Source: Verrucomicrobiota bacterium (GTDB lineage Bacteria > Verrucomicrobiota > Verrucomicrobiia > Limisphaerales > SIBE01). From it: a stretch of 45,772 bases of DNA. The stretch spans positions 1-45,772 of the forward strand of contig JAQBVM010000012.1 in the NCBI GenBank assembly GCA_027623095.1, given 5' to 3'. The position numbers and the translations under genes were made by a program. A model generated the notes under the pieces. That model worked only from the letters and a program-made list of their open reading frames with translations. It was not told the DNA's origin and made no database searches. Below, piece after piece: positions 1 through 45,772 of the stretch. Positions within the stretch are counted from its first letter, which is position 1; every line of letters begins with the position of its first letter.

Positions 1-3000
1 CAATGCTTCTTTCGCCGCCAGGAAAAGATTATGCCGAACTGTGACGTCGAGCGATTCGGTCGGAATCGTTTCGGGATACACAAGCCGCAGACTGACTTGA
101 GACGGCTCCAAGAGTTCGTTCGCATACTGGCCCAAATAATCCGCCAATTGCGCGAGAGTTTCCTTGTCCGGTTGCACGGCCCACACGATTTGATCGAGGC
201 TTCTCTCGGCATCACGGACTAGCCGGTGAATCTCGTCTAAGGACTCCAAATCTCCGTTTGACCCGGGAGGCTGCCGCTTTGCGAGATCACACCGCATTCC
301 CAGCAGGCTGAGCTGCGAACCCAGTTCATCGTGCATGTCCCGCGCGATCCGCTCCCGTTCTTCGGCGACTGCCCTGAATCGCTTCAATTGCTCGGTTTTC
401 TTTAGCCGTGCAACCCGGCGCAAATAGACCGCCGGTCCGGAACCGAAAACAACGAGCAAGGCGGCGCATCGGAACCACCAAATTTCATAGAGGTGTGGCG
501 CAATGACGAATCCGAAAGCCGCTCCCGCAGTATTCCAGACTCCATGATGGTTGCCTGCAATGACCTGAAAGCGATAGGAGCCCGGTCGAAGATTCGTGTA
601 GTGCGCGATGCGCTGGTTTCCCGCCTCGCGCCATTCACTGTCATGCCCATCCAGCTTATACTTGAACCGGAGGTCTCGCGGGGCGGTAAAAGTCGGCGCC
701 GTATATTGAATCTCCAGCGAGCCGCCACTGCCGGGCGGGAATGTTACTGTTTCGCTTCTCGACAGTTCGACCCGGTGTTTCCCATCAAGTTCCGACAGCA
801 ACTGACTCGTATCAGAGGCCACGCCGTCAAACACGACTTCGCCATTCACTCGAATCTGCTCGATATAAACCGAAGGAGGCGCTTCGGTCGGACATGTTTC
901 TCGAGGATCAATAACAACAACGCCTTTGGTCGTGGGAAACCAAAGGCGACCGTCACGCGTCTTGATTGCGCCGGGTTGATTCTTGCCTGCGTTGACTTCG
1001 CTGCTGTGAAGACCGTCGGATTCATTGTATCCCACACATTGAACAGTCGAAGTCTTTCCCTCAGCGACCGCGTTCAATTCCTTCTTGGCCACTCGAAAAA
1101 TGCCGCGAAGGGAACCCATCCACAATTGGCCAAAGTCATCTTCGACGATCTGGTTGATCGTATTGTGGAACAGCCCGTTTTCGGTGGTGAAGGAAACGAT
1201 TTTGAATTCGGGCAAGGATCCATCAGGATCATTCAAATCTAGCCGGTTTAGCCCGCCAAGCGTGCCAATCCACAGAATTCCATCAGCGTCGAGATGAAGC
1301 GCCGAAACACGGTTGTCACACAGACCATCCGAGGCGGTCAGTGTAACGGTCTCTGCCACTCTCGTTGTTCCGATCTGAAGATCGCTTTCCAGGGGTGCCT
1401 CCACAACACTTTGGCCGGCATCAGAACCTTGCCCTCCCATCTGGGTTGGGCTGTGCTGCTGCGCAGCCCTAATATCAGGGCGGCGCGGCAACGCCACCCC
1501 ACCAGATTGGTCAGCAGGTTCATGGGCCGGGCTCTCTCCTTCCTTAATTTCGCGCGTGATGATGCGAAACTGCGGTTGGGAGACGCCGCTTGCGGTCGTA
1601 GGCCGAGCTTCTGGACTTGATGGAATGTTAGCGCCCGCTCCCGGTTCTTTCGGAGGTGTCCATCGGCAAAGACCTCCACCAAAGGTCCCGATCCATAGAG
1701 CGCCGGTCTTGTCTTCCGCAATCGCGCGAATGTCATCCGCCGGAATCCCATCGTCAGTTGTGTAACGCGACCACCGCTCATCGCGCCAGCGGTAGAGTCC
1801 GAACTGGGTACCCGCCCAGATTTCCCCGGAACGGCCCTCAAGAATCACACGAACGACATTCTCCAACGCATTAATACCGATCCACAGAACCTCGGATGAG
1901 TCTTCATACAACACCCTTGCAGCGCCTTCCGTGGTCCGATCAAATTCTATCGAATTAAAACTCTCGAATACCGCATCTCCCTTCCGTATGGAAATGATTC
2001 GATTCGTCGATTCGATCGCTTGACCCTCGGTGACATCTCCCGTCCCGACCGATTGCGCCGCCGGATGAGGGCGATCTGAAATCTCCCGAACTGGTGCGAC
2101 CAACCCTGAGGCAATCTTCTCACCCAGTAGCTGCGATTCCGGAAGATAGCTAATCCCCCACTCCGTTCCAATCCAGATGCTTCCATCACGCCGTTCGCAA
2201 ATTGACCAGACGTTGTCATCCTTTAGACCATCCGCAATCGTGTAACTCTGAAAACGTCGCGGACGCAACAGAATCAAACCACTCGTTTCAGTGCCAACCC
2301 AAATCGTGCCTTCAACGTCTTCAAACATGCAGGACACGCGATCATCCGGGAGAACGATGCCTCTTGGATGCCCGGAAACACTGCCATCCTCCCAATGGAT
2401 CAATCCGATTCCGTCAACAGCCACCCACATTGTTCGAGATCTGTCGGTGAAAATATTGGAGACGGTGCCAGGGCGAAACACCTGGGTTTGTATGGAAGCA
2501 TTCCACAATGGATCATCTTTCTTCCATAGGAACCCTCCTCGAATCCACAGATTTCCCTTTGAATCATCCGCAAGTTGCTTGGAAAAGTTGGTTAGGTTCT
2601 CCGATAAATCCTCATCTGTCAGGGATCCGGTGCGAATATCCCATTTCTGCAATCCATTGACGCTCGCAATCCAGACAAGGCCATTTTGATCTTCGAAAAA
2701 ATCGTTCGTCGCCTCATCGACTCGCATCTGGAAAGGCCCTCGAGGAGAAAAGCGCTTGAATTCCCCGTCAAAGAATCGAACCGGCCCAAGTTCCGTCCCA
2801 ATCCAAACTTCACCCATAGTGGTTCCGAGGAGTGCTGTGATGTTATCCGCCCACAGCGAATCTTGGGTCGTGTAACACATCCAGTCCTCGTTGTGTTTTC
2901 TCAGAAGGCCCTTTGATGTTCCAACCCAAAGACCACCATTCCCGTCCTCTGCAAGCGCCGTACACTCATTGCGCGGAAAGGCCAGCGTGTTACTCATATC

Positions 3001-3267
3001 GAAAATTTTAAACCGAACCCCGTCGAATCTTGCCAAGCCAATTCCAGTGGCGATCCACAAAAAGCCATCCTTTGTCTGATGTATTGCCCGAATCGAATTG
3101 CTCGGCAGTCCGTCTTCCCGGGTCCAGATCCGCTGTTTGTATTCACGTGGCGTCTCCCCCAGAATCTGCGCCTGAACCACTCCAGCGACCAATAACAACA
3201 ATAGAATCAGGGTCGCGAATTGACTAGAGGACCGGGCCGCGCGACACAGTTCTCTGAAGAAAGGCAT
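1..3267 (-). CDS. Propeller-type sensor histidine kinase, 3' end outside the window
   Basis: This is a membrane sensor kinase that probably senses an extracytoplasmic signal and phosphorylates a response regulator. The frame is open from ATG 3267 to base 1, giving 1089 visible residues. Residues 1-35 form a signal peptide with an LLLLLLVAG core. A long series of two-component-regulator propeller repeats follows, up to about residue 800, with blade motifs such as LWIGTF, IWAGTQF, IWIGTE and LWMGS. A Y_Y_Y domain lies at about 850-900 (RFKYKLDGHDSEW). A membrane segment is at about 921-947. A HisKA_3 (NarL-partner type) dimerisation domain carries RERIARDMHDELGS, with the phospho-acceptor His979. 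The last visible residues, HNLFLAAKEAL, match the start of the ATPase domain, which lies outside the window. I translated selected stretches of the frame, including 1321-2340 continuously, and found no stop. A palindromic repeat is translated in frame at about residues 588-609. No cognate regulator is visible. No clear Shine-Dalgarno site precedes the start. Confidence 0.93.
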   Translation of the reverse strand, partial: MPFFRELCRAARSSSQFATLILLLLLVAGVVQAQILGETPREYKQRIWTREDGLPSNSIRAIHQTKDGFLWIATGIGLARFDGVRFKIFDMSNTLAFPRNECTALAEDGNGGLWVGTSKGLLRKHNEDWMCYTTQDSLWADNITALLGTTMGEVWIGTELGPVRFFDGEFKRFSPRGPFQMRVDEATNDFFEDQNGLVWIASVNGLQKWDIRTGSLTDEDLSENLTNFSKQLADDSKGNLWIRGGFLWKKDDPLWNASIQTQVFRPGTVSNIFTDRSRTMWVAVDGIGLIHWEDGSVSGHPRGIVLPDDRVSCMFEDVEGTIWVGTETSGLILLRPRRFQSYTIADGLKDDNVWSICERRDGSIWIGTEWGISYLPESQLLGEKIASGLVAPVREISDRPHPAAQSVGTGDVTEGQAIESTNRIISIRKGDAVFESFNSIEFDRTTEGAARVLYEDSSEVLWIGINALENVVRVILEGRSGEIWAGTQFGLYRWRDERWSRYTTDDGIPADDIRAIAEDKTGALWIGTFGGGLCRWTPPKEPGAGANIPSSPEARPTTASGVSQPQFRIITREIKEGESPAHEPADQSGGVALPRRPDIRAAQQHSPTQMGGQGSDAGQSVVEAPLESDLQIGTTRVAETVTLTASDGLCDNRVSALHLDADGILWIGTLGGLNRLDLNDPDGSLPEFKIVSFTTENGLFHNTINQIVEDDFGQLWMGSLRGIFRVAKKELNAVAEGKTSTVQCVGYNESDGLHSSEVNAGKNQPGAIKTRDGRLWFPTTKGVVVIDPRETCPTEAPPSVYIEQIRVNGEVVFDGVASDTSQLLSELDGKHRVELSRSETVTFPPGSGGSLEIQYTAPTFTAPRDLRFKYKLDGHDSEWREAGNQRIAHYTNLRPGSYRFQVIAGNHHGVWNTAGAAFGFVIAPHLYEIWWFRCAALLVVFGSGPAVYLRRVARLKKTEQLKRFRAVAEERERIARDMHDELGSQLSLLGMRCDLAKRQPPGSNGDLESLDEIHRLVRDAERSLDQIVWAVQPDKETLAQLADYLGQYANELLEPSQVSLRLVYPETIPTESLDVTVRHNLFLAAKEAL
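1441..1505. repeat. Palindromic element inside the kinase reading frame
   Basis: This 65-bp imperfect palindrome is centred on TAATATCA. The left arm begins CTGGGTTGGGCTGTGCTGCT. The reverse complement of the right arm begins CTGGTGGGGTGGCGTTGCCG. By eye the two arms agree at roughly 70% of positions over about 34 nt. The element lies in the minus-strand kinase gene, in a proline-, alanine- and glutamine-rich linker between two propeller blades, and is read through in frame as GVALPRRPDIRAAQQHSPTQ. It resembles REP-like extragenic palindromes but sits in coding sequence. Confidence 0.6.
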
Positions 3268-3351
3268 GGGCGGACTCTGCAAGAATCCACCTCAACATGC
3301 AAGTTGAGGCTCGGATATCGCGGATCAATGGGCGCATCCGACGATGACTCA

Positions 3352-3475
3352 TCCCGAGCCCCCACTGCCGTTGAATTAAGCCTGTAGTCGCTGGACATTC
3401 AACGGCCTCTTGATCTTGATCAAGAGCAAGCAGGGGGTCGGATGTGCTTAATTTAACGGCAGTGTCCCGAGCCCC
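3352..3475. mobile_element. MITE-like element with target site duplication
   Basis: A 102-bp core (3363-3464) is bounded by 19-bp terminal inverted repeats with one mismatch: CACTGCCGTTGAATTAAGC at 3363-3381 and GCTTAATTTAACGGCAGTG at 3446-3464. It is flanked by a perfect 11-bp direct repeat, TCCCGAGCCCC, at 3352-3362 and 3465-3475, which is the expected scar of transposition. The core has no room for a transposase. It contains a hairpin at 3407-3426 with arms CTCTTGATC and GATCAAGAG and a 2-nt loop. The terminal TGCCG and TTAAG motifs and an 11-bp duplication recall the IS4 family, so I infer a non-autonomous IS4-type derivative. It sits in the 266-bp divergent spacer between the kinase gene and purB and could affect promoters there. 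Confidence 0.85.
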
Positions 3476-3533
3476 AGGGTCCAACGTGGCACGTTTTGCT
3501 TTCAATTTCCCCTCCCCCTCTTAAATTCCACGC

Positions 3534-4847
3534 ATGATTCTGCGATACTCGCTCCCGGCTATGCGGGAGGTTTGGACCGAGCAACGAAAACTTGAGATTT
3601 GGCTGCAAATTGAATTGCTCGCCTCGGAAGTCCTTTCAAAGCATGGAATTGTGCCGAAAAAGGATTTTCTGCAAATGCGGAAAAACGCGGCGTTCGATCT
3701 GAACCGATGCAAGGAACTTGAAAGAGTCCTCAATCACGACGTCATCGCTTTTACGACTAACGTGGCCGAGAATATCGGCGCGCCGGCAAGCCGCTGGCTG
3801 CATTTTGGCCTGACCAGCAGCGATGTCATCGATACTGCTTTCGCCGTTCAAATGGTCCAATCCGCGGATATTCTGATCGAAGATCTGAAAGCGCTGCGCA
3901 AAACCGCAGCCTCAAAGGCACGGAAACATCAGCTCACTCCGATGATCGGACGCAGCCACGGGATACACGCGGAACCGACGACGTTCGGGATGAAAATGGC
4001 CTTGATGTACGATGAGTTCGGCCGTGCGCTGAGGAGGCTTGAATCGGCCCGATTCTCCGTCGCGGTTGGAAAGCTTTCGGGAGCTGTCGGAACCAATGCC
4101 CACATTTCTCCCTCCATCGAAAACGAGGTTTGCCGGAAACTCGGACTGCGGGCAGCGCCTATCGCGACGCAGGTGATCCAGCGAGACCTGCACGCTGAGT
4201 TCATCACGACACTGGCGTTGACCGGAGCCAGCGTTGAACGATGGGCGACAGAGTTTCGGCATCTCCAGCGCACCGAAGTCTTGGAGGCTGAAGAGTTCTT
4301 TGCCAAAGGACAAAAGGGCTCCAGCGCCATGCCGCATAAACGAAATCCGATCACGGGCGAACGACTCACGGGATTGGCCCGGGTGCTCCGCGGAAACGCG
4401 GTCGCGGCTATGGAAAACATCGCACTGTGGCACGAACGCGATATCAGCCACAGCTCGGTGGAACGTGTGATTTTCCCCGATTCCTGCACACTGCTCGACT
4501 ACATGCTTGTGACGCTCGACAAGCTTGTGGAAGGATTGATCGTCTATCCCGAAAACATGAAGCGGAACCTGTCTCTTTCGCTCGGCCTTTGGAATTCCCA
4601 ATCCGTACTTCTCGCCCTCATCAAGAAAGGACTAACGCGGGAGGACGCCTATGAACTCGTGCAACGGAACGCGATGCAAACGTGGGAGGCGAAGCACGCG
4701 GGAAATCCGGACGCGGACTTCAAATACCAGCTTCTCCAGGATCCCGAGGTTGCAAAGCATCTGTCGAAGCGTGAACTCGATCGATTGTGCACGCTGGATT
4801 TCCATCTGGCACAAGTGAAACAACGTTTCAAAAAACTCGGTCTTTGA
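3534..4847 (+). CDS. purB: Adenylosuccinate lyase
   Basis: This cytoplasmic enzyme of purine synthesis cleaves SAICAR to AICAR plus fumarate, and adenylosuccinate to AMP plus fumarate. The 437-residue length is normal for the Bacillus-type family (about 430). Visible family landmarks are the TSSDVIDTA region near residue 93, the GRSHGIHAEPTTFG segment near residue 140 that carries the catalytic histidine region, and the fumarase/aspartase signature GSSAMPHKRNP at about 262-272 with the mobile-loop serine. The start ATG at 3534 gives the typical N-terminus (RYSLPAMREVW), but no strong ribosome binding site precedes it. It is followed after 12 bp by a short-chain dehydrogenase on the same strand, so the two are probably co-transcribed. 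The MITE at 3352-3475 lies just upstream and may separate the gene from its original promoter. Confidence 0.97.
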   Translation: MILRYSLPAMREVWTEQRKLEIWLQIELLASEVLSKHGIVPKKDFLQMRKNAAFDLNRCKELERVLNHDVIAFTTNVAENIGAPASRWLHFGLTSSDVIDTAFAVQMVQSADILIEDLKALRKTAASKARKHQLTPMIGRSHGIHAEPTTFGMKMALMYDEFGRALRRLESARFSVAVGKLSGAVGTNAHISPSIENEVCRKLGLRAAPIATQVIQRDLHAEFITTLALTGASVERWATEFRHLQRTEVLEAEEFFAKGQKGSSAMPHKRNPITGERLTGLARVLRGNAVAAMENIALWHERDISHSSVERVIFPDSCTLLDYMLVTLDKLVEGLIVYPENMKRNLSLSLGLWNSQSVLLALIKKGLTREDAYELVQRNAMQTWEAKHAGNPDADFKYQLLQDPEVAKHLSKRELDRLCTLDFHLAQVKQRFKKLGL

Positions 4848-4859
4848 AGCCATCCGCGC

Positions 4860-5705
4860 GTGTTCAAGCAATCCGTGACAAACCACCCTCGCCTGAATGG
4901 AAAAGTGATCGTGGTGATTGGCGGCACCACCGGCATCGGTTTGTCGGCAGGCAAAGCCTTTCTCGATGCCGGGGCGCGAATCGTGGCGATCGGGCGAAAC
5001 ATCGTCAATGTGAAGGCCGCGCGGAGCGCTTTGGGTTCGAACGCGCGCGTTATGTCTGGAGACGCTTCGATGCCCGAAACCGCGCAATTGGCAATCAAAG
5101 AAGCATTGAATGAATTTGGGAGCTTTCATGGATTGTATCATGTTGCCGGTGGAAGCGGGAGACGCAAGGGCGACGGTCCGTTGCACGAAGTAACCGATGA
5201 GGGATGGAAATACACGATTGATCTGAACCTCACGTCGGTTTTCTATTCCAACCGCGCGGCGATTCGCCAGTTCCTCATTCAGAAGTCCGGAGGAAGCATA
5301 TTGAACCTGGGCTCGGTTCTGGGCTATTCACCCTCCTCTCACAATTTCGCGACACACACCTACGCCGCGGCAAAGGCCGCGATCATCGGTTTAACAAAAA
5401 CCGCCGCATCCTATTATGCGAAAGAGAACATCCGGGTGAATGTGCTCGCCCCGGCATTGGTCGAAACTCCTATGGCGCAACGGGCGGTCAATGACGAATC
5501 TATAATCGCGTACATTCGCACCAAACAACCCCTGGATGGAGGCCGCGTTGGACAGCCCCAAGATTTGGATTCCGCCGCCGTCTATTTCCTTTCGGACGAA
5601 TCACGGTTCGCGACTGGCCAAGTGCTCGCCGTGGATGGCGGCTGGAGCGTTAGCGAGGGACAATCCAACCCAACTGGACCCCCAGACCATCATATAGCGG
5701 AGTGA
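4860..5705 (+). CDS. SDR-family NAD(P)-dependent oxidoreductase
   Basis: A classical short-chain dehydrogenase of 281 residues with a GTG start. The Rossmann-fold nucleotide site is GGTTGIG at residues 21-27. An NAG-like segment (HVAGGSG) is at about 94-100. Asn123, Ser152 and the YxxxK pair Tyr168/Lys172 (in TYAAAKAAIIG) complete the catalytic set. The C-terminus has the family-typical GQVLAVDGGWSV. The substrate cannot be read from sequence; many relatives act on sugars, sugar acids or 3-oxoacyl groups. It starts 12 bp after purB, and its stop codon overlaps the GTGA at the alternative start of the ROK kinase. The link to a sugar kinase makes a sugar or polyol substrate a reasonable inference. 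The tail after the core (residues 265-281) is unrelated low-complexity sequence. Confidence 0.93.
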   Translation: MFKQSVTNHPRLNGKVIVVIGGTTGIGLSAGKAFLDAGARIVAIGRNIVNVKAARSALGSNARVMSGDASMPETAQLAIKEALNEFGSFHGLYHVAGGSGRRKGDGPLHEVTDEGWKYTIDLNLTSVFYSNRAAIRQFLIQKSGGSILNLGSVLGYSPSSHNFATHTYAAAKAAIIGLTKTAASYYAKENIRVNVLAPALVETPMAQRAVNDESIIAYIRTKQPLDGGRVGQPQDLDSAAVYFLSDESRFATGQVLAVDGGWSVSEGQSNPTGPPDHHIAE

Positions 5706-5746
5706 GTTTTCTTCCGCTGGGACACACCGGGTTCAATACTTTTGAT

Positions 5747-6634
5747 ATGGATGGGGCAATCGGCATCGACTTAGGCGGATCCAGTGTCAAAATCGTGGTG
5801 ATCACGGGAGCGGGTGAGACCCTTGAAAAGCTCAATGTTCCATTCGATGATTCTACCCACATGAATTGGGCGGACAAAATCCGCGAATCCCATTCCCACT
5901 TAAAAAGCAAATTCGAGTTGGGGGCGTGTTCCACCGGGGTTTCGGCACCGGGTTTGGCCAGTAATGACGGACGGTCCATCGCCTATATGCCGGGTCGTTT
6001 GAGCGGACTCGAAGGACTGAATTGGAGCGAGTTTTTGCATCTCTCAACTCCCGTGCCCGTCTTGAATGACGCGCACGCTGCTTTGCTCGGAGAGGCGTGG
6101 ATAGGCGCCGCGAAAGGATTCCAAAATGTTATCCTGCTCACACTCGGCACGGGAGTCGGCGGAGCCGCGATGGTGGATGGCAAGCTTCTGCGAGGAAGAA
6201 TCGGACGCGCCGGACATTTGGGACATGTTTCCCTGGATCCAGAAGGCCCGCCCGACGTATGCGGAACCCCGGGAAGCTTGGAGGTGGCAATCGGGAATTG
6301 CACGATACAGCAACGGACAAACGGGCGGTTCCAGTCCACCCATGAATTGATTCGCGCGCATGAGGCCGGAGATTCCGAAGCGTCAGTCGTTTGGTTGAAA
6401 TCCGTTAAAGCTCTCGCCAGCGCGATCTGTTCATTTATTAACATTCTGGATCCCGAGGCGGTCATTGTCGGTGGAGGCATTGCTCGAGCGGGTGAAACAC
6501 TCTTTGCGCCTCTTGAGAAATTCCTGGACCCGATCGAATGGCGCCCCGGCGGGCATCGCGCAAAGATCCTTTCCGCACAACTTGGAGAATTTGCCGGTGC
6601 GATTGGCGCAGCGCGAAATGCGCTGAACGTATGA
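5747..6634 (+). CDS. ROK-family sugar kinase (glucokinase-like)
   Basis: ROK proteins phosphorylate glucose, fructose, N-acetyl-sugars or similar, or act as repressors. No DNA-binding domain is present here, so a kinase is favoured. The start is set at ATG 5747, which puts the phosphate-binding IGIDLGGSSVK at the N-terminus as usual (295 residues). A GTG at 5702 overlapping the upstream stop would add 15 atypical residues. Other landmarks are LNDAHAALLGEAW (catalytic Asp in the ND pair), LTLGTGVGGAAMVDGKLLRG and VIVGGGIARAG. The zinc-binding CxCGxxGCxE motif is degenerate: PDVCGTPGSLE keeps one cysteine, although the preceding GHLGH histidines remain. This suggests loss of structural zinc or a divergent specificity. 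It probably shares a transcript with purB and the dehydrogenase. Confidence 0.9.
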   Translation: MDGAIGIDLGGSSVKIVVITGAGETLEKLNVPFDDSTHMNWADKIRESHSHLKSKFELGACSTGVSAPGLASNDGRSIAYMPGRLSGLEGLNWSEFLHLSTPVPVLNDAHAALLGEAWIGAAKGFQNVILLTLGTGVGGAAMVDGKLLRGRIGRAGHLGHVSLDPEGPPDVCGTPGSLEVAIGNCTIQQRTNGRFQSTHELIRAHEAGDSEASVVWLKSVKALASAICSFINILDPEAVIVGGGIARAGETLFAPLEKFLDPIEWRPGGHRAKILSAQLGEFAGAIGAARNALNV

Positions 6635-6696
6635 GAGTTCACGCAAGCGCCATGTCCGATTTTCATTGGACCCGCCTGGCCCACCGGCTAGGTGCG

Positions 6697-9093
6697 TCAC
6701 GATTCGTCTGAATCTTCCAGATTCCAGAAACGCTCCGCGGCGTCAATCAGCTCGTTCGCGCTCCGTAGCGACTTTGTCCGCCACCAGACCGGAAACAGTT
6801 TCCGATAGCGGGCTTCGGCAAACCGCGAATCGATCAGCAGTATTATCCCGCGATCCAATTCCGATCGAATCACTCTTCCAGCCGCCTGAAGCACTCGATT
6901 CATTCCGGGGAACGTGTATGCAAAGTCAAAACCGGCGCCTCGTGTTTGTTGGAAGTAATCCCGTATTAAATCCCTTTCCAAGCAAACCTGAGGCAGACCC
7001 ACTCCAACGATCACCGCACCCACCAAGTGTTCACCGACCAGATCAATGCCTTCGCCAAAAATGCCGCCCATCACCGCAAAACCAACCAGCGCATTCGATT
7101 GTTTTTCATGAAATTGCCGGACAAACGCCTCCCGTTCGTTCTCTTTCATTCGGGGAGTCTGAGCTTGGACCGTGACGTTCAAGTCGAGCGCTCGAAACCG
7201 CTCCAGAACCCGGTTCAAGTAGTCGTAGGACGGAAAGAATGCCAGATAATTGCCGCGTCGCGCCTGAATCATCTCTGCAATCGACTTCGCAATAGTGCCA
7301 TAGGTGGATTCGCGTTGCCGGAAAGTTGTCGCGATTTGTTCGGCGACCAGCACTCGAAGATTCTCCGGCGGAAACGGAGACGGCAACTGCATGATCGATT
7401 GCTCCGCGGCACCGCACAATGTTTGATGAAAATATTCGACAGGAGACAGAGTTCCGGAAAAAAACACCGTCGATTTCCCTCGCTTGAGCACATTCTGAAT
7501 CCGGACCGATGGATCGAGACAAAACAGACGCAATCGCAAATTCCTGGACCGCGATTCGATGATCGTCACGTAAGCTGAATCGTAAAGATCCGCGGTCCTA
7601 ACGAAACCGAGGAAGCGAAAATACCCGCCCAAGATTGCATCTCGAAACAGCGATGGCTGATTCCGTGCGAGCCACTCTTCTAACTGTTTGGCGATGGAAC
7701 GGATCAGAAACAGCAAATCTTCAGGCACCTCTTTTGTCACGGTCGAACGGTCTCCTGAGGCATCATATTGACACTCCCCATTCCGCGCCAAAGCAGTGAG
7801 ACGCTTTAGCAGCTTCGCGAGCAATTTTGCGCAACCCGGCAACTCGGAGCCCACCGAGTCCCGCAGTGCCTCGATATCGGCCCGCGACAGTTCCGAAGAA
7901 AACATTTCCCGCGCCCGATCAACCAAATTGTGAGCTTCGTCAACCAAGAAACCGTAGTCTCCGCCGCCGTCCGAGAAGAATCGCTTCAGATGGACGTTCG
8001 GATCAAACACGTAATTGTAATCGCAAACAACTACGTCCGCCCATAGCGAGGCGTCCAAAGCCAAAGCATGCGGGCAAATCTGGCGACTGCGCGCCACCTC
8101 TTCGATGCTTGAAGCATTCATCGCTTCCCGGTTTAACAAATCTCTGACCCCGTCCCGCACCCGATCATAGTATCCGATGGCGTACGGGCAGGTACGCACC
8201 TCGCACGGCTGGCGGTCACCGAAGCACATCTTGTCGCGTGCGGTTAGCGAAAGCGACCGGACCCGTAATCCTTGCTTCCGCATGTCATCGAGCGCCCCTT
8301 CGGCGGAGCGCTTTCCAACCGTCTTTGCGGTGAGATAGAACACCTTCTCGAGATCACCGTCCCTGAGCGCCGCCATCGCTGGGAACAGTACCGAAAGCGT
8401 CTTTCCGATCCCTGTGGGCGCCTCCGCCAAGAGTGTGCCTCCGTTCAGGCACGTTCGCCGGACCTCTCCAACGAGTTCCTTCTGTCCGGCACGAAAACTG
8501 GAATGCGGAAATTCCAATCCTCCAATCGATTCATCGCGCGTTTGCCACCACACTACCTGTTCCGCGATCCAGGCCACATAGCGGCCGCTAATTTCAACAA
8601 AGAACCGTTCCAGTTCCACGCGGTCGAATGATTGGACATGTTCGGTCACTCGGTTCGATTCCAAATCCAAATAGGCGAGTCGAATATCCACACTATCGAA
8701 TTGTCCAGGCAACAAATAGAGGTGGGCATAGACCTTGGCCTGAGCCCAATGCATTGGATCAGGGTCCCCAAACCTTGCGCCACGAACCGTTTTGATCTCT
8801 TCGATTAAGACCGTGCTTCCGGTGTCAATAACACCATCAATTCGGCCTCGAATTGTCAGCGCGAATTCCGAAGTATCCAACTGATGAGACACCGTGACTT
8901 CCGTTTTATACTCTTTTGGTCGTGAACGTTGAATTCGTTGATGTCCTCGAGTGCCTTCGAGGGCTCGAGATGGTCCGGAAAACTCGCGATCCCCCGCCAA
9001 ATCTCCAGACCTCAATACGAACTCGACCATATCCCGAACGGACACTGAGAGGGACCGTTTTTTGAGGAGCGCTTTGGAACCGGAATCCGACAT
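6697..9093 (-). CDS. DinG/XPD-like DNA helicase with N-terminal nuclease-like domain
   Basis: A superfamily 2 helicase of 798 residues from ATG 9093, which has an AAGGTG site upstream; an in-frame GTG at 9150 would add 19 residues. Residues 60-125 look like a PD-(D/E)xK (Cas4/RecB-type) fold. Asp86 is in RGRIDG, Glu99-x-Lys101 in LIEEIKT, and Gln118...Tyr122 matches a QxxxY motif. The helicase has Walker A APTGIGKT (225-232) and a DEAH box in LVDEAHNL (384-387). Between them are four cysteines, Cys289, Cys296, Cys301 and Cys339, placed like the XPD/DinG iron-sulfur cluster ligands. The C-terminal half has GTLSP and the motif VI-like QAAGRVIRSELDRG. A role in DNA repair or clearing R-loops or D-loops is likely from the family. 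The gene is divergent from the coiled-coil gene at 9236 and convergent with the ROK gene. Confidence 0.9.
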   Translation of the reverse strand: MSDSGSKALLKKRSLSVSVRDMVEFVLRSGDLAGDREFSGPSRALEGTRGHQRIQRSRPKEYKTEVTVSHQLDTSEFALTIRGRIDGVIDTGSTVLIEEIKTVRGARFGDPDPMHWAQAKVYAHLYLLPGQFDSVDIRLAYLDLESNRVTEHVQSFDRVELERFFVEISGRYVAWIAEQVVWWQTRDESIGGLEFPHSSFRAGQKELVGEVRRTCLNGGTLLAEAPTGIGKTLSVLFPAMAALRDGDLEKVFYLTAKTVGKRSAEGALDDMRKQGLRVRSLSLTARDKMCFGDRQPCEVRTCPYAIGYYDRVRDGVRDLLNREAMNASSIEEVARSRQICPHALALDASLWADVVVCDYNYVFDPNVHLKRFFSDGGGDYGFLVDEAHNLVDRAREMFSSELSRADIEALRDSVGSELPGCAKLLAKLLKRLTALARNGECQYDASGDRSTVTKEVPEDLLFLIRSIAKQLEEWLARNQPSLFRDAILGGYFRFLGFVRTADLYDSAYVTIIESRSRNLRLRLFCLDPSVRIQNVLKRGKSTVFFSGTLSPVEYFHQTLCGAAEQSIMQLPSPFPPENLRVLVAEQIATTFRQRESTYGTIAKSIAEMIQARRGNYLAFFPSYDYLNRVLERFRALDLNVTVQAQTPRMKENEREAFVRQFHEKQSNALVGFAVMGGIFGEGIDLVGEHLVGAVIVGVGLPQVCLERDLIRDYFQQTRGAGFDFAYTFPGMNRVLQAAGRVIRSELDRGIILLIDSRFAEARYRKLFPVWWRTKSLRSANELIDAAERFWNLEDSDES

Positions 9094-9171
9094 TTTCGAG
9101 ACACCTTGTCGAACGGAAACCCATCCCTCAAGGCATTTCCGAAACGGCACAAAACATGCATTAAACTGGCG

Positions 9172-9200
9172 TTGACACGGTAATTCCGAATGTCTAGGGT
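9172..9200 (+). promoter_or_regulatory. Candidate sigma70-type promoter
   Basis: A perfect -35 hexamer TTGACA (9172-9177) is followed by a 17-nt spacer and TAGGGT (9195-9200), which keeps the T, A and final T of the -10 consensus. It points at the coiled-coil gene starting at 9236. It lies in the spacer divergent from the helicase gene. No Shine-Dalgarno site is obvious between the promoter and that ATG. The assignment rests on motif and spacing only. Confidence 0.5.
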
Positions 9201-9235
9201 ACCGCGAATTCAGAAACTTAGATTTTTATCTTAAC

Positions 9236-9991
9236 ATGTTATTGCGAATCAGTTTAGTCGTCTCAATTCTGGCCGGGGGCGCGGCGCTTTACTTCAGCCA
9301 CTTTCAGGTTGCCGAGAAGATTACCACTTTGACCTCGGACCTTCAGACGTCCCGATCCAACGAACAGGCGGCGAGGCAAGCGGAATCAAGCGCGAGAACC
9401 GCCGAAAAACTGGCCAAGGATGAACTGGACGCAAAATCGAAGGAATTGATCGCGACGTCGGATGCTCTTGAAACAACGAAAGCAAGCCTCGCGGTACAGC
9501 AAAAGCGCGCGGACCAACTTTTTGACGAGAGAACGGGCATGCTCCGAGACCTGAACCAATCGCGCCAGGAATTGGCCCGGTTTAACGCGACCGGCTTCAC
9601 AGCAGACCAACTCCTCACGCTCGCCTCGGACTTGAACCAGCTCACGGCGGAAAAAGAAACCTACATTGCTGAGAACGGCATCCTTCTTAAGAACATCAAT
9701 CGTCTTGAATACGAGCTGAGCCGGTATGTCGGACCTCGCGAACAGGAAATCGAGCTCCCGGTAGGCCTGAAAGGACGCATCCTCGCCGTAGATCCCAAAT
9801 ACGATTTCGTGGTTCTTAACATTGGCGGCAACCAAGGCGTGTTGGAGAATGGAAAAATGCTTGTGAACCGGGACGGGAAGCTTGTCGCGAAAGTCCGCAT
9901 CACGAAGGTAGAACCGGATCGCAGCATCGCCAACATTCTTCCAGAATGGAAACAGGCCGAGGTCACCGAAGGGGACCAGGTTCTTTATTAA
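9236..9991 (+). CDS. Membrane-anchored coiled-coil protein
   Basis: This 251-residue protein has no assigned function. Residues 5-22 form a single hydrophobic segment (ISLVVSILAGGAALYFSHF), either an uncleaved anchor or a signal. About residues 25-130 are charged and heptad-like, rich in Ala, Glu, Lys, Ser and Gln, and predict a long coiled coil. The C-terminal 75 residues form a separate beta-rich domain with the pattern GRILAVDPKYDFVVLNIGG, NQGVLENGKMLVNRDGK and VRITKVEPDRSIANI. This resembles small OB- or SH3-like beta domains in envelope proteins such as the FlgT C-terminus. The topology suggests a periplasmic coiled coil ending in a compact binding domain. It is followed 30 bp downstream by a small lipoprotein gene, and the two probably form an envelope pair. 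Its upstream promoter is the 9172-9200 candidate. Confidence 0.8.
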   Translation: MLLRISLVVSILAGGAALYFSHFQVAEKITTLTSDLQTSRSNEQAARQAESSARTAEKLAKDELDAKSKELIATSDALETTKASLAVQQKRADQLFDERTGMLRDLNQSRQELARFNATGFTADQLLTLASDLNQLTAEKETYIAENGILLKNINRLEYELSRYVGPREQEIELPVGLKGRILAVDPKYDFVVLNIGGNQGVLENGKMLVNRDGKLVAKVRITKVEPDRSIANILPEWKQAEVTEGDQVLY

Positions 9992-10021
9992 TGGCCCATT
10001 AAACCAGCCGAAACTCCTTGG

Positions 10022-10198
10022 ATGATTCTCCAATTCTTGAGCCAAAAACGTCTCTGGATCTTCGGCACGATGATTCTTATCTCATTAGCTGGAGTTGGGT
10101 GTAGGACGCCCGACTCGGAAGGTCTCTCCGAGCGGCCTTGGAATGCACCGAAAAGCTGGGAGCACGGAATTCCTCAATCTCTTATTGAGCCACGGTAG
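10022..10198 (+). CDS. Small lipoprotein, 58 residues
   Basis: ATG 10022 to TAG 10198. The sequence has a basic N-terminus (SQKRLW), a hydrophobic core (IFGTMILISLAG) and a lipobox ending GVGC at Cys27, so it should be processed by lipoprotein signal peptidase to a mature peptide of about 32 residues. The mature part is short and proline- and tryptophan-containing (SERPWNAPKSWEHGIPQSL), without a known domain. It begins 30 bp after the coiled-coil gene in the same direction, which supports a real translated gene in the same transcript. I have the impression that similar small lipoproteins with PWNxPxxWE motifs occur in other Verrucomicrobiota, but this is memory and was not searched. It converges with rny, whose stop is at 10257. 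Confidence 0.7.
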   Translation: MILQFLSQKRLWIFGTMILISLAGVGCRTPDSEGLSERPWNAPKSWEHGIPQSLIEPR

Positions 10199-10256
10199 CA
10201 GGCCGGGTTTCGGTGGTTCATCGAATTCCCGGGATTGCCAAACGGTCCCCGTAGGG

Positions 10257-11837
10257 CTACTTCGCAAACTCAACGCAGCGTGTCTCTCGAACGACGGTTA
10301 CCCGAATCTGTCCGGGATAATGCAGTTCGTCTTCGATTTTTCGTGCGACATTCCGGGCCAGTGCGGAAGCTTGATCGTCATTCAGCTTTTCCGGCTGCAC
10401 AACGACCCGCAGTTCCCTGCCTGCCTGGACCGCAAAACATCGTTCCACACCGGTGAAGGACAACCCGATCTGCTCCAAATTTTCAAGGCGCTTGAGATAG
10501 GTTGACATCGTTTCCGATCTTGCGCCCGGTCGTGATGCACTGATCGCATCGGCGGCGCTGACCAAAATTCCCAGCAGGTTTGTGTGCGGGACTTCATCGT
10601 GGTGCGAAGCCACGCCGTTTATGACGTCCTCGGATTCGCCATATCGCTTGATCAGTTCCGCCCCGACAATCGCGTGAGACCCCTCTATCTCGTGGTTAAC
10701 CGCCTTTCCAATATCGTGCATGAGGCCCGCTCGCTTGGCGGCGGTAACTTCCAAACCGATTTCGGCAGCCATCAATCCCATCAAGTGGGCCACTTCCACA
10801 GAATGGTCCAGGATGTTTTGAGAAAAACTGTGCCTGAAACGAAGCCGCCCCAGCAATTTTACAATCTCCGAACGCGCGGGTGTAAGTCCGACTTTGAAAA
10901 AAGCATCTTCCCCCGCCTCGGTCAAAGTTTCATCCATTTCTTGCGAAACGGCCGCGACGATCTCCTCAATCCGAGTCGGATGAATGCGGCCGTCTAGAAT
11001 TAGACGATGCATCGCCTCACGGGCAATTTCCCGGCGAACCGGATCAAAGCCGGAAAGGACAACCGCGTTTGGGGTATCGTCAATCAATACCGTTACCCCG
11101 GTCGCAGCCTCAAACGCCCGGATATTTCGACCCTCCCGCCCAATAATGCGGCCTTTGATCTCGTCGCCCTGCAGTGCCACGGTGGCGGTTGTGGTTTCAA
11201 ATGTGTGGGTTCCCGCGTACCGTTGAATTGCGATGCTGAGAATGCGCCGAGCCTGATCTTCCGCCTTGGACTTTGCCGTTTCCAGAATGTGCCGGCTCAA
11301 ATCGGCCGCATCCTTGAGTGCCTCCTGTTCGACTTGTTTCAGTAGATGCGAACGAGCTTCCGATTCGCTTAACTGCGCGGCCTTTTGAAGCTCTGCTTTT
11401 CTCCGGCAAAGCAGCTCGGCAGCCGTCTCGAGCTCCGACTGCAAACGGCTCTGACGTTCGTTCAAGATTTGATCGCGCTCTCGCAGGGCCCGCTCTTGAG
11501 ACACGATCCCCTCCAACTGGCTGTTGATCAGATTCTCTCGCTGTGCGAGGCGTTTCTCCAAGTCTCCCAATTCCTGGCGCCTCGAGGAGAACGATTGCTC
11601 CGTCTGTTCCCGCTGTTTTGCAGCCTCCTCGTTCGCCGCAACCCGGGACTCTCTCAACAGGGTTTCCGCTTCCCGCCTCGCGTTTTCAAGGATTTGGCCG
11701 GCCAGTTGTTCCGAGGCGGCATGCCGATGGCTTCGATTCCAGCGTACAAGCCAATAGCCTCCGAGGGCACCGGCTGCAAGCAGCAGAACTTTTTCAAGTC
11801 CGTCCCCAACCAATATTGATTCAGTCAACCAGCTCAT
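10257..11837 (-). CDS. rny: Ribonuclease Y
   Basis: A membrane-anchored endoribonuclease that starts mRNA decay. It is 526 residues, the usual length. A transmembrane segment is at about residues 14-33 (VLLLAAGALGGYWLV). A long coiled coil rich in Glu, Arg, Gln and Ala covers about 40-200. The KH RNA-binding domain contains GRIIGREGRNIRAFEAATG. The HD phosphohydrolase domain has HSVEVAHLMG and the metal-binding HDIGKAVNHEIEGSHA. The C-terminus is the family-typical PGQIRVTVVRETR. The start codon overlaps the stop of the upstream cyclo-ligase gene by 4 bp, so the genes are translationally coupled in an operon with rarA. Confidence 0.97.
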   Translation of the reverse strand: MSWLTESILVGDGLEKVLLLAAGALGGYWLVRWNRSHRHAASEQLAGQILENARREAETLLRESRVAANEEAAKQREQTEQSFSSRRQELGDLEKRLAQRENLINSQLEGIVSQERALRERDQILNERQSRLQSELETAAELLCRRKAELQKAAQLSESEARSHLLKQVEQEALKDAADLSRHILETAKSKAEDQARRILSIAIQRYAGTHTFETTTATVALQGDEIKGRIIGREGRNIRAFEAATGVTVLIDDTPNAVVLSGFDPVRREIAREAMHRLILDGRIHPTRIEEIVAAVSQEMDETLTEAGEDAFFKVGLTPARSEIVKLLGRLRFRHSFSQNILDHSVEVAHLMGLMAAEIGLEVTAAKRAGLMHDIGKAVNHEIEGSHAIVGAELIKRYGESEDVINGVASHHDEVPHTNLLGILVSAADAISASRPGARSETMSTYLKRLENLEQIGLSFTGVERCFAVQAGRELRVVVQPEKLNDDQASALARNVARKIEDELHYPGQIRVTVVRETRCVEFAK

Positions 11838-12448
11838 TGCGAAGCCGGGTTCCTTCCAAAAGTTATCCAGCGAGTCGGCGTCACGACCAGATCCATGGGG
11901 ATGTCATGCTTCCCCGCGGCAAGTACTTCAACGATCTGCTCTTCAAAAGCGACCCCGCATTTCACGCCTTGAATTCCATCGAGCAAACGATCGTAGTATC
12001 CACCGCCACGACCTAGTCTTGCTCCACACAAATCGAAAGCTACCGCAGGAACCAATATTAAGTCCAGTTGCATTAGAGGAATGTGCACGCAACTTTCGGA
12101 AGGTTCCTTGATCCCGAACTGTCCTCGCGGAAACGTTTGTGTCAGATCCACGATTCTGCGCGCCGAGTAACCGTTTTGTTCCGGTTCAAACCGCGGCAAC
12201 GCAAGGATTTTCCCCTCCTCTGCGGCGCAAACCGCAAGAGGCCACACATCGACCTCGCCTTTCGTCGGACAGTAGGCCATCACCGATGCTGCCTTCGTCC
12301 ACAATTCATTGCGGCGCACCCGGTCGCAGATGCGCCGCGAGGCCTCGACGCGATCGTCCGGACTCATTTTGCCGACAACTTCTCGCACATGCGCGCGGGT
12401 GCTCCGTTTTTTCTCGATCAATTCCCGGTTTACACACGAACGATTCAT
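11834..12448 (-). CDS. ygfA: 5-formyltetrahydrofolate cyclo-ligase
   Basis: This ATP-dependent enzyme converts 5-formyl-THF to 5,10-methenyl-THF in the cytoplasm and recycles stored folate. It is 204 residues, normal for the family. An N-terminal basic stretch (KKRSTRAHVRE) fits the nucleotide- and folate-binding region. VMAYCPTKGEVDVWPL corresponds to the substrate loop. The best marker is the glycine-rich ATP loop GARLGRGGGYYDRLL near residues 144-158. It overlaps rny (downstream) and rarA (upstream) by 4 bp each, so all three are likely one transcript. A 6S RNA often lies near this gene in proteobacteria; none was recognised here and there is no intergenic room for it. Confidence 0.95.
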   Translation of the reverse strand: MNRSCVNRELIEKKRSTRAHVREVVGKMSPDDRVEASRRICDRVRRNELWTKAASVMAYCPTKGEVDVWPLAVCAAEEGKILALPRFEPEQNGYSARRIVDLTQTFPRGQFGIKEPSESCVHIPLMQLDLILVPAVAFDLCGARLGRGGGYYDRLLDGIQGVKCGVAFEEQIVEVLAAGKHDIPMDLVVTPTRWITFGRNPASQ

Positions 12449-13839
12449 GGAGCGTTATTCTGGTTGCTCTGGCTGGACTTCGCCTTGGCCGCGAGAGCTC
12501 TCCAGCCCTCCAGCCGTTCCTTGATTCGCTTCTCAGATCCTTGATCCGACGGTTCGTAATAACGTTTGAACGCTCCCAAGTAGTCCTGAGCCACATAGTG
12601 GCCCGGAAAATCATGTGGGTACGCGTATCCTTTCCCTCTTCCGAGCTTCTCGGCTCCGGAATAACTGGCGTCCCGAAGATGTTCAGGAACCGGGAGAGTC
12701 TTCCCTGACCGCACGTCGTCGAGCGCCGCGTCAATCGCCACATATCCGCTGTTGCTCTTGTTGGCTGAAGCAATATAGATCGCTGCCTCTGCGAGAGGAA
12801 TTCGCGCTTCCGGCCATCCAATCAACTCCGCCGCTTCATGCGCGGCAGTGGCCAGCACCAAAGCCATTGGATCGGCCAATCCGACGTCCTCCGCAGCGCA
12901 AATGACAATTCGGCGCGCGATAAATCGCGGGTCTTCGCCTGCATGAATCATTTTGGCGAGCCAGTATAACGTCGCATCCGGATCACTTCCGCGCATTGAC
13001 TTGATGAACGCAGAGATCGTGTCGTAATGGGAATCTCCGTCGGCATCATAGACAATCGCCTTTTTCTGGATGCTCTGTTCCGCGGAACGAAGATCAATCT
13101 CGATGATGCCGTTCGCGGCCGCAGGTGTCGTTAACACCGCTATCTCGAGTGAATTCAAGGCTTTTCTCGCATCGCCGTCTGCCAGTTTCGCCAAATGCGC
13201 CAGCGCATCCTCGTGAGCGTAAATCTTCTGATCCCCTAGTCCGCGCTCCGGATCGCTCAACGCTCGCCGCAATAATTCCGTTAATTCCTGCACACCCAGC
13301 GGCCGCAGCTCAAAAATATGCGAACGGGAAACCAACGGAGAATTAACAAAGAAAAACGGATTGTGCGTCGTCGCTCCAACCAACTGGATAACGCCGCTTT
13401 CGACGTCCGGCAGCAAAATATCCTGTTGCGCCTTGTTGAACCGATGAATTTCGTCGATGAACAAGATCGTTGATTGCCCCTTGTTCTCGAGCCTGTTCGC
13501 AGCCGACGTCAGCGCGCGCCGCATGTCGGCGACATTCGACTCAACACCGCTCAATCGTTCGAATCGGCTCTTTGTGTGATTTGCAATAATCCTCGCGAGA
13601 GATGTTTTTCCGGTTCCCGGCGGACCATACAATATCAAGGACTGAATTCGATCCGCTTCGATGGAACGGCGAAGAAGTTCTCCCTCCGCGAGCAGATGAG
13701 ATTGTCCGACGAATTCCGCGAGAGTTTGCGGGCGCATGCGGGATGCCAGCGGCCCATGCTTGGATTGGGATCGATCCACACGCGCTCCTGGAGAATCCGT
13801 GGAGGGGTGAAGATCGGCAAACAGATCGTCACGTGACAT
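12445..13839 (-). CDS. rarA: Replication-associated recombination protein A
   Basis: An AAA+ ATPase of the RarA/MgsA/WRNIP1 family that acts at stalled replication forks with single-strand binding protein. It is 464 residues. The N-terminal segment has PLASRMRPQTLAEFVGQSHLL. Walker A is GPPGTGKT at residues 72-79, and Walker B plus the sensor region is LFIDEIHRFNKAQQD. The C-terminal tetramerisation region contains YAYPHDFPGHYVAQDYLG, a strong family marker. It is the first gene of the overlapping rarA, cyclo-ligase, rny set and diverges from the POT transporter. The start ATG at 13839 gives the standard N-terminus with a short linker. No ribosome binding site close to consensus was seen. Confidence 0.96.
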   Translation of the reverse strand: MSRDDLFADLHPSTDSPGARVDRSQSKHGPLASRMRPQTLAEFVGQSHLLAEGELLRRSIEADRIQSLILYGPPGTGKTSLARIIANHTKSRFERLSGVESNVADMRRALTSAANRLENKGQSTILFIDEIHRFNKAQQDILLPDVESGVIQLVGATTHNPFFFVNSPLVSRSHIFELRPLGVQELTELLRRALSDPERGLGDQKIYAHEDALAHLAKLADGDARKALNSLEIAVLTTPAAANGIIEIDLRSAEQSIQKKAIVYDADGDSHYDTISAFIKSMRGSDPDATLYWLAKMIHAGEDPRFIARRIVICAAEDVGLADPMALVLATAAHEAAELIGWPEARIPLAEAAIYIASANKSNSGYVAIDAALDDVRSGKTLPVPEHLRDASYSGAEKLGRGKGYAYPHDFPGHYVAQDYLGAFKRYYEPSDQGSEKRIKERLEGWRALAAKAKSSQSNQNNAP

Positions 13840-14207
13840 AAATAGGAGAGGCGTGATTCAAACGTTGGGCAAGAAAAAACCCCACCGTAATGCCGTGTGT
13901 AACAGTTCCTTTGAACGTGTGAGAAACAGGTGGAACCGGCTCGGTGGCTTTCGACTTCCAATCAAGGCCTGTCGGCCACCCCCAAAGCTTGGGTTCCTAT
14001 TCAACTTAGCTTACGGTTCAAGGACTTAGTTTCTTAACACGAGCATGGCAGGGTAAAACCAAATCTCATTCAGAATTCCAAAGAGCAACACACTCAAATT
14101 CGCACCCTCTCAACAATTCTTACTATGCGGCAACAACTCACCTGTCCTCAAGGAAAAAATTAAAGAGACATATGGAGAGGATTCTGAGAATTAAGAGGGG
14201 TTCACCG
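13840..14207. other. Divergent intergenic spacer, no gene recognised
   Basis: This spacer lies between rarA (minus) and the POT transporter (plus) and must hold the promoters of both. I found no convincing reading frame, strong hairpin or riboswitch. A T-rich run of six bases on the minus strand near 13870 has no preceding stem. Just before the transporter start, GAGGGG (14195-14200) lies 7 bases upstream of ATG 14208 and is the likely ribosome binding site. Confidence 0.5.
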
Positions 14208-15716
14208 ATGATCCCAAATAATTCCACCCTGTTGCCGGAAGCAACCGCAAAACATCCGCGGGGGCTATACACACTGTTTTTCACCGAGATGTGGGAACGT
14301 TTCAGTTATTACGGAATGCGGGCCTTGCTGGTTCTGTTCATGGTGGATGCGGTTGAGAGCGGCGGGCTCGGTTTTGACGACAAAACAGCAACCTCGATTT
14401 ATGGTCTCTACACGGCGTTCGTCTATCTGGTTGCACTGCCTGGAGGGTGGATAGCCGACCGTTTGCTGGGCGCGCAGCGAGCCGTCTGGTACGGAGGCAT
14501 CATCATTGCTCTCGGTCATTTCACCCTTGCCATCCCGACCTTGCAGGCTTTTTTCCTTGGGCTCGTATTGGTTGTTCTTGGAACAGGCCTTCTCAAGCCA
14601 AATATCAGCGCCATGGTCGGGCAACTCTATCCCGAGGGCGGCGCTCGGCGCGACGCGGGATTCACCATTTTCTACATGGGAATTAACTTGGGTGCGGCTC
14701 TGGGACCGCTGATCTGCAGCACTTTGGGCGAGAAACTTAACTGGCATTATGGATTCGCCGCCGCAGGCGTTGGCATGGCGTTCGGACTGATTCAATTCAA
14801 ATTCACGTCGAAACATCTCGGAACAGCCGGCCTCGCTCCTCATCGCGATCCCAGGAATGTGACCGGAGTGAGAGGGATTGACCGAGGGTGGTACTACGTC
14901 GGGGCAGCAATGGCGGTCGTTTTGACGGTAGTTATCCTGGGCCTCGCTCGGGTAATCACCTTCAACCCGATTCCCCTGGCACAAAACACGACGTACGTGA
15001 TTGTCGGAATCGCGATGATCTACTTCATTGGGATCTTTGCTTTCGGCGGATTAAATGCGATCGAAAAACAACGGGTTGTTGTGATTATCGTTCTGTTGTT
15101 CTGCGCGGCACTCTTTTGGTCAGGCTTCGAACAAGCGGGATCTTCACTTAACCTCTTTGCCGATCGTTATACAGATCGAATGCTCGAAACGTTCGCTTTT
15201 GAAATTCCAACAGGCTGGTTTCAAATGCTGAACCCGGTTTTCATTATCACGCTGGCTCCGATTTTCGCCGCACTGTGGGTGAACATGGCTCGCCGACATT
15301 TGAATCCTGCGATTCCGATGAAATTTGCATTCGGCCTTATCCTTTTGGGCGCCGGATTCCTCGTCATGGTTGCCGCTGCCAAATTGGTTGTTGCAGGAGA
15401 CAAAGTAGCGCCGTTCTGGTTGATCTTTACTTACCTTCTCCACACGATGGGAGAACTTTGCTTAAGCCCGGTCGGACTCAGCGCCGTTAGCAAGCTTGCG
15501 CCCGCTCGCTTCGTGGGGCAGATGATGGGCCTATGGTTCGTCGCCGCTTCCCTCGGAAACCTGATTGCGGGACTTTTCGCTGGAGAGATCGATCCAAACG
15601 CGATCGATCAAATGCCGGATCTTTACCTCCGTGTCGTCATAACGCCCGTGCTCGCTGGAGTTGTCATGTTAATACTCGTCCGCCCAATCAAAAAACTTCT
15701 GGGAGGAGTTCAGTAA
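14208..15716 (+). CDS. POT-family proton-dependent peptide transporter
   Basis: An inner-membrane symporter of the proton-dependent oligopeptide family that imports di- and tripeptides. It has 502 residues from ATG 14208, chosen because GAGGGG lies 7 bases upstream and the resulting N-terminus places the first helix correctly; an upstream ATG at 14172 would add 12 residues. The signature EMWERFSYYGMRALLVLFM (an ExxERFxYYG form) is in helix 1. PGGWIADRLLGAQR and the segment with GTGLLKPNISAMVGQLY match other family motifs. GELCLSPVGLSAVSKLAP near the C-terminus is also typical. At least 12 hydrophobic helices can be counted. The gene stands alone between rarA and the convergent molybdenum hydroxylase genes. 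Confidence 0.95.
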   Translation: MIPNNSTLLPEATAKHPRGLYTLFFTEMWERFSYYGMRALLVLFMVDAVESGGLGFDDKTATSIYGLYTAFVYLVALPGGWIADRLLGAQRAVWYGGIIIALGHFTLAIPTLQAFFLGLVLVVLGTGLLKPNISAMVGQLYPEGGARRDAGFTIFYMGINLGAALGPLICSTLGEKLNWHYGFAAAGVGMAFGLIQFKFTSKHLGTAGLAPHRDPRNVTGVRGIDRGWYYVGAAMAVVLTVVILGLARVITFNPIPLAQNTTYVIVGIAMIYFIGIFAFGGLNAIEKQRVVVIIVLLFCAALFWSGFEQAGSSLNLFADRYTDRMLETFAFEIPTGWFQMLNPVFIITLAPIFAALWVNMARRHLNPAIPMKFAFGLILLGAGFLVMVAAAKLVVAGDKVAPFWLIFTYLLHTMGELCLSPVGLSAVSKLAPARFVGQMMGLWFVAASLGNLIAGLFAGEIDPNAIDQMPDLYLRVVITPVLAGVVMLILVRPIKKLLGGVQ

Positions 15717-15759
15717 CAAAAGTTCGGGAATACGTGTCCGAGCCTGTGAATTCGTACGC

Positions 15760-17940
15760 TCACACAGATCTGAACACGCCGTCGCGGATTGGCATCGAAC
15801 GGATGCGCGCTCCCGTGGCCACGGCAAGGGCATTCGCGATTGCCGGAGCCACCGGCACGATCGGAGTTTCACCGGCCCCGACCGACGGAAGGTCCGGCCG
15901 ATTGACGAGCACCGTTTCAATCAACGGCACATCCTTGAATCGCGGGACCGAATAGTCGGAGAACCGCGGATTTAAGATCCGGCCGTTTGCGAAACGGATC
16001 TCCTCTTGTAACGCGCCGCCAAGCCCTTGGATGATGCAGCCCTCGACTTGTTTTCGAAGGTTCAGGGGATTTTGAATTGCGCCGCATTCGAACGCTTCGC
16101 AAATCTCCAGAACTCTGTATCGTCCGGCTTTCGCATCCACCTCGATCTCGACACACGCAGCGGCGTAAGATCCCTTCTCCGTGCCGCAGGCTAATCCAAT
16201 GCCCCGGGTTTCCGAGCCCTTCAATTTCTCTCGCCGGGCGCTCCAGTTGAATCGCTCGGCCGCGGCCTCGAGAACAGTGCGCAACCGGTCCTTCGGGAGA
16301 TGGCGCAGGCGGAATGCAAGCGGATCAGAACCAGAGGCCAAAGCGAGTTCGTCCATGAACGACTCGCGCGCGAACACATTCGCCGTGGACGCCAAAGCCC
16401 TGTAAGAACCTTCGCGCAACGGAGAATCGCAAGACTTGGACTCGGCGCGCGTATTGGGTATTTCATAAGGCGTCGCAATAGCGGAACCACCCGAATTGAA
16501 ATTGATATGCTCCCACGCCACAATCGAGCCGTCATCGCCAAGGCCAGCGGCTATATCGATGACTCCAGCGGGTCGGAAATACGCCCATGTAAACTCCTCT
16601 TCACGGGTCCACCGCAGCGAAACCGGACGCTTAGCCGCGAGCGCAAGCCGGGCCGCTTCAACCGCAACTTCACCAGTGTGTTTGCCACCAAATCCCCCTC
16701 CCGTGTCCGGCACAATCACACGCACCTGATCCGTCGTGATGCGAAAGGCTGCGCTGAGTTCGCCTCGAACACGAGCCGGTTGCTGGCTGCCGGTCCAGAC
16801 CGTGATATTCCCGTTTTGCCATTCCGCAACCGCCGCTCTGGGCTCCATCGGAGCGTGTTGTATGTATGCGATTGGAAAACTTGCCCTAAGAACCTTCTTG
16901 GAGGCGGCTAATCCATCTGGAACTGAACCTTTCGCCGCCCCCCCGGACCGCCCGCCTCGCGAACCTCCCGTAGATGAGTGATCGCGAAGGTACTCGTACA
17001 GATTATCGCTCGAAGGGTGTTCAGCCGTTTCCCATTTCGCCGTGCCTGCCACTGCCATGCGTGCTTCCTCCGCTCGGGCCGACGTGGACGCCGCAAACCC
17101 CACAAAGTCGCCGTCGCGCAACGCAGTCACCCCTGCCATGGATTCGGCGCCGCTCAATTCGATCGAGATCAGCTTTGAACCGTATCCCGGTGGACGAAGA
17201 ACTTTTGCATAAATCATTCCGGGGCGCTGAATATCGGACGGGTATTGATGTCGTCCGGTGACAATCGCCTCGCCCCCCACTTGCGGAGTAGGCCTGCCCA
17301 GAACACTCCAATTCTCGACTCTAGTAATCGCAACGTCGGATCGAGCCCTTTTGCCCAGCGCTACGTTTAGATCATCCCTTTTCGCCAAATCTGTATATCC
17401 AAATTCTTTGTTTGTGGCCGGATCTATGACGACGCCATCCCGCACTTCAATCGAACTGTTCTCGGATCTGAATTCGCGCAATGCCATTTCCAACAAAAGC
17501 TCGCGCGCCGCCGCGCATGCCTTGCGAATCGTCGGGATGGTCGCCGGTGTGGTGCGGCTTCCGGCGGTGCCGCCATCATCTGGAACAAGAGCCGAATCCG
17601 CCATCACCAACCGCACTCGCGAAACCGGCAGGCGCAATTCCTCCGCAGCGGCTTGAGTAATCTGCGTGCGGGATCCTTGGCCCACGTCCACCTTGCTGGT
17701 CATCACCGTAACAATACCGCTTGTGTCGATGTGCAACCGATCGGCACCGTCGGTTTGCCGGCTGCCATTTGCGCCCTGGGCAAAAATGGACTGACCCGCA
17801 AGGGAAATCAGAATTCCTGTCCCCAAGACTTGAGCAAACTCGCGCCGGCTCAGTTCGAACTGATAAGAAGGGCCTTCCCGCAGTTCATAACGTTCCAGTT
17901 CGGGAAATTCATTTCGAATCGATTCCAAATCACGGTTCAT
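15760..17940 (-). CDS. Molybdopterin-dependent hydroxylase, large subunit (IorB/CoxL-like)
   Basis: The catalytic subunit of a xanthine-oxidase-type hydroxylase, 726 residues. ATG 17940 is chosen because AAAGGAG lies just upstream and it forms an ATGA overlap with the 2Fe-2S subunit stop. A Tat-like signal lies around residues 30-55 (SRREFAQVLG, then GILISLAG, then FAQG), pointing to export as a folded cofactor protein. Molybdopterin-binding segments include GGGFGGKHTGEVAVEAARL and PLREGSYRALASTAN. GAGETPIVPVAPAIANAL near the C-terminus carries the expected catalytic Glu. There is no FAD subunit in the cluster, so this is an IorAB-type two-subunit enzyme that passes electrons to an outside acceptor, probably a cytochrome. 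The substrate is unknown. Linkage to sugar genes upstream suggests an aldose or similar aldehyde. Confidence 0.92.
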   Translation of the reverse strand: MNRDLESIRNEFPELERYELREGPSYQFELSRREFAQVLGTGILISLAGQSIFAQGANGSRQTDGADRLHIDTSGIVTVMTSKVDVGQGSRTQITQAAAEELRLPVSRVRLVMADSALVPDDGGTAGSRTTPATIPTIRKACAAARELLLEMALREFRSENSSIEVRDGVVIDPATNKEFGYTDLAKRDDLNVALGKRARSDVAITRVENWSVLGRPTPQVGGEAIVTGRHQYPSDIQRPGMIYAKVLRPPGYGSKLISIELSGAESMAGVTALRDGDFVGFAASTSARAEEARMAVAGTAKWETAEHPSSDNLYEYLRDHSSTGGSRGGRSGGAAKGSVPDGLAASKKVLRASFPIAYIQHAPMEPRAAVAEWQNGNITVWTGSQQPARVRGELSAAFRITTDQVRVIVPDTGGGFGGKHTGEVAVEAARLALAAKRPVSLRWTREEEFTWAYFRPAGVIDIAAGLGDDGSIVAWEHINFNSGGSAIATPYEIPNTRAESKSCDSPLREGSYRALASTANVFARESFMDELALASGSDPLAFRLRHLPKDRLRTVLEAAAERFNWSARREKLKGSETRGIGLACGTEKGSYAAACVEIEVDAKAGRYRVLEICEAFECGAIQNPLNLRKQVEGCIIQGLGGALQEEIRFANGRILNPRFSDYSVPRFKDVPLIETVLVNRPDLPSVGAGETPIVPVAPAIANALAVATGARIRSMPIRDGVFRSV

Positions 17941-18419
17941 CGAGAACTCCTTTCTTTGACCAATCGGGCGGCATGCTCCACGGCTTTCACGATATTGCCA
18001 TAGCCGCAACATCGGCACAGATTGCCGTTCATCGCCTCGATGATTTCACCCCGCGACGGATTCGAATTTCGGTTAAGAAGACCAGTCGCGGTGAGAATCA
18101 TTCCGGGAACACAATAGCCGCATTGCATGGCATCTTCGTCAATGAACGCCTGCTGAACCGGATGCAACCGTCCATCCTCGGCCAGCCCTTCGATCGTTTG
18201 AACCTGCCTATTCTGCACCGTCGAAACAGCCGTGACACAGGAAGGCGCTGGACTGCCGTCAATTAGAACGGTGCATGCCCGGCACTGCCCTTCGCCGCAT
18301 CCATATTTAGAGCCAGTGAGCGCAAGATCCTCGCGCAACACTTCCAGCAATGGACGTCGCGGGTCGGTCTTGACCGAGCACTCCTTTCCATTCAGATGAA
18401 ATTTGAATTCGATTTCCAT
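17937..18419 (-). CDS. 2Fe-2S subunit of a molybdenum hydroxylase (IorA/CoxS-like)
   Basis: The electron-transfer subunit partnered with the large subunit, 160 residues, the usual size. The plant-ferredoxin-type cluster is at GSKYGCGEGQCRACTVLIDG (CxxxxCxxC), with its fourth Cys at SCVTAV. The second, helical cluster domain has QCGYCVPGMI and NLCRCCGYGNIVKAV. No signal peptide is present, so the pair is likely exported together by the Tat signal on the large subunit. The stop overlaps the downstream start by 4 bp. GGAG in GGAGATCAGGCTTC lies before the ATG at 18419. A 106-bp gap separates it from the mannonate-dehydratase-like gene, with no terminator seen, so one operon is likely. Confidence 0.95.
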   Translation of the reverse strand: MEIEFKFHLNGKECSVKTDPRRPLLEVLREDLALTGSKYGCGEGQCRACTVLIDGSPAPSCVTAVSTVQNRQVQTIEGLAEDGRLHPVQQAFIDEDAMQCGYCVPGMILTATGLLNRNSNPSRGEIIEAMNGNLCRCCGYGNIVKAVEHAARLVKERSSR

Positions 18420-18525
18420 GAAGCCTGATCTCCGTTGGTTTCGAGGTTATGACGCATTACGTTTCGTTGCTTAGTTATAGCGGAACCAAAGAGTAACTCG
18501 TTCATTCCGAGAGACAACCTACGGA

Positions 18526-19641
18526 TCACGCTCCCGCAAGGACAGCCGTGTGCAGCGCTTTGATATAGCCAATGCTGTACCCCCACCCTGTTCTCGGCCC
18601 TCCCACCATTCCAGGCACATGATCGGCAATCAAAGCACCCCGGAAATCAACTTCGTGAAGGGTCTTCATCAGTCGCAGCATGTCAGTGTAGCCGTTATCT
18701 ACAAACGACTCGACGAAGTACGGAATCGGCGCGCTGACATTGCGAAAATGGATCTTCCACAGTTTGTCCATCTTCGCGAAAGCGCGCGCGGCATCGAACA
18801 CATCCTTGCCCATGCCTTTGCCACCTTCCATCCAGGTCCCGGCGCATAGGCAGACGCCGATGTTCGGACTATTGGCGATTTCCAATGCGCGCGCATAGCC
18901 GTCAAAGTTTCCGAAGACACATCGAGGAACGCCGCCCAATTCCGGCACCGGCGGATCATCCGGATGAATCCCGATTCGCATTCCGAGCTCTTCGGCGACC
19001 GGAACCACGCGCTTAATGAAATAGGTGTAATTCTCCCAAATCTCCTCCTTGCTGTACTTGCGCCCGTGAGTCAACGGACCCTCAAACACTTTGCCACTCC
19101 AATAGCCCTTCGCGTCATTCATATTGAATGCACGGGCCGGAGCCCCGCCGCGGGTCGTTTCACGCGCGCTGCTCCAGATCCCATTCCCCATATGCGCGTA
19201 GGTCGTGTAAAATACCCCAGCCTTTGCCAAATTCCTCAGGAAGCTCAGATACTCCTCGATCTTCTCGTCTCGTCCAGGAAGGTTCAGCGTTACTTCCGGC
19301 ATGTTGTGAACATTGCTGTTGCCGATGTTCCACACCTTCAGGTTCGCCGCGTCCACCCGTTTCTTGAGTGATATAAAATTCTCCAGCGTGGCGCGATCGC
19401 CTCCGGTGGGGATATTGACATACTCAACGCCGAGTTGCTGTGCGAATTGCAAATCTTCGTCGGTCGCGTTGGTCGAGATTTGAAGCGAGATCTTGATTCC
19501 GGGTGGGAGAGGCTCCAGTTTTCGGGTTTGCACGGCCCCGAGCACAGGCCAAGTTGCTCCCGCCGCGGCCGCGGCCGCGGCAACTTTTATGAAGTTTCTT
19601 CGGTGCATCGACGGATCGGTGTTCAATGGGTGGGTCTGCAT
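18526..19641 (-). CDS. Exported mannonate-dehydratase-like TIM-barrel protein
   Basis: A member of the UxuA/xylose-isomerase-like superfamily, 371 residues from ATG 19641 (ATG 19608 is an alternative). The N-terminus has MHRRNFIKVAAAAAAAG, a Tat-type signal; classical UxuA is cytoplasmic. The four metal-ligand neighbourhoods of mannonate dehydratase appear preserved: His in GIHPDDPP, Cys in GVCLCAGTW, His in KIHFRNV and Asp in IADHVPGM. It lies 34 bp downstream of the DUF1080 gene and upstream of the molybdenum hydroxylase genes on the same strand. Dehydration of mannonate or a related aldonic acid is inferred. In an exported setting, elimination or hydration of a keto-sugar or another acid sugar is equally plausible. 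The longer frame up to 19758 overlaps the preceding gene and is not favoured. Confidence 0.85.
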   Translation of the reverse strand: MQTHPLNTDPSMHRRNFIKVAAAAAAAGATWPVLGAVQTRKLEPLPPGIKISLQISTNATDEDLQFAQQLGVEYVNIPTGGDRATLENFISLKKRVDAANLKVWNIGNSNVHNMPEVTLNLPGRDEKIEEYLSFLRNLAKAGVFYTTYAHMGNGIWSSARETTRGGAPARAFNMNDAKGYWSGKVFEGPLTHGRKYSKEEIWENYTYFIKRVVPVAEELGMRIGIHPDDPPVPELGGVPRCVFGNFDGYARALEIANSPNIGVCLCAGTWMEGGKGMGKDVFDAARAFAKMDKLWKIHFRNVSAPIPYFVESFVDNGYTDMLRLMKTLHEVDFRGALIADHVPGMVGGPRTGWGYSIGYIKALHTAVLAGA

Positions 19642-19675
19642 ACGCTTGCGGGTTGAATGTTCGCAGGTTCTCGGA

Positions 19676-20461
19676 TTATTCGGCGAAATCGGTGTTCGGA
19701 TCTTCGATGTTGAGCTCCTTAATCCATGCGTTGCGATAGCGCACATCGTGGCCCTCACACTGAAGCTTCAAACCTCCAGGCGTGTCGGTAATGCCGCGCC
19801 CACCTTCGTTCCCGCCGTCCAGACCCGACGCGGCGCCTCCCCAAACCTGGCTGATAGGCTGATTGACATGCACCTTCTTGCCATTGAAATACATGGTCAG
19901 CATTGCTTTCTCGATCCGCTTGCCCTCTTTGAATCGGGCCGCGCGGAAATTGATGTCGTACGCGTTCCATTTGCCCGCGCCGTTGTACGCTTGATACGGG
20001 GACTCGGACTCATTAATCACAGCGCCCATTCCGTGGCTGGTTTTATCGCCGTCCAACACTTGAATCTCATACCGATTCTGAAGATATACCCCGCTATTGC
20101 CTCCCGGTTTCATGACTAGGAATTCGATATGCAGCCTGAAATCTCGATACTTCCTCTTGGTGACGATGTCGGCCGCTCCGTATTTGCCGCCCGCAGCCGC
20201 CGGGTCATCGGTCATCACAGCGGTGCCCGAATCAACCGGATCATCCACTATCTTCCACTTGATCGGCATTGCCGAACCAAAGCGAGGCCCCTCCCAATAC
20301 GTCCATTTTTCGTCCAGCATTTTTCTGGATCCATCGATGATAGTTTCGCCTCCCGGCAATGGCGCAGCGCCAACGCCGACGTCGGCAAAAGCAGTCGAGG
20401 AAGTCACAATAGCAGTTCCGAGAAGGGTTAGTCCAATAAGTTGAGGCAGGGATGTATTCAT
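19676..20461 (-). CDS. Secreted DUF1080 protein (3-keto-disaccharide hydrolase fold)
   Basis: 261 residues with a signal peptide (IGLTLLGTAIVTSSTAFA, cleavage near residue 26). The rest is a single concanavalin-like DUF1080 domain, with typical strands RDFRLHIEFLV, PGGNSGVYLQNRYEIQVLD, GKWNAYDINFRAARF and YRNAWIKELN at the C-terminus. DUF1080 proteins are annotated as 3-keto-disaccharide hydrolases, and some relatives take part in keto-glycoside cleavage. It is the first gene of the presumed minus-strand operon with the mannonate-dehydratase-like barrel and molybdenum hydroxylase. That context fits oxidation and cleavage of glycosides outside the cytoplasm. No operator or clear promoter was identified upstream. 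Confidence 0.9.
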   Translation of the reverse strand: MNTSLPQLIGLTLLGTAIVTSSTAFADVGVGAAPLPGGETIIDGSRKMLDEKWTYWEGPRFGSAMPIKWKIVDDPVDSGTAVMTDDPAAAGGKYGAADIVTKRKYRDFRLHIEFLVMKPGGNSGVYLQNRYEIQVLDGDKTSHGMGAVINESESPYQAYNGAGKWNAYDINFRAARFKEGKRIEKAMLTMYFNGKKVHVNQPISQVWGGAASGLDGGNEGGRGITDTPGGLKLQCEGHDVRYRNAWIKELNIEDPNTDFAE

Positions 20462-21116
20462 ATGTTCACTCTCAATTGCATTTTACGGCAATCACACGTT
20501 TTTTCTCGGCAATCGCAGGAACTCGGAGCGAGCCGTGTTCCGAGCGTGTCAAGAATTCGGAAAGCATCGCAAAGAAAGGCCAAAACAACAGATCAAAGTT
20601 AAGCTCTTCAAATGCGCGCCCTACGGCAGCCTCCCCCAGAGCGACGGACGCGAATCAAGACCTTGAACCAATGATGGTGGGGCGACACTCTGTGGAGCTC
20701 TGATCTAACCTCGAAGGGATCAAACGGAAGAAGAATGTGCAATGGAAACAACGGGGAATCCGGAAGCCCCACGTTTCCAGATGCTCATTTATGCAGGCCG
20801 GATAATTCAAGAAGAAGTCAGGGCTTCACAGAGTGTCGCCCCACCTATATTTTGAACGGTTCATGGATCGTAGTACTCTACGAGCCGCGAGGCCGTTTCG
20901 GAATCCCGGACTCGCTCGGAGAAACGTGCGGACGGCTCCTATTTCTTGCGCACAGTGGACGTTCACGCACGCCAGCCTTCACCGCTCGAGCATTTTCGAA
21001 TTGCCCCCGGGCGAGGTCATTCCGATTTCCGTGGGACAAAAAACGATTCAACTTGCGAAATGCATCTCAGCGGCTAATCTTCCATCGTCAAAACGCAAAC
21101 TTAATCTGATCTTCTT
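20462..21116. other. Intergenic region with a structured repeat, no supported gene
   Basis: This 655-bp divergent spacer separates the DUF1080 gene and the PA14 gene. It holds one copy of the ~170-bp inverted-repeat element at 20676-20845. The remaining 270 bp up to the PA14 gene contain open frames with no recognisable domain or codon pattern and no start supported by a ribosome binding site. Promoters for both flanking genes should lie here, but I cannot place them. Confidence 0.5.
20676..20845. repeat. Structured inverted-repeat element, copy A (170 bp)
   Basis: The ends are inverted repeats: 20676-20700 starts GGTGGGGCGACACTCTGTGG, and the reverse complement of 20821-20845 is the same over 25 nt with two mismatches. 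An internal stem has GGAAAC at 20744-20749 and GTTTCC at 20773-20778. A second copy lies at 30551-30721. No target duplication is visible and there is no coding capacity. The two copies are strongly alike at both ends and in the core, so this is a dispersed family rather than a chance palindrome. Confidence 0.85.
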
Positions 21117-21140
21117 ATGAAATCCGATCTTCCTATGAAA
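21105..21140 (+). repeat. 18-bp tandem duplication spanning a start codon
   Basis: Two consecutive 18-bp units, TCTGATCTTCTTATGAAA (21105-21122) and TCCGATCTTCCTATGAAA (21123-21140), differ at two positions. Each contains an ATG in the same frame (21117 and 21135), so the PA14 gene has two nearly identical candidate starts. Neither has a good Shine-Dalgarno site. Confidence 0.8.
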
Positions 21141-23192
21141 ACTCTTCGGCTCTCTGCCGCTAAAAGCGTATTCTTCCTTTTGGCGGGTTTTGTTTCACTC
21201 ATTGTCTCCGCCACCGCGCAACCCACTGTTCTGTGGGAGGCTTACAACGATCACCGGCCATCCGAACTCACACATCCAAATGTCACAGGTTATGATTTGC
21301 GAGTCCTCGATGACGGCGGAACACTCGTCAATTTTAAAACTGGCACCCTGCTGAACGCCACGGTCTTTGTTATTTCGGAATCCTCTCCGGACGACTTTGG
21401 AGCGAACTCTCCTGTGAATGCGGGAAGTCCGGCGGATTTGCTGTTCAGCGGCAAAGTCGATATTGGAAACTCGGGTTTGCCAGGCTTGAGAAATAGCACC
21501 GACGTCAGCCTGGTGTTGTTGTTTGAGGGGCTTGATCCGACAAAACGATACAACTTCCGTGGAACAGTGAGCCGGGGCGGAGGTTACGTGGACCGGTGGG
21601 CCGTCTTCACACTCCTTGGCGCCGATGCGTTTGTTGATGCGCACGTCGATGGCAGCAACAATCAGAATATTTTTACCGAAACCACATTTGATGCCTCGAG
21701 TCTCGAACCCAATCAAGTCGCGCTAAACGGCGGCGACAACAAAGTCGGATCCCTCGTTGGATGGGACAATATTGAACCGGGACCAGACGGTTCGTTTGAA
21801 ATCGAAGCACGTCAATATGTGGGAAAGGCGCCCTTTGGCAATCCCGCGGGCGGACCTTACGGCTACGGTTTTAACGCGATTTATTTGGCGGAGATACAAT
21901 CGAGCGGCAACCTGCGCATCACGGAGAATCCCTCGAGCCAAATCATTCCGGCCGGGCAGACCGCCACACTTACAGTCGTGGCCTCGAGTCCTCAGTCTAT
22001 TCAGTATCAATGGCAAAAAGCGGCGCCGGGCAGCTCAACGTTTGCGAACATCGCCGGCGCGACTCAAGCGAGCTACACAACGCCGGCTCTCACGGTAGCG
22101 GATGACGGCAGCAAATTCCGCTCCTCTATTTCGAGCGGAGGCAACTCGACCATTAGCGGCGACGCGACCATTAATGTGGACGGCACAATTCCATCCATCA
22201 TCGCAGTTCGTGGCAGCATCAATTTCAACGCCGTGCATTTGGAGTTTTCGGAAGCCATTAAACTCAGCGCCTTGGCGAATACGGCCAACTACACGATCTC
22301 CGGCGGGTTAACAATCAATAGCGCCGTCGCGCAAAGCGCCACCAGCGTCCGGATTCTCACGAGCAAACAAAACCCGGGAGACCGCTATACGATCACGGTG
22401 AACAATCTGGACGACCTGGCAGGAAACAAAATTCCAGCCGGCACCTCCCGCGGTTTCACCGCGTTTACAGAACAACCCGGAGTCGTTGGTCTGGAAGTCT
22501 GGAACAACACGGCGGCCGGCAATACCAACCCGGACGCTCTGCAGACCGACGCGCGATATCCGGATTCACCGGACGAAGAGTACATCACGGCTACGTTTGA
22601 TTCGGGGCTGGCTTTTCCGAACGGTCCCAAGAACACCTACGGCGCTCGATTCCGAGGATGGCTCACCCCTGCCGAGACCGCCGACTACGAGTTTTTCATC
22701 CAAAGCGACGGCGGAAGTGAACTGCACGTTGGGGCGAGCGCGGATTTCACTCCACTCTATGACGTGGATCGGTTTCCGGACGCAATTGCGGTAACAGGCA
22801 GCCTTTTTCAAGAACCAGGATTCGACGAATCCGTTTCCTTCCCGATCAACCTCAAGGCCGGACAGAAATACGCCATTATGGCAATTTGGAAAGAAGACAA
22901 TGGCGCGGATTACTTTCAGTTAGCGTGGAAAAAGGCCAACGATTTTTCCCCGGCAGATCAACTCAAACCGATCCCGAGCCAATTCTTTTCCTTCTACGGC
23001 CCTGGTCCCGAACCGCTCGTAGAACCGAAAATTACGAAGATCACTCTGATCGGCGGCAAAGTGACAATTGAATGGACCGGCACTACGCTACAATCGTCCA
23101 GCGACTTGAAGAACTGGGCAGACGAAGCAGCAGCGGCAAGCCCGCTTTCGATCACACCCGCGGGCGCCAAATTCTATCGCGTTAAGAATTAG
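21117..23192 (+). CDS. Secreted multi-domain protein with PA14-like domain
   Basis: 691 residues, or 685 from the second ATG at 21135. A signal peptide (SVFFLLAGFVSLIVSATAQP) indicates export. The N-terminal 250 residues are a beta-rich region of unknown type. An Ig-like module follows at about 275-350 (QYQWQKAAPGSSTF). A cohesin- or Big-like segment is at about 355-450. A PA14-like domain is at about 465-625 (ARFRGWLTPAETADYEFFIQ, then SDGGSELHVG); PA14 folds bind carbohydrates. The last 50 residues (KVTIEWTGTTLQSSSDLKNW ... AKFYRVKN) match the C-terminal domain of the 1000-residue protein at 38023, perhaps a sorting or anchoring module. A hairpin at 23218-23247 follows the stop. A role in binding polymers at the cell surface is inferred. 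Confidence 0.88.
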   Translation: MKSDLPMKTLRLSAAKSVFFLLAGFVSLIVSATAQPTVLWEAYNDHRPSELTHPNVTGYDLRVLDDGGTLVNFKTGTLLNATVFVISESSPDDFGANSPVNAGSPADLLFSGKVDIGNSGLPGLRNSTDVSLVLLFEGLDPTKRYNFRGTVSRGGGYVDRWAVFTLLGADAFVDAHVDGSNNQNIFTETTFDASSLEPNQVALNGGDNKVGSLVGWDNIEPGPDGSFEIEARQYVGKAPFGNPAGGPYGYGFNAIYLAEIQSSGNLRITENPSSQIIPAGQTATLTVVASSPQSIQYQWQKAAPGSSTFANIAGATQASYTTPALTVADDGSKFRSSISSGGNSTISGDATINVDGTIPSIIAVRGSINFNAVHLEFSEAIKLSALANTANYTISGGLTINSAVAQSATSVRILTSKQNPGDRYTITVNNLDDLAGNKIPAGTSRGFTAFTEQPGVVGLEVWNNTAAGNTNPDALQTDARYPDSPDEEYITATFDSGLAFPNGPKNTYGARFRGWLTPAETADYEFFIQSDGGSELHVGASADFTPLYDVDRFPDAIAVTGSLFQEPGFDESVSFPINLKAGQKYAIMAIWKEDNGADYFQLAWKKANDFSPADQLKPIPSQFFSFYGPGPEPLVEPKITKITLIGGKVTIEWTGTTLQSSSDLKNWADEAAAASPLSITPAGAKFYRVKN

Positions 23193-23217
23193 CCGCTCGA
23201 GAACTCACCTTACAATC

Positions 23218-23247
23218 ACCGCTGCCGGGCAAGAGCTCGGCAGCGGT
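23218..23247. terminator. Hairpin after the PA14 gene, possible terminator
   Basis: A perfect 10-bp stem (ACCGCTGCCG / CGGCAGCGGT) with a 10-nt loop begins 26 bp after the stop codon at 23192. The following TCCTGTTGT is only weakly T-rich, so intrinsic termination may be partial. Its position between convergent genes (the DUF1552 gene ends at 23480) fits a shared 3' structure. Confidence 0.5.
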
Positions 23248-23308
23248 TCCTGTTGTGGCGCGAACCTCGGCCAAATTGAAACGTGAGACTGCCCGCTAGC
23301 GCCTTGGA

Positions 23309-23364
23309 CTCCGGTAACGACCGGAGCGATTCACCGCTTTGGCGTTGGCACGTTCCAACGCTCC
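23309..23364. repeat. REP-like nested palindromes
   Basis: Two adjacent hairpins: CTCCGGT/ACCGGAG with loop AACG (23309-23326), and GCGTTGG/CCAACGC with loop CACGTT (23342-23361). They are enclosed by a longer pairing of GGAGCG (23323-23328) with CGCTCC (23359-23364). The cluster sits between two convergent genes, the usual place for extragenic palindromes. There is no second copy in this window. Confidence 0.55.
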
Positions 23365-23479
23365 GGACTTCCCAACAACTTTGGCTTTACCGAAAAGCGG
23401 CAACTCCGCAGGCTCCGTTTCCGCACTCCAAAACCTGGCGGAAATTCCGAGGGCCTTATCTACCTAAACAGTCGCATGC

Positions 23480-24829
23480 CTATATTCCCGCCAACCGCGA
23501 TTCCGCATCACCAAAACGATCGAGCTGAACACCCATGCGGTCCATGATCGACAGGTACATGCTGCATAACTTCCGGTCGTCGTCGCTCTTGCCGGTGTAA
23601 TCGAGGACTCTGCCGGTTTCGAGTGTGCCGCCGAGTCCTCCGGCCAAGACGATCGGCAACTTGGTCGAATCGTGTTTACTCCCGGACCACATGTTCGAGA
23701 TGAACATCAGGCAACTGTTATCCAGAACAGTCCCCTCGCCTTCCGGCATCGCTTCCAACCGGCTTGCGAGATAAGCGAGCTGGCTGCAATAGTACCGCGC
23801 GATACGCTCATACGCGTCGGATCGATCATCGTGCGACGCGGGATGATGGGACGACCGCACATCAAGGAACGGGTAAAACAATCCGGAGATATCGCGGCAC
23901 AAAAGCAGGGTCGCCACTCGCGTCTTATCAGTTTGGAACGCAAGGGCAAGAATATCGCACATCAGGCGCATATGATCCCGGATGTCCTCCGGAAGGCCAT
24001 TATCCGGCCGTTCCATAGTGATGATGGGTTTGCCCCGATCCGCAGCGCGCGATTCCGCCTTTTCCTGAGCCAGACGCATCGAATCGATTCGTTTCTCAAC
24101 CTCCCGAACACTGGTCAAATACTCGTCGAGCTTGGCTTTATCTCCGGCGCTGACCTTTCGGCTCAAGCTAGATGCCTGCTCCTTGACGCGATCCAGGATG
24201 CTCTTGTTCCGCATGCTCCCGCGGTTCTCGAAGAGGCTATCGAAGGCCAGCGATGGGTAAACCTCCATCGGCACCGGCGAAGTGGCGCTTTGCCAGGAAA
24301 TGTAGGAGCTGTACGCCATCGAAAAATTCGTCTCGTGGTATCCGGTAATCGGCTGTTCGCATCCCAGCACCATGCTCGGCTGCACCGTATCTTTCCCGAT
24401 ATGATTCGCCAGCACTTGGTCCATGCTGATGCCTCCTTTCAGCTCCGCGCCCCTCTTGAGAGCCGCGCCGGACAGAATGTTTCCAGTTTGTCCGGGATGA
24501 ATGCCAACCCCCACGGCGCTGCGATTAAACAACCCGGTGACGAAATTCATTTTGGTCTTCAACGGCTCCATCGGCTCCAGGCTTTTGCCAAGCTCCATCT
24601 CCGCGCCGGAACCCTTCGCCCACCAATGATCCGAATTAATCCCGCACGCCATGAACAGGGTGGCAAAGCGTTTAGGAAACGGTCCGGGCACATCGCCGGT
24701 CACCGGCGTTGTGCCCCAAACAGGAATCGACTCAAGCCAAGGCAGCGCCATTGCCACGCCGGTGCCGCGAATAAACGCGCGGCGGGTAAGATTGTTCGAA
24801 CTCGGACGATCAGAGGGCTGTTGGCTCAT
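23480..24829 (-). CDS. DUF1552 protein, Tat-exported
   Basis: 449 residues. The N-terminus has a Tat signal (LTRRAFIRGTGVAMALPWLE). DUF1552 landmarks include GPFPKRFATLFMACGINSDH, NFVTGLFNRSAVGVGIHPGQ, SMDQVLANHIGKDT and a histidine-rich segment RSSHHPASHDDRSD. A strong ribosome site (AGGAGA) lies 5 bases before ATG 24829. It starts 31 bp after the DUF1592 cytochrome gene on the same strand, the standard pairing in Planctomycetes and Verrucomicrobia. The biochemical role is unknown. DUF1552 and DUF1501 proteins are related to alkaline-phosphatase-like or sulfatase-like folds and are thought to work with the partner cytochrome in the periplasm. A long open frame on the opposite strand of this gene is a codon-composition shadow. 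Confidence 0.92.
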   Translation of the reverse strand: MSQQPSDRPSSNNLTRRAFIRGTGVAMALPWLESIPVWGTTPVTGDVPGPFPKRFATLFMACGINSDHWWAKGSGAEMELGKSLEPMEPLKTKMNFVTGLFNRSAVGVGIHPGQTGNILSGAALKRGAELKGGISMDQVLANHIGKDTVQPSMVLGCEQPITGYHETNFSMAYSSYISWQSATSPVPMEVYPSLAFDSLFENRGSMRNKSILDRVKEQASSLSRKVSAGDKAKLDEYLTSVREVEKRIDSMRLAQEKAESRAADRGKPIITMERPDNGLPEDIRDHMRLMCDILALAFQTDKTRVATLLLCRDISGLFYPFLDVRSSHHPASHDDRSDAYERIARYYCSQLAYLASRLEAMPEGEGTVLDNSCLMFISNMWSGSKHDSTKLPIVLAGGLGGTLETGRVLDYTGKSDDDRKLCSMYLSIMDRMGVQLDRFGDAESRLAGI

Positions 24830-24860
24830 GGGATTCTCCTAAACAGGGTTGCACTTCCAT

Positions 24861-27800
24861 TTATTGTTCCGTGGAAACAGGGCGGCTGCGCCGGTTGAGA
24901 AACTGGGGACTTGTAATGATGCACTCGATCAGGGTGCTGAAGCGGTATCCGCTCGCGGTCAATTTCGAATGCATGGCGGCAATTGTTAAATCATCTGAAA
25001 GAATGAGGTTGCGACCGAGGCCATAGGCTAACATCTTCCGGCATAAATTGTCCACAAACTCCTTTTGCCTCCGTTCTTTGAGGTAACGGCGCAATCCTTC
25101 GAGTCCCTGCCCTTCGCCGTCATCCGGGAAAGCCGCCCGAGTTTCCACAGGACGCCCGCCTAAATCAAGACTCCGGCGCTCTCCGATCGGTCCGTAACCT
25201 TCAAAGACCAATCCCATCGCATCGAAACGCTCGTGGCAACCGGCGCAAGCCTTGTCCGCACGATGGCGGGCCAATGCCTCACGCAGTGTGAGATCCCCCA
25301 ACTTCGCCTCATCGTTTGGAAGTTCCGGAACATTGGGCGGTGGCGGAGGAATGCGCTCACCCAATAAGCGGCGCACCACCCAATACCCGCGCTTGACCGG
25401 ACTCGTCCGAAGGCCTGGAGCATTCTTTGTCAGAAAAACCGCCATCGGCAGCAATCCCCCCCGTTCGAATCGATCCGCATCATCAATTCGCGTCCACACT
25501 TCAGGCGATCCCTCGACGCTTGGGATTTCATAATGTTTCGCCAGCACCGGATTCACAAAGGTGTGGGTGGCGTAAAGGAACTCCAAGACCGAACGATCCG
25601 ATTGCACCAGGTCGAGAAAGAAACGCACGGGTTCTTCGAACATCGCCTCGCGCAATTCATTGTCAAAGGACGGAAACCTCCCGCGATCCACGGCGTTGTG
25701 TTCCTCAAACCGCCGGAAATCCAGCCAGTTGCCTCCAAACTCCGTTGCCAGGCCCCGAACGCGCGGATCCCGGAGCATGCGATTCGCCTGCGCCATGAGC
25801 ACATCCGGGCGATGCAACGCGCCATCGGCAGCGGACTCGATCAGCGCTGCATCGGGCATGCTCGACCAAAGAAAATAACTCAGCCGGCTGGCCAGAGCGT
25901 AATCACTCAACGATTCCACACGAACGTTCGCAGGCTGAATCAGCCCCCCGCCCCCACCCGCTTCGCCTTCGGTTCCGGCGTTGACCAATCGCACGAGCCC
26001 GGAACCGCGATTCAGATTGTCACTCGAACCAACCCGATCGACGCGCGCCACGGCATCGCGGGAACCTCCGCCGTTAAGGCCGAATAGGTCAATTCGGTAA
26101 CAAAAATGGGGCGACATCAAGATGCTGACAATCGTGTCCCGCATGGCTGACTCGTGATCCAATTCGGACTCACGGCGCAATGACTGGTAGAACTCCAGAA
26201 TCGAAACTCGTTCAGCCCCGTTCAATGGACGGCGATACGCCCTTTCCGCGAAGGCAAGCAGGGCGTTCAATTGAATCGGTTCGGCGGCTAATCGCTCGCC
26301 TTCCACGCGCCGGACATTCGTGTTGACGTTTTGGAAATGTTCCTCGATTGCGGATACAGCGATTTCACTCGCTCCATTTTCCCTTACCTTTGCCAAATAA
26401 ACCGTGGCTAATTGGTGAATCTTCGCTTCGGATGTCGAATCCTTGTCTTCCGACCGCGCGAAATGAAACTCCGGGCTCATCATAAACCGAGAGTCCGAAC
26501 GTTCGAACCAGATAAAACTGGTATGCATGCGCATGGGAACCGAGCTGATAAAATGAAACTCGTCCCACAACCGGTCCAACTCACGTTTTTGCGCGTCGTC
26601 CAACATCAATTGGCAGAGCGGTTCGTCATCTCGGAAATAACCCGTCATACTGTGAAACCCGGCGCTCAACAATCGCCCGCCAAGAGCCTTTTCCTTTTCC
26701 GGATCAAGATATACCCGGGCCCGTTCCGAAACGTAGAACGCATCAGGAAAAACCGCACAAAATCGGCCAAAACCGGCTTCATACCGCTTGCGCTCCGATT
26801 CATCATCGGGAATCGCAAGTGCTTCGCCAACGCCCGCAGGAATCGATTTCGTTCCAACTCTCAACAGCCCCTTATCTTTTTTCTGAGCGGTCGGGAGCCG
26901 GCTGGATAATGGCTTTCTCTTCCCCGGTCTAACGTCCAATCCGGGCTCTTCCGCCACATTACCCCTCGCAAGCTGTCCCGAACCAGCTTCGTGCCCCGGG
27001 CGATCCGCGGCATCGATCGAATCGATTAGGGAACCAGACTCTCCAACCGCCTCAATACTCCAATGGAAATCCAAAACACCGCCTGCGTATCGCATTCGAT
27101 TTGCCGCAAACTGTCGATCCTTCCATAGCACCAAAGGTTGAGACCCCGAATGAACGCGCGGCGCCTGCAGATTCTCGACTTCCGGAACAAGCGCCGCCCG
27201 AAGCTGAACGATCAAATCCCGAATTCGCGCACAGTGTTCCCATACGGAATCGTCCGATTCGATCCCGGGCTCTGGCAATGCCCGCCACAGTACTTGCAGC
27301 GCGGCGATCGGCCCGGTTTTCTCTTCCGTTTTCGCCAGCAAAGACCAAACGGTCTCCAAATACTTCGGACTGATTTGCGCGTGTTTCGCCACTTCGTCCA
27401 GTGTGGCCTCCGGCATAGCCAATCGCGCTCGATGTTCGTATCTCCAAGCCGCAAATAGATACTCCGCATAATCCGTCGCTTGGCGTTGGTAGAAATCAAT
27501 AATGCGTTGAACGCAGTATTTGTCGCGGTCGGTCTCCGCAACCACCGGATGCGGGGCAAACACAATCCCGTCCGGTTTCAAAATCAGGAACTCGGAAACA
27601 CGCCGCGCCGCTTCCAGATATTTTTTCAAAAGCGCGGGCGACATCACGAGCGAATCCGCGGAGTTGTCAAATCCGGCTTCATTCGCCGGGTCCACCGGAA
27701 ACTCCCGCGTCGGGTGAATATCCACGCCCGTCAAGTCACGAATGGTGTAATCATACTCCGCCGTGCTAAGCCGCCGAACCGGGACGGAACCAGGATCACC

Positions 27801-28178
27801 CGCATTTTTCTTGGCCTCATTTTGCCGAACCGTGCGAATCCAGCTCACGACCTCGGCCCGTTGCCCGGAGGCCGGATGGTGCTCCGCCTTTTCCGGCGGC
27901 ATTTCCTCGGCCACCAGTTTTTCCAGCACGAGTTCCCAATGCCCGAAGCCCTCCACAACCGATTGCATAGATTTGTAGGAGCTGATGTCAAATTGCGCTT
28001 TCGGTTTCTCGCCTTGATGACAACCGACGCAGTAGCCCTCAACAAACGGACGGACGGTTTCCGCAAACCTCCGGTCCAATTCCAACTCTAAAGAATCGCC
28101 CGCGCTCGATGACCATGTAGCACCCACCAGGCAAACCAACACGGTTCGCACAAATAAGGATCGAAACGAAGAAAACAT
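24861..28178 (-). CDS. Planctomycete-type cytochrome with DUF1587/1595/1592/1588/1585 domains
   Basis: A large secreted c-type cytochrome of 1105 residues from ATG 28178 (an upstream in-frame start at 28250 would precede the signal peptide). A signal peptide covers about residues 5-26. The first heme motif CVGCH is at residues 50-54 (PSCyt1). A DUF1587-like segment (RRLSTAEYDYTIRDLTGVDI) is at about 130-200. A long middle region (about 200-635) matches nothing I recognise. DUF1595 is at about 636-700 (AFAERAYRRPLNGAERVS), DUF1592 at about 750-880 (RLSYFLWSSMPDAAL), DUF1588 at about 890-1000 with a second motif CAGCH, and DUF1585 at the C-terminus (MLAYGLGRNLILSDDLTI). It likely shares a transcript with the DUF1552 gene. 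Such proteins are longer than most relatives, because of the middle insert. The electron donor is unknown. Confidence 0.92.
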   Translation of the reverse strand: MFSSFRSLFVRTVLVCLVGATWSSSAGDSLELELDRRFAETVRPFVEGYCVGCHQGEKPKAQFDISSYKSMQSVVEGFGHWELVLEKLVAEEMPPEKAEHHPASGQRAEVVSWIRTVRQNEAKKNAGDPGSVPVRRLSTAEYDYTIRDLTGVDIHPTREFPVDPANEAGFDNSADSLVMSPALLKKYLEAARRVSEFLILKPDGIVFAPHPVVAETDRDKYCVQRIIDFYQRQATDYAEYLFAAWRYEHRARLAMPEATLDEVAKHAQISPKYLETVWSLLAKTEEKTGPIAALQVLWRALPEPGIESDDSVWEHCARIRDLIVQLRAALVPEVENLQAPRVHSGSQPLVLWKDRQFAANRMRYAGGVLDFHWSIEAVGESGSLIDSIDAADRPGHEAGSGQLARGNVAEEPGLDVRPGKRKPLSSRLPTAQKKDKGLLRVGTKSIPAGVGEALAIPDDESERKRYEAGFGRFCAVFPDAFYVSERARVYLDPEKEKALGGRLLSAGFHSMTGYFRDDEPLCQLMLDDAQKRELDRLWDEFHFISSVPMRMHTSFIWFERSDSRFMMSPEFHFARSEDKDSTSEAKIHQLATVYLAKVRENGASEIAVSAIEEHFQNVNTNVRRVEGERLAAEPIQLNALLAFAERAYRRPLNGAERVSILEFYQSLRRESELDHESAMRDTIVSILMSPHFCYRIDLFGLNGGGSRDAVARVDRVGSSDNLNRGSGLVRLVNAGTEGEAGGGGGLIQPANVRVESLSDYALASRLSYFLWSSMPDAALIESAADGALHRPDVLMAQANRMLRDPRVRGLATEFGGNWLDFRRFEEHNAVDRGRFPSFDNELREAMFEEPVRFFLDLVQSDRSVLEFLYATHTFVNPVLAKHYEIPSVEGSPEVWTRIDDADRFERGGLLPMAVFLTKNAPGLRTSPVKRGYWVVRRLLGERIPPPPPNVPELPNDEAKLGDLTLREALARHRADKACAGCHERFDAMGLVFEGYGPIGERRSLDLGGRPVETRAAFPDDGEGQGLEGLRRYLKERRQKEFVDNLCRKMLAYGLGRNLILSDDLTIAAMHSKLTASGYRFSTLIECIITSPQFLNRRSRPVSTEQ

Positions 28179-28242
28179 GGGCTTAGTGACTTGCACCACT
28201 AAGCCACCATCGGCTTTCTGATTCAATTGAAAAAGAAGGTAG

Positions 28243-28467
28243 AAATACATCGGAGAAATCGCCCAAACAAAGAATTCTCATTTCGGCGATCCGTGGGCTC
28301 GCGCTTGTGGACCAAGAGACTTCGGAATCGAGGAGCCTTTGCTGTATCGCACAATCAACAACAAACTGGACCGGCCGGGACGGAGTCTGGCGCGCTTGGC
28401 TCAGGTCGTGGCGGAAGTCGAGGGGGTTCAAGCGGTGGCGCGAAACCTTGGCTTGCCCGTCAGATGA
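28243..28467 (+). other. Open stretch resembling a gene remnant, no start codon
   Basis: Between the 5' end of the cytochrome gene and the 3' end of the Hsp70-like gene, one plus-strand frame is open from after TAG 28240-28242 to TGA 28465-28467 (74 codons). It reads like protein, with FGIEEPLLYRTINNKLDRPG and LARLAQVVAEVEGVQAVARN among its stretches, but has no ATG, GTG or TTG in its first half. It faintly recalls helix-turn-helix antitoxin sequences. A decayed fragment is the best guess. The rest of the 28179-28586 gap shows nothing clear. Confidence 0.25.
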
Positions 28468-28586
28468 AACCTGAAGGTTCCATCTCGTCGGAGTTATTCG
28501 CAGTGAACGAACAAAAACGCAAGCTGGCGCATGGAGCGGCCGAATTTTGACCCACAACATCATCGCGGAAGAACGGGAAAAGTTTT

Positions 28587-30215
28587 TCAAGTCAGCTTAA
28601 CCAGCGGCATCTCGCGAAACAGAACTGTGCCGGTTTTCAGATCGCGAGCGGTGATCAGGAGCCGCTTATTGGCGTCGATTCCAAACTCAACGGCAAACCG
28701 GGGATCTCCCTGTTGCGCGGGAGGATTCGCCGTCAGGAATGTTGGGCTCTGCTCATTTATCCAGAAATGTTGCCGGCGGTCTCCTTCGTCCGCGGAAAGT
28801 TGGACCAATCGCGCCGCCCCGGATGGATCGAACACGAGCTCCATAGAACCTCCGCACCGATTCATTCGGTGGCTGATTTCATAGATCGCGATTCCAAGCT
28901 CGATTTGACCGGGATACGACGCCTTGACTGTCATTCGCGCGACCGCCTCCCGGCTCGGATACGGAGTGCCCCGATTAACAATGATCCGGTAGTCATAATC
29001 ACCTTTCTGAGGATTTACCCATCGAATCGCATAGTCATGCTGAATATGATCATAGAAATCGACTCCCGCCACAAATGCCGCCGCGCCTCGCGATACAGCG
29101 TCCATGGGATGATCCAGCCGAACAAGATCGCGCCCAAATATTCTCTCCAAAGTCTTCTGCACGCTTGGAATTAAACTCCCCCCACCCACCATCAGGACGG
29201 CGGAAATGTTGTCCTCCGAATAACCGCGTTCATGCGCGGCGTTGAGTGCCCGGCGAACGGTACCGTCGATCTGGCTGAACATCTCGTGCTGATCGAGCAG
29301 ATCCTCGAAAGACGCCCTCGTAAACTCCGCACTCAGAAGTCTTCCGTTTTCCGGATCTTCGAAGCCGACTTCCTCACGTTCGTGCGACGACAATCGTTCC
29401 TTTGCCGAGCGGCAGTCGTCCAAGAGTTTTCTGGTGATCGGGCGAATGGCTTCATCGGTATCCCGGCGATTATGTCTTTTCAGAACCTCTTGCATTAACC
29501 ATCCATCAATGCTGCTCCCGCCCAACTCACGGCCCGCTTTCCCAAGCACCCGGCAGCGCCGCCCGGCATCGGAAGAATCTTTCTCTTCGATCAGAACGAT
29601 CGATACGTCGAGTGTGCCCCCGCCAAAATCGAATACCAGATACACACTGCCAGGCTGCACATGAACGCCGTATCCCAAAGCTGCCGCGGACGGTTCGTCG
29701 ATCAGCCGAAACCGGGAAAACCCGGCACTTTCGGTCACCCCGGACAACCAGTCCGAATAATGCTCGAACGCTTCCACAGGAACCGTCAACGCCACTTCTT
29801 CTTTTTCAAGTTCCGGCTCCCGGAGCGAAAACAGAAGCACAGACGAAAGAAAGTCTTTTCCCGCATCGTAATATGAAATCTGGCGTTTCCCGATCAGCCG
29901 TGAGACGGGGCTGCGATTCGCGATGTAACGCTTCATCAGGCTAAACGTCCCTTTCGAGCAACTGAGTCCCTTCTCGATCACTTGGGCGCCGATCCATCGT
30001 TTTCCATCCGCCGCATAATGTATCATCGACGGAATAACCGACATAACGGACAATCCCGGCTGGGCAATGCCCTCCGTAGAATCCACCATCGCGGCGCTCT
30101 GCCCAAAGTCAGGGATGTGCAAGGGAACACCCTCTTGCCGCGCTTCATCCCACGCGGCGATGACTGTATTCGACGCTCCGAAATCAATTCCCAATCTTCC
30201 CGCCATATTTGTCAT
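28587..30215 (-). CDS. Hsp70-family (DnaK-like) protein
   Basis: An actin-fold ATPase of the Hsp70 superfamily, 542 residues from ATG 30215 (in-frame ATGs at 30275 and 30206 are alternatives). Phosphate-1 motif LGIDFGASNTVIA, phosphate-2 motif VYLVFDFGGGTLDVSIVLIE, and adenosine motif AVLMVGGGSLIPSV are all present, with the typical LIDEPSAAALGYG. The substrate-binding part (after about residue 370) is short and divergent, and no lid domain or C-terminal EEVD-like tail is seen. This is not housekeeping DnaK; no dnaJ or grpE lies nearby. Divergent Hsp70s of this kind occur in several copies in Planctomycetes and Verrucomicrobia, with unknown clients. The 3' neighbour is a non-coding gap. The upstream side carries repeat copy B. 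Confidence 0.9.
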   Translation of the reverse strand: MTNMAGRLGIDFGASNTVIAAWDEARQEGVPLHIPDFGQSAAMVDSTEGIAQPGLSVMSVIPSMIHYAADGKRWIGAQVIEKGLSCSKGTFSLMKRYIANRSPVSRLIGKRQISYYDAGKDFLSSVLLFSLREPELEKEEVALTVPVEAFEHYSDWLSGVTESAGFSRFRLIDEPSAAALGYGVHVQPGSVYLVFDFGGGTLDVSIVLIEEKDSSDAGRRCRVLGKAGRELGGSSIDGWLMQEVLKRHNRRDTDEAIRPITRKLLDDCRSAKERLSSHEREEVGFEDPENGRLLSAEFTRASFEDLLDQHEMFSQIDGTVRRALNAAHERGYSEDNISAVLMVGGGSLIPSVQKTLERIFGRDLVRLDHPMDAVSRGAAAFVAGVDFYDHIQHDYAIRWVNPQKGDYDYRIIVNRGTPYPSREAVARMTVKASYPGQIELGIAIYEISHRMNRCGGSMELVFDPSGAARLVQLSADEGDRRQHFWINEQSPTFLTANPPAQQGDPRFAVEFGIDANKRLLITARDLKTGTVLFREMPLVKLT

Positions 30216-30275
30216 CAACCGCTTTTCCGTTAGGCTCAGCCGCTCGCTCTGGCGGAAGATACGACAGGGATGCAT

Positions 30276-30894
30276 TCGAGTTCAAGGCATCTCGGGAAAC
30301 TTGAGAGAATGATTGTCCAGCATCTTGGCGAAATTTTCCGCGAGCCAGGAGGAAATCACGCGCGAGCGGGCAGATGGACGCAATCCCGAAGTTACGTGGA
30401 TCCTCTGAGTGCATCTGAATGAGGACACGCCTGAACCGCTTCTTTTTCACCGGATCGAAGAGAAGAGCGCGGAGGCTGGTGATCCTACAAGAGCTATTAA
30501 GGATGAACGGTGCAACTGGTAAGATTCGAGTTTCACCCCCCTTGCGGTCCGGTGGGGCAACACTCCGTGGAGCCCTAATCAACCTTGCGGCGAAAAACCC
30601 GAACGAGAAGGCACAATGGAAACACCGAGACATCCAGGCAATCCGGCGTTTCCACAGCTCCGATTTGCAAGACACCCGTCCCACAAGGAGAAGTCAGGGC
30701 TTCACGGAGTGTCGCCCCACCAAGAGAAACGAGAGTCGGCGCGTCCTTCCCTGCCGAAGTGCGGAGGGTGGGCCTGTCCTCATTCCGAGCGCCCGTTCGG
30801 CAGAAGTTTCACGTTTTGAGTTTGCTGAATTCCCGAATTTCGGATAACACACAGGCGGTTCAAAGAATTCTGCACTTAGACCGGCGCATCTCAT
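30276..30894. other. Divergent intergenic region containing repeat copy B
   Basis: 619 bp between the Hsp70-like gene (minus) and the alpha/beta hydrolase (plus). The main content is the ~170-bp repeat at 30551-30721. An open minus-strand frame spanning about 30184-30684 runs straight through the repeat and overlaps the Hsp70 gene, so it is not credible as a gene. No promoter could be assigned with confidence. Confidence 0.5.
30551..30721. repeat. Structured inverted-repeat element, copy B (171 bp)
   Basis: The same family as 20676-20845. The left end starts GGTGGGGCAACACTCCGTGG and the right end finishes TTCACGGAGTGTCGCCCCAC followed by C. The internal stem is GGAAAC (30618-30623) with GTTTCC (30648-30653). 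Relative to copy A, base 16 of the left arm changes T to C and its partner changes A to G, keeping the pair. No target duplication is visible. It lies 173 bp upstream of the hydrolase start. Confidence 0.85.
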
Positions 30895-31620
30895 ATGTTT
30901 GGAACAATCAGAAACACTCAAAGCGAAAAACTGGAATACAGCTTTCACGAAGGCAAAAGCGGATCGAAGAGGCTCGTGGTCATCGGACACGGCGTAACCG
31001 GGAACAAAGATCGACCCTTCATCGCTGCTCTTGCTGAAGGACTCGCGAAGGATGGCATTCATGCTCTCAGAGTCTCATTCTCAGGGAATGGCGGTTCAGA
31101 GGGCGAATTTCGCGAGTCAACAATCTCCAAGGAAGTAAACGATCTGGGAGCTGTTCTCGACGCTTTAAAGGACTACGATGTCTGCTACGCGGGTCACAGC
31201 ATGGGCGGCGCGGTGGGCGTGCTGCGCGCCGCTTCGGACGTTCGAATTCGTTGGTTGATCTCGCTGGCCGGCATGGTTCACACCAAAGACTTCGCCGACC
31301 GTGAGTTTGGCGCGGTGAAGCCCGATGCCGGATTCATGTGGGATGACCCGTCATGCCCACTTTCTCAGGCTTACATGGATGACATGGCGACGATCGGGTC
31401 CGTTGTGGAATTGGCTCCGAAGATTCAAGTGCCGTGGCTCTTGGTTCACGGGTCCGAAGATGACGTCGTTCCCATTCAGGATTCTCTGGATATCCAAAAG
31501 AACGCGAACAGTAATGTTGAACTAGTAGAAATCAAAGGCGCCAGCCATGTTTTTGCAGAGGGTTCAACCGTGATTCTGATCGAGAAAGTCGTTCAGTGGG
31601 TAAAACGTCTCTGCGTTTGA
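30895..31620 (+). CDS. Alpha/beta hydrolase
   Basis: A 241-residue serine hydrolase of the alpha/beta fold, probably an esterase or acyl hydrolase in the cytoplasm, since no signal peptide is seen. The nucleophile elbow is GHSMGG with Ser102. The oxyanion-hole region is VIGHGVTGNKDRPF (about 29-42). The acid is Asp189 in VHGSEDDVVP, and the base is His218 in GASHVF. Length and order match the family. The substrate cannot be predicted. It is preceded by repeat copy B and ends 51 bp before the convergent fusion gene at 31672. Confidence 0.92.
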   Translation: MFGTIRNTQSEKLEYSFHEGKSGSKRLVVIGHGVTGNKDRPFIAALAEGLAKDGIHALRVSFSGNGGSEGEFRESTISKEVNDLGAVLDALKDYDVCYAGHSMGGAVGVLRAASDVRIRWLISLAGMVHTKDFADREFGAVKPDAGFMWDDPSCPLSQAYMDDMATIGSVVELAPKIQVPWLLVHGSEDDVVPIQDSLDIQKNANSNVELVEIKGASHVFAEGSTVILIEKVVQWVKRLCV

Positions 31621-31671
31621 GGCGATTCCGTTCGGTTGATTGGGTGGCACGCTTTTCGAGGTTTTCGCGGT

Positions 31672-33114
31672 TCACAGTTCCTCGATTCGAACATTCCGAA
31701 ACCGCACGTTCGATCGTTCGTCATGATTCTGGAGGCCGATGTAGCCCCGGAGGGCGCGCGGCAGTTCTGCATCAATGATGCGCTCTCCGTTCAATTCGAC
31801 CGCAACCTTCGGCCCTCGAGCGGTGATTGTGACGCTGTTCCAACGCCCAGCCTCGCGAATGGCATTTTTCGTTGGGGCCATGACGTCATAAATGGAGCCG
31901 GGGCCGCTCTTGGAAGGCGGCGAGTCCTTCGCGTCGTAAATCTGGATTTCGTAACCTGTGAACGCTGGATTCCGCTCGTGTGATGACCTGAAGAATATGC
32001 CGCTGTTCGTCCGGGGTCCGATTTTGAATTGCAGTTCCAGTTTGAAGTCGCCGTATTGCCTCTGGCTACTGAGCCACGAACCCGATTTTTCGGGGTTCGT
32101 ACTCCAATTCACACCGTTGCGTCCCACCAGCATTCCATCCTCAACGAACCATTCGCCGCCCTCGATCTTGCTCCATCCATCCAAATCCTTCCCATTGAAG
32201 ATTTGCTTCAATCGACTCTGGTCCTGTCGAACCCGAATAAGCAGGTCACGCGTCTTCCGAATCGCGTCCGCTTCCCCGTCTTGGGTGGGGGCTCCGGATT
32301 CCACTCCCACATAGCCGCGATAGCCTGCGTCGCGGACGATTCGCATCATCCGAAAATAATCCGTTTCCGCGACGAGTCCTTCCGGTGTGAACCTGGAAGC
32401 CTTGGCGCTCACAGCCTTTGCAAAGTCCATCAATGACTCAACCGCATCGTAACGGTTGATCGAATCCGGAAAATTTCCAAAGTCCGGAAGCGTTCCGAAA
32501 TTCGGCCTGTTTACCTGTCGCATGACAGAAACTAGCCAATCCGGATCGGAGGAAAGACCGCCATGATTCTCAATCGCTAAATTCACGTTACGGCTCATTG
32601 CAAAGTCACTGAGGCGGGCGCAACTTTCCGCCACCCGCTCGCGAAGTTCGTCGGCATTGCCCGGTCCCCGCGCGTTGACGCGGACTGTCCTGCATCCCAG
32701 AAACTGCGCCGCGTCGATCCACGGAAATGTACGTTCGACGGCTTGCGTTCGAGCGTCCTTATCGGTTGCTCCCAGATCCCCGGTGGTATCGATCATGATG
32801 ACACCCATTGTCACACCCTCGTCTCCGGCGCGTTGCTTGAGTTCCCTGAGATACGCTGGGTCGCTCGCTTTGTCCGCGAAGAACTGATCGACAAACTCAA
32901 TACAGTCTATTTGGAACTCGCGCCGCGCGACACGGGGAAAATCAAGGTTGTCCATTTTCCCGCTCCTAAGGGTCTTGTTCAGAGACCATTCCGCGAGCGA
33001 AATCCCAAACAGCTCACCGAAGTCGTCAGCCCGCGCGTCGAAAAGCGGACGCAGGGAAAATCCAAGTGCTGCGCCGCCGCTCAATTTAAGAAACTTCCTT
33101 CTTTGCATTTTCAC
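31672..33114 (-). CDS. Exported TIM-barrel (sugar isomerase-like) fused to DUF1080
   Basis: 480 residues with two catalytic-type domains. The N-terminus has a Tat signal (MQRRKFLKLSGGAALG). Residues 32-295 form an AP-endonuclease-2/xylose-isomerase-like barrel with likely metal ligands Glu182 (AIENHGG), Asp211 (LPDFGN) and Glu272 (GVESG). Residues 303-480 form a DUF1080 domain (IFNGKDLDGWSKIEGGEW, NSGIFFRSS, YEIQIYD, RGYIGLQNH). Barrels of this family and DUF1080 domains have both been linked to cleavage of 3-keto-glycosides, so the fusion may catalyse two successive steps. Start codon: GTG 33114 or ATG 33108, neither with a clear ribosome site. It diverges from the PSD1 cytochrome gene across a short spacer. 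Confidence 0.9.
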   Translation of the reverse strand: MKMQRRKFLKLSGGAALGFSLRPLFDARADDFGELFGISLAEWSLNKTLRSGKMDNLDFPRVARREFQIDCIEFVDQFFADKASDPAYLRELKQRAGDEGVTMGVIMIDTTGDLGATDKDARTQAVERTFPWIDAAQFLGCRTVRVNARGPGNADELRERVAESCARLSDFAMSRNVNLAIENHGGLSSDPDWLVSVMRQVNRPNFGTLPDFGNFPDSINRYDAVESLMDFAKAVSAKASRFTPEGLVAETDYFRMMRIVRDAGYRGYVGVESGAPTQDGEADAIRKTRDLLIRVRQDQSRLKQIFNGKDLDGWSKIEGGEWFVEDGMLVGRNGVNWSTNPEKSGSWLSSQRQYGDFKLELQFKIGPRTNSGIFFRSSHERNPAFTGYEIQIYDAKDSPPSKSGPGSIYDVMAPTKNAIREAGRWNSVTITARGPKVAVELNGERIIDAELPRALRGYIGLQNHDERSNVRFRNVRIEEL

Positions 33115-33158
33115 AATATTACACCCGACAACGGACAGTTAACCAGTAGATAAAATAC

Positions 33159-36100
33159 ATGACAGAACCACGGCGCGAACGTAATGTTAACGCTGCTTTG
33201 GCAATTGTGCGCAACCAACCCGTTTATGCAATGATTTCTCATCCGTTCATCTTTATGTTTAGTGGATTCTTCCAGCGCGCAGGCTCCGCGGGCTTTCGGA
33301 CACAAGGGAACAATCCTTCTAATGGATACAGGCGAACCGTTTCTTCGCCTGTACCCATAGTCTTCTGCGCGCTGCTCTCGATCGCGGCATCCGGTCCGTT
33401 CTCCGTGTTCGGAGCTACGAGCAAGATCGACTTTAATCGCGAGATTCGTCCGATGCTTTCGGAATCCTGCTATACGTGCCACGGACCGGATGAAAAGACG
33501 CGAAAAGCAAAACTCCGCCTCGATATCAAAGAAGGCATCTTCGCCACACGGGACGGCGAATCTATTCTGACCCCCGGCGATAGCGAACACAGCGAGATCA
33601 TCCGCCGCCTCACGACCACCGACGAAGACGATCGGATGCCGCCCAAAGATTCGGGCAAGGTGTTGACCCAAGTACAGATCGATCGAATCCGGCAGTGGAT
33701 CGACGAGGGAGCCCAATGGGAACAACATTGGGCGTTTGTGAAAGCGCAAGCGCCGGATGTTCCGGAAAATGAGGATTCGACTTGGCCAAAAAACGAGATT
33801 GATCAGTTCATTCTTTCACGATTGAAAACGGAAGGACTTCAACCGTCCCCCCAAGCAAGCAAGGAAACGCTTGTGCGCCGCGCCAGTTTTGACCTGCGGG
33901 GCCTGCCTCCGACATTGGAAGAAGTGGAGGCGTTCCTTAACGACGACTCCCCGGATTCCTATGAAGCGTTGATCGACCGATTGCTGACGACACCGCAATA
34001 CGGCGAAAAAATGGCGATTCATTGGCTCGACCTGGCTCGCTACGCGGATACGCACGGCTACCATCTGGATTCGGGACGAGACATGTCGCGGTGGCGCGAC
34101 TGGGTGATCGAAGCGTTTAATTCCAACATGCCGTTCGATCAATTCACATTGGAACAAACTGCCGGAGATCTTCTGCCAAACGCCAGTGTTTCTCAGAAGC
34201 TTGCCACCGGGTTTAATCGGAACAACATGATTAACTTCGAAGGAGGCGCGATTCCCGAGGAATACCTGACGTATTACATCCGGGATCGAGTCGCGACAAC
34301 CTCCACGGTTTTTCTTGGGCTCACCATGGCCTGCGCCCAGTGCCACGATCATAAGTTTGATCCAATCTCGCAGAAAGAGTTTTACCAGTTTTATGCGTAT
34401 TTTAATGCTGTTCCCGAGAAAGGCCTCGACGGTGGCAAGGGAAATGCCGCGCCTCTGTTGGAATTGCCCTCTCAAGGCCAGAAGAAGCACCTCGAAGAAC
34501 TGACTGATGCAATCGATCGAGCCAAGCAGGAATTCCAGAACGCCCTGCCGAAAATTGACCGATCTCAGGCAGATTGGGAGACCCAGATCGCTTCGCGCGA
34601 CCACGTTCACTGGAATCTTCTAAAGCCCGTCGAAATGCGGTCAGCCGGCGGAGCGGATCTGAAAATCCTCGATGACGGATCGGTGCTCGCGACTGGCGCG
34701 AATCCGCAAAATGAGACATACGAACTTTCCGCCAAGGTCGAAGGTGAAACGATTACGGGCATTCGTCTCGAGGCATTCAATGATCGTTCACTTCCAGGAA
34801 GAGGTCCTGGGCGAGCCGATAATTCGAATTTTGTTTTAACTGAGGTTGAACTCGACGTGGTGTCCACAGGTAATTCTGACGCTTCACGGAAAGTGGATTT
34901 CAAAGCGGCAATCGCTGACTATTCGCAGACGGATTACGGCGTCGCGAACGCAGTGGACGGGAATCCGAAAACAGGCTGGGCGGTTGACGGTTCAGTCCGC
35001 CATAGAGACGCGGTGGCTTGGTTTCTTCCAAGCAAGCCGATCGAGACGGATAGCGAATCGGAACTTCGCTTCAGACTCAGATTCGAGGGACCATTTCCGA
35101 AACATTCGATTGGCCGTTTTCGCATTTCCTGGACGACATCCGCGGCGGTAAGCCACCCGGGTCCGATCGCTCCGGAAACGATTGAAAAGATCCTGGCGAC
35201 CCCGTCGATCGATCGCCCTGATAAGGAACGTGCGGTTGTACAAAAATACTATCGCGAGAATATTTCGGGCGAATATCTCCAACTAGAAAAAAGCGTCACG
35301 GAACTTGAAAACGAACGTTCCACCTTAATGAAGGAGATACCGACCTCAATGGTAATGGCTCAGATGGAAACGCCTCGGGACACGTTTGTTTTGATCCGCG
35401 GACAATACAATGAACACGGAGAAACAGTGAAACCCGGAATTCCGGCAAGTCTCTCGCCTCTTCCCTCCGATGCACCCGCAAACCGGCTCGGTCTGGCGCA
35501 ATGGCTCATCGATCCCGAGAACCCTCTGGTGGCGCGCGTTACTGTGAATCGCTTTTGGGCGCTTCTGATGGGAACGGGCATCGTAAAGACAGCGAACGAT
35601 TTCGGAACCAAGGGCGAATTACCGACCCACCCAGAACTGCTCGATTGGATCGCAACGGATTTCGTCCGGAACAGATGGGATGTAAAACGGTTGATCAAAA
35701 TGATTGTGACATCCGCCGCGTATCGGCAATCGGCAGTCGCAACGGCGGAAATGATCGAGAAAGACCCTTACAACCGGATTTACGCGCGCGGTCCGCGGTT
35801 TCGGTTGTCTGCGGAAGAAATTCACGATACAGCTCTCGCAGTCAGCGGCATTCTCGATAACTCGATAGGCGGCTCAGCGGTCTTTCCCTACCAGCCACCC
35901 GGTCTATGGGAAGAACTATCGTCGCGCAAAGACTCGAAAAACTGGTCCGCTCAGTTCTACACTCAAAGCCACGGAAAGGATCTTTATCGGAGGGGAATCT
36001 ATACCTTCTGGAAACGCACATCTCCCCCACCCTCCCTCCAGGCTTTCGACGCTCCCGATCGCGAAACGTGCATCGTTCAGCGCGACCGGACTTCGACACC

Positions 36101-36443
36101 GCTCCAAGCCCTGATCTTGATGAATGATCCTACCTATGTCGAAGCCGCGCGGAAACTCGCCAACCGGATGATGACCGATGGCGGATCGTCTCCAGAGGAT
36201 CGAATCCGTTTTGCGTTCCGGCTGGCAACATCGCGTTTCCCGTCGCAACTGGAAATCGATTTGCTAAAAAACCTGTATCAACAACAGTTCAAGCGCTTTC
36301 AGGAGCATCCGGAAGCCGCGGAACAGTATCTCAGCGTCGGTGAAAGCAGCCGAAACCCTTCACTGGATCCCGCCTCCCATGCTGCTTGGACGAGTGTGGC
36401 CAGCATGATCCTCAACCTCGACGAAACCATTACGAAGGGATAG
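33159..36443 (+). CDS. PSD1 cytochrome (PSCyt1, DUF1549, DUF1553)
   Basis: A secreted c-type cytochrome typical of Planctomycetes and Verrucomicrobia, 1094 residues by the longest reading. Starts at ATG 33231 or 33255 are at least as likely, because the first 24 residues look non-coding and the hydrophobic signal (PIVFCALLSIAASGPFSVFG) lies at about residues 65-85. PSCyt1 has heme motif CYTCH at 104-108, followed by KAKLRLDIKEGIF. DUF1549 covers about 210-420 (FDLRGLPPTLEEVEAFL) and ends in a second motif in CAQCHDHKFDPIS near residue 390. A beta-rich insert lies at about 510-660. DUF1553 covers about 770-1060 (NRFWALLMGTGIVKTANDFG, RDRTSTPLQALILMNDP). It is followed 31 bp later by its DUF1501 partner, so the two form an operon. 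Confidence 0.93.
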   Translation: MTEPRRERNVNAALAIVRNQPVYAMISHPFIFMFSGFFQRAGSAGFRTQGNNPSNGYRRTVSSPVPIVFCALLSIAASGPFSVFGATSKIDFNREIRPMLSESCYTCHGPDEKTRKAKLRLDIKEGIFATRDGESILTPGDSEHSEIIRRLTTTDEDDRMPPKDSGKVLTQVQIDRIRQWIDEGAQWEQHWAFVKAQAPDVPENEDSTWPKNEIDQFILSRLKTEGLQPSPQASKETLVRRASFDLRGLPPTLEEVEAFLNDDSPDSYEALIDRLLTTPQYGEKMAIHWLDLARYADTHGYHLDSGRDMSRWRDWVIEAFNSNMPFDQFTLEQTAGDLLPNASVSQKLATGFNRNNMINFEGGAIPEEYLTYYIRDRVATTSTVFLGLTMACAQCHDHKFDPISQKEFYQFYAYFNAVPEKGLDGGKGNAAPLLELPSQGQKKHLEELTDAIDRAKQEFQNALPKIDRSQADWETQIASRDHVHWNLLKPVEMRSAGGADLKILDDGSVLATGANPQNETYELSAKVEGETITGIRLEAFNDRSLPGRGPGRADNSNFVLTEVELDVVSTGNSDASRKVDFKAAIADYSQTDYGVANAVDGNPKTGWAVDGSVRHRDAVAWFLPSKPIETDSESELRFRLRFEGPFPKHSIGRFRISWTTSAAVSHPGPIAPETIEKILATPSIDRPDKERAVVQKYYRENISGEYLQLEKSVTELENERSTLMKEIPTSMVMAQMETPRDTFVLIRGQYNEHGETVKPGIPASLSPLPSDAPANRLGLAQWLIDPENPLVARVTVNRFWALLMGTGIVKTANDFGTKGELPTHPELLDWIATDFVRNRWDVKRLIKMIVTSAAYRQSAVATAEMIEKDPYNRIYARGPRFRLSAEEIHDTALAVSGILDNSIGGSAVFPYQPPGLWEELSSRKDSKNWSAQFYTQSHGKDLYRRGIYTFWKRTSPPPSLQAFDAPDRETCIVQRDRTSTPLQALILMNDPTYVEAARKLANRMMTDGGSSPEDRIRFAFRLATSRFPSQLEIDLLKNLYQQQFKRFQEHPEAAEQYLSVGESSRNPSLDPASHAAWTSVASMILNLDETITKG

Positions 36444-36474
36444 GCTCTCACCTGACGAAAGAACGAAAGGACCG

Positions 36475-37941
36475 ATGAATCCGCTCCACGAATTTCAACT
36501 GCTTCAAACCCGCCGGCAATTCTTCAGCCGCACGGCGACCGGAATTGGCGCAATGGCGCTCGGCTCCCTGCTTAATCCGACGCTCTCACGAGCATCTGCA
36601 GAGAACTCTGGAAAGTCCGCTAAAGGCTCTCTGAACGCCCTTCACTTTGCGCCAAAGGCAAAGCGCGTCATTTACCTGCACCAGTCCGGCGCTCCATCGC
36701 ACATCGACATGTACGACTATAAACCCGGCATGCGTGAACATCATGGAAAGGAACTTCCCGCGTCGGTTCGCATGGGACAGCGGATTACGGGAATGACGTC
36801 CGGCCAGGCAAAGTTTCCGGTTGCGGCAAGCCAATTCGAGTTTCGTCGTCATGGGCAATGCGGAACCTGGTTGAGCGAACTTTTGCCCTCAATCGGAAAT
36901 GTCGTCGATGACATTGCTCTCATTCGGTCGGTGCATACCGATGCGATCAATCACGATCCGGCCATCACATTCATCCAAACCGGGAGCGAACAGCCCGGAC
37001 GCCCCTCACTCGGATCGTGGGCGAGTTACGGGCTCGGAAGTGAGAACGAAAACTTGCCGGGATTTATTGTCCTCATTTCCCAGGGAAGCGGAAACCTGAC
37101 CGACCAACCTCTCTTCGCCAGGCTTTGGGGGGCCGGTTTCCTCCCAACAAGCTATCAAGGCGTGAAGTTTCGAAGCAGCGGAGACGCGGTACTTCATCTG
37201 ACCAATCCGCCGGGTGTCGATTCGAGTTCTCGGCGTCAGATGCTCGATACGCTCGAACAATTGAACCAGATTCAACATCGAAGGCTCGGTGATCCGGAAA
37301 TCACGACGCGGATTGCGCAATACGAAATGGCCTTTCGCATGCAGACATCGGTTCCGGACCTAATGGACATCAGCCAGGAGCCCGAAAGTGTGCTTAAACT
37401 CTACGGTCCGGAGGTGCGCACTCCCGGAACGTTCGCTGCGAACGCGCTTTTGGCCCGAAGGTTGAGTGAGCGGGGAGTTCGGTTTATTCAACTTTATCAT
37501 CGGGGTTGGGATCAACACAGCAACTTGCGCGATCATTTGCCAAAGCAATGCCACGATATTGATCAGCCCTGTGCGGGTCTGCTTACCGATCTCAAACAAC
37601 GAGGATTGCTGGACGAGACAGTCGTCATATGCGGAGGCGAGTTCGGGCGCACCTCATACGTGCAAGGGAACATTGAAAACCCGAATTATGGCCGGGACCA
37701 CCACCCTCGGTGCTTCAGCGTCTGGATGGCGGGTGGTGGAATCAAAGGCGGAACCGTGTACGGAGAAACAGACGACTATTGCTACAATATTGTGAAAGAC
37801 CCCGTACATGTGCATGACCTGAACGCCACTCTTTTGCGGTGTCTCGGAATCGATCACGAAAAGCTGACATTCCGATTCCAAGGGCGCGATTTCCGACTAA
37901 CGGATGTTCATGGGAAGGTCGTGGAAAGAATCCTCGCTTGA
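36475..37941 (+). CDS. DUF1501 protein, Tat-exported, partner of the PSD1 cytochrome
   Basis: 488 residues. The N-terminus has a Tat signal (TRRQFFSRTATGIGAMALG). The DUF1501 core resembles the alkaline phosphatase/sulfatase fold, with landmarks YLHQSGAPSHIDMYDYKPG, ALIRSVHTDAINHDPA, GWDQHSNLRDHLP and CGGEFGRTSYVQ, then NYGRDHHPRCFSVWMAGGG. The His and Asp clusters are suitable for metal binding, but the reaction is not known. AAAGGA lies 7 bases before ATG 36475. It begins 31 bp after the PSD1 gene. The downstream gene for the 1000-residue secreted protein starts 81 bp later and may belong to the same transcript, although a TTGACT at 37955 could be a weak separate -35. Confidence 0.94.
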   Translation: MNPLHEFQLLQTRRQFFSRTATGIGAMALGSLLNPTLSRASAENSGKSAKGSLNALHFAPKAKRVIYLHQSGAPSHIDMYDYKPGMREHHGKELPASVRMGQRITGMTSGQAKFPVAASQFEFRRHGQCGTWLSELLPSIGNVVDDIALIRSVHTDAINHDPAITFIQTGSEQPGRPSLGSWASYGLGSENENLPGFIVLISQGSGNLTDQPLFARLWGAGFLPTSYQGVKFRSSGDAVLHLTNPPGVDSSSRRQMLDTLEQLNQIQHRRLGDPEITTRIAQYEMAFRMQTSVPDLMDISQEPESVLKLYGPEVRTPGTFAANALLARRLSERGVRFIQLYHRGWDQHSNLRDHLPKQCHDIDQPCAGLLTDLKQRGLLDETVVICGGEFGRTSYVQGNIENPNYGRDHHPRCFSVWMAGGGIKGGTVYGETDDYCYNIVKDPVHVHDLNATLLRCLGIDHEKLTFRFQGRDFRLTDVHGKVVERILA

Positions 37942-38022
37942 TGAAAAAGTCGTGTTGACTTCACTCGGGATTCGGAAAACATTCAGCCCGTCCACTTAAA
38001 CAATTAATTACAGAAACGAACT

Positions 38023-41000
38023 ATGAGATTCCACCTTGTTCCAGTGATCGCATCGGTGGCGATTTACTCCTCTGTTGCGGCCGCACAGATCGCAACACCC
38101 GGGCTTCCGGGAGAGAATGGGTTAGCGCCTAAATCGGAAACGACCTACGTAAATCTACCCGCCACGGGGAATAATGGCAGCACGGAAAGCACCGGAGTAG
38201 CCATTGCCGCAAACGGGAATGTCCTGATTGGCTGGGAAGACGACAGCAGTGGTCTCATCGACTTCGAAGCGGTATGGACGCTGTTCAGTCCCAGCGGCAC
38301 GTGGTTAACGCCGGACACACAGATTAAATCACAGGATCCTGCGTTCGCGGGGGAAACAATCACTTCGAAGTACTTGTCCTATTTCCGGGCCGACAAAAGT
38401 CCGGTCGCCGGTCGCACTTCGTGGGGACCGAAGATCAAAGCAAACATATTTGGTGATGGAATCGGAATGGGCGCCACTTCGTTTGAGCTTGGACTGGAAA
38501 TCCCGGAATTAGCTGGCATCAACCTCGATGCCGGGGGCGGGGGCGATTTTCCCGCCGTTCAACTGCTAACGAACGACGGCGCGCCCATTCGGATCGTTAC
38601 AGGCCTCAGCGACGCGGATGCCGAGCCAGCGGGAGACGTTCGAATCGGCGATTGGGATTACCTGTCAAACGGCAACATCGTGATTGTGGGCGAAAGCCGG
38701 CAGGAGTCGGATCTTGTGGATCGATTTGGCGGCGCCGCTCCCAACCGCCATGCAGTTTATCGAATCGTCGATGCAAACGGAAATGAGGTCAAGGCGCTGA
38801 GCGCCGTCAGCGAACTTAGCGATGCGCGAGTCGAGATTTGGCATGGTGTCGGCGTCACTAAAAACGGCTTTGGCATCCGCTTCTCGTATGGAGGCCGAGC
38901 CACAGTTCGATTGTTCGACAATGCTGGCAATCCAACCACAGGAAACCTCGACCTAGGCACTCTAACCAAAAAGGAAATCGCAGCGGGAGGTGGGCGTGGC
39001 GATGGAACCGGATTTCATGGAAACGGAAACGACGCTTATGTGGTTGTAAATTCCGGTCCCGACGAGAATGCTGTGCCGCAAGTCTGGGTGACCGTCCTGA
39101 ACGCGGATGGAACGGTTCGATACTCGAAAGGCGCGATCGATGACTGGACCCTGCTTGGTTCGGATCGCGTCGATGCCGCGATTGACCCCTCGGGAAAGGT
39201 CGTCGTTGTTCTTGCGGATTCCAGCGGGACATTTGGAGCATTTAGGGTGATCCTTGGGCGTCTTTTGGACGCGCAAGGGAATCCGATGGGCAGCACATTC
39301 TTCGTGAGCGAAAAGGAAGACGATTTCACTGCATTTGCGGAATCCCGCAGACCTCGGATCGCCTGGCGCAATGGATTCGTCGCCATCATTTGGGAAAGCC
39401 GAAACAGCCCGGAGTCTGCCGAACGTGTCCTCGCATTGCGTTTGTTTGGAACTTTCGAACCCGGGAGTATTGAATCCGTAGGCCTGACACGCATTGTTCC
39501 GGACAAGCCAATTATTACTCCTGAAGCCGATGCGCTCGGAAATTGGGAGCCCAACGCCAGCGTTTTGGGTAACAGCACGTTTCTAATCGAAGGCAATACG
39601 TTTGCCGAAGGATCGACGGGTGAACAACGGTATGTTGTCGCACTGCAACCCGCTGACGGTGGCCCAATGAAACTCGCTGATGGATTTTATGACGACAGCG
39701 GCAAACCATTCTCGGGTCAGATCAACTTCTCGCGACAGAATGGGAATCCCGGCCGCGTGGCCGGAGACAAACGCCCTGGCGCAGTGAATTACATGGTCGG
39801 AGGCGAAGCGTCGCCCCACGTTCTCACGGAGTTCAATTCGGATGGACGCTGGGACTTGGGCTTTGACCGTCTAGGAGACGGGAGATACGGAACAGTTCAG
39901 GCGTACGCCCTTGATCCAACGAGCCTCGTACCAACTCCCACAAGCAAAGCACTTGACGCCATCAATGGCCGAGTGACATTTGGTGGTGGCGGCGGAAATC
40001 AAATCGGCCGATTCGGAGGAGATATCGCAGCGCTGGACAATGGGAATTTTGTTGTGGCTGTGGATGACCGATCCGGCGTTTTGGACGCGTCAACGTCAAC
40101 TACCGCGGTGATCATTGCGCCCGACGGTTCAATTGTTAAAGAAAGCTTCTTGGTTGAGACTCGGGACAACTGGTCCAATGTCGCTGCTTACAAAGGCGGC
40201 TTTGCCATTCGGGTTCACGAGAATATCCATTTTTTTGACAACACTGGGAATCTCAAAGGCACTATTAATCAGAATACATCGGGACAGAGTTTCGACACGG
40301 GACGCGGGGACGGGACGCGAATCTCGGGTCATATTAATAGTCCATACGTATTTCTCGTTGGCAAAGTCAGCAACGCTGCGACCGTCAAGCTGGCCGTGTG
40401 GGATTCGCGAGACCGGTCTTTCGTCACCGTTGCGGATGTGAGCGAGCCCGCTTTTGCCGGAGATTTTGATCGAGCAAATCTCGCGGTGGATGCATTGAAT
40501 CGCGTTACCGCTTCGTGGGTATCGAAGCCTCCGGGCTACGAATTCGAACAGGTTGCGGCTCGCGTGCTAGCTCTGGATGCCGCCAATAAGAAAATCACGC
40601 CGCTGACGGCGAGTTTCCTGCCGTTTGTCAACTCGGCCAAAACAGGTGGCATTCGCTCGATTGGAATGACCGTTGCGACGACGACAAAAGCGATCCTTAT
40701 TGCCGCGAAAGGAGAAATCAATCTGGCGAATAATCCTTCCGCGGGAGCCAATTCCCCCCGGGAAATCAACTTCTACACGGTCATCTCGCATCCCGATCCG
40801 AAAGACGACCCGACCACTCCGGTCGGCGGCGCAGCAGCAGGATCTCGATTCACTCAAACAGCGCTGAGCGGCAGCACACTGACAATCTCCTGGACCGGAG
40901 GTGGCAAACTGCAAGAGGCCGCTAATATTACAGGTCCCTGGACGGATGCAGCCGGAAATCCGTCCGGTTCGACAACCGTTCAAACAACGGGCACTCACAA

Positions 41001-41025
41001 GTTCTATCGGATCGTCGGTCCGTAG
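38023..41025 (+). CDS. Large secreted repeat protein, function unknown
   Basis: 1000 residues. The signal peptide ends in VAIYSSVAAAQ. The body is beta-rich with many DxDG- and NGN-like turns, suggesting propeller-like repeats. Two distant segments resemble each other: one near residues 282-345 (RLFDNAGN ... GRGDGTGFHGNGNDAYVVV) and one near 724-790 (HFFDNTGN ... GRGDGTRISGHINSPYVFLV), so the protein probably has an internal duplication. The last 55 residues (TLTISWTGGGKLQEAANITG ... HKFYRIVGP) match the end of the PA14 protein at 21117. No catalytic motif is recognised. It follows the PSD1/DUF1501 pair and ends before a strong terminator at 41045-41074. A surface-exposed binding or structural role is inferred. 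Confidence 0.85.
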   Translation: MRFHLVPVIASVAIYSSVAAAQIATPGLPGENGLAPKSETTYVNLPATGNNGSTESTGVAIAANGNVLIGWEDDSSGLIDFEAVWTLFSPSGTWLTPDTQIKSQDPAFAGETITSKYLSYFRADKSPVAGRTSWGPKIKANIFGDGIGMGATSFELGLEIPELAGINLDAGGGGDFPAVQLLTNDGAPIRIVTGLSDADAEPAGDVRIGDWDYLSNGNIVIVGESRQESDLVDRFGGAAPNRHAVYRIVDANGNEVKALSAVSELSDARVEIWHGVGVTKNGFGIRFSYGGRATVRLFDNAGNPTTGNLDLGTLTKKEIAAGGGRGDGTGFHGNGNDAYVVVNSGPDENAVPQVWVTVLNADGTVRYSKGAIDDWTLLGSDRVDAAIDPSGKVVVVLADSSGTFGAFRVILGRLLDAQGNPMGSTFFVSEKEDDFTAFAESRRPRIAWRNGFVAIIWESRNSPESAERVLALRLFGTFEPGSIESVGLTRIVPDKPIITPEADALGNWEPNASVLGNSTFLIEGNTFAEGSTGEQRYVVALQPADGGPMKLADGFYDDSGKPFSGQINFSRQNGNPGRVAGDKRPGAVNYMVGGEASPHVLTEFNSDGRWDLGFDRLGDGRYGTVQAYALDPTSLVPTPTSKALDAINGRVTFGGGGGNQIGRFGGDIAALDNGNFVVAVDDRSGVLDASTSTTAVIIAPDGSIVKESFLVETRDNWSNVAAYKGGFAIRVHENIHFFDNTGNLKGTINQNTSGQSFDTGRGDGTRISGHINSPYVFLVGKVSNAATVKLAVWDSRDRSFVTVADVSEPAFAGDFDRANLAVDALNRVTASWVSKPPGYEFEQVAARVLALDAANKKITPLTASFLPFVNSAKTGGIRSIGMTVATTTKAILIAAKGEINLANNPSAGANSPREINFYTVISHPDPKDDPTTPVGGAAAGSRFTQTALSGSTLTISWTGGGKLQEAANITGPWTDAAGNPSGSTTVQTTGTHKFYRIVGP

Positions 41026-41044
41026 ATTTTCACTGACACAGAGA

Positions 41045-41074
41045 AAGGCCGGGCTTTGAAGCCCGGTCTTTTTT
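41045..41074 (+). terminator. Rho-independent terminator
   Basis: A GC-rich stem (GGCCGGGCT / AGCCCGGTC, one G-T pair) with a four-base loop is followed by a run of six T. It lies 20 bp after the stop of the 1000-residue protein gene and reads in its direction, so it ends that transcript, probably together with PSD1 and DUF1501. Confidence 0.9.
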
Positions 41075-41079
41075 GTGCG

Positions 41080-41150
41080 GGGAGGGTGAGACTCCCGTCG
41101 AACCCATTATTGGGCGAGATCCAGGGTTCGGCAGGAGCCTCAACCCTCCC
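41080..41150. repeat. 71-bp palindromic element at the edge of a gene remnant
   Basis: The left arm (41080-41105) begins GGGAGGGTGAGACTCCCGTC. The reverse complement of the right arm (41124-41150) begins GGGAGGGTTGAGGCTCCTGC. Both end in CGAACCC at the centre. A few mismatches and one length difference separate the arms. The element starts 6 bp after the terminator and ends 5 bp before a transporter fragment. Confidence 0.65.
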
Positions 41151-41154
41151 ATTC

Positions 41155-41481
41155 TTGAGAAGCGCTCAAGAAGTAGTGCCCGCGGCCCATTCCGGGCAGG
41201 CAACGCCGGTACTCGGTTTGAAGATCCTTCTCGTGGCGTTGTTCACGATGCTGCTGCTCGCAAAACGGGTGTCCGCGACCTTGTGGGCCGCGGCGGCCTT
41301 GAGCTCACTCGCCATCGCACTACTGAACAGTGCCCGTGGCGCAAAGCCTCATCATGTCGGGAGCACGATCCTCTACACAGGCACGTCGGCGGCTATGTTC
41401 GCGTTGTTCGACGTTCTGGTACAGAAGTGGTCGCCAGCGTGGGGGGGGGCGGGACGACTCCTGCCGGCAATGCTCGGCTGA
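41155..41481 (+). pseudogene. Fragment of an EamA/DMT-family transporter
   Basis: A plus-strand frame of about 108 codons encodes part of a drug/metabolite-type permease: a helix ATPVLGLKILLVALFTMLLL, then TLWAAAALSSLAIALLN, then a helix STILYTGTSAAMFALFDVLV with KWSPAWGGAGRLLPAM. This corresponds to the middle of a 10-helix transporter. The N-terminal helices are missing where the palindromic element abuts, and the frame stops at TGA 41479-41481 without the C-terminal half. There is no start codon context. A nine-base G run at 41441-41449 lies near the broken end. I regard it as a decayed or rearranged remnant. Confidence 0.6.
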
Positions 41482-41622
41482 GCGGGTCCCGCGCTGAATT
41501 CCAGGATTTCAATTCCGTGCAAATGCGCCAGTGAGGTGTTCGGCCCGAACCAGGAATTACCGGATCTCAAACACCTCCGGACGCCGAAACCCGACGGAGC
41601 GGAATTGGATGAATCGCGGCTC

Positions 41623-41889
41623 TTACCCGTAGAGGCGATGAGCCTCCTCGTAATTGAGCCGGCGGGCGCGGATCAAGCCACCTGCGACGCTTTCGCCGTG
41701 AGGATCCACATAAACTCGACCGGTTCGCTTTTCAACGCCCGGATTCACGTCCAGGATGTGCAAATTGAAAATATAGGCCGGACCGCTGAGAGCTTTGAAC
41801 CAGTGTACATTGTCCTTGTAGTCAGAGACTGAGGAAGTTTTCCTCGTACGAGCCGAAGTCACGGGGCATATTCTTCTTGAAAGGAATTT
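41623..41889 (-). pseudogene. Frameshifted C-terminal gene remnant, family not recognised
   Basis: On the minus strand two overlapping frames look like halves of one protein. One reads KKNMPRDFGSYEENFLSL and stops. The next frame reads SVSDYKDNVHWFKALSGPAY and IFNLHILDVNPGVEKRTG, then VYVDPHGESVAGGLIRARRL, ending EEAHRLYG at 41623. Joining them needs one frameshift near 41835-41850. The sequence is clearly protein-like, but I cannot name the family. The intervals 41482-41622 and 41890-42018 show no gene. The region lies downstream of the orphan DUF1501 gene. Confidence 0.45.
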
Positions 41890-42018
41890 AGTTTTTCACG
41901 GTGGACGCAGCCATAGCCGTCCAAGGGCGCAGGCACCCACGTCAGAGAAGCGTCTCCATGGTGTTCCCCAGAACCTTCGGTTTGTTTCAAAACCGCCTTC
42001 GAACGAACAGGCTCGGGA

Positions 42019-43386
42019 TCACGTTAATTCCCGAATGGGCTGAATCCCGGAATCAACGAGATACTGCGGTCGTCCTTGAATGTCTTCAACCGTTGCCGTC
42101 CTTACATCCACTCCAACGTTCTGGTAGAGCGTCGCGAAGATTTCTTGGAATTTTACCGGTCGCTCCGCGATGTCTCCACCCGTGCGGTCGGTGGCGCCGA
42201 TCACCTGCCCTGTTCGCATCCCACCGCCCGCAAGCACCGCGAAATTCGCGCGCGGCCAATGGTCACGGCTGTTCAAGTGGTTAAGTTTTGGGGTTCGCCC
42301 AAACTCTCCCCACATGACGACGGAAACGTCTTTGTCCAAACCACGCTCATGCAAATCCGTGATCAGCGCGGACAAGCCCTGATCCAACAGCGGAAATTCC
42401 TCCCGAGAACGCGGAAAATTCATTCCGTCACCTCCGTGCCAGTCCCATCGACTATAGTTCAGCGAAACGACGCGCGCACCCGCTTCGACAAGACGGCGAG
42501 CAAGCAAAAAATTCCGGATCATTTTCGGAGCGCCGTCTCGTTGGTAGCGCGGATCGTTCTGACCGTAACGTTCCAGAATATTTGGATCCTCTTTAGTAAG
42601 ATCAAGCGCATCCACCATTCCGCTGCCAGATAGAATACCGAGAGCCTGTTGATTAAATGTGTCCAGCCCCTTCATCACACCGGTCACATCGGCATCCCTT
42701 CTGAAGCGGTCGAACGACTTGCGGAGACGTTCGCGATCACTAAGACGTTCCAGAGTGATCGCCTCCAAAGTCATGTTCCGCGCCTTCGCATTCGGGTCTT
42801 TCTCCACGAGATTCATCGGACTGTGGGCCGGACCTGTGAACCCGCCGTCGCCCGCTTCGCCCCAAGTGCGATTCCCTGTGGGATACATCAATGCGACATT
42901 TGCGGGAATTCCGGGATTCGCGCCTTGAATTTTCGAAACCCAAGATCCAAGCATCGGCCAGCCGCCTTGCGGAGCACGGTCTCTCCGCGTGTGCCCGGTC
43001 ATGCACTGAAAACAGTCATGAGCCCCGTCCGAATCCGCAATCGAGCGAATAATGGCAAATTTATCGGCAATCTTCGCCAAACGCGGAAAGTGCTCGCAGA
43101 TTTCGATTCCGGAAACATTTGTCCGCACAGGCTTGAATTCACCCCGGTATTCGGAGGGCGCCTCCGGCTTGAGGTCGAACATGTCCAGATGGGAGGGCCC
43201 ACCCGGCAAATAGATATTGATGATGGCTTTGTGAGATCGACCTGTTCCTGCTTTTGCCTCCGCAGAGAGCAGTTGCGAGAGAGACAGGCCTCCAGCGGCC
43301 ATCCCTCCGATTTTCAAGAAATGCCGGCGTGAAATACCATCGCAGTGGTTCGCACGCTGATCGGACTGACCTAGAATCGTTAGCAT
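42019..43386 (-). CDS. DUF1501 protein, Tat-exported, without adjacent cytochrome
   Basis: 455 residues. A Tat signal is present (SRRHFLKIGGMAAGGLSLSQ). DUF1501 landmarks are IINIYLPGGPSHLDMFDLKP, AIIRSIADSDGAHDCFQCMT, NYSRWDWHGGDGMNFPR and VVMWGEFGRTPKLN, then SRDHWPRANFAVLAGGG. It is of the second DUF1501 subtype (ending DIQGRPQYLVDSGIQPIREL), distinct from the protein at 36475. GGAG lies 9 bases before ATG 43386. Such genes normally follow a DUF1549/DUF1553 cytochrome gene. Here the upstream region is a 289-bp hairpin-bearing spacer and the downstream region holds only remnants, so its partner appears lost or located elsewhere. Confidence 0.93.
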   Translation of the reverse strand: MLTILGQSDQRANHCDGISRRHFLKIGGMAAGGLSLSQLLSAEAKAGTGRSHKAIINIYLPGGPSHLDMFDLKPEAPSEYRGEFKPVRTNVSGIEICEHFPRLAKIADKFAIIRSIADSDGAHDCFQCMTGHTRRDRAPQGGWPMLGSWVSKIQGANPGIPANVALMYPTGNRTWGEAGDGGFTGPAHSPMNLVEKDPNAKARNMTLEAITLERLSDRERLRKSFDRFRRDADVTGVMKGLDTFNQQALGILSGSGMVDALDLTKEDPNILERYGQNDPRYQRDGAPKMIRNFLLARRLVEAGARVVSLNYSRWDWHGGDGMNFPRSREEFPLLDQGLSALITDLHERGLDKDVSVVMWGEFGRTPKLNHLNSRDHWPRANFAVLAGGGMRTGQVIGATDRTGGDIAERPVKFQEIFATLYQNVGVDVRTATVEDIQGRPQYLVDSGIQPIRELT

Positions 43387-43439
43387 AAGTGTTGCTCCGG
43401 TTCGATAAAGAATGCCTTATGGAATACGTGTGACAATAG

Positions 43440-43484
43440 ATCCAACCATCAAAATTCCAAGAGAATTTTGATGGTTGGATTTTT
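43440..43484 (+). terminator. Perfect 18-bp hairpin followed by T run
   Basis: The arms ATCCAACCATCAAAATTC (43440-43457) and GAATTTTGATGGTTGGAT (43463-43480) pair without mismatch around a 5-nt loop, and the right arm runs into TTTTT. This has the form of a plus-strand terminator, but no plus-strand gene lies upstream. It is in the divergent spacer between the DUF1501 gene and the GH10-like gene. It could end a small RNA or antisense transcript, or be a repeat. Confidence 0.55.
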
Positions 43485-43591
43485 CGATTCGCCGCATTGC
43501 GACCAAAGCCAGCCTTGTTCGGGGTCTATCCATAGTAAGTTCAGAGTTCCAGTATTTCCCGCACGTTCACTGAGGGATCAAACTTAAAAGT

Positions 43592-43635
43592 GTCTTTCAT
43601 ACTGTTGTCGCGCCTGCGAAAACAGTATGAAAGAC
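43592..43635. promoter_or_regulatory. 15-bp inverted repeat, possible operator
   Basis: GTCTTTCATACTGTT (43592-43606) and AACAGTATGAAAGAC (43621-43635) form a perfect inverted repeat with a 14-nt spacer, 40 bp upstream of the GH10-like gene start. Size, symmetry and position fit a dimeric regulator site, but no cognate regulator is visible. A shorter palindrome, CTGTG ACAGA CACAG, lies just downstream at about 43650. Confidence 0.45.
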
Positions 43636-43675
43636 TGTCGAGCGTAGTTCTGTGACAGACACAGTCAGCGGAGTA

Positions 43676-45211
43676 ATGATGATGAAGAAAGCGAAAACAC
43701 TTCAATCCGGCGTCTTAGGCGTGCTGATGGTGGCACTCCAAAGTGCATGGTGCGCTACTCTAGACCAGCCGCCGCCGCCACTCCGCGAGTTTCGTGGCGC
43801 TTGGATTGCGACCGTCTCCAACATTGATTGGCCTTCCAAACCAGGGCTCACGAGTGCGCAACAACAGACAGAGCTCATTGCGATTCTCGACACAGCCGCA
43901 AGACTCAAACTGAACGCTCTTTTCCTGCAGGTCCGCCCGGCATGCGACGCGCTTTATCAATCGAAAATTGAGCCGTGGTCCGAGTATCTGACCGGAGAGC
44001 AGAATTCCCCCCCGAATCCATATTACGATCCACTCGAATTCGCGGTCACGCAGGCGCATCGTCGGGGATTGGAACTGCACGCTTGGTTCAACCCTTTTCG
44101 GGCACGACAATCTTCAGCCAAGTCCGCCCCTTCAGCCAGCCACGTAAGCCGGCGCTACCCAAAACTGGTCAAAGCGTATGGTTCCTACCTATGGCTCGAT
44201 CCCGGGGAGCCCCTTGCACAGGATTACTCGACGGCGGTGATTCTGGATGTTGTCAGACGATACGACATTGATGGCGTCCACCTTGATGACTACTTCTATC
44301 CCTATCAAAAAACGAACACATTGGGCCAGGCAATCGATTTCCCCGATGAGTCTAGCTGGCAGCAGTTCAAGGCAAGCGGCGGAAGCTTAAGCCGAAGCGA
44401 TTGGAGACGAAGGAACGTGGACGAGTTTGTTCGGAAACTTTATCTCCGCATCAAAGAGGAGAAGCGTTGGGTCAAGTTTGGCATCAGTCCTTTTGGGATC
44501 TGGCGACCCGGTTATCCGCCGCAAATCGTTGGCCTTGATGCCTACGCTGAAATCTTCGCTGATTCGAGAAAATGGATGCTAAACGGCTGGGCCGATTACT
44601 TCTCTCCTCAACTCTACTGGCCTGTGGCGTCGAAGAAACAGAGCTTCCAGGCGCTATTGGATTGGTGGGCGGACCAGAATAGCAAGCAGCGGCATCTGTG
44701 GCCGGGGATGAGGTCCGAGAAAGTCGGAAAGGACTGGACTGCCTCGGAAATCACCGACCAGGTTCAAAGAACCAGAAAACAAACCGGCGCATCGGGCCAT
44801 GTGCATTGGAACGTCTCCGCCTTGATGACCCCATCCCGCGAACTGAATGCGGCATTGCTCAAGGATGCTTACGTAGGACCGGCTCTCGTTCCGGCCTCTC
44901 CGTGGCTCGACAACAAACCTCCAGCAAAACCGAAAGCTTATTTCGAGAAAAACCAAGACTCGGACACTACAACCCTTCACTGGGAAAATGGCGGTCGCGA
45001 GTCGGTCTGGTTATGGATCCTCCAAACCAAAGTTCACAATCGCTGGTCCACAGAGATCCTTCCAGGCGCAAGAAGCGCTCAAATTTTCGGGGGGAACAGC
45101 AGGCACGCTTCACCGGAACAGATCGCGATTTCCGCAGTCGATCGGTGCGGGAATATGGGACCGACAGAAACCCTCAATAACGCGCCCCCAAAGCGCCGAG
45201 GAACGAACTAA
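43676..45211 (+). CDS. GH10-like glycosylhydrolase (DUF187/YngK type), secreted
   Basis: 511 residues from ATG 43676, which heads a run of three ATG codons after a GGAG site; GTG 43652 would add eight residues. A signal peptide covers about residues 4-27 (GVLGVLMVALQSAWCA). The catalytic TIM barrel (about 35-385) starts with REFRGAWIATVSNIDWPS and contains LNALFLQVRPACDALY, GLELHAWFNPFRA and the DGVHLDDYFYPY strand with acidic residues. The C-terminal about 100 residues form a beta domain. The family acts on polysaccharides or peptidoglycan-like substrates; specificity is not readable here. It is preceded by an inverted repeat that may control it. Confidence 0.9.
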   Translation: MMMKKAKTLQSGVLGVLMVALQSAWCATLDQPPPPLREFRGAWIATVSNIDWPSKPGLTSAQQQTELIAILDTAARLKLNALFLQVRPACDALYQSKIEPWSEYLTGEQNSPPNPYYDPLEFAVTQAHRRGLELHAWFNPFRARQSSAKSAPSASHVSRRYPKLVKAYGSYLWLDPGEPLAQDYSTAVILDVVRRYDIDGVHLDDYFYPYQKTNTLGQAIDFPDESSWQQFKASGGSLSRSDWRRRNVDEFVRKLYLRIKEEKRWVKFGISPFGIWRPGYPPQIVGLDAYAEIFADSRKWMLNGWADYFSPQLYWPVASKKQSFQALLDWWADQNSKQRHLWPGMRSEKVGKDWTASEITDQVQRTRKQTGASGHVHWNVSALMTPSRELNAALLKDAYVGPALVPASPWLDNKPPAKPKAYFEKNQDSDTTTLHWENGGRESVWLWILQTKVHNRWSTEILPGARSAQIFGGNSRHASPEQIAISAVDRCGNMGPTETLNNAPPKRRGTN

Positions 45212-45338
45212 CCCCCAGTGACCTTTGCTCGGATGGTTGTTCAATCCGAAACGCAATTCTCGTTTTCAAGAACCTGCTTGCAGAAAAGATGGTCATGAAC
45301 CTATTTGGGTGAAAAACCGGATAGCACGTATCAAAAGA

Positions 45339-45734
45339 ATGGAATTCGAGGTCTTTATCACCGCCCATCCAAAGGATTTTGCCGTCTTGCCCAATTGTAT
45401 TAGGTCAATTCTGGACTTCGTCACGCCAAGACCGGAATCGGTGACAATCGTAGCGAAAGAACAATCCGGCGATCTGGAACGAATTCTCAAAGCGACCGGA
45501 TCCGTCTTTTTACGTGAGGACGCGATCATTTCCGACTGCAAGCGCAACTCGATGCCTACAATTACCTTCAGGAGCGAGGATCGGACAGGATGGTATTTTC
45601 AACAATTTCTGAAATTGGGCATCGCGAGATTGTCTCGGCGTCCGTTTTACATGGTGGCCGATGCCGATACCCTGTTTATTCGGACAACACCTCTTTACCG
45701 CGAAAACAGGCTCTTCGTGTACTCGAGTGGGTGA
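45339..45734 (+). CDS. DUF6492-like (glycosyltransferase-fold) protein, probably interrupted
   Basis: 131 residues from ATG 45339 (MEFEVFITAHPKDF); an upstream in-frame TTG at 45225 gives a less protein-like extension. Visible features are SVTIVAKEQSGD, a WYFQQFLKLGIAR segment and FYMVADADTLFIRTTPLY, where DAD resembles the DxD sugar-nucleotide motif of GT-A folds. Members of this group are normally about 250 residues or longer. Here the frame ends at TGA 45732-45734 directly after YSSG. Omitting one base there would continue as EFQQKSGFEPM. A frameshift (natural or sequencing) near the window edge is therefore suspected, and the gene may continue beyond it. Confidence 0.6.
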   Translation: MEFEVFITAHPKDFAVLPNCIRSILDFVTPRPESVTIVAKEQSGDLERILKATGSVFLREDAIISDCKRNSMPTITFRSEDRTGWYFQQFLKLGIARLSRRPFYMVADADTLFIRTTPLYRENRLFVYSSG

Positions 45735-45772
45735 ATTCCAGCAGAAAAGCGGCTTTGAGCCAATGTAAATGG

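Follow-up and report, generated by a model that had tools for sequence, protein, structure and literature searches.

Two structured repeats of about 170 bp in a 45,772-nucleotide stretch of DNA from a Verrucomicrobiota bacterium (the window) are very probably REPINs, that is, inverted doublets of a GTGG-headed REP sequence (GTAG-headed in relatives) with the heads outside. The genome from which the window comes (G000, the source genome: soil Verrucomicrobia, 7.4 Mb in 561 contigs) carries about 200 such elements, as estimated from matches to the arm. The repeat family is new and of a kind, the REPIN, that is already known, the Opitutus terrae families GTAG-17, GTAG-19 and GTAG-20 having been compared by description only; a literature search with the letters of the arm returned unrelated matches only. 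It adds a REPIN family in Verrucomicrobiota, a phylum in which REPs have barely been described.

Copies A and B and the anatomy of the REP arm

A first-pass annotation of the window had described two copies of a repeat with 25-bp terminal inverted repeats and an internal GGAAAC/GTTTCC stem, both upstream of plus-strand genes. Both copies are present where it placed them (Table 1), the stem occurs in each as TGGAAAC/GTTTCCA, and both copies lie between divergent large ORFs, the plus-strand ORFs being 21117-23192 and 30895-31620. The inverted arms are likewise real (28 nt and 93% complementary in copy A), but each 28-nt arm is a hairpin by itself, and the 170- and 171-bp units, correct as such, are both nested in larger conserved repeats. 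Copy B is central in a conserved repeat that is about 385 bp long and has TCTGAATGAGGACA and TGTCCTCATTCCGA as its outer inverted repeats, and copy A, like many other copies, stands between CCATGAACC and GGTTCATGG, the arms of a second repeat. The arm pattern of the REP occurs four times in the window and in none of 100 shuffles, and copies A and B are most likely ordinary insertions.

Table 1. Positions of the two REP doublets and of the repeats that enclose them in the window (limits of the composites are approximate).
Feature	Position	Strand	Remark
Composite A: CCATGAACC/GGTTCATGG flanking palindrome and REPIN A	20645..20867	+	whole stretch recurs in many copies in the source genome
Flanking palindrome, left arm CGAATCAAGACCTTGAACC	20651..20669	+	differs from CGAATCGGGACCATGAACC at 3 positions; genome-wide about 100 matches, 0 in the control
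REPIN copy A, 170 bp	20676..20845	+	
Left REP of copy A, with GCTC in place of GCCC (slightly decayed hairpin)	20676..20703	+	single-stranded DNA fold, -1.6 kcal/mol
TGGAAAC, 5' side of the central stem, copy A	20743..20749	+	
GTTTCCA, 3' side of the central stem, copy A	20773..20779	+	
Right REP of copy A, inverted	20818..20845	-	....((((..(((...)))..))))... -5.1 kcal/mol
Flanking palindrome, right arm GGTTCATGG	20858..20866	+	
Composite B, repeat of about 385 bp containing REPIN B	30411..30795	+	
Outer inverted repeat, left, TCTGAATGAGGACA	30414..30427	+	
REPIN copy B, 171 bp	30551..30721	+	
Left REP of copy B	30551..30578	+	fold, -5.1 kcal/mol
TGGAAAC, 5' side of the central stem, copy B	30617..30623	+	
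GTTTCCA, 3' side of the central stem, copy B	30648..30654	+	
Right REP of copy B, inverted	30694..30721	-	fold, -5.1 kcal/mol
Outer inverted repeat, right, TGTCCTCATTCCGA	30775..30788	+	

The REP arm (GGT GGGGC GA CAC TCY GTG GA GCCCT GA) is a self-contained hairpin composed of a G-GTGG or G-GTAG head, a GGGC/GCCC stem, a tandem GA internal loop, a 3-bp stem and a TCY triloop, and the family form of the REP can be written GGTGGGGC-GA-CAC-TCY-GTG-GA-GCCCTGA. The head is G-GTGG in the source genome and G-GTAG in G047 (arm GGTAGGGCGAGACTCCGTCGAGCCC); the arm therefore has the GT(A/G)G head beside an imperfect GC-rich palindrome that defines the GTAG superfamily. Passages of an earlier study (PMC2817692) describe published REPs as a GT(A/G)G head adjoining an imperfect palindrome, and where Di Nocera et al. 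(2013; PMC3733652) treat Opitutus terrae, most members of GTAG-20 carry a GTGG head. Because such a head and palindrome are combined with inverted arms whose heads lie outside, we interpret the 170-bp element as an inverted REP doublet. Folding as DNA predicts the hairpin at full stability in every window arm but the left one of copy A, which is less stable (Table 1). With z values of about -1.3 to -1.75, the arm energies are only moderately better than those of shuffles, and the case for the hairpin accordingly rests on covariation and not on energy. Two other small hairpins, in a few copies, are inserted at the arm loop itself.

Copy number, placement and distribution

The arm GGTGGGGCGACACTCYGTG, with three or fewer mismatches, gave 203 forward and 193 reverse matches in the source genome, where its reversed pattern gave 7 and 2, and copy B as a query scored 40 near-complete places. 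This genome-wide count, which the first-pass annotation had proposed as a check, disposes of the possibility that only the two window copies exist. Several contigs of the assembly terminate within the repeat, as expected where a repeat breaks an assembly. Where the locus spans 6 kb or more, six of 52 copies fall within ORFs of at least 200 codons, compared to 66% of random windows, so that the family is both abundant and extragenic, as members of the REP superfamily are; gene contexts were codirectional in 18 cases, divergent in 14 and convergent in 8. Neighbouring arms are predominantly heads-outside, as in REPINs (133, with 7 heads-inside and 6 tandem, overlapping loci being only partly de-duplicated). 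Doublets measure 73-75 bp in G076 and G105 and 77-80 bp in the source genome, with lengths of about 130-170 bp also seen. The spacer is foldable and of variable sequence, again as in REPINs: it diverges between copies, and its central GGAAAC/GTTTCC stem is 93.6% paired with weak to modest covariation.

Across the order to which the source belongs, a 14-base core was found in 20 of 116 genomes (controls, 0 or 1), few of which have it in large numbers, with counts of 198 in G000, 93 in G047, 88 in G076, 48 in G105, 24 in G110 and 20 in G089. The same-genus relative G001 has no core sites, and two genomes of the same family as the source, G004 and G005, which were outside the 116-genome draw, both carry copies. 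Beyond the order, none of 240 genomes of the phylum contained the headed core, and in a second collection, in which some species names may be submitters' labels, the loci listed bear verrucomicrobial titles throughout, except one titled only 'bacterium'. This patchy distribution within one order fits mobile DNA. No empty sites were recovered in relatives, in which the flanking genes lie on unrelated contigs and synteny is lost.

The preserved structure and its possible origins

The first-pass annotation had read base 16 of the arm, T-A in copy A and C-G in copy B, as a covarying pair through which pairing between the arms is kept. The bases were read correctly, but the argument fails once 54 copies of about 170 bp are aligned: the pair is UA in 19, CG in 14, CA in 14 and UG in 7, that is, broken in 14 and a wobble in 7 (Fisher p = 0.10), and the position belongs to the triloop of the hairpin formed by the arm. 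Structure within the arm is 96.7% paired, and changes on both sides of a pair affect five pairs and 14 cells, compared to shuffled means of 0.9 and 1.0 (0/500 shuffles). Arm-to-arm pairing is likewise above its own shuffles, as it must be when two inverted arms are nearly identical, and the informative doublets are those with differing arms.

When the triplets of the 3-bp stem were left free in the search, 145 of 158 arms in the source genome were self-complementary, with the stem variants CAC/GTG, GAC/GTC, CAG/CTG and TAC/GTA, to which other genomes add GAG/CTC and GGC/GCC; compensatory changes thus keep the stem, as is characteristic of REPs. Identical, self-complementary arms are present in 105 of 151 distinct doublets, self-pairing is broken by a change in one or both arms in 32, and in none of the 151 do identical arms fail to self-pair. 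Another 14 are heterodimers with differing arms, each self-complementary, in which arm-to-arm pairing is broken; they represent five different combinations from several genomes and, as copies are related by descent, may reflect fewer than 14 events. Since the arms of the heterodimers pair with themselves and have lost pairing with each other, compensation is kept within arms, and comparison of the sequences favours the small arm hairpins (a 'clover' fold, as the substrate of a single-strand HUH/Y1 transposase should have), and not the long arm-to-arm stem of an RNA or cruciform, as the structure that is preserved. Bertels and Rainey (2011) set a long hairpin against a 'clover' made up of two REP hairpins, and in their proposal an IS200-like enzyme recognises the clover (PMC3116915). 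The heterodimers bear on this open question about REPINs, namely whether the long inter-REP stem or the single-REP hairpin is under selection, and in this family they point to the latter.

Long terminal inverted repeats, a constant length of about 170 bp, high copy number and shorter, deletion-like forms of 77-80 bp would also be found in a MITE, a non-autonomous derivative of a DDE insertion sequence whose 25-28 bp terminal inverted repeats are recognised as double-stranded DNA. The Correia elements of Neisseria (CREE/NEMIS), for example, have a similar length, terminal inverted repeats of 25-28 bp and short internally deleted forms; unlike them, the elements described here have no TA duplication and their arms are self-complementary hairpins. 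The lack of a target duplication noted for the two window copies holds over 79 copies (none of 7 nt or more, and shared flanking k-mers of k = 5-11 at shuffled levels), contrary to what a DDE-type MITE should display, and each arm's own hairpin is compensated even where the arms differ, for which a duplex-binding transposase would have no need. The only wider-spaced arm pair that was opened (locus L307), a candidate autonomous transposon, was rejected as such, for it holds ordinary genes and no transposase. We therefore regard a MITE origin as improbable.

Selection at the RNA or cruciform level, one of the readings offered by the first-pass annotation, could mean that the long stem is transcribed and kept as an mRNA stabiliser, a terminator or an sRNA, and the very high predicted stability of the whole element, its conserved central stem and positions upstream of genes are compatible with such a role. 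It is, however, precisely the long arm-to-arm stem that is broken in heterodimers; GT and AC mismatches (12 and 8) reveal no strand preference, copies are found in all three gene contexts, and copies A and B have no match in Rfam, which makes a structured RNA very unlikely. Equally, the extragenic and conserved copies might be chromosomal sites maintained by the host for supercoiling, nucleoid organisation or binding of the gyrase/IHF type and spread by selection, not transposition, and REPs of other systems do bind host proteins, according to passages of PMC2817692. Against this stand the patchy occurrence, with 198 core sites in the source genome and 0 in its same-genus relative, the divergence of spacers between copies and the nesting in other repeats, and we consider host-maintained sites the most improbable of these explanations.

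Mobilisation, nesting and related systems

If the elements are REPINs, a Y1/HUH transposase of the RAYT kind would bind both arm hairpins on single-stranded DNA (the lagging strand), cut near the GTGG head and paste the doublet elsewhere without target duplication; the spacer of the 170-bp form and its GGAAAC/GTTTCC stem would be passenger DNA, whose main need is probably length and folding. Replication by a structure-recognising transposase, as for REP/BIME elements, had been suggested in the first-pass annotation and fits the evidence in outline, even though the covarying pair on which it was argued does not stand. By analogy with known systems, we infer that the mobiliser is probably a RAYT-type Y1 enzyme and that the family may be currently mobile. 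Each of the eight repeat-rich genomes examined has Y1 transposase genes (G000, G004, G005, G047, G076, G089, G105 and G110), with 29 matches to PF01797 (RAYT) in G000, 23 in G004, 25 in G005 and 3 to 11 in each of the other five. Among about 88 PF01797 loci listed in these eight genomes, around which arms were sought within about 1.5 kb, none was an intact RAYT with the family REP on both sides, the arrangement of a REPtron (a RAYT flanked by its cognate REP); missing or deleted REPtrons are known in other systems, as reported in passages of PMC3733652. In G005 about 55 bp separate a doublet from the 315-aa RAYT downstream of it, and decayed RAYT fragments abut half elements in the source genome, contacts that chance could give. 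Such fragments and half elements were rejected as the ends of an autonomous element, since one of them derives by internal deletion from a RAYT, and the intact relative of that RAYT lacks an end of this kind. With no cognate transposase adjoining the family among the loci listed for eight repeat-rich genomes, what moves orphan REPINs becomes testable.

The family resembles the REPINs of Pseudomonas fluorescens SBW25 (PMC3116915) in its inverted, extragenic REP doublets with conserved ends and a variable spacer, in its hundreds of copies and in its predicted single-stranded DNA hairpins. It differs in a spacer that is usually longer (170-bp element, compared to 71 bp between the 16-mers of the SBW25 GI doublet), making the 170-bp doublets longer than typical REPINs, in the tandem GA internal loop of the REP core, in heterodimers that favour the clover fold and in that a cognate RAYT adjoining the family was not found among the PF01797 loci listed for the eight genomes. 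For the GTAG superfamily, the portions of Di Nocera et al. (2013; PMC3733652) on family structure likewise describe heads-outside dimers that dominate most families, subfamilies set by compensatory stem variants and some families inserted inside larger palindromes; unlike these, the dimers described here have long structured spacers and no match outside one order among the genomes tested. Enterobacterial BIMEs are similarly mosaics of inverted REPs and other motifs, but here a single flanking palindrome is common to several unrelated palindrome families.

This shared palindrome is the second repeat enclosing copy A. The doublet occupies the exact tip of the CCATGAACC/GGTTCATGG palindrome in G105 and G076, and in the source genome the same slot is occupied by at least six unrelated palindromic families (the REPIN, GTAGTCCCGCC, GTAGCGCCGAT, GGGAGGGTGAGGCTCC, CCCAGCCCCTCC and TGGACAGTTTTCTGTCGCA), as assigned by a loose classifier (5 mismatches) in which many 'other' rows reflect chance and visual inspection bears out the classified rows. 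For one slot to hold several unrelated families is unusual, though REP dimers within longer palindromes have precedent in A. variabilis, T. roseum and H. neapolitanus, according to passages of Di Nocera et al. (PMC3733652). The flanking palindromes point to hairpin tips as preferred targets. Possibly, though we think it doubtful, the CCATGAACC/GGTTCATGG palindrome is a general landing pad, a host hairpin at which different single-strand elements insert and build cassette-like arrays. One almost empty flanking palindrome was also observed (CATGAACCTGGTTGGTTCATGG, C25).

Inserted and adjoining sequences associated with REPIN copies

Among the RAYT loci inspected in eight repeat-rich genomes, a REPIN doublet lay close to a transposase gene only at L153, a locus in the same-family genome G005 (see table). 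A separate repeat, GGCAGCGTCTTGGACTGCGGTGACG...CACCGCTTTC, occurs beside or within REPIN copies at L055:1759, L055:16966, L064:189 and L114:10711. REPIN copies at L030, L059:10127, L106:13048 and L112:14600 adjoin CAGATGCCATGAAGAAGCTGGCAGGCATCGTGACTCAAAGACACACTGCC, probably the terminus of another mobile element, through junctions of one kind; contig ends are close by at most of these CAGATGCCATGAAGAAGCTGGCAGGCATCGTGACTCAAAGACACACTGCC junctions. The tip of the REP hairpin carries the same insert of ~60 nt, GCTTTTCGCGAAGCGAA...GGGAAGCCAG, in L125:2427, L129:12475, L134:2473 and L064:18630; L051:10202 and L064:189 have a different hairpin insert, 44 nt long, at that position. In IMG/VR, four REP arms were found over three contigs catalogued as viral (L357-L359), which could indicate prophage carriage or mis-binned host DNA.

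Further REP classes and palindrome arrays

The window's other GTGG-headed doublet is directly preceded upstream by a CCATGAACC arm, and a relative with identical layout lies near position 9622 of L052. Units of the CCATGAACC/GGTTCATGG palindrome recur on many contigs of the window's own genome (L170-L189), frequently in tandem at a spacing of 76-160 bp, and each contains a different palindromic repeat, giving cassette-like arrays. A sister REP class of this genome, GGGT-GA-GGC/GAC-TC..-GCC/GTC-GA-ACCC, has the tandem-GA layout of the REPIN arm and yielded ~23 perfect hairpins in sampled loci covering 0.75 Mb.

Other features of the window

Both palindromes near the window's end fall in the gap separating the ORFs at 42019-43386 (-) and 43652-45211 (+), and are possibly terminators.

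Coordinates of the transposase gene and of additional features in the window
Feature	Location	Strand	Details
RAYT-like Y1 transposase, 315 aa	L153:345-1292 (G005)		REPIN doublet ~55 bp upstream
Second GTGG-headed inverted doublet, other class	window ~1444-1533	-	GGTGGGGTGGCGTTGCCGCGCCGCCC..GGGCTGCGCAGCAGCACAGCCCAACC; first arm 1478-1503
6S RNA	window 13875-14057	-	Rfam RF00013, 68.6 bits, full length
Strong palindrome pair	window 43440-43480 and 43592-43635		arms 18 nt (perfect) and 20 nt (95%)
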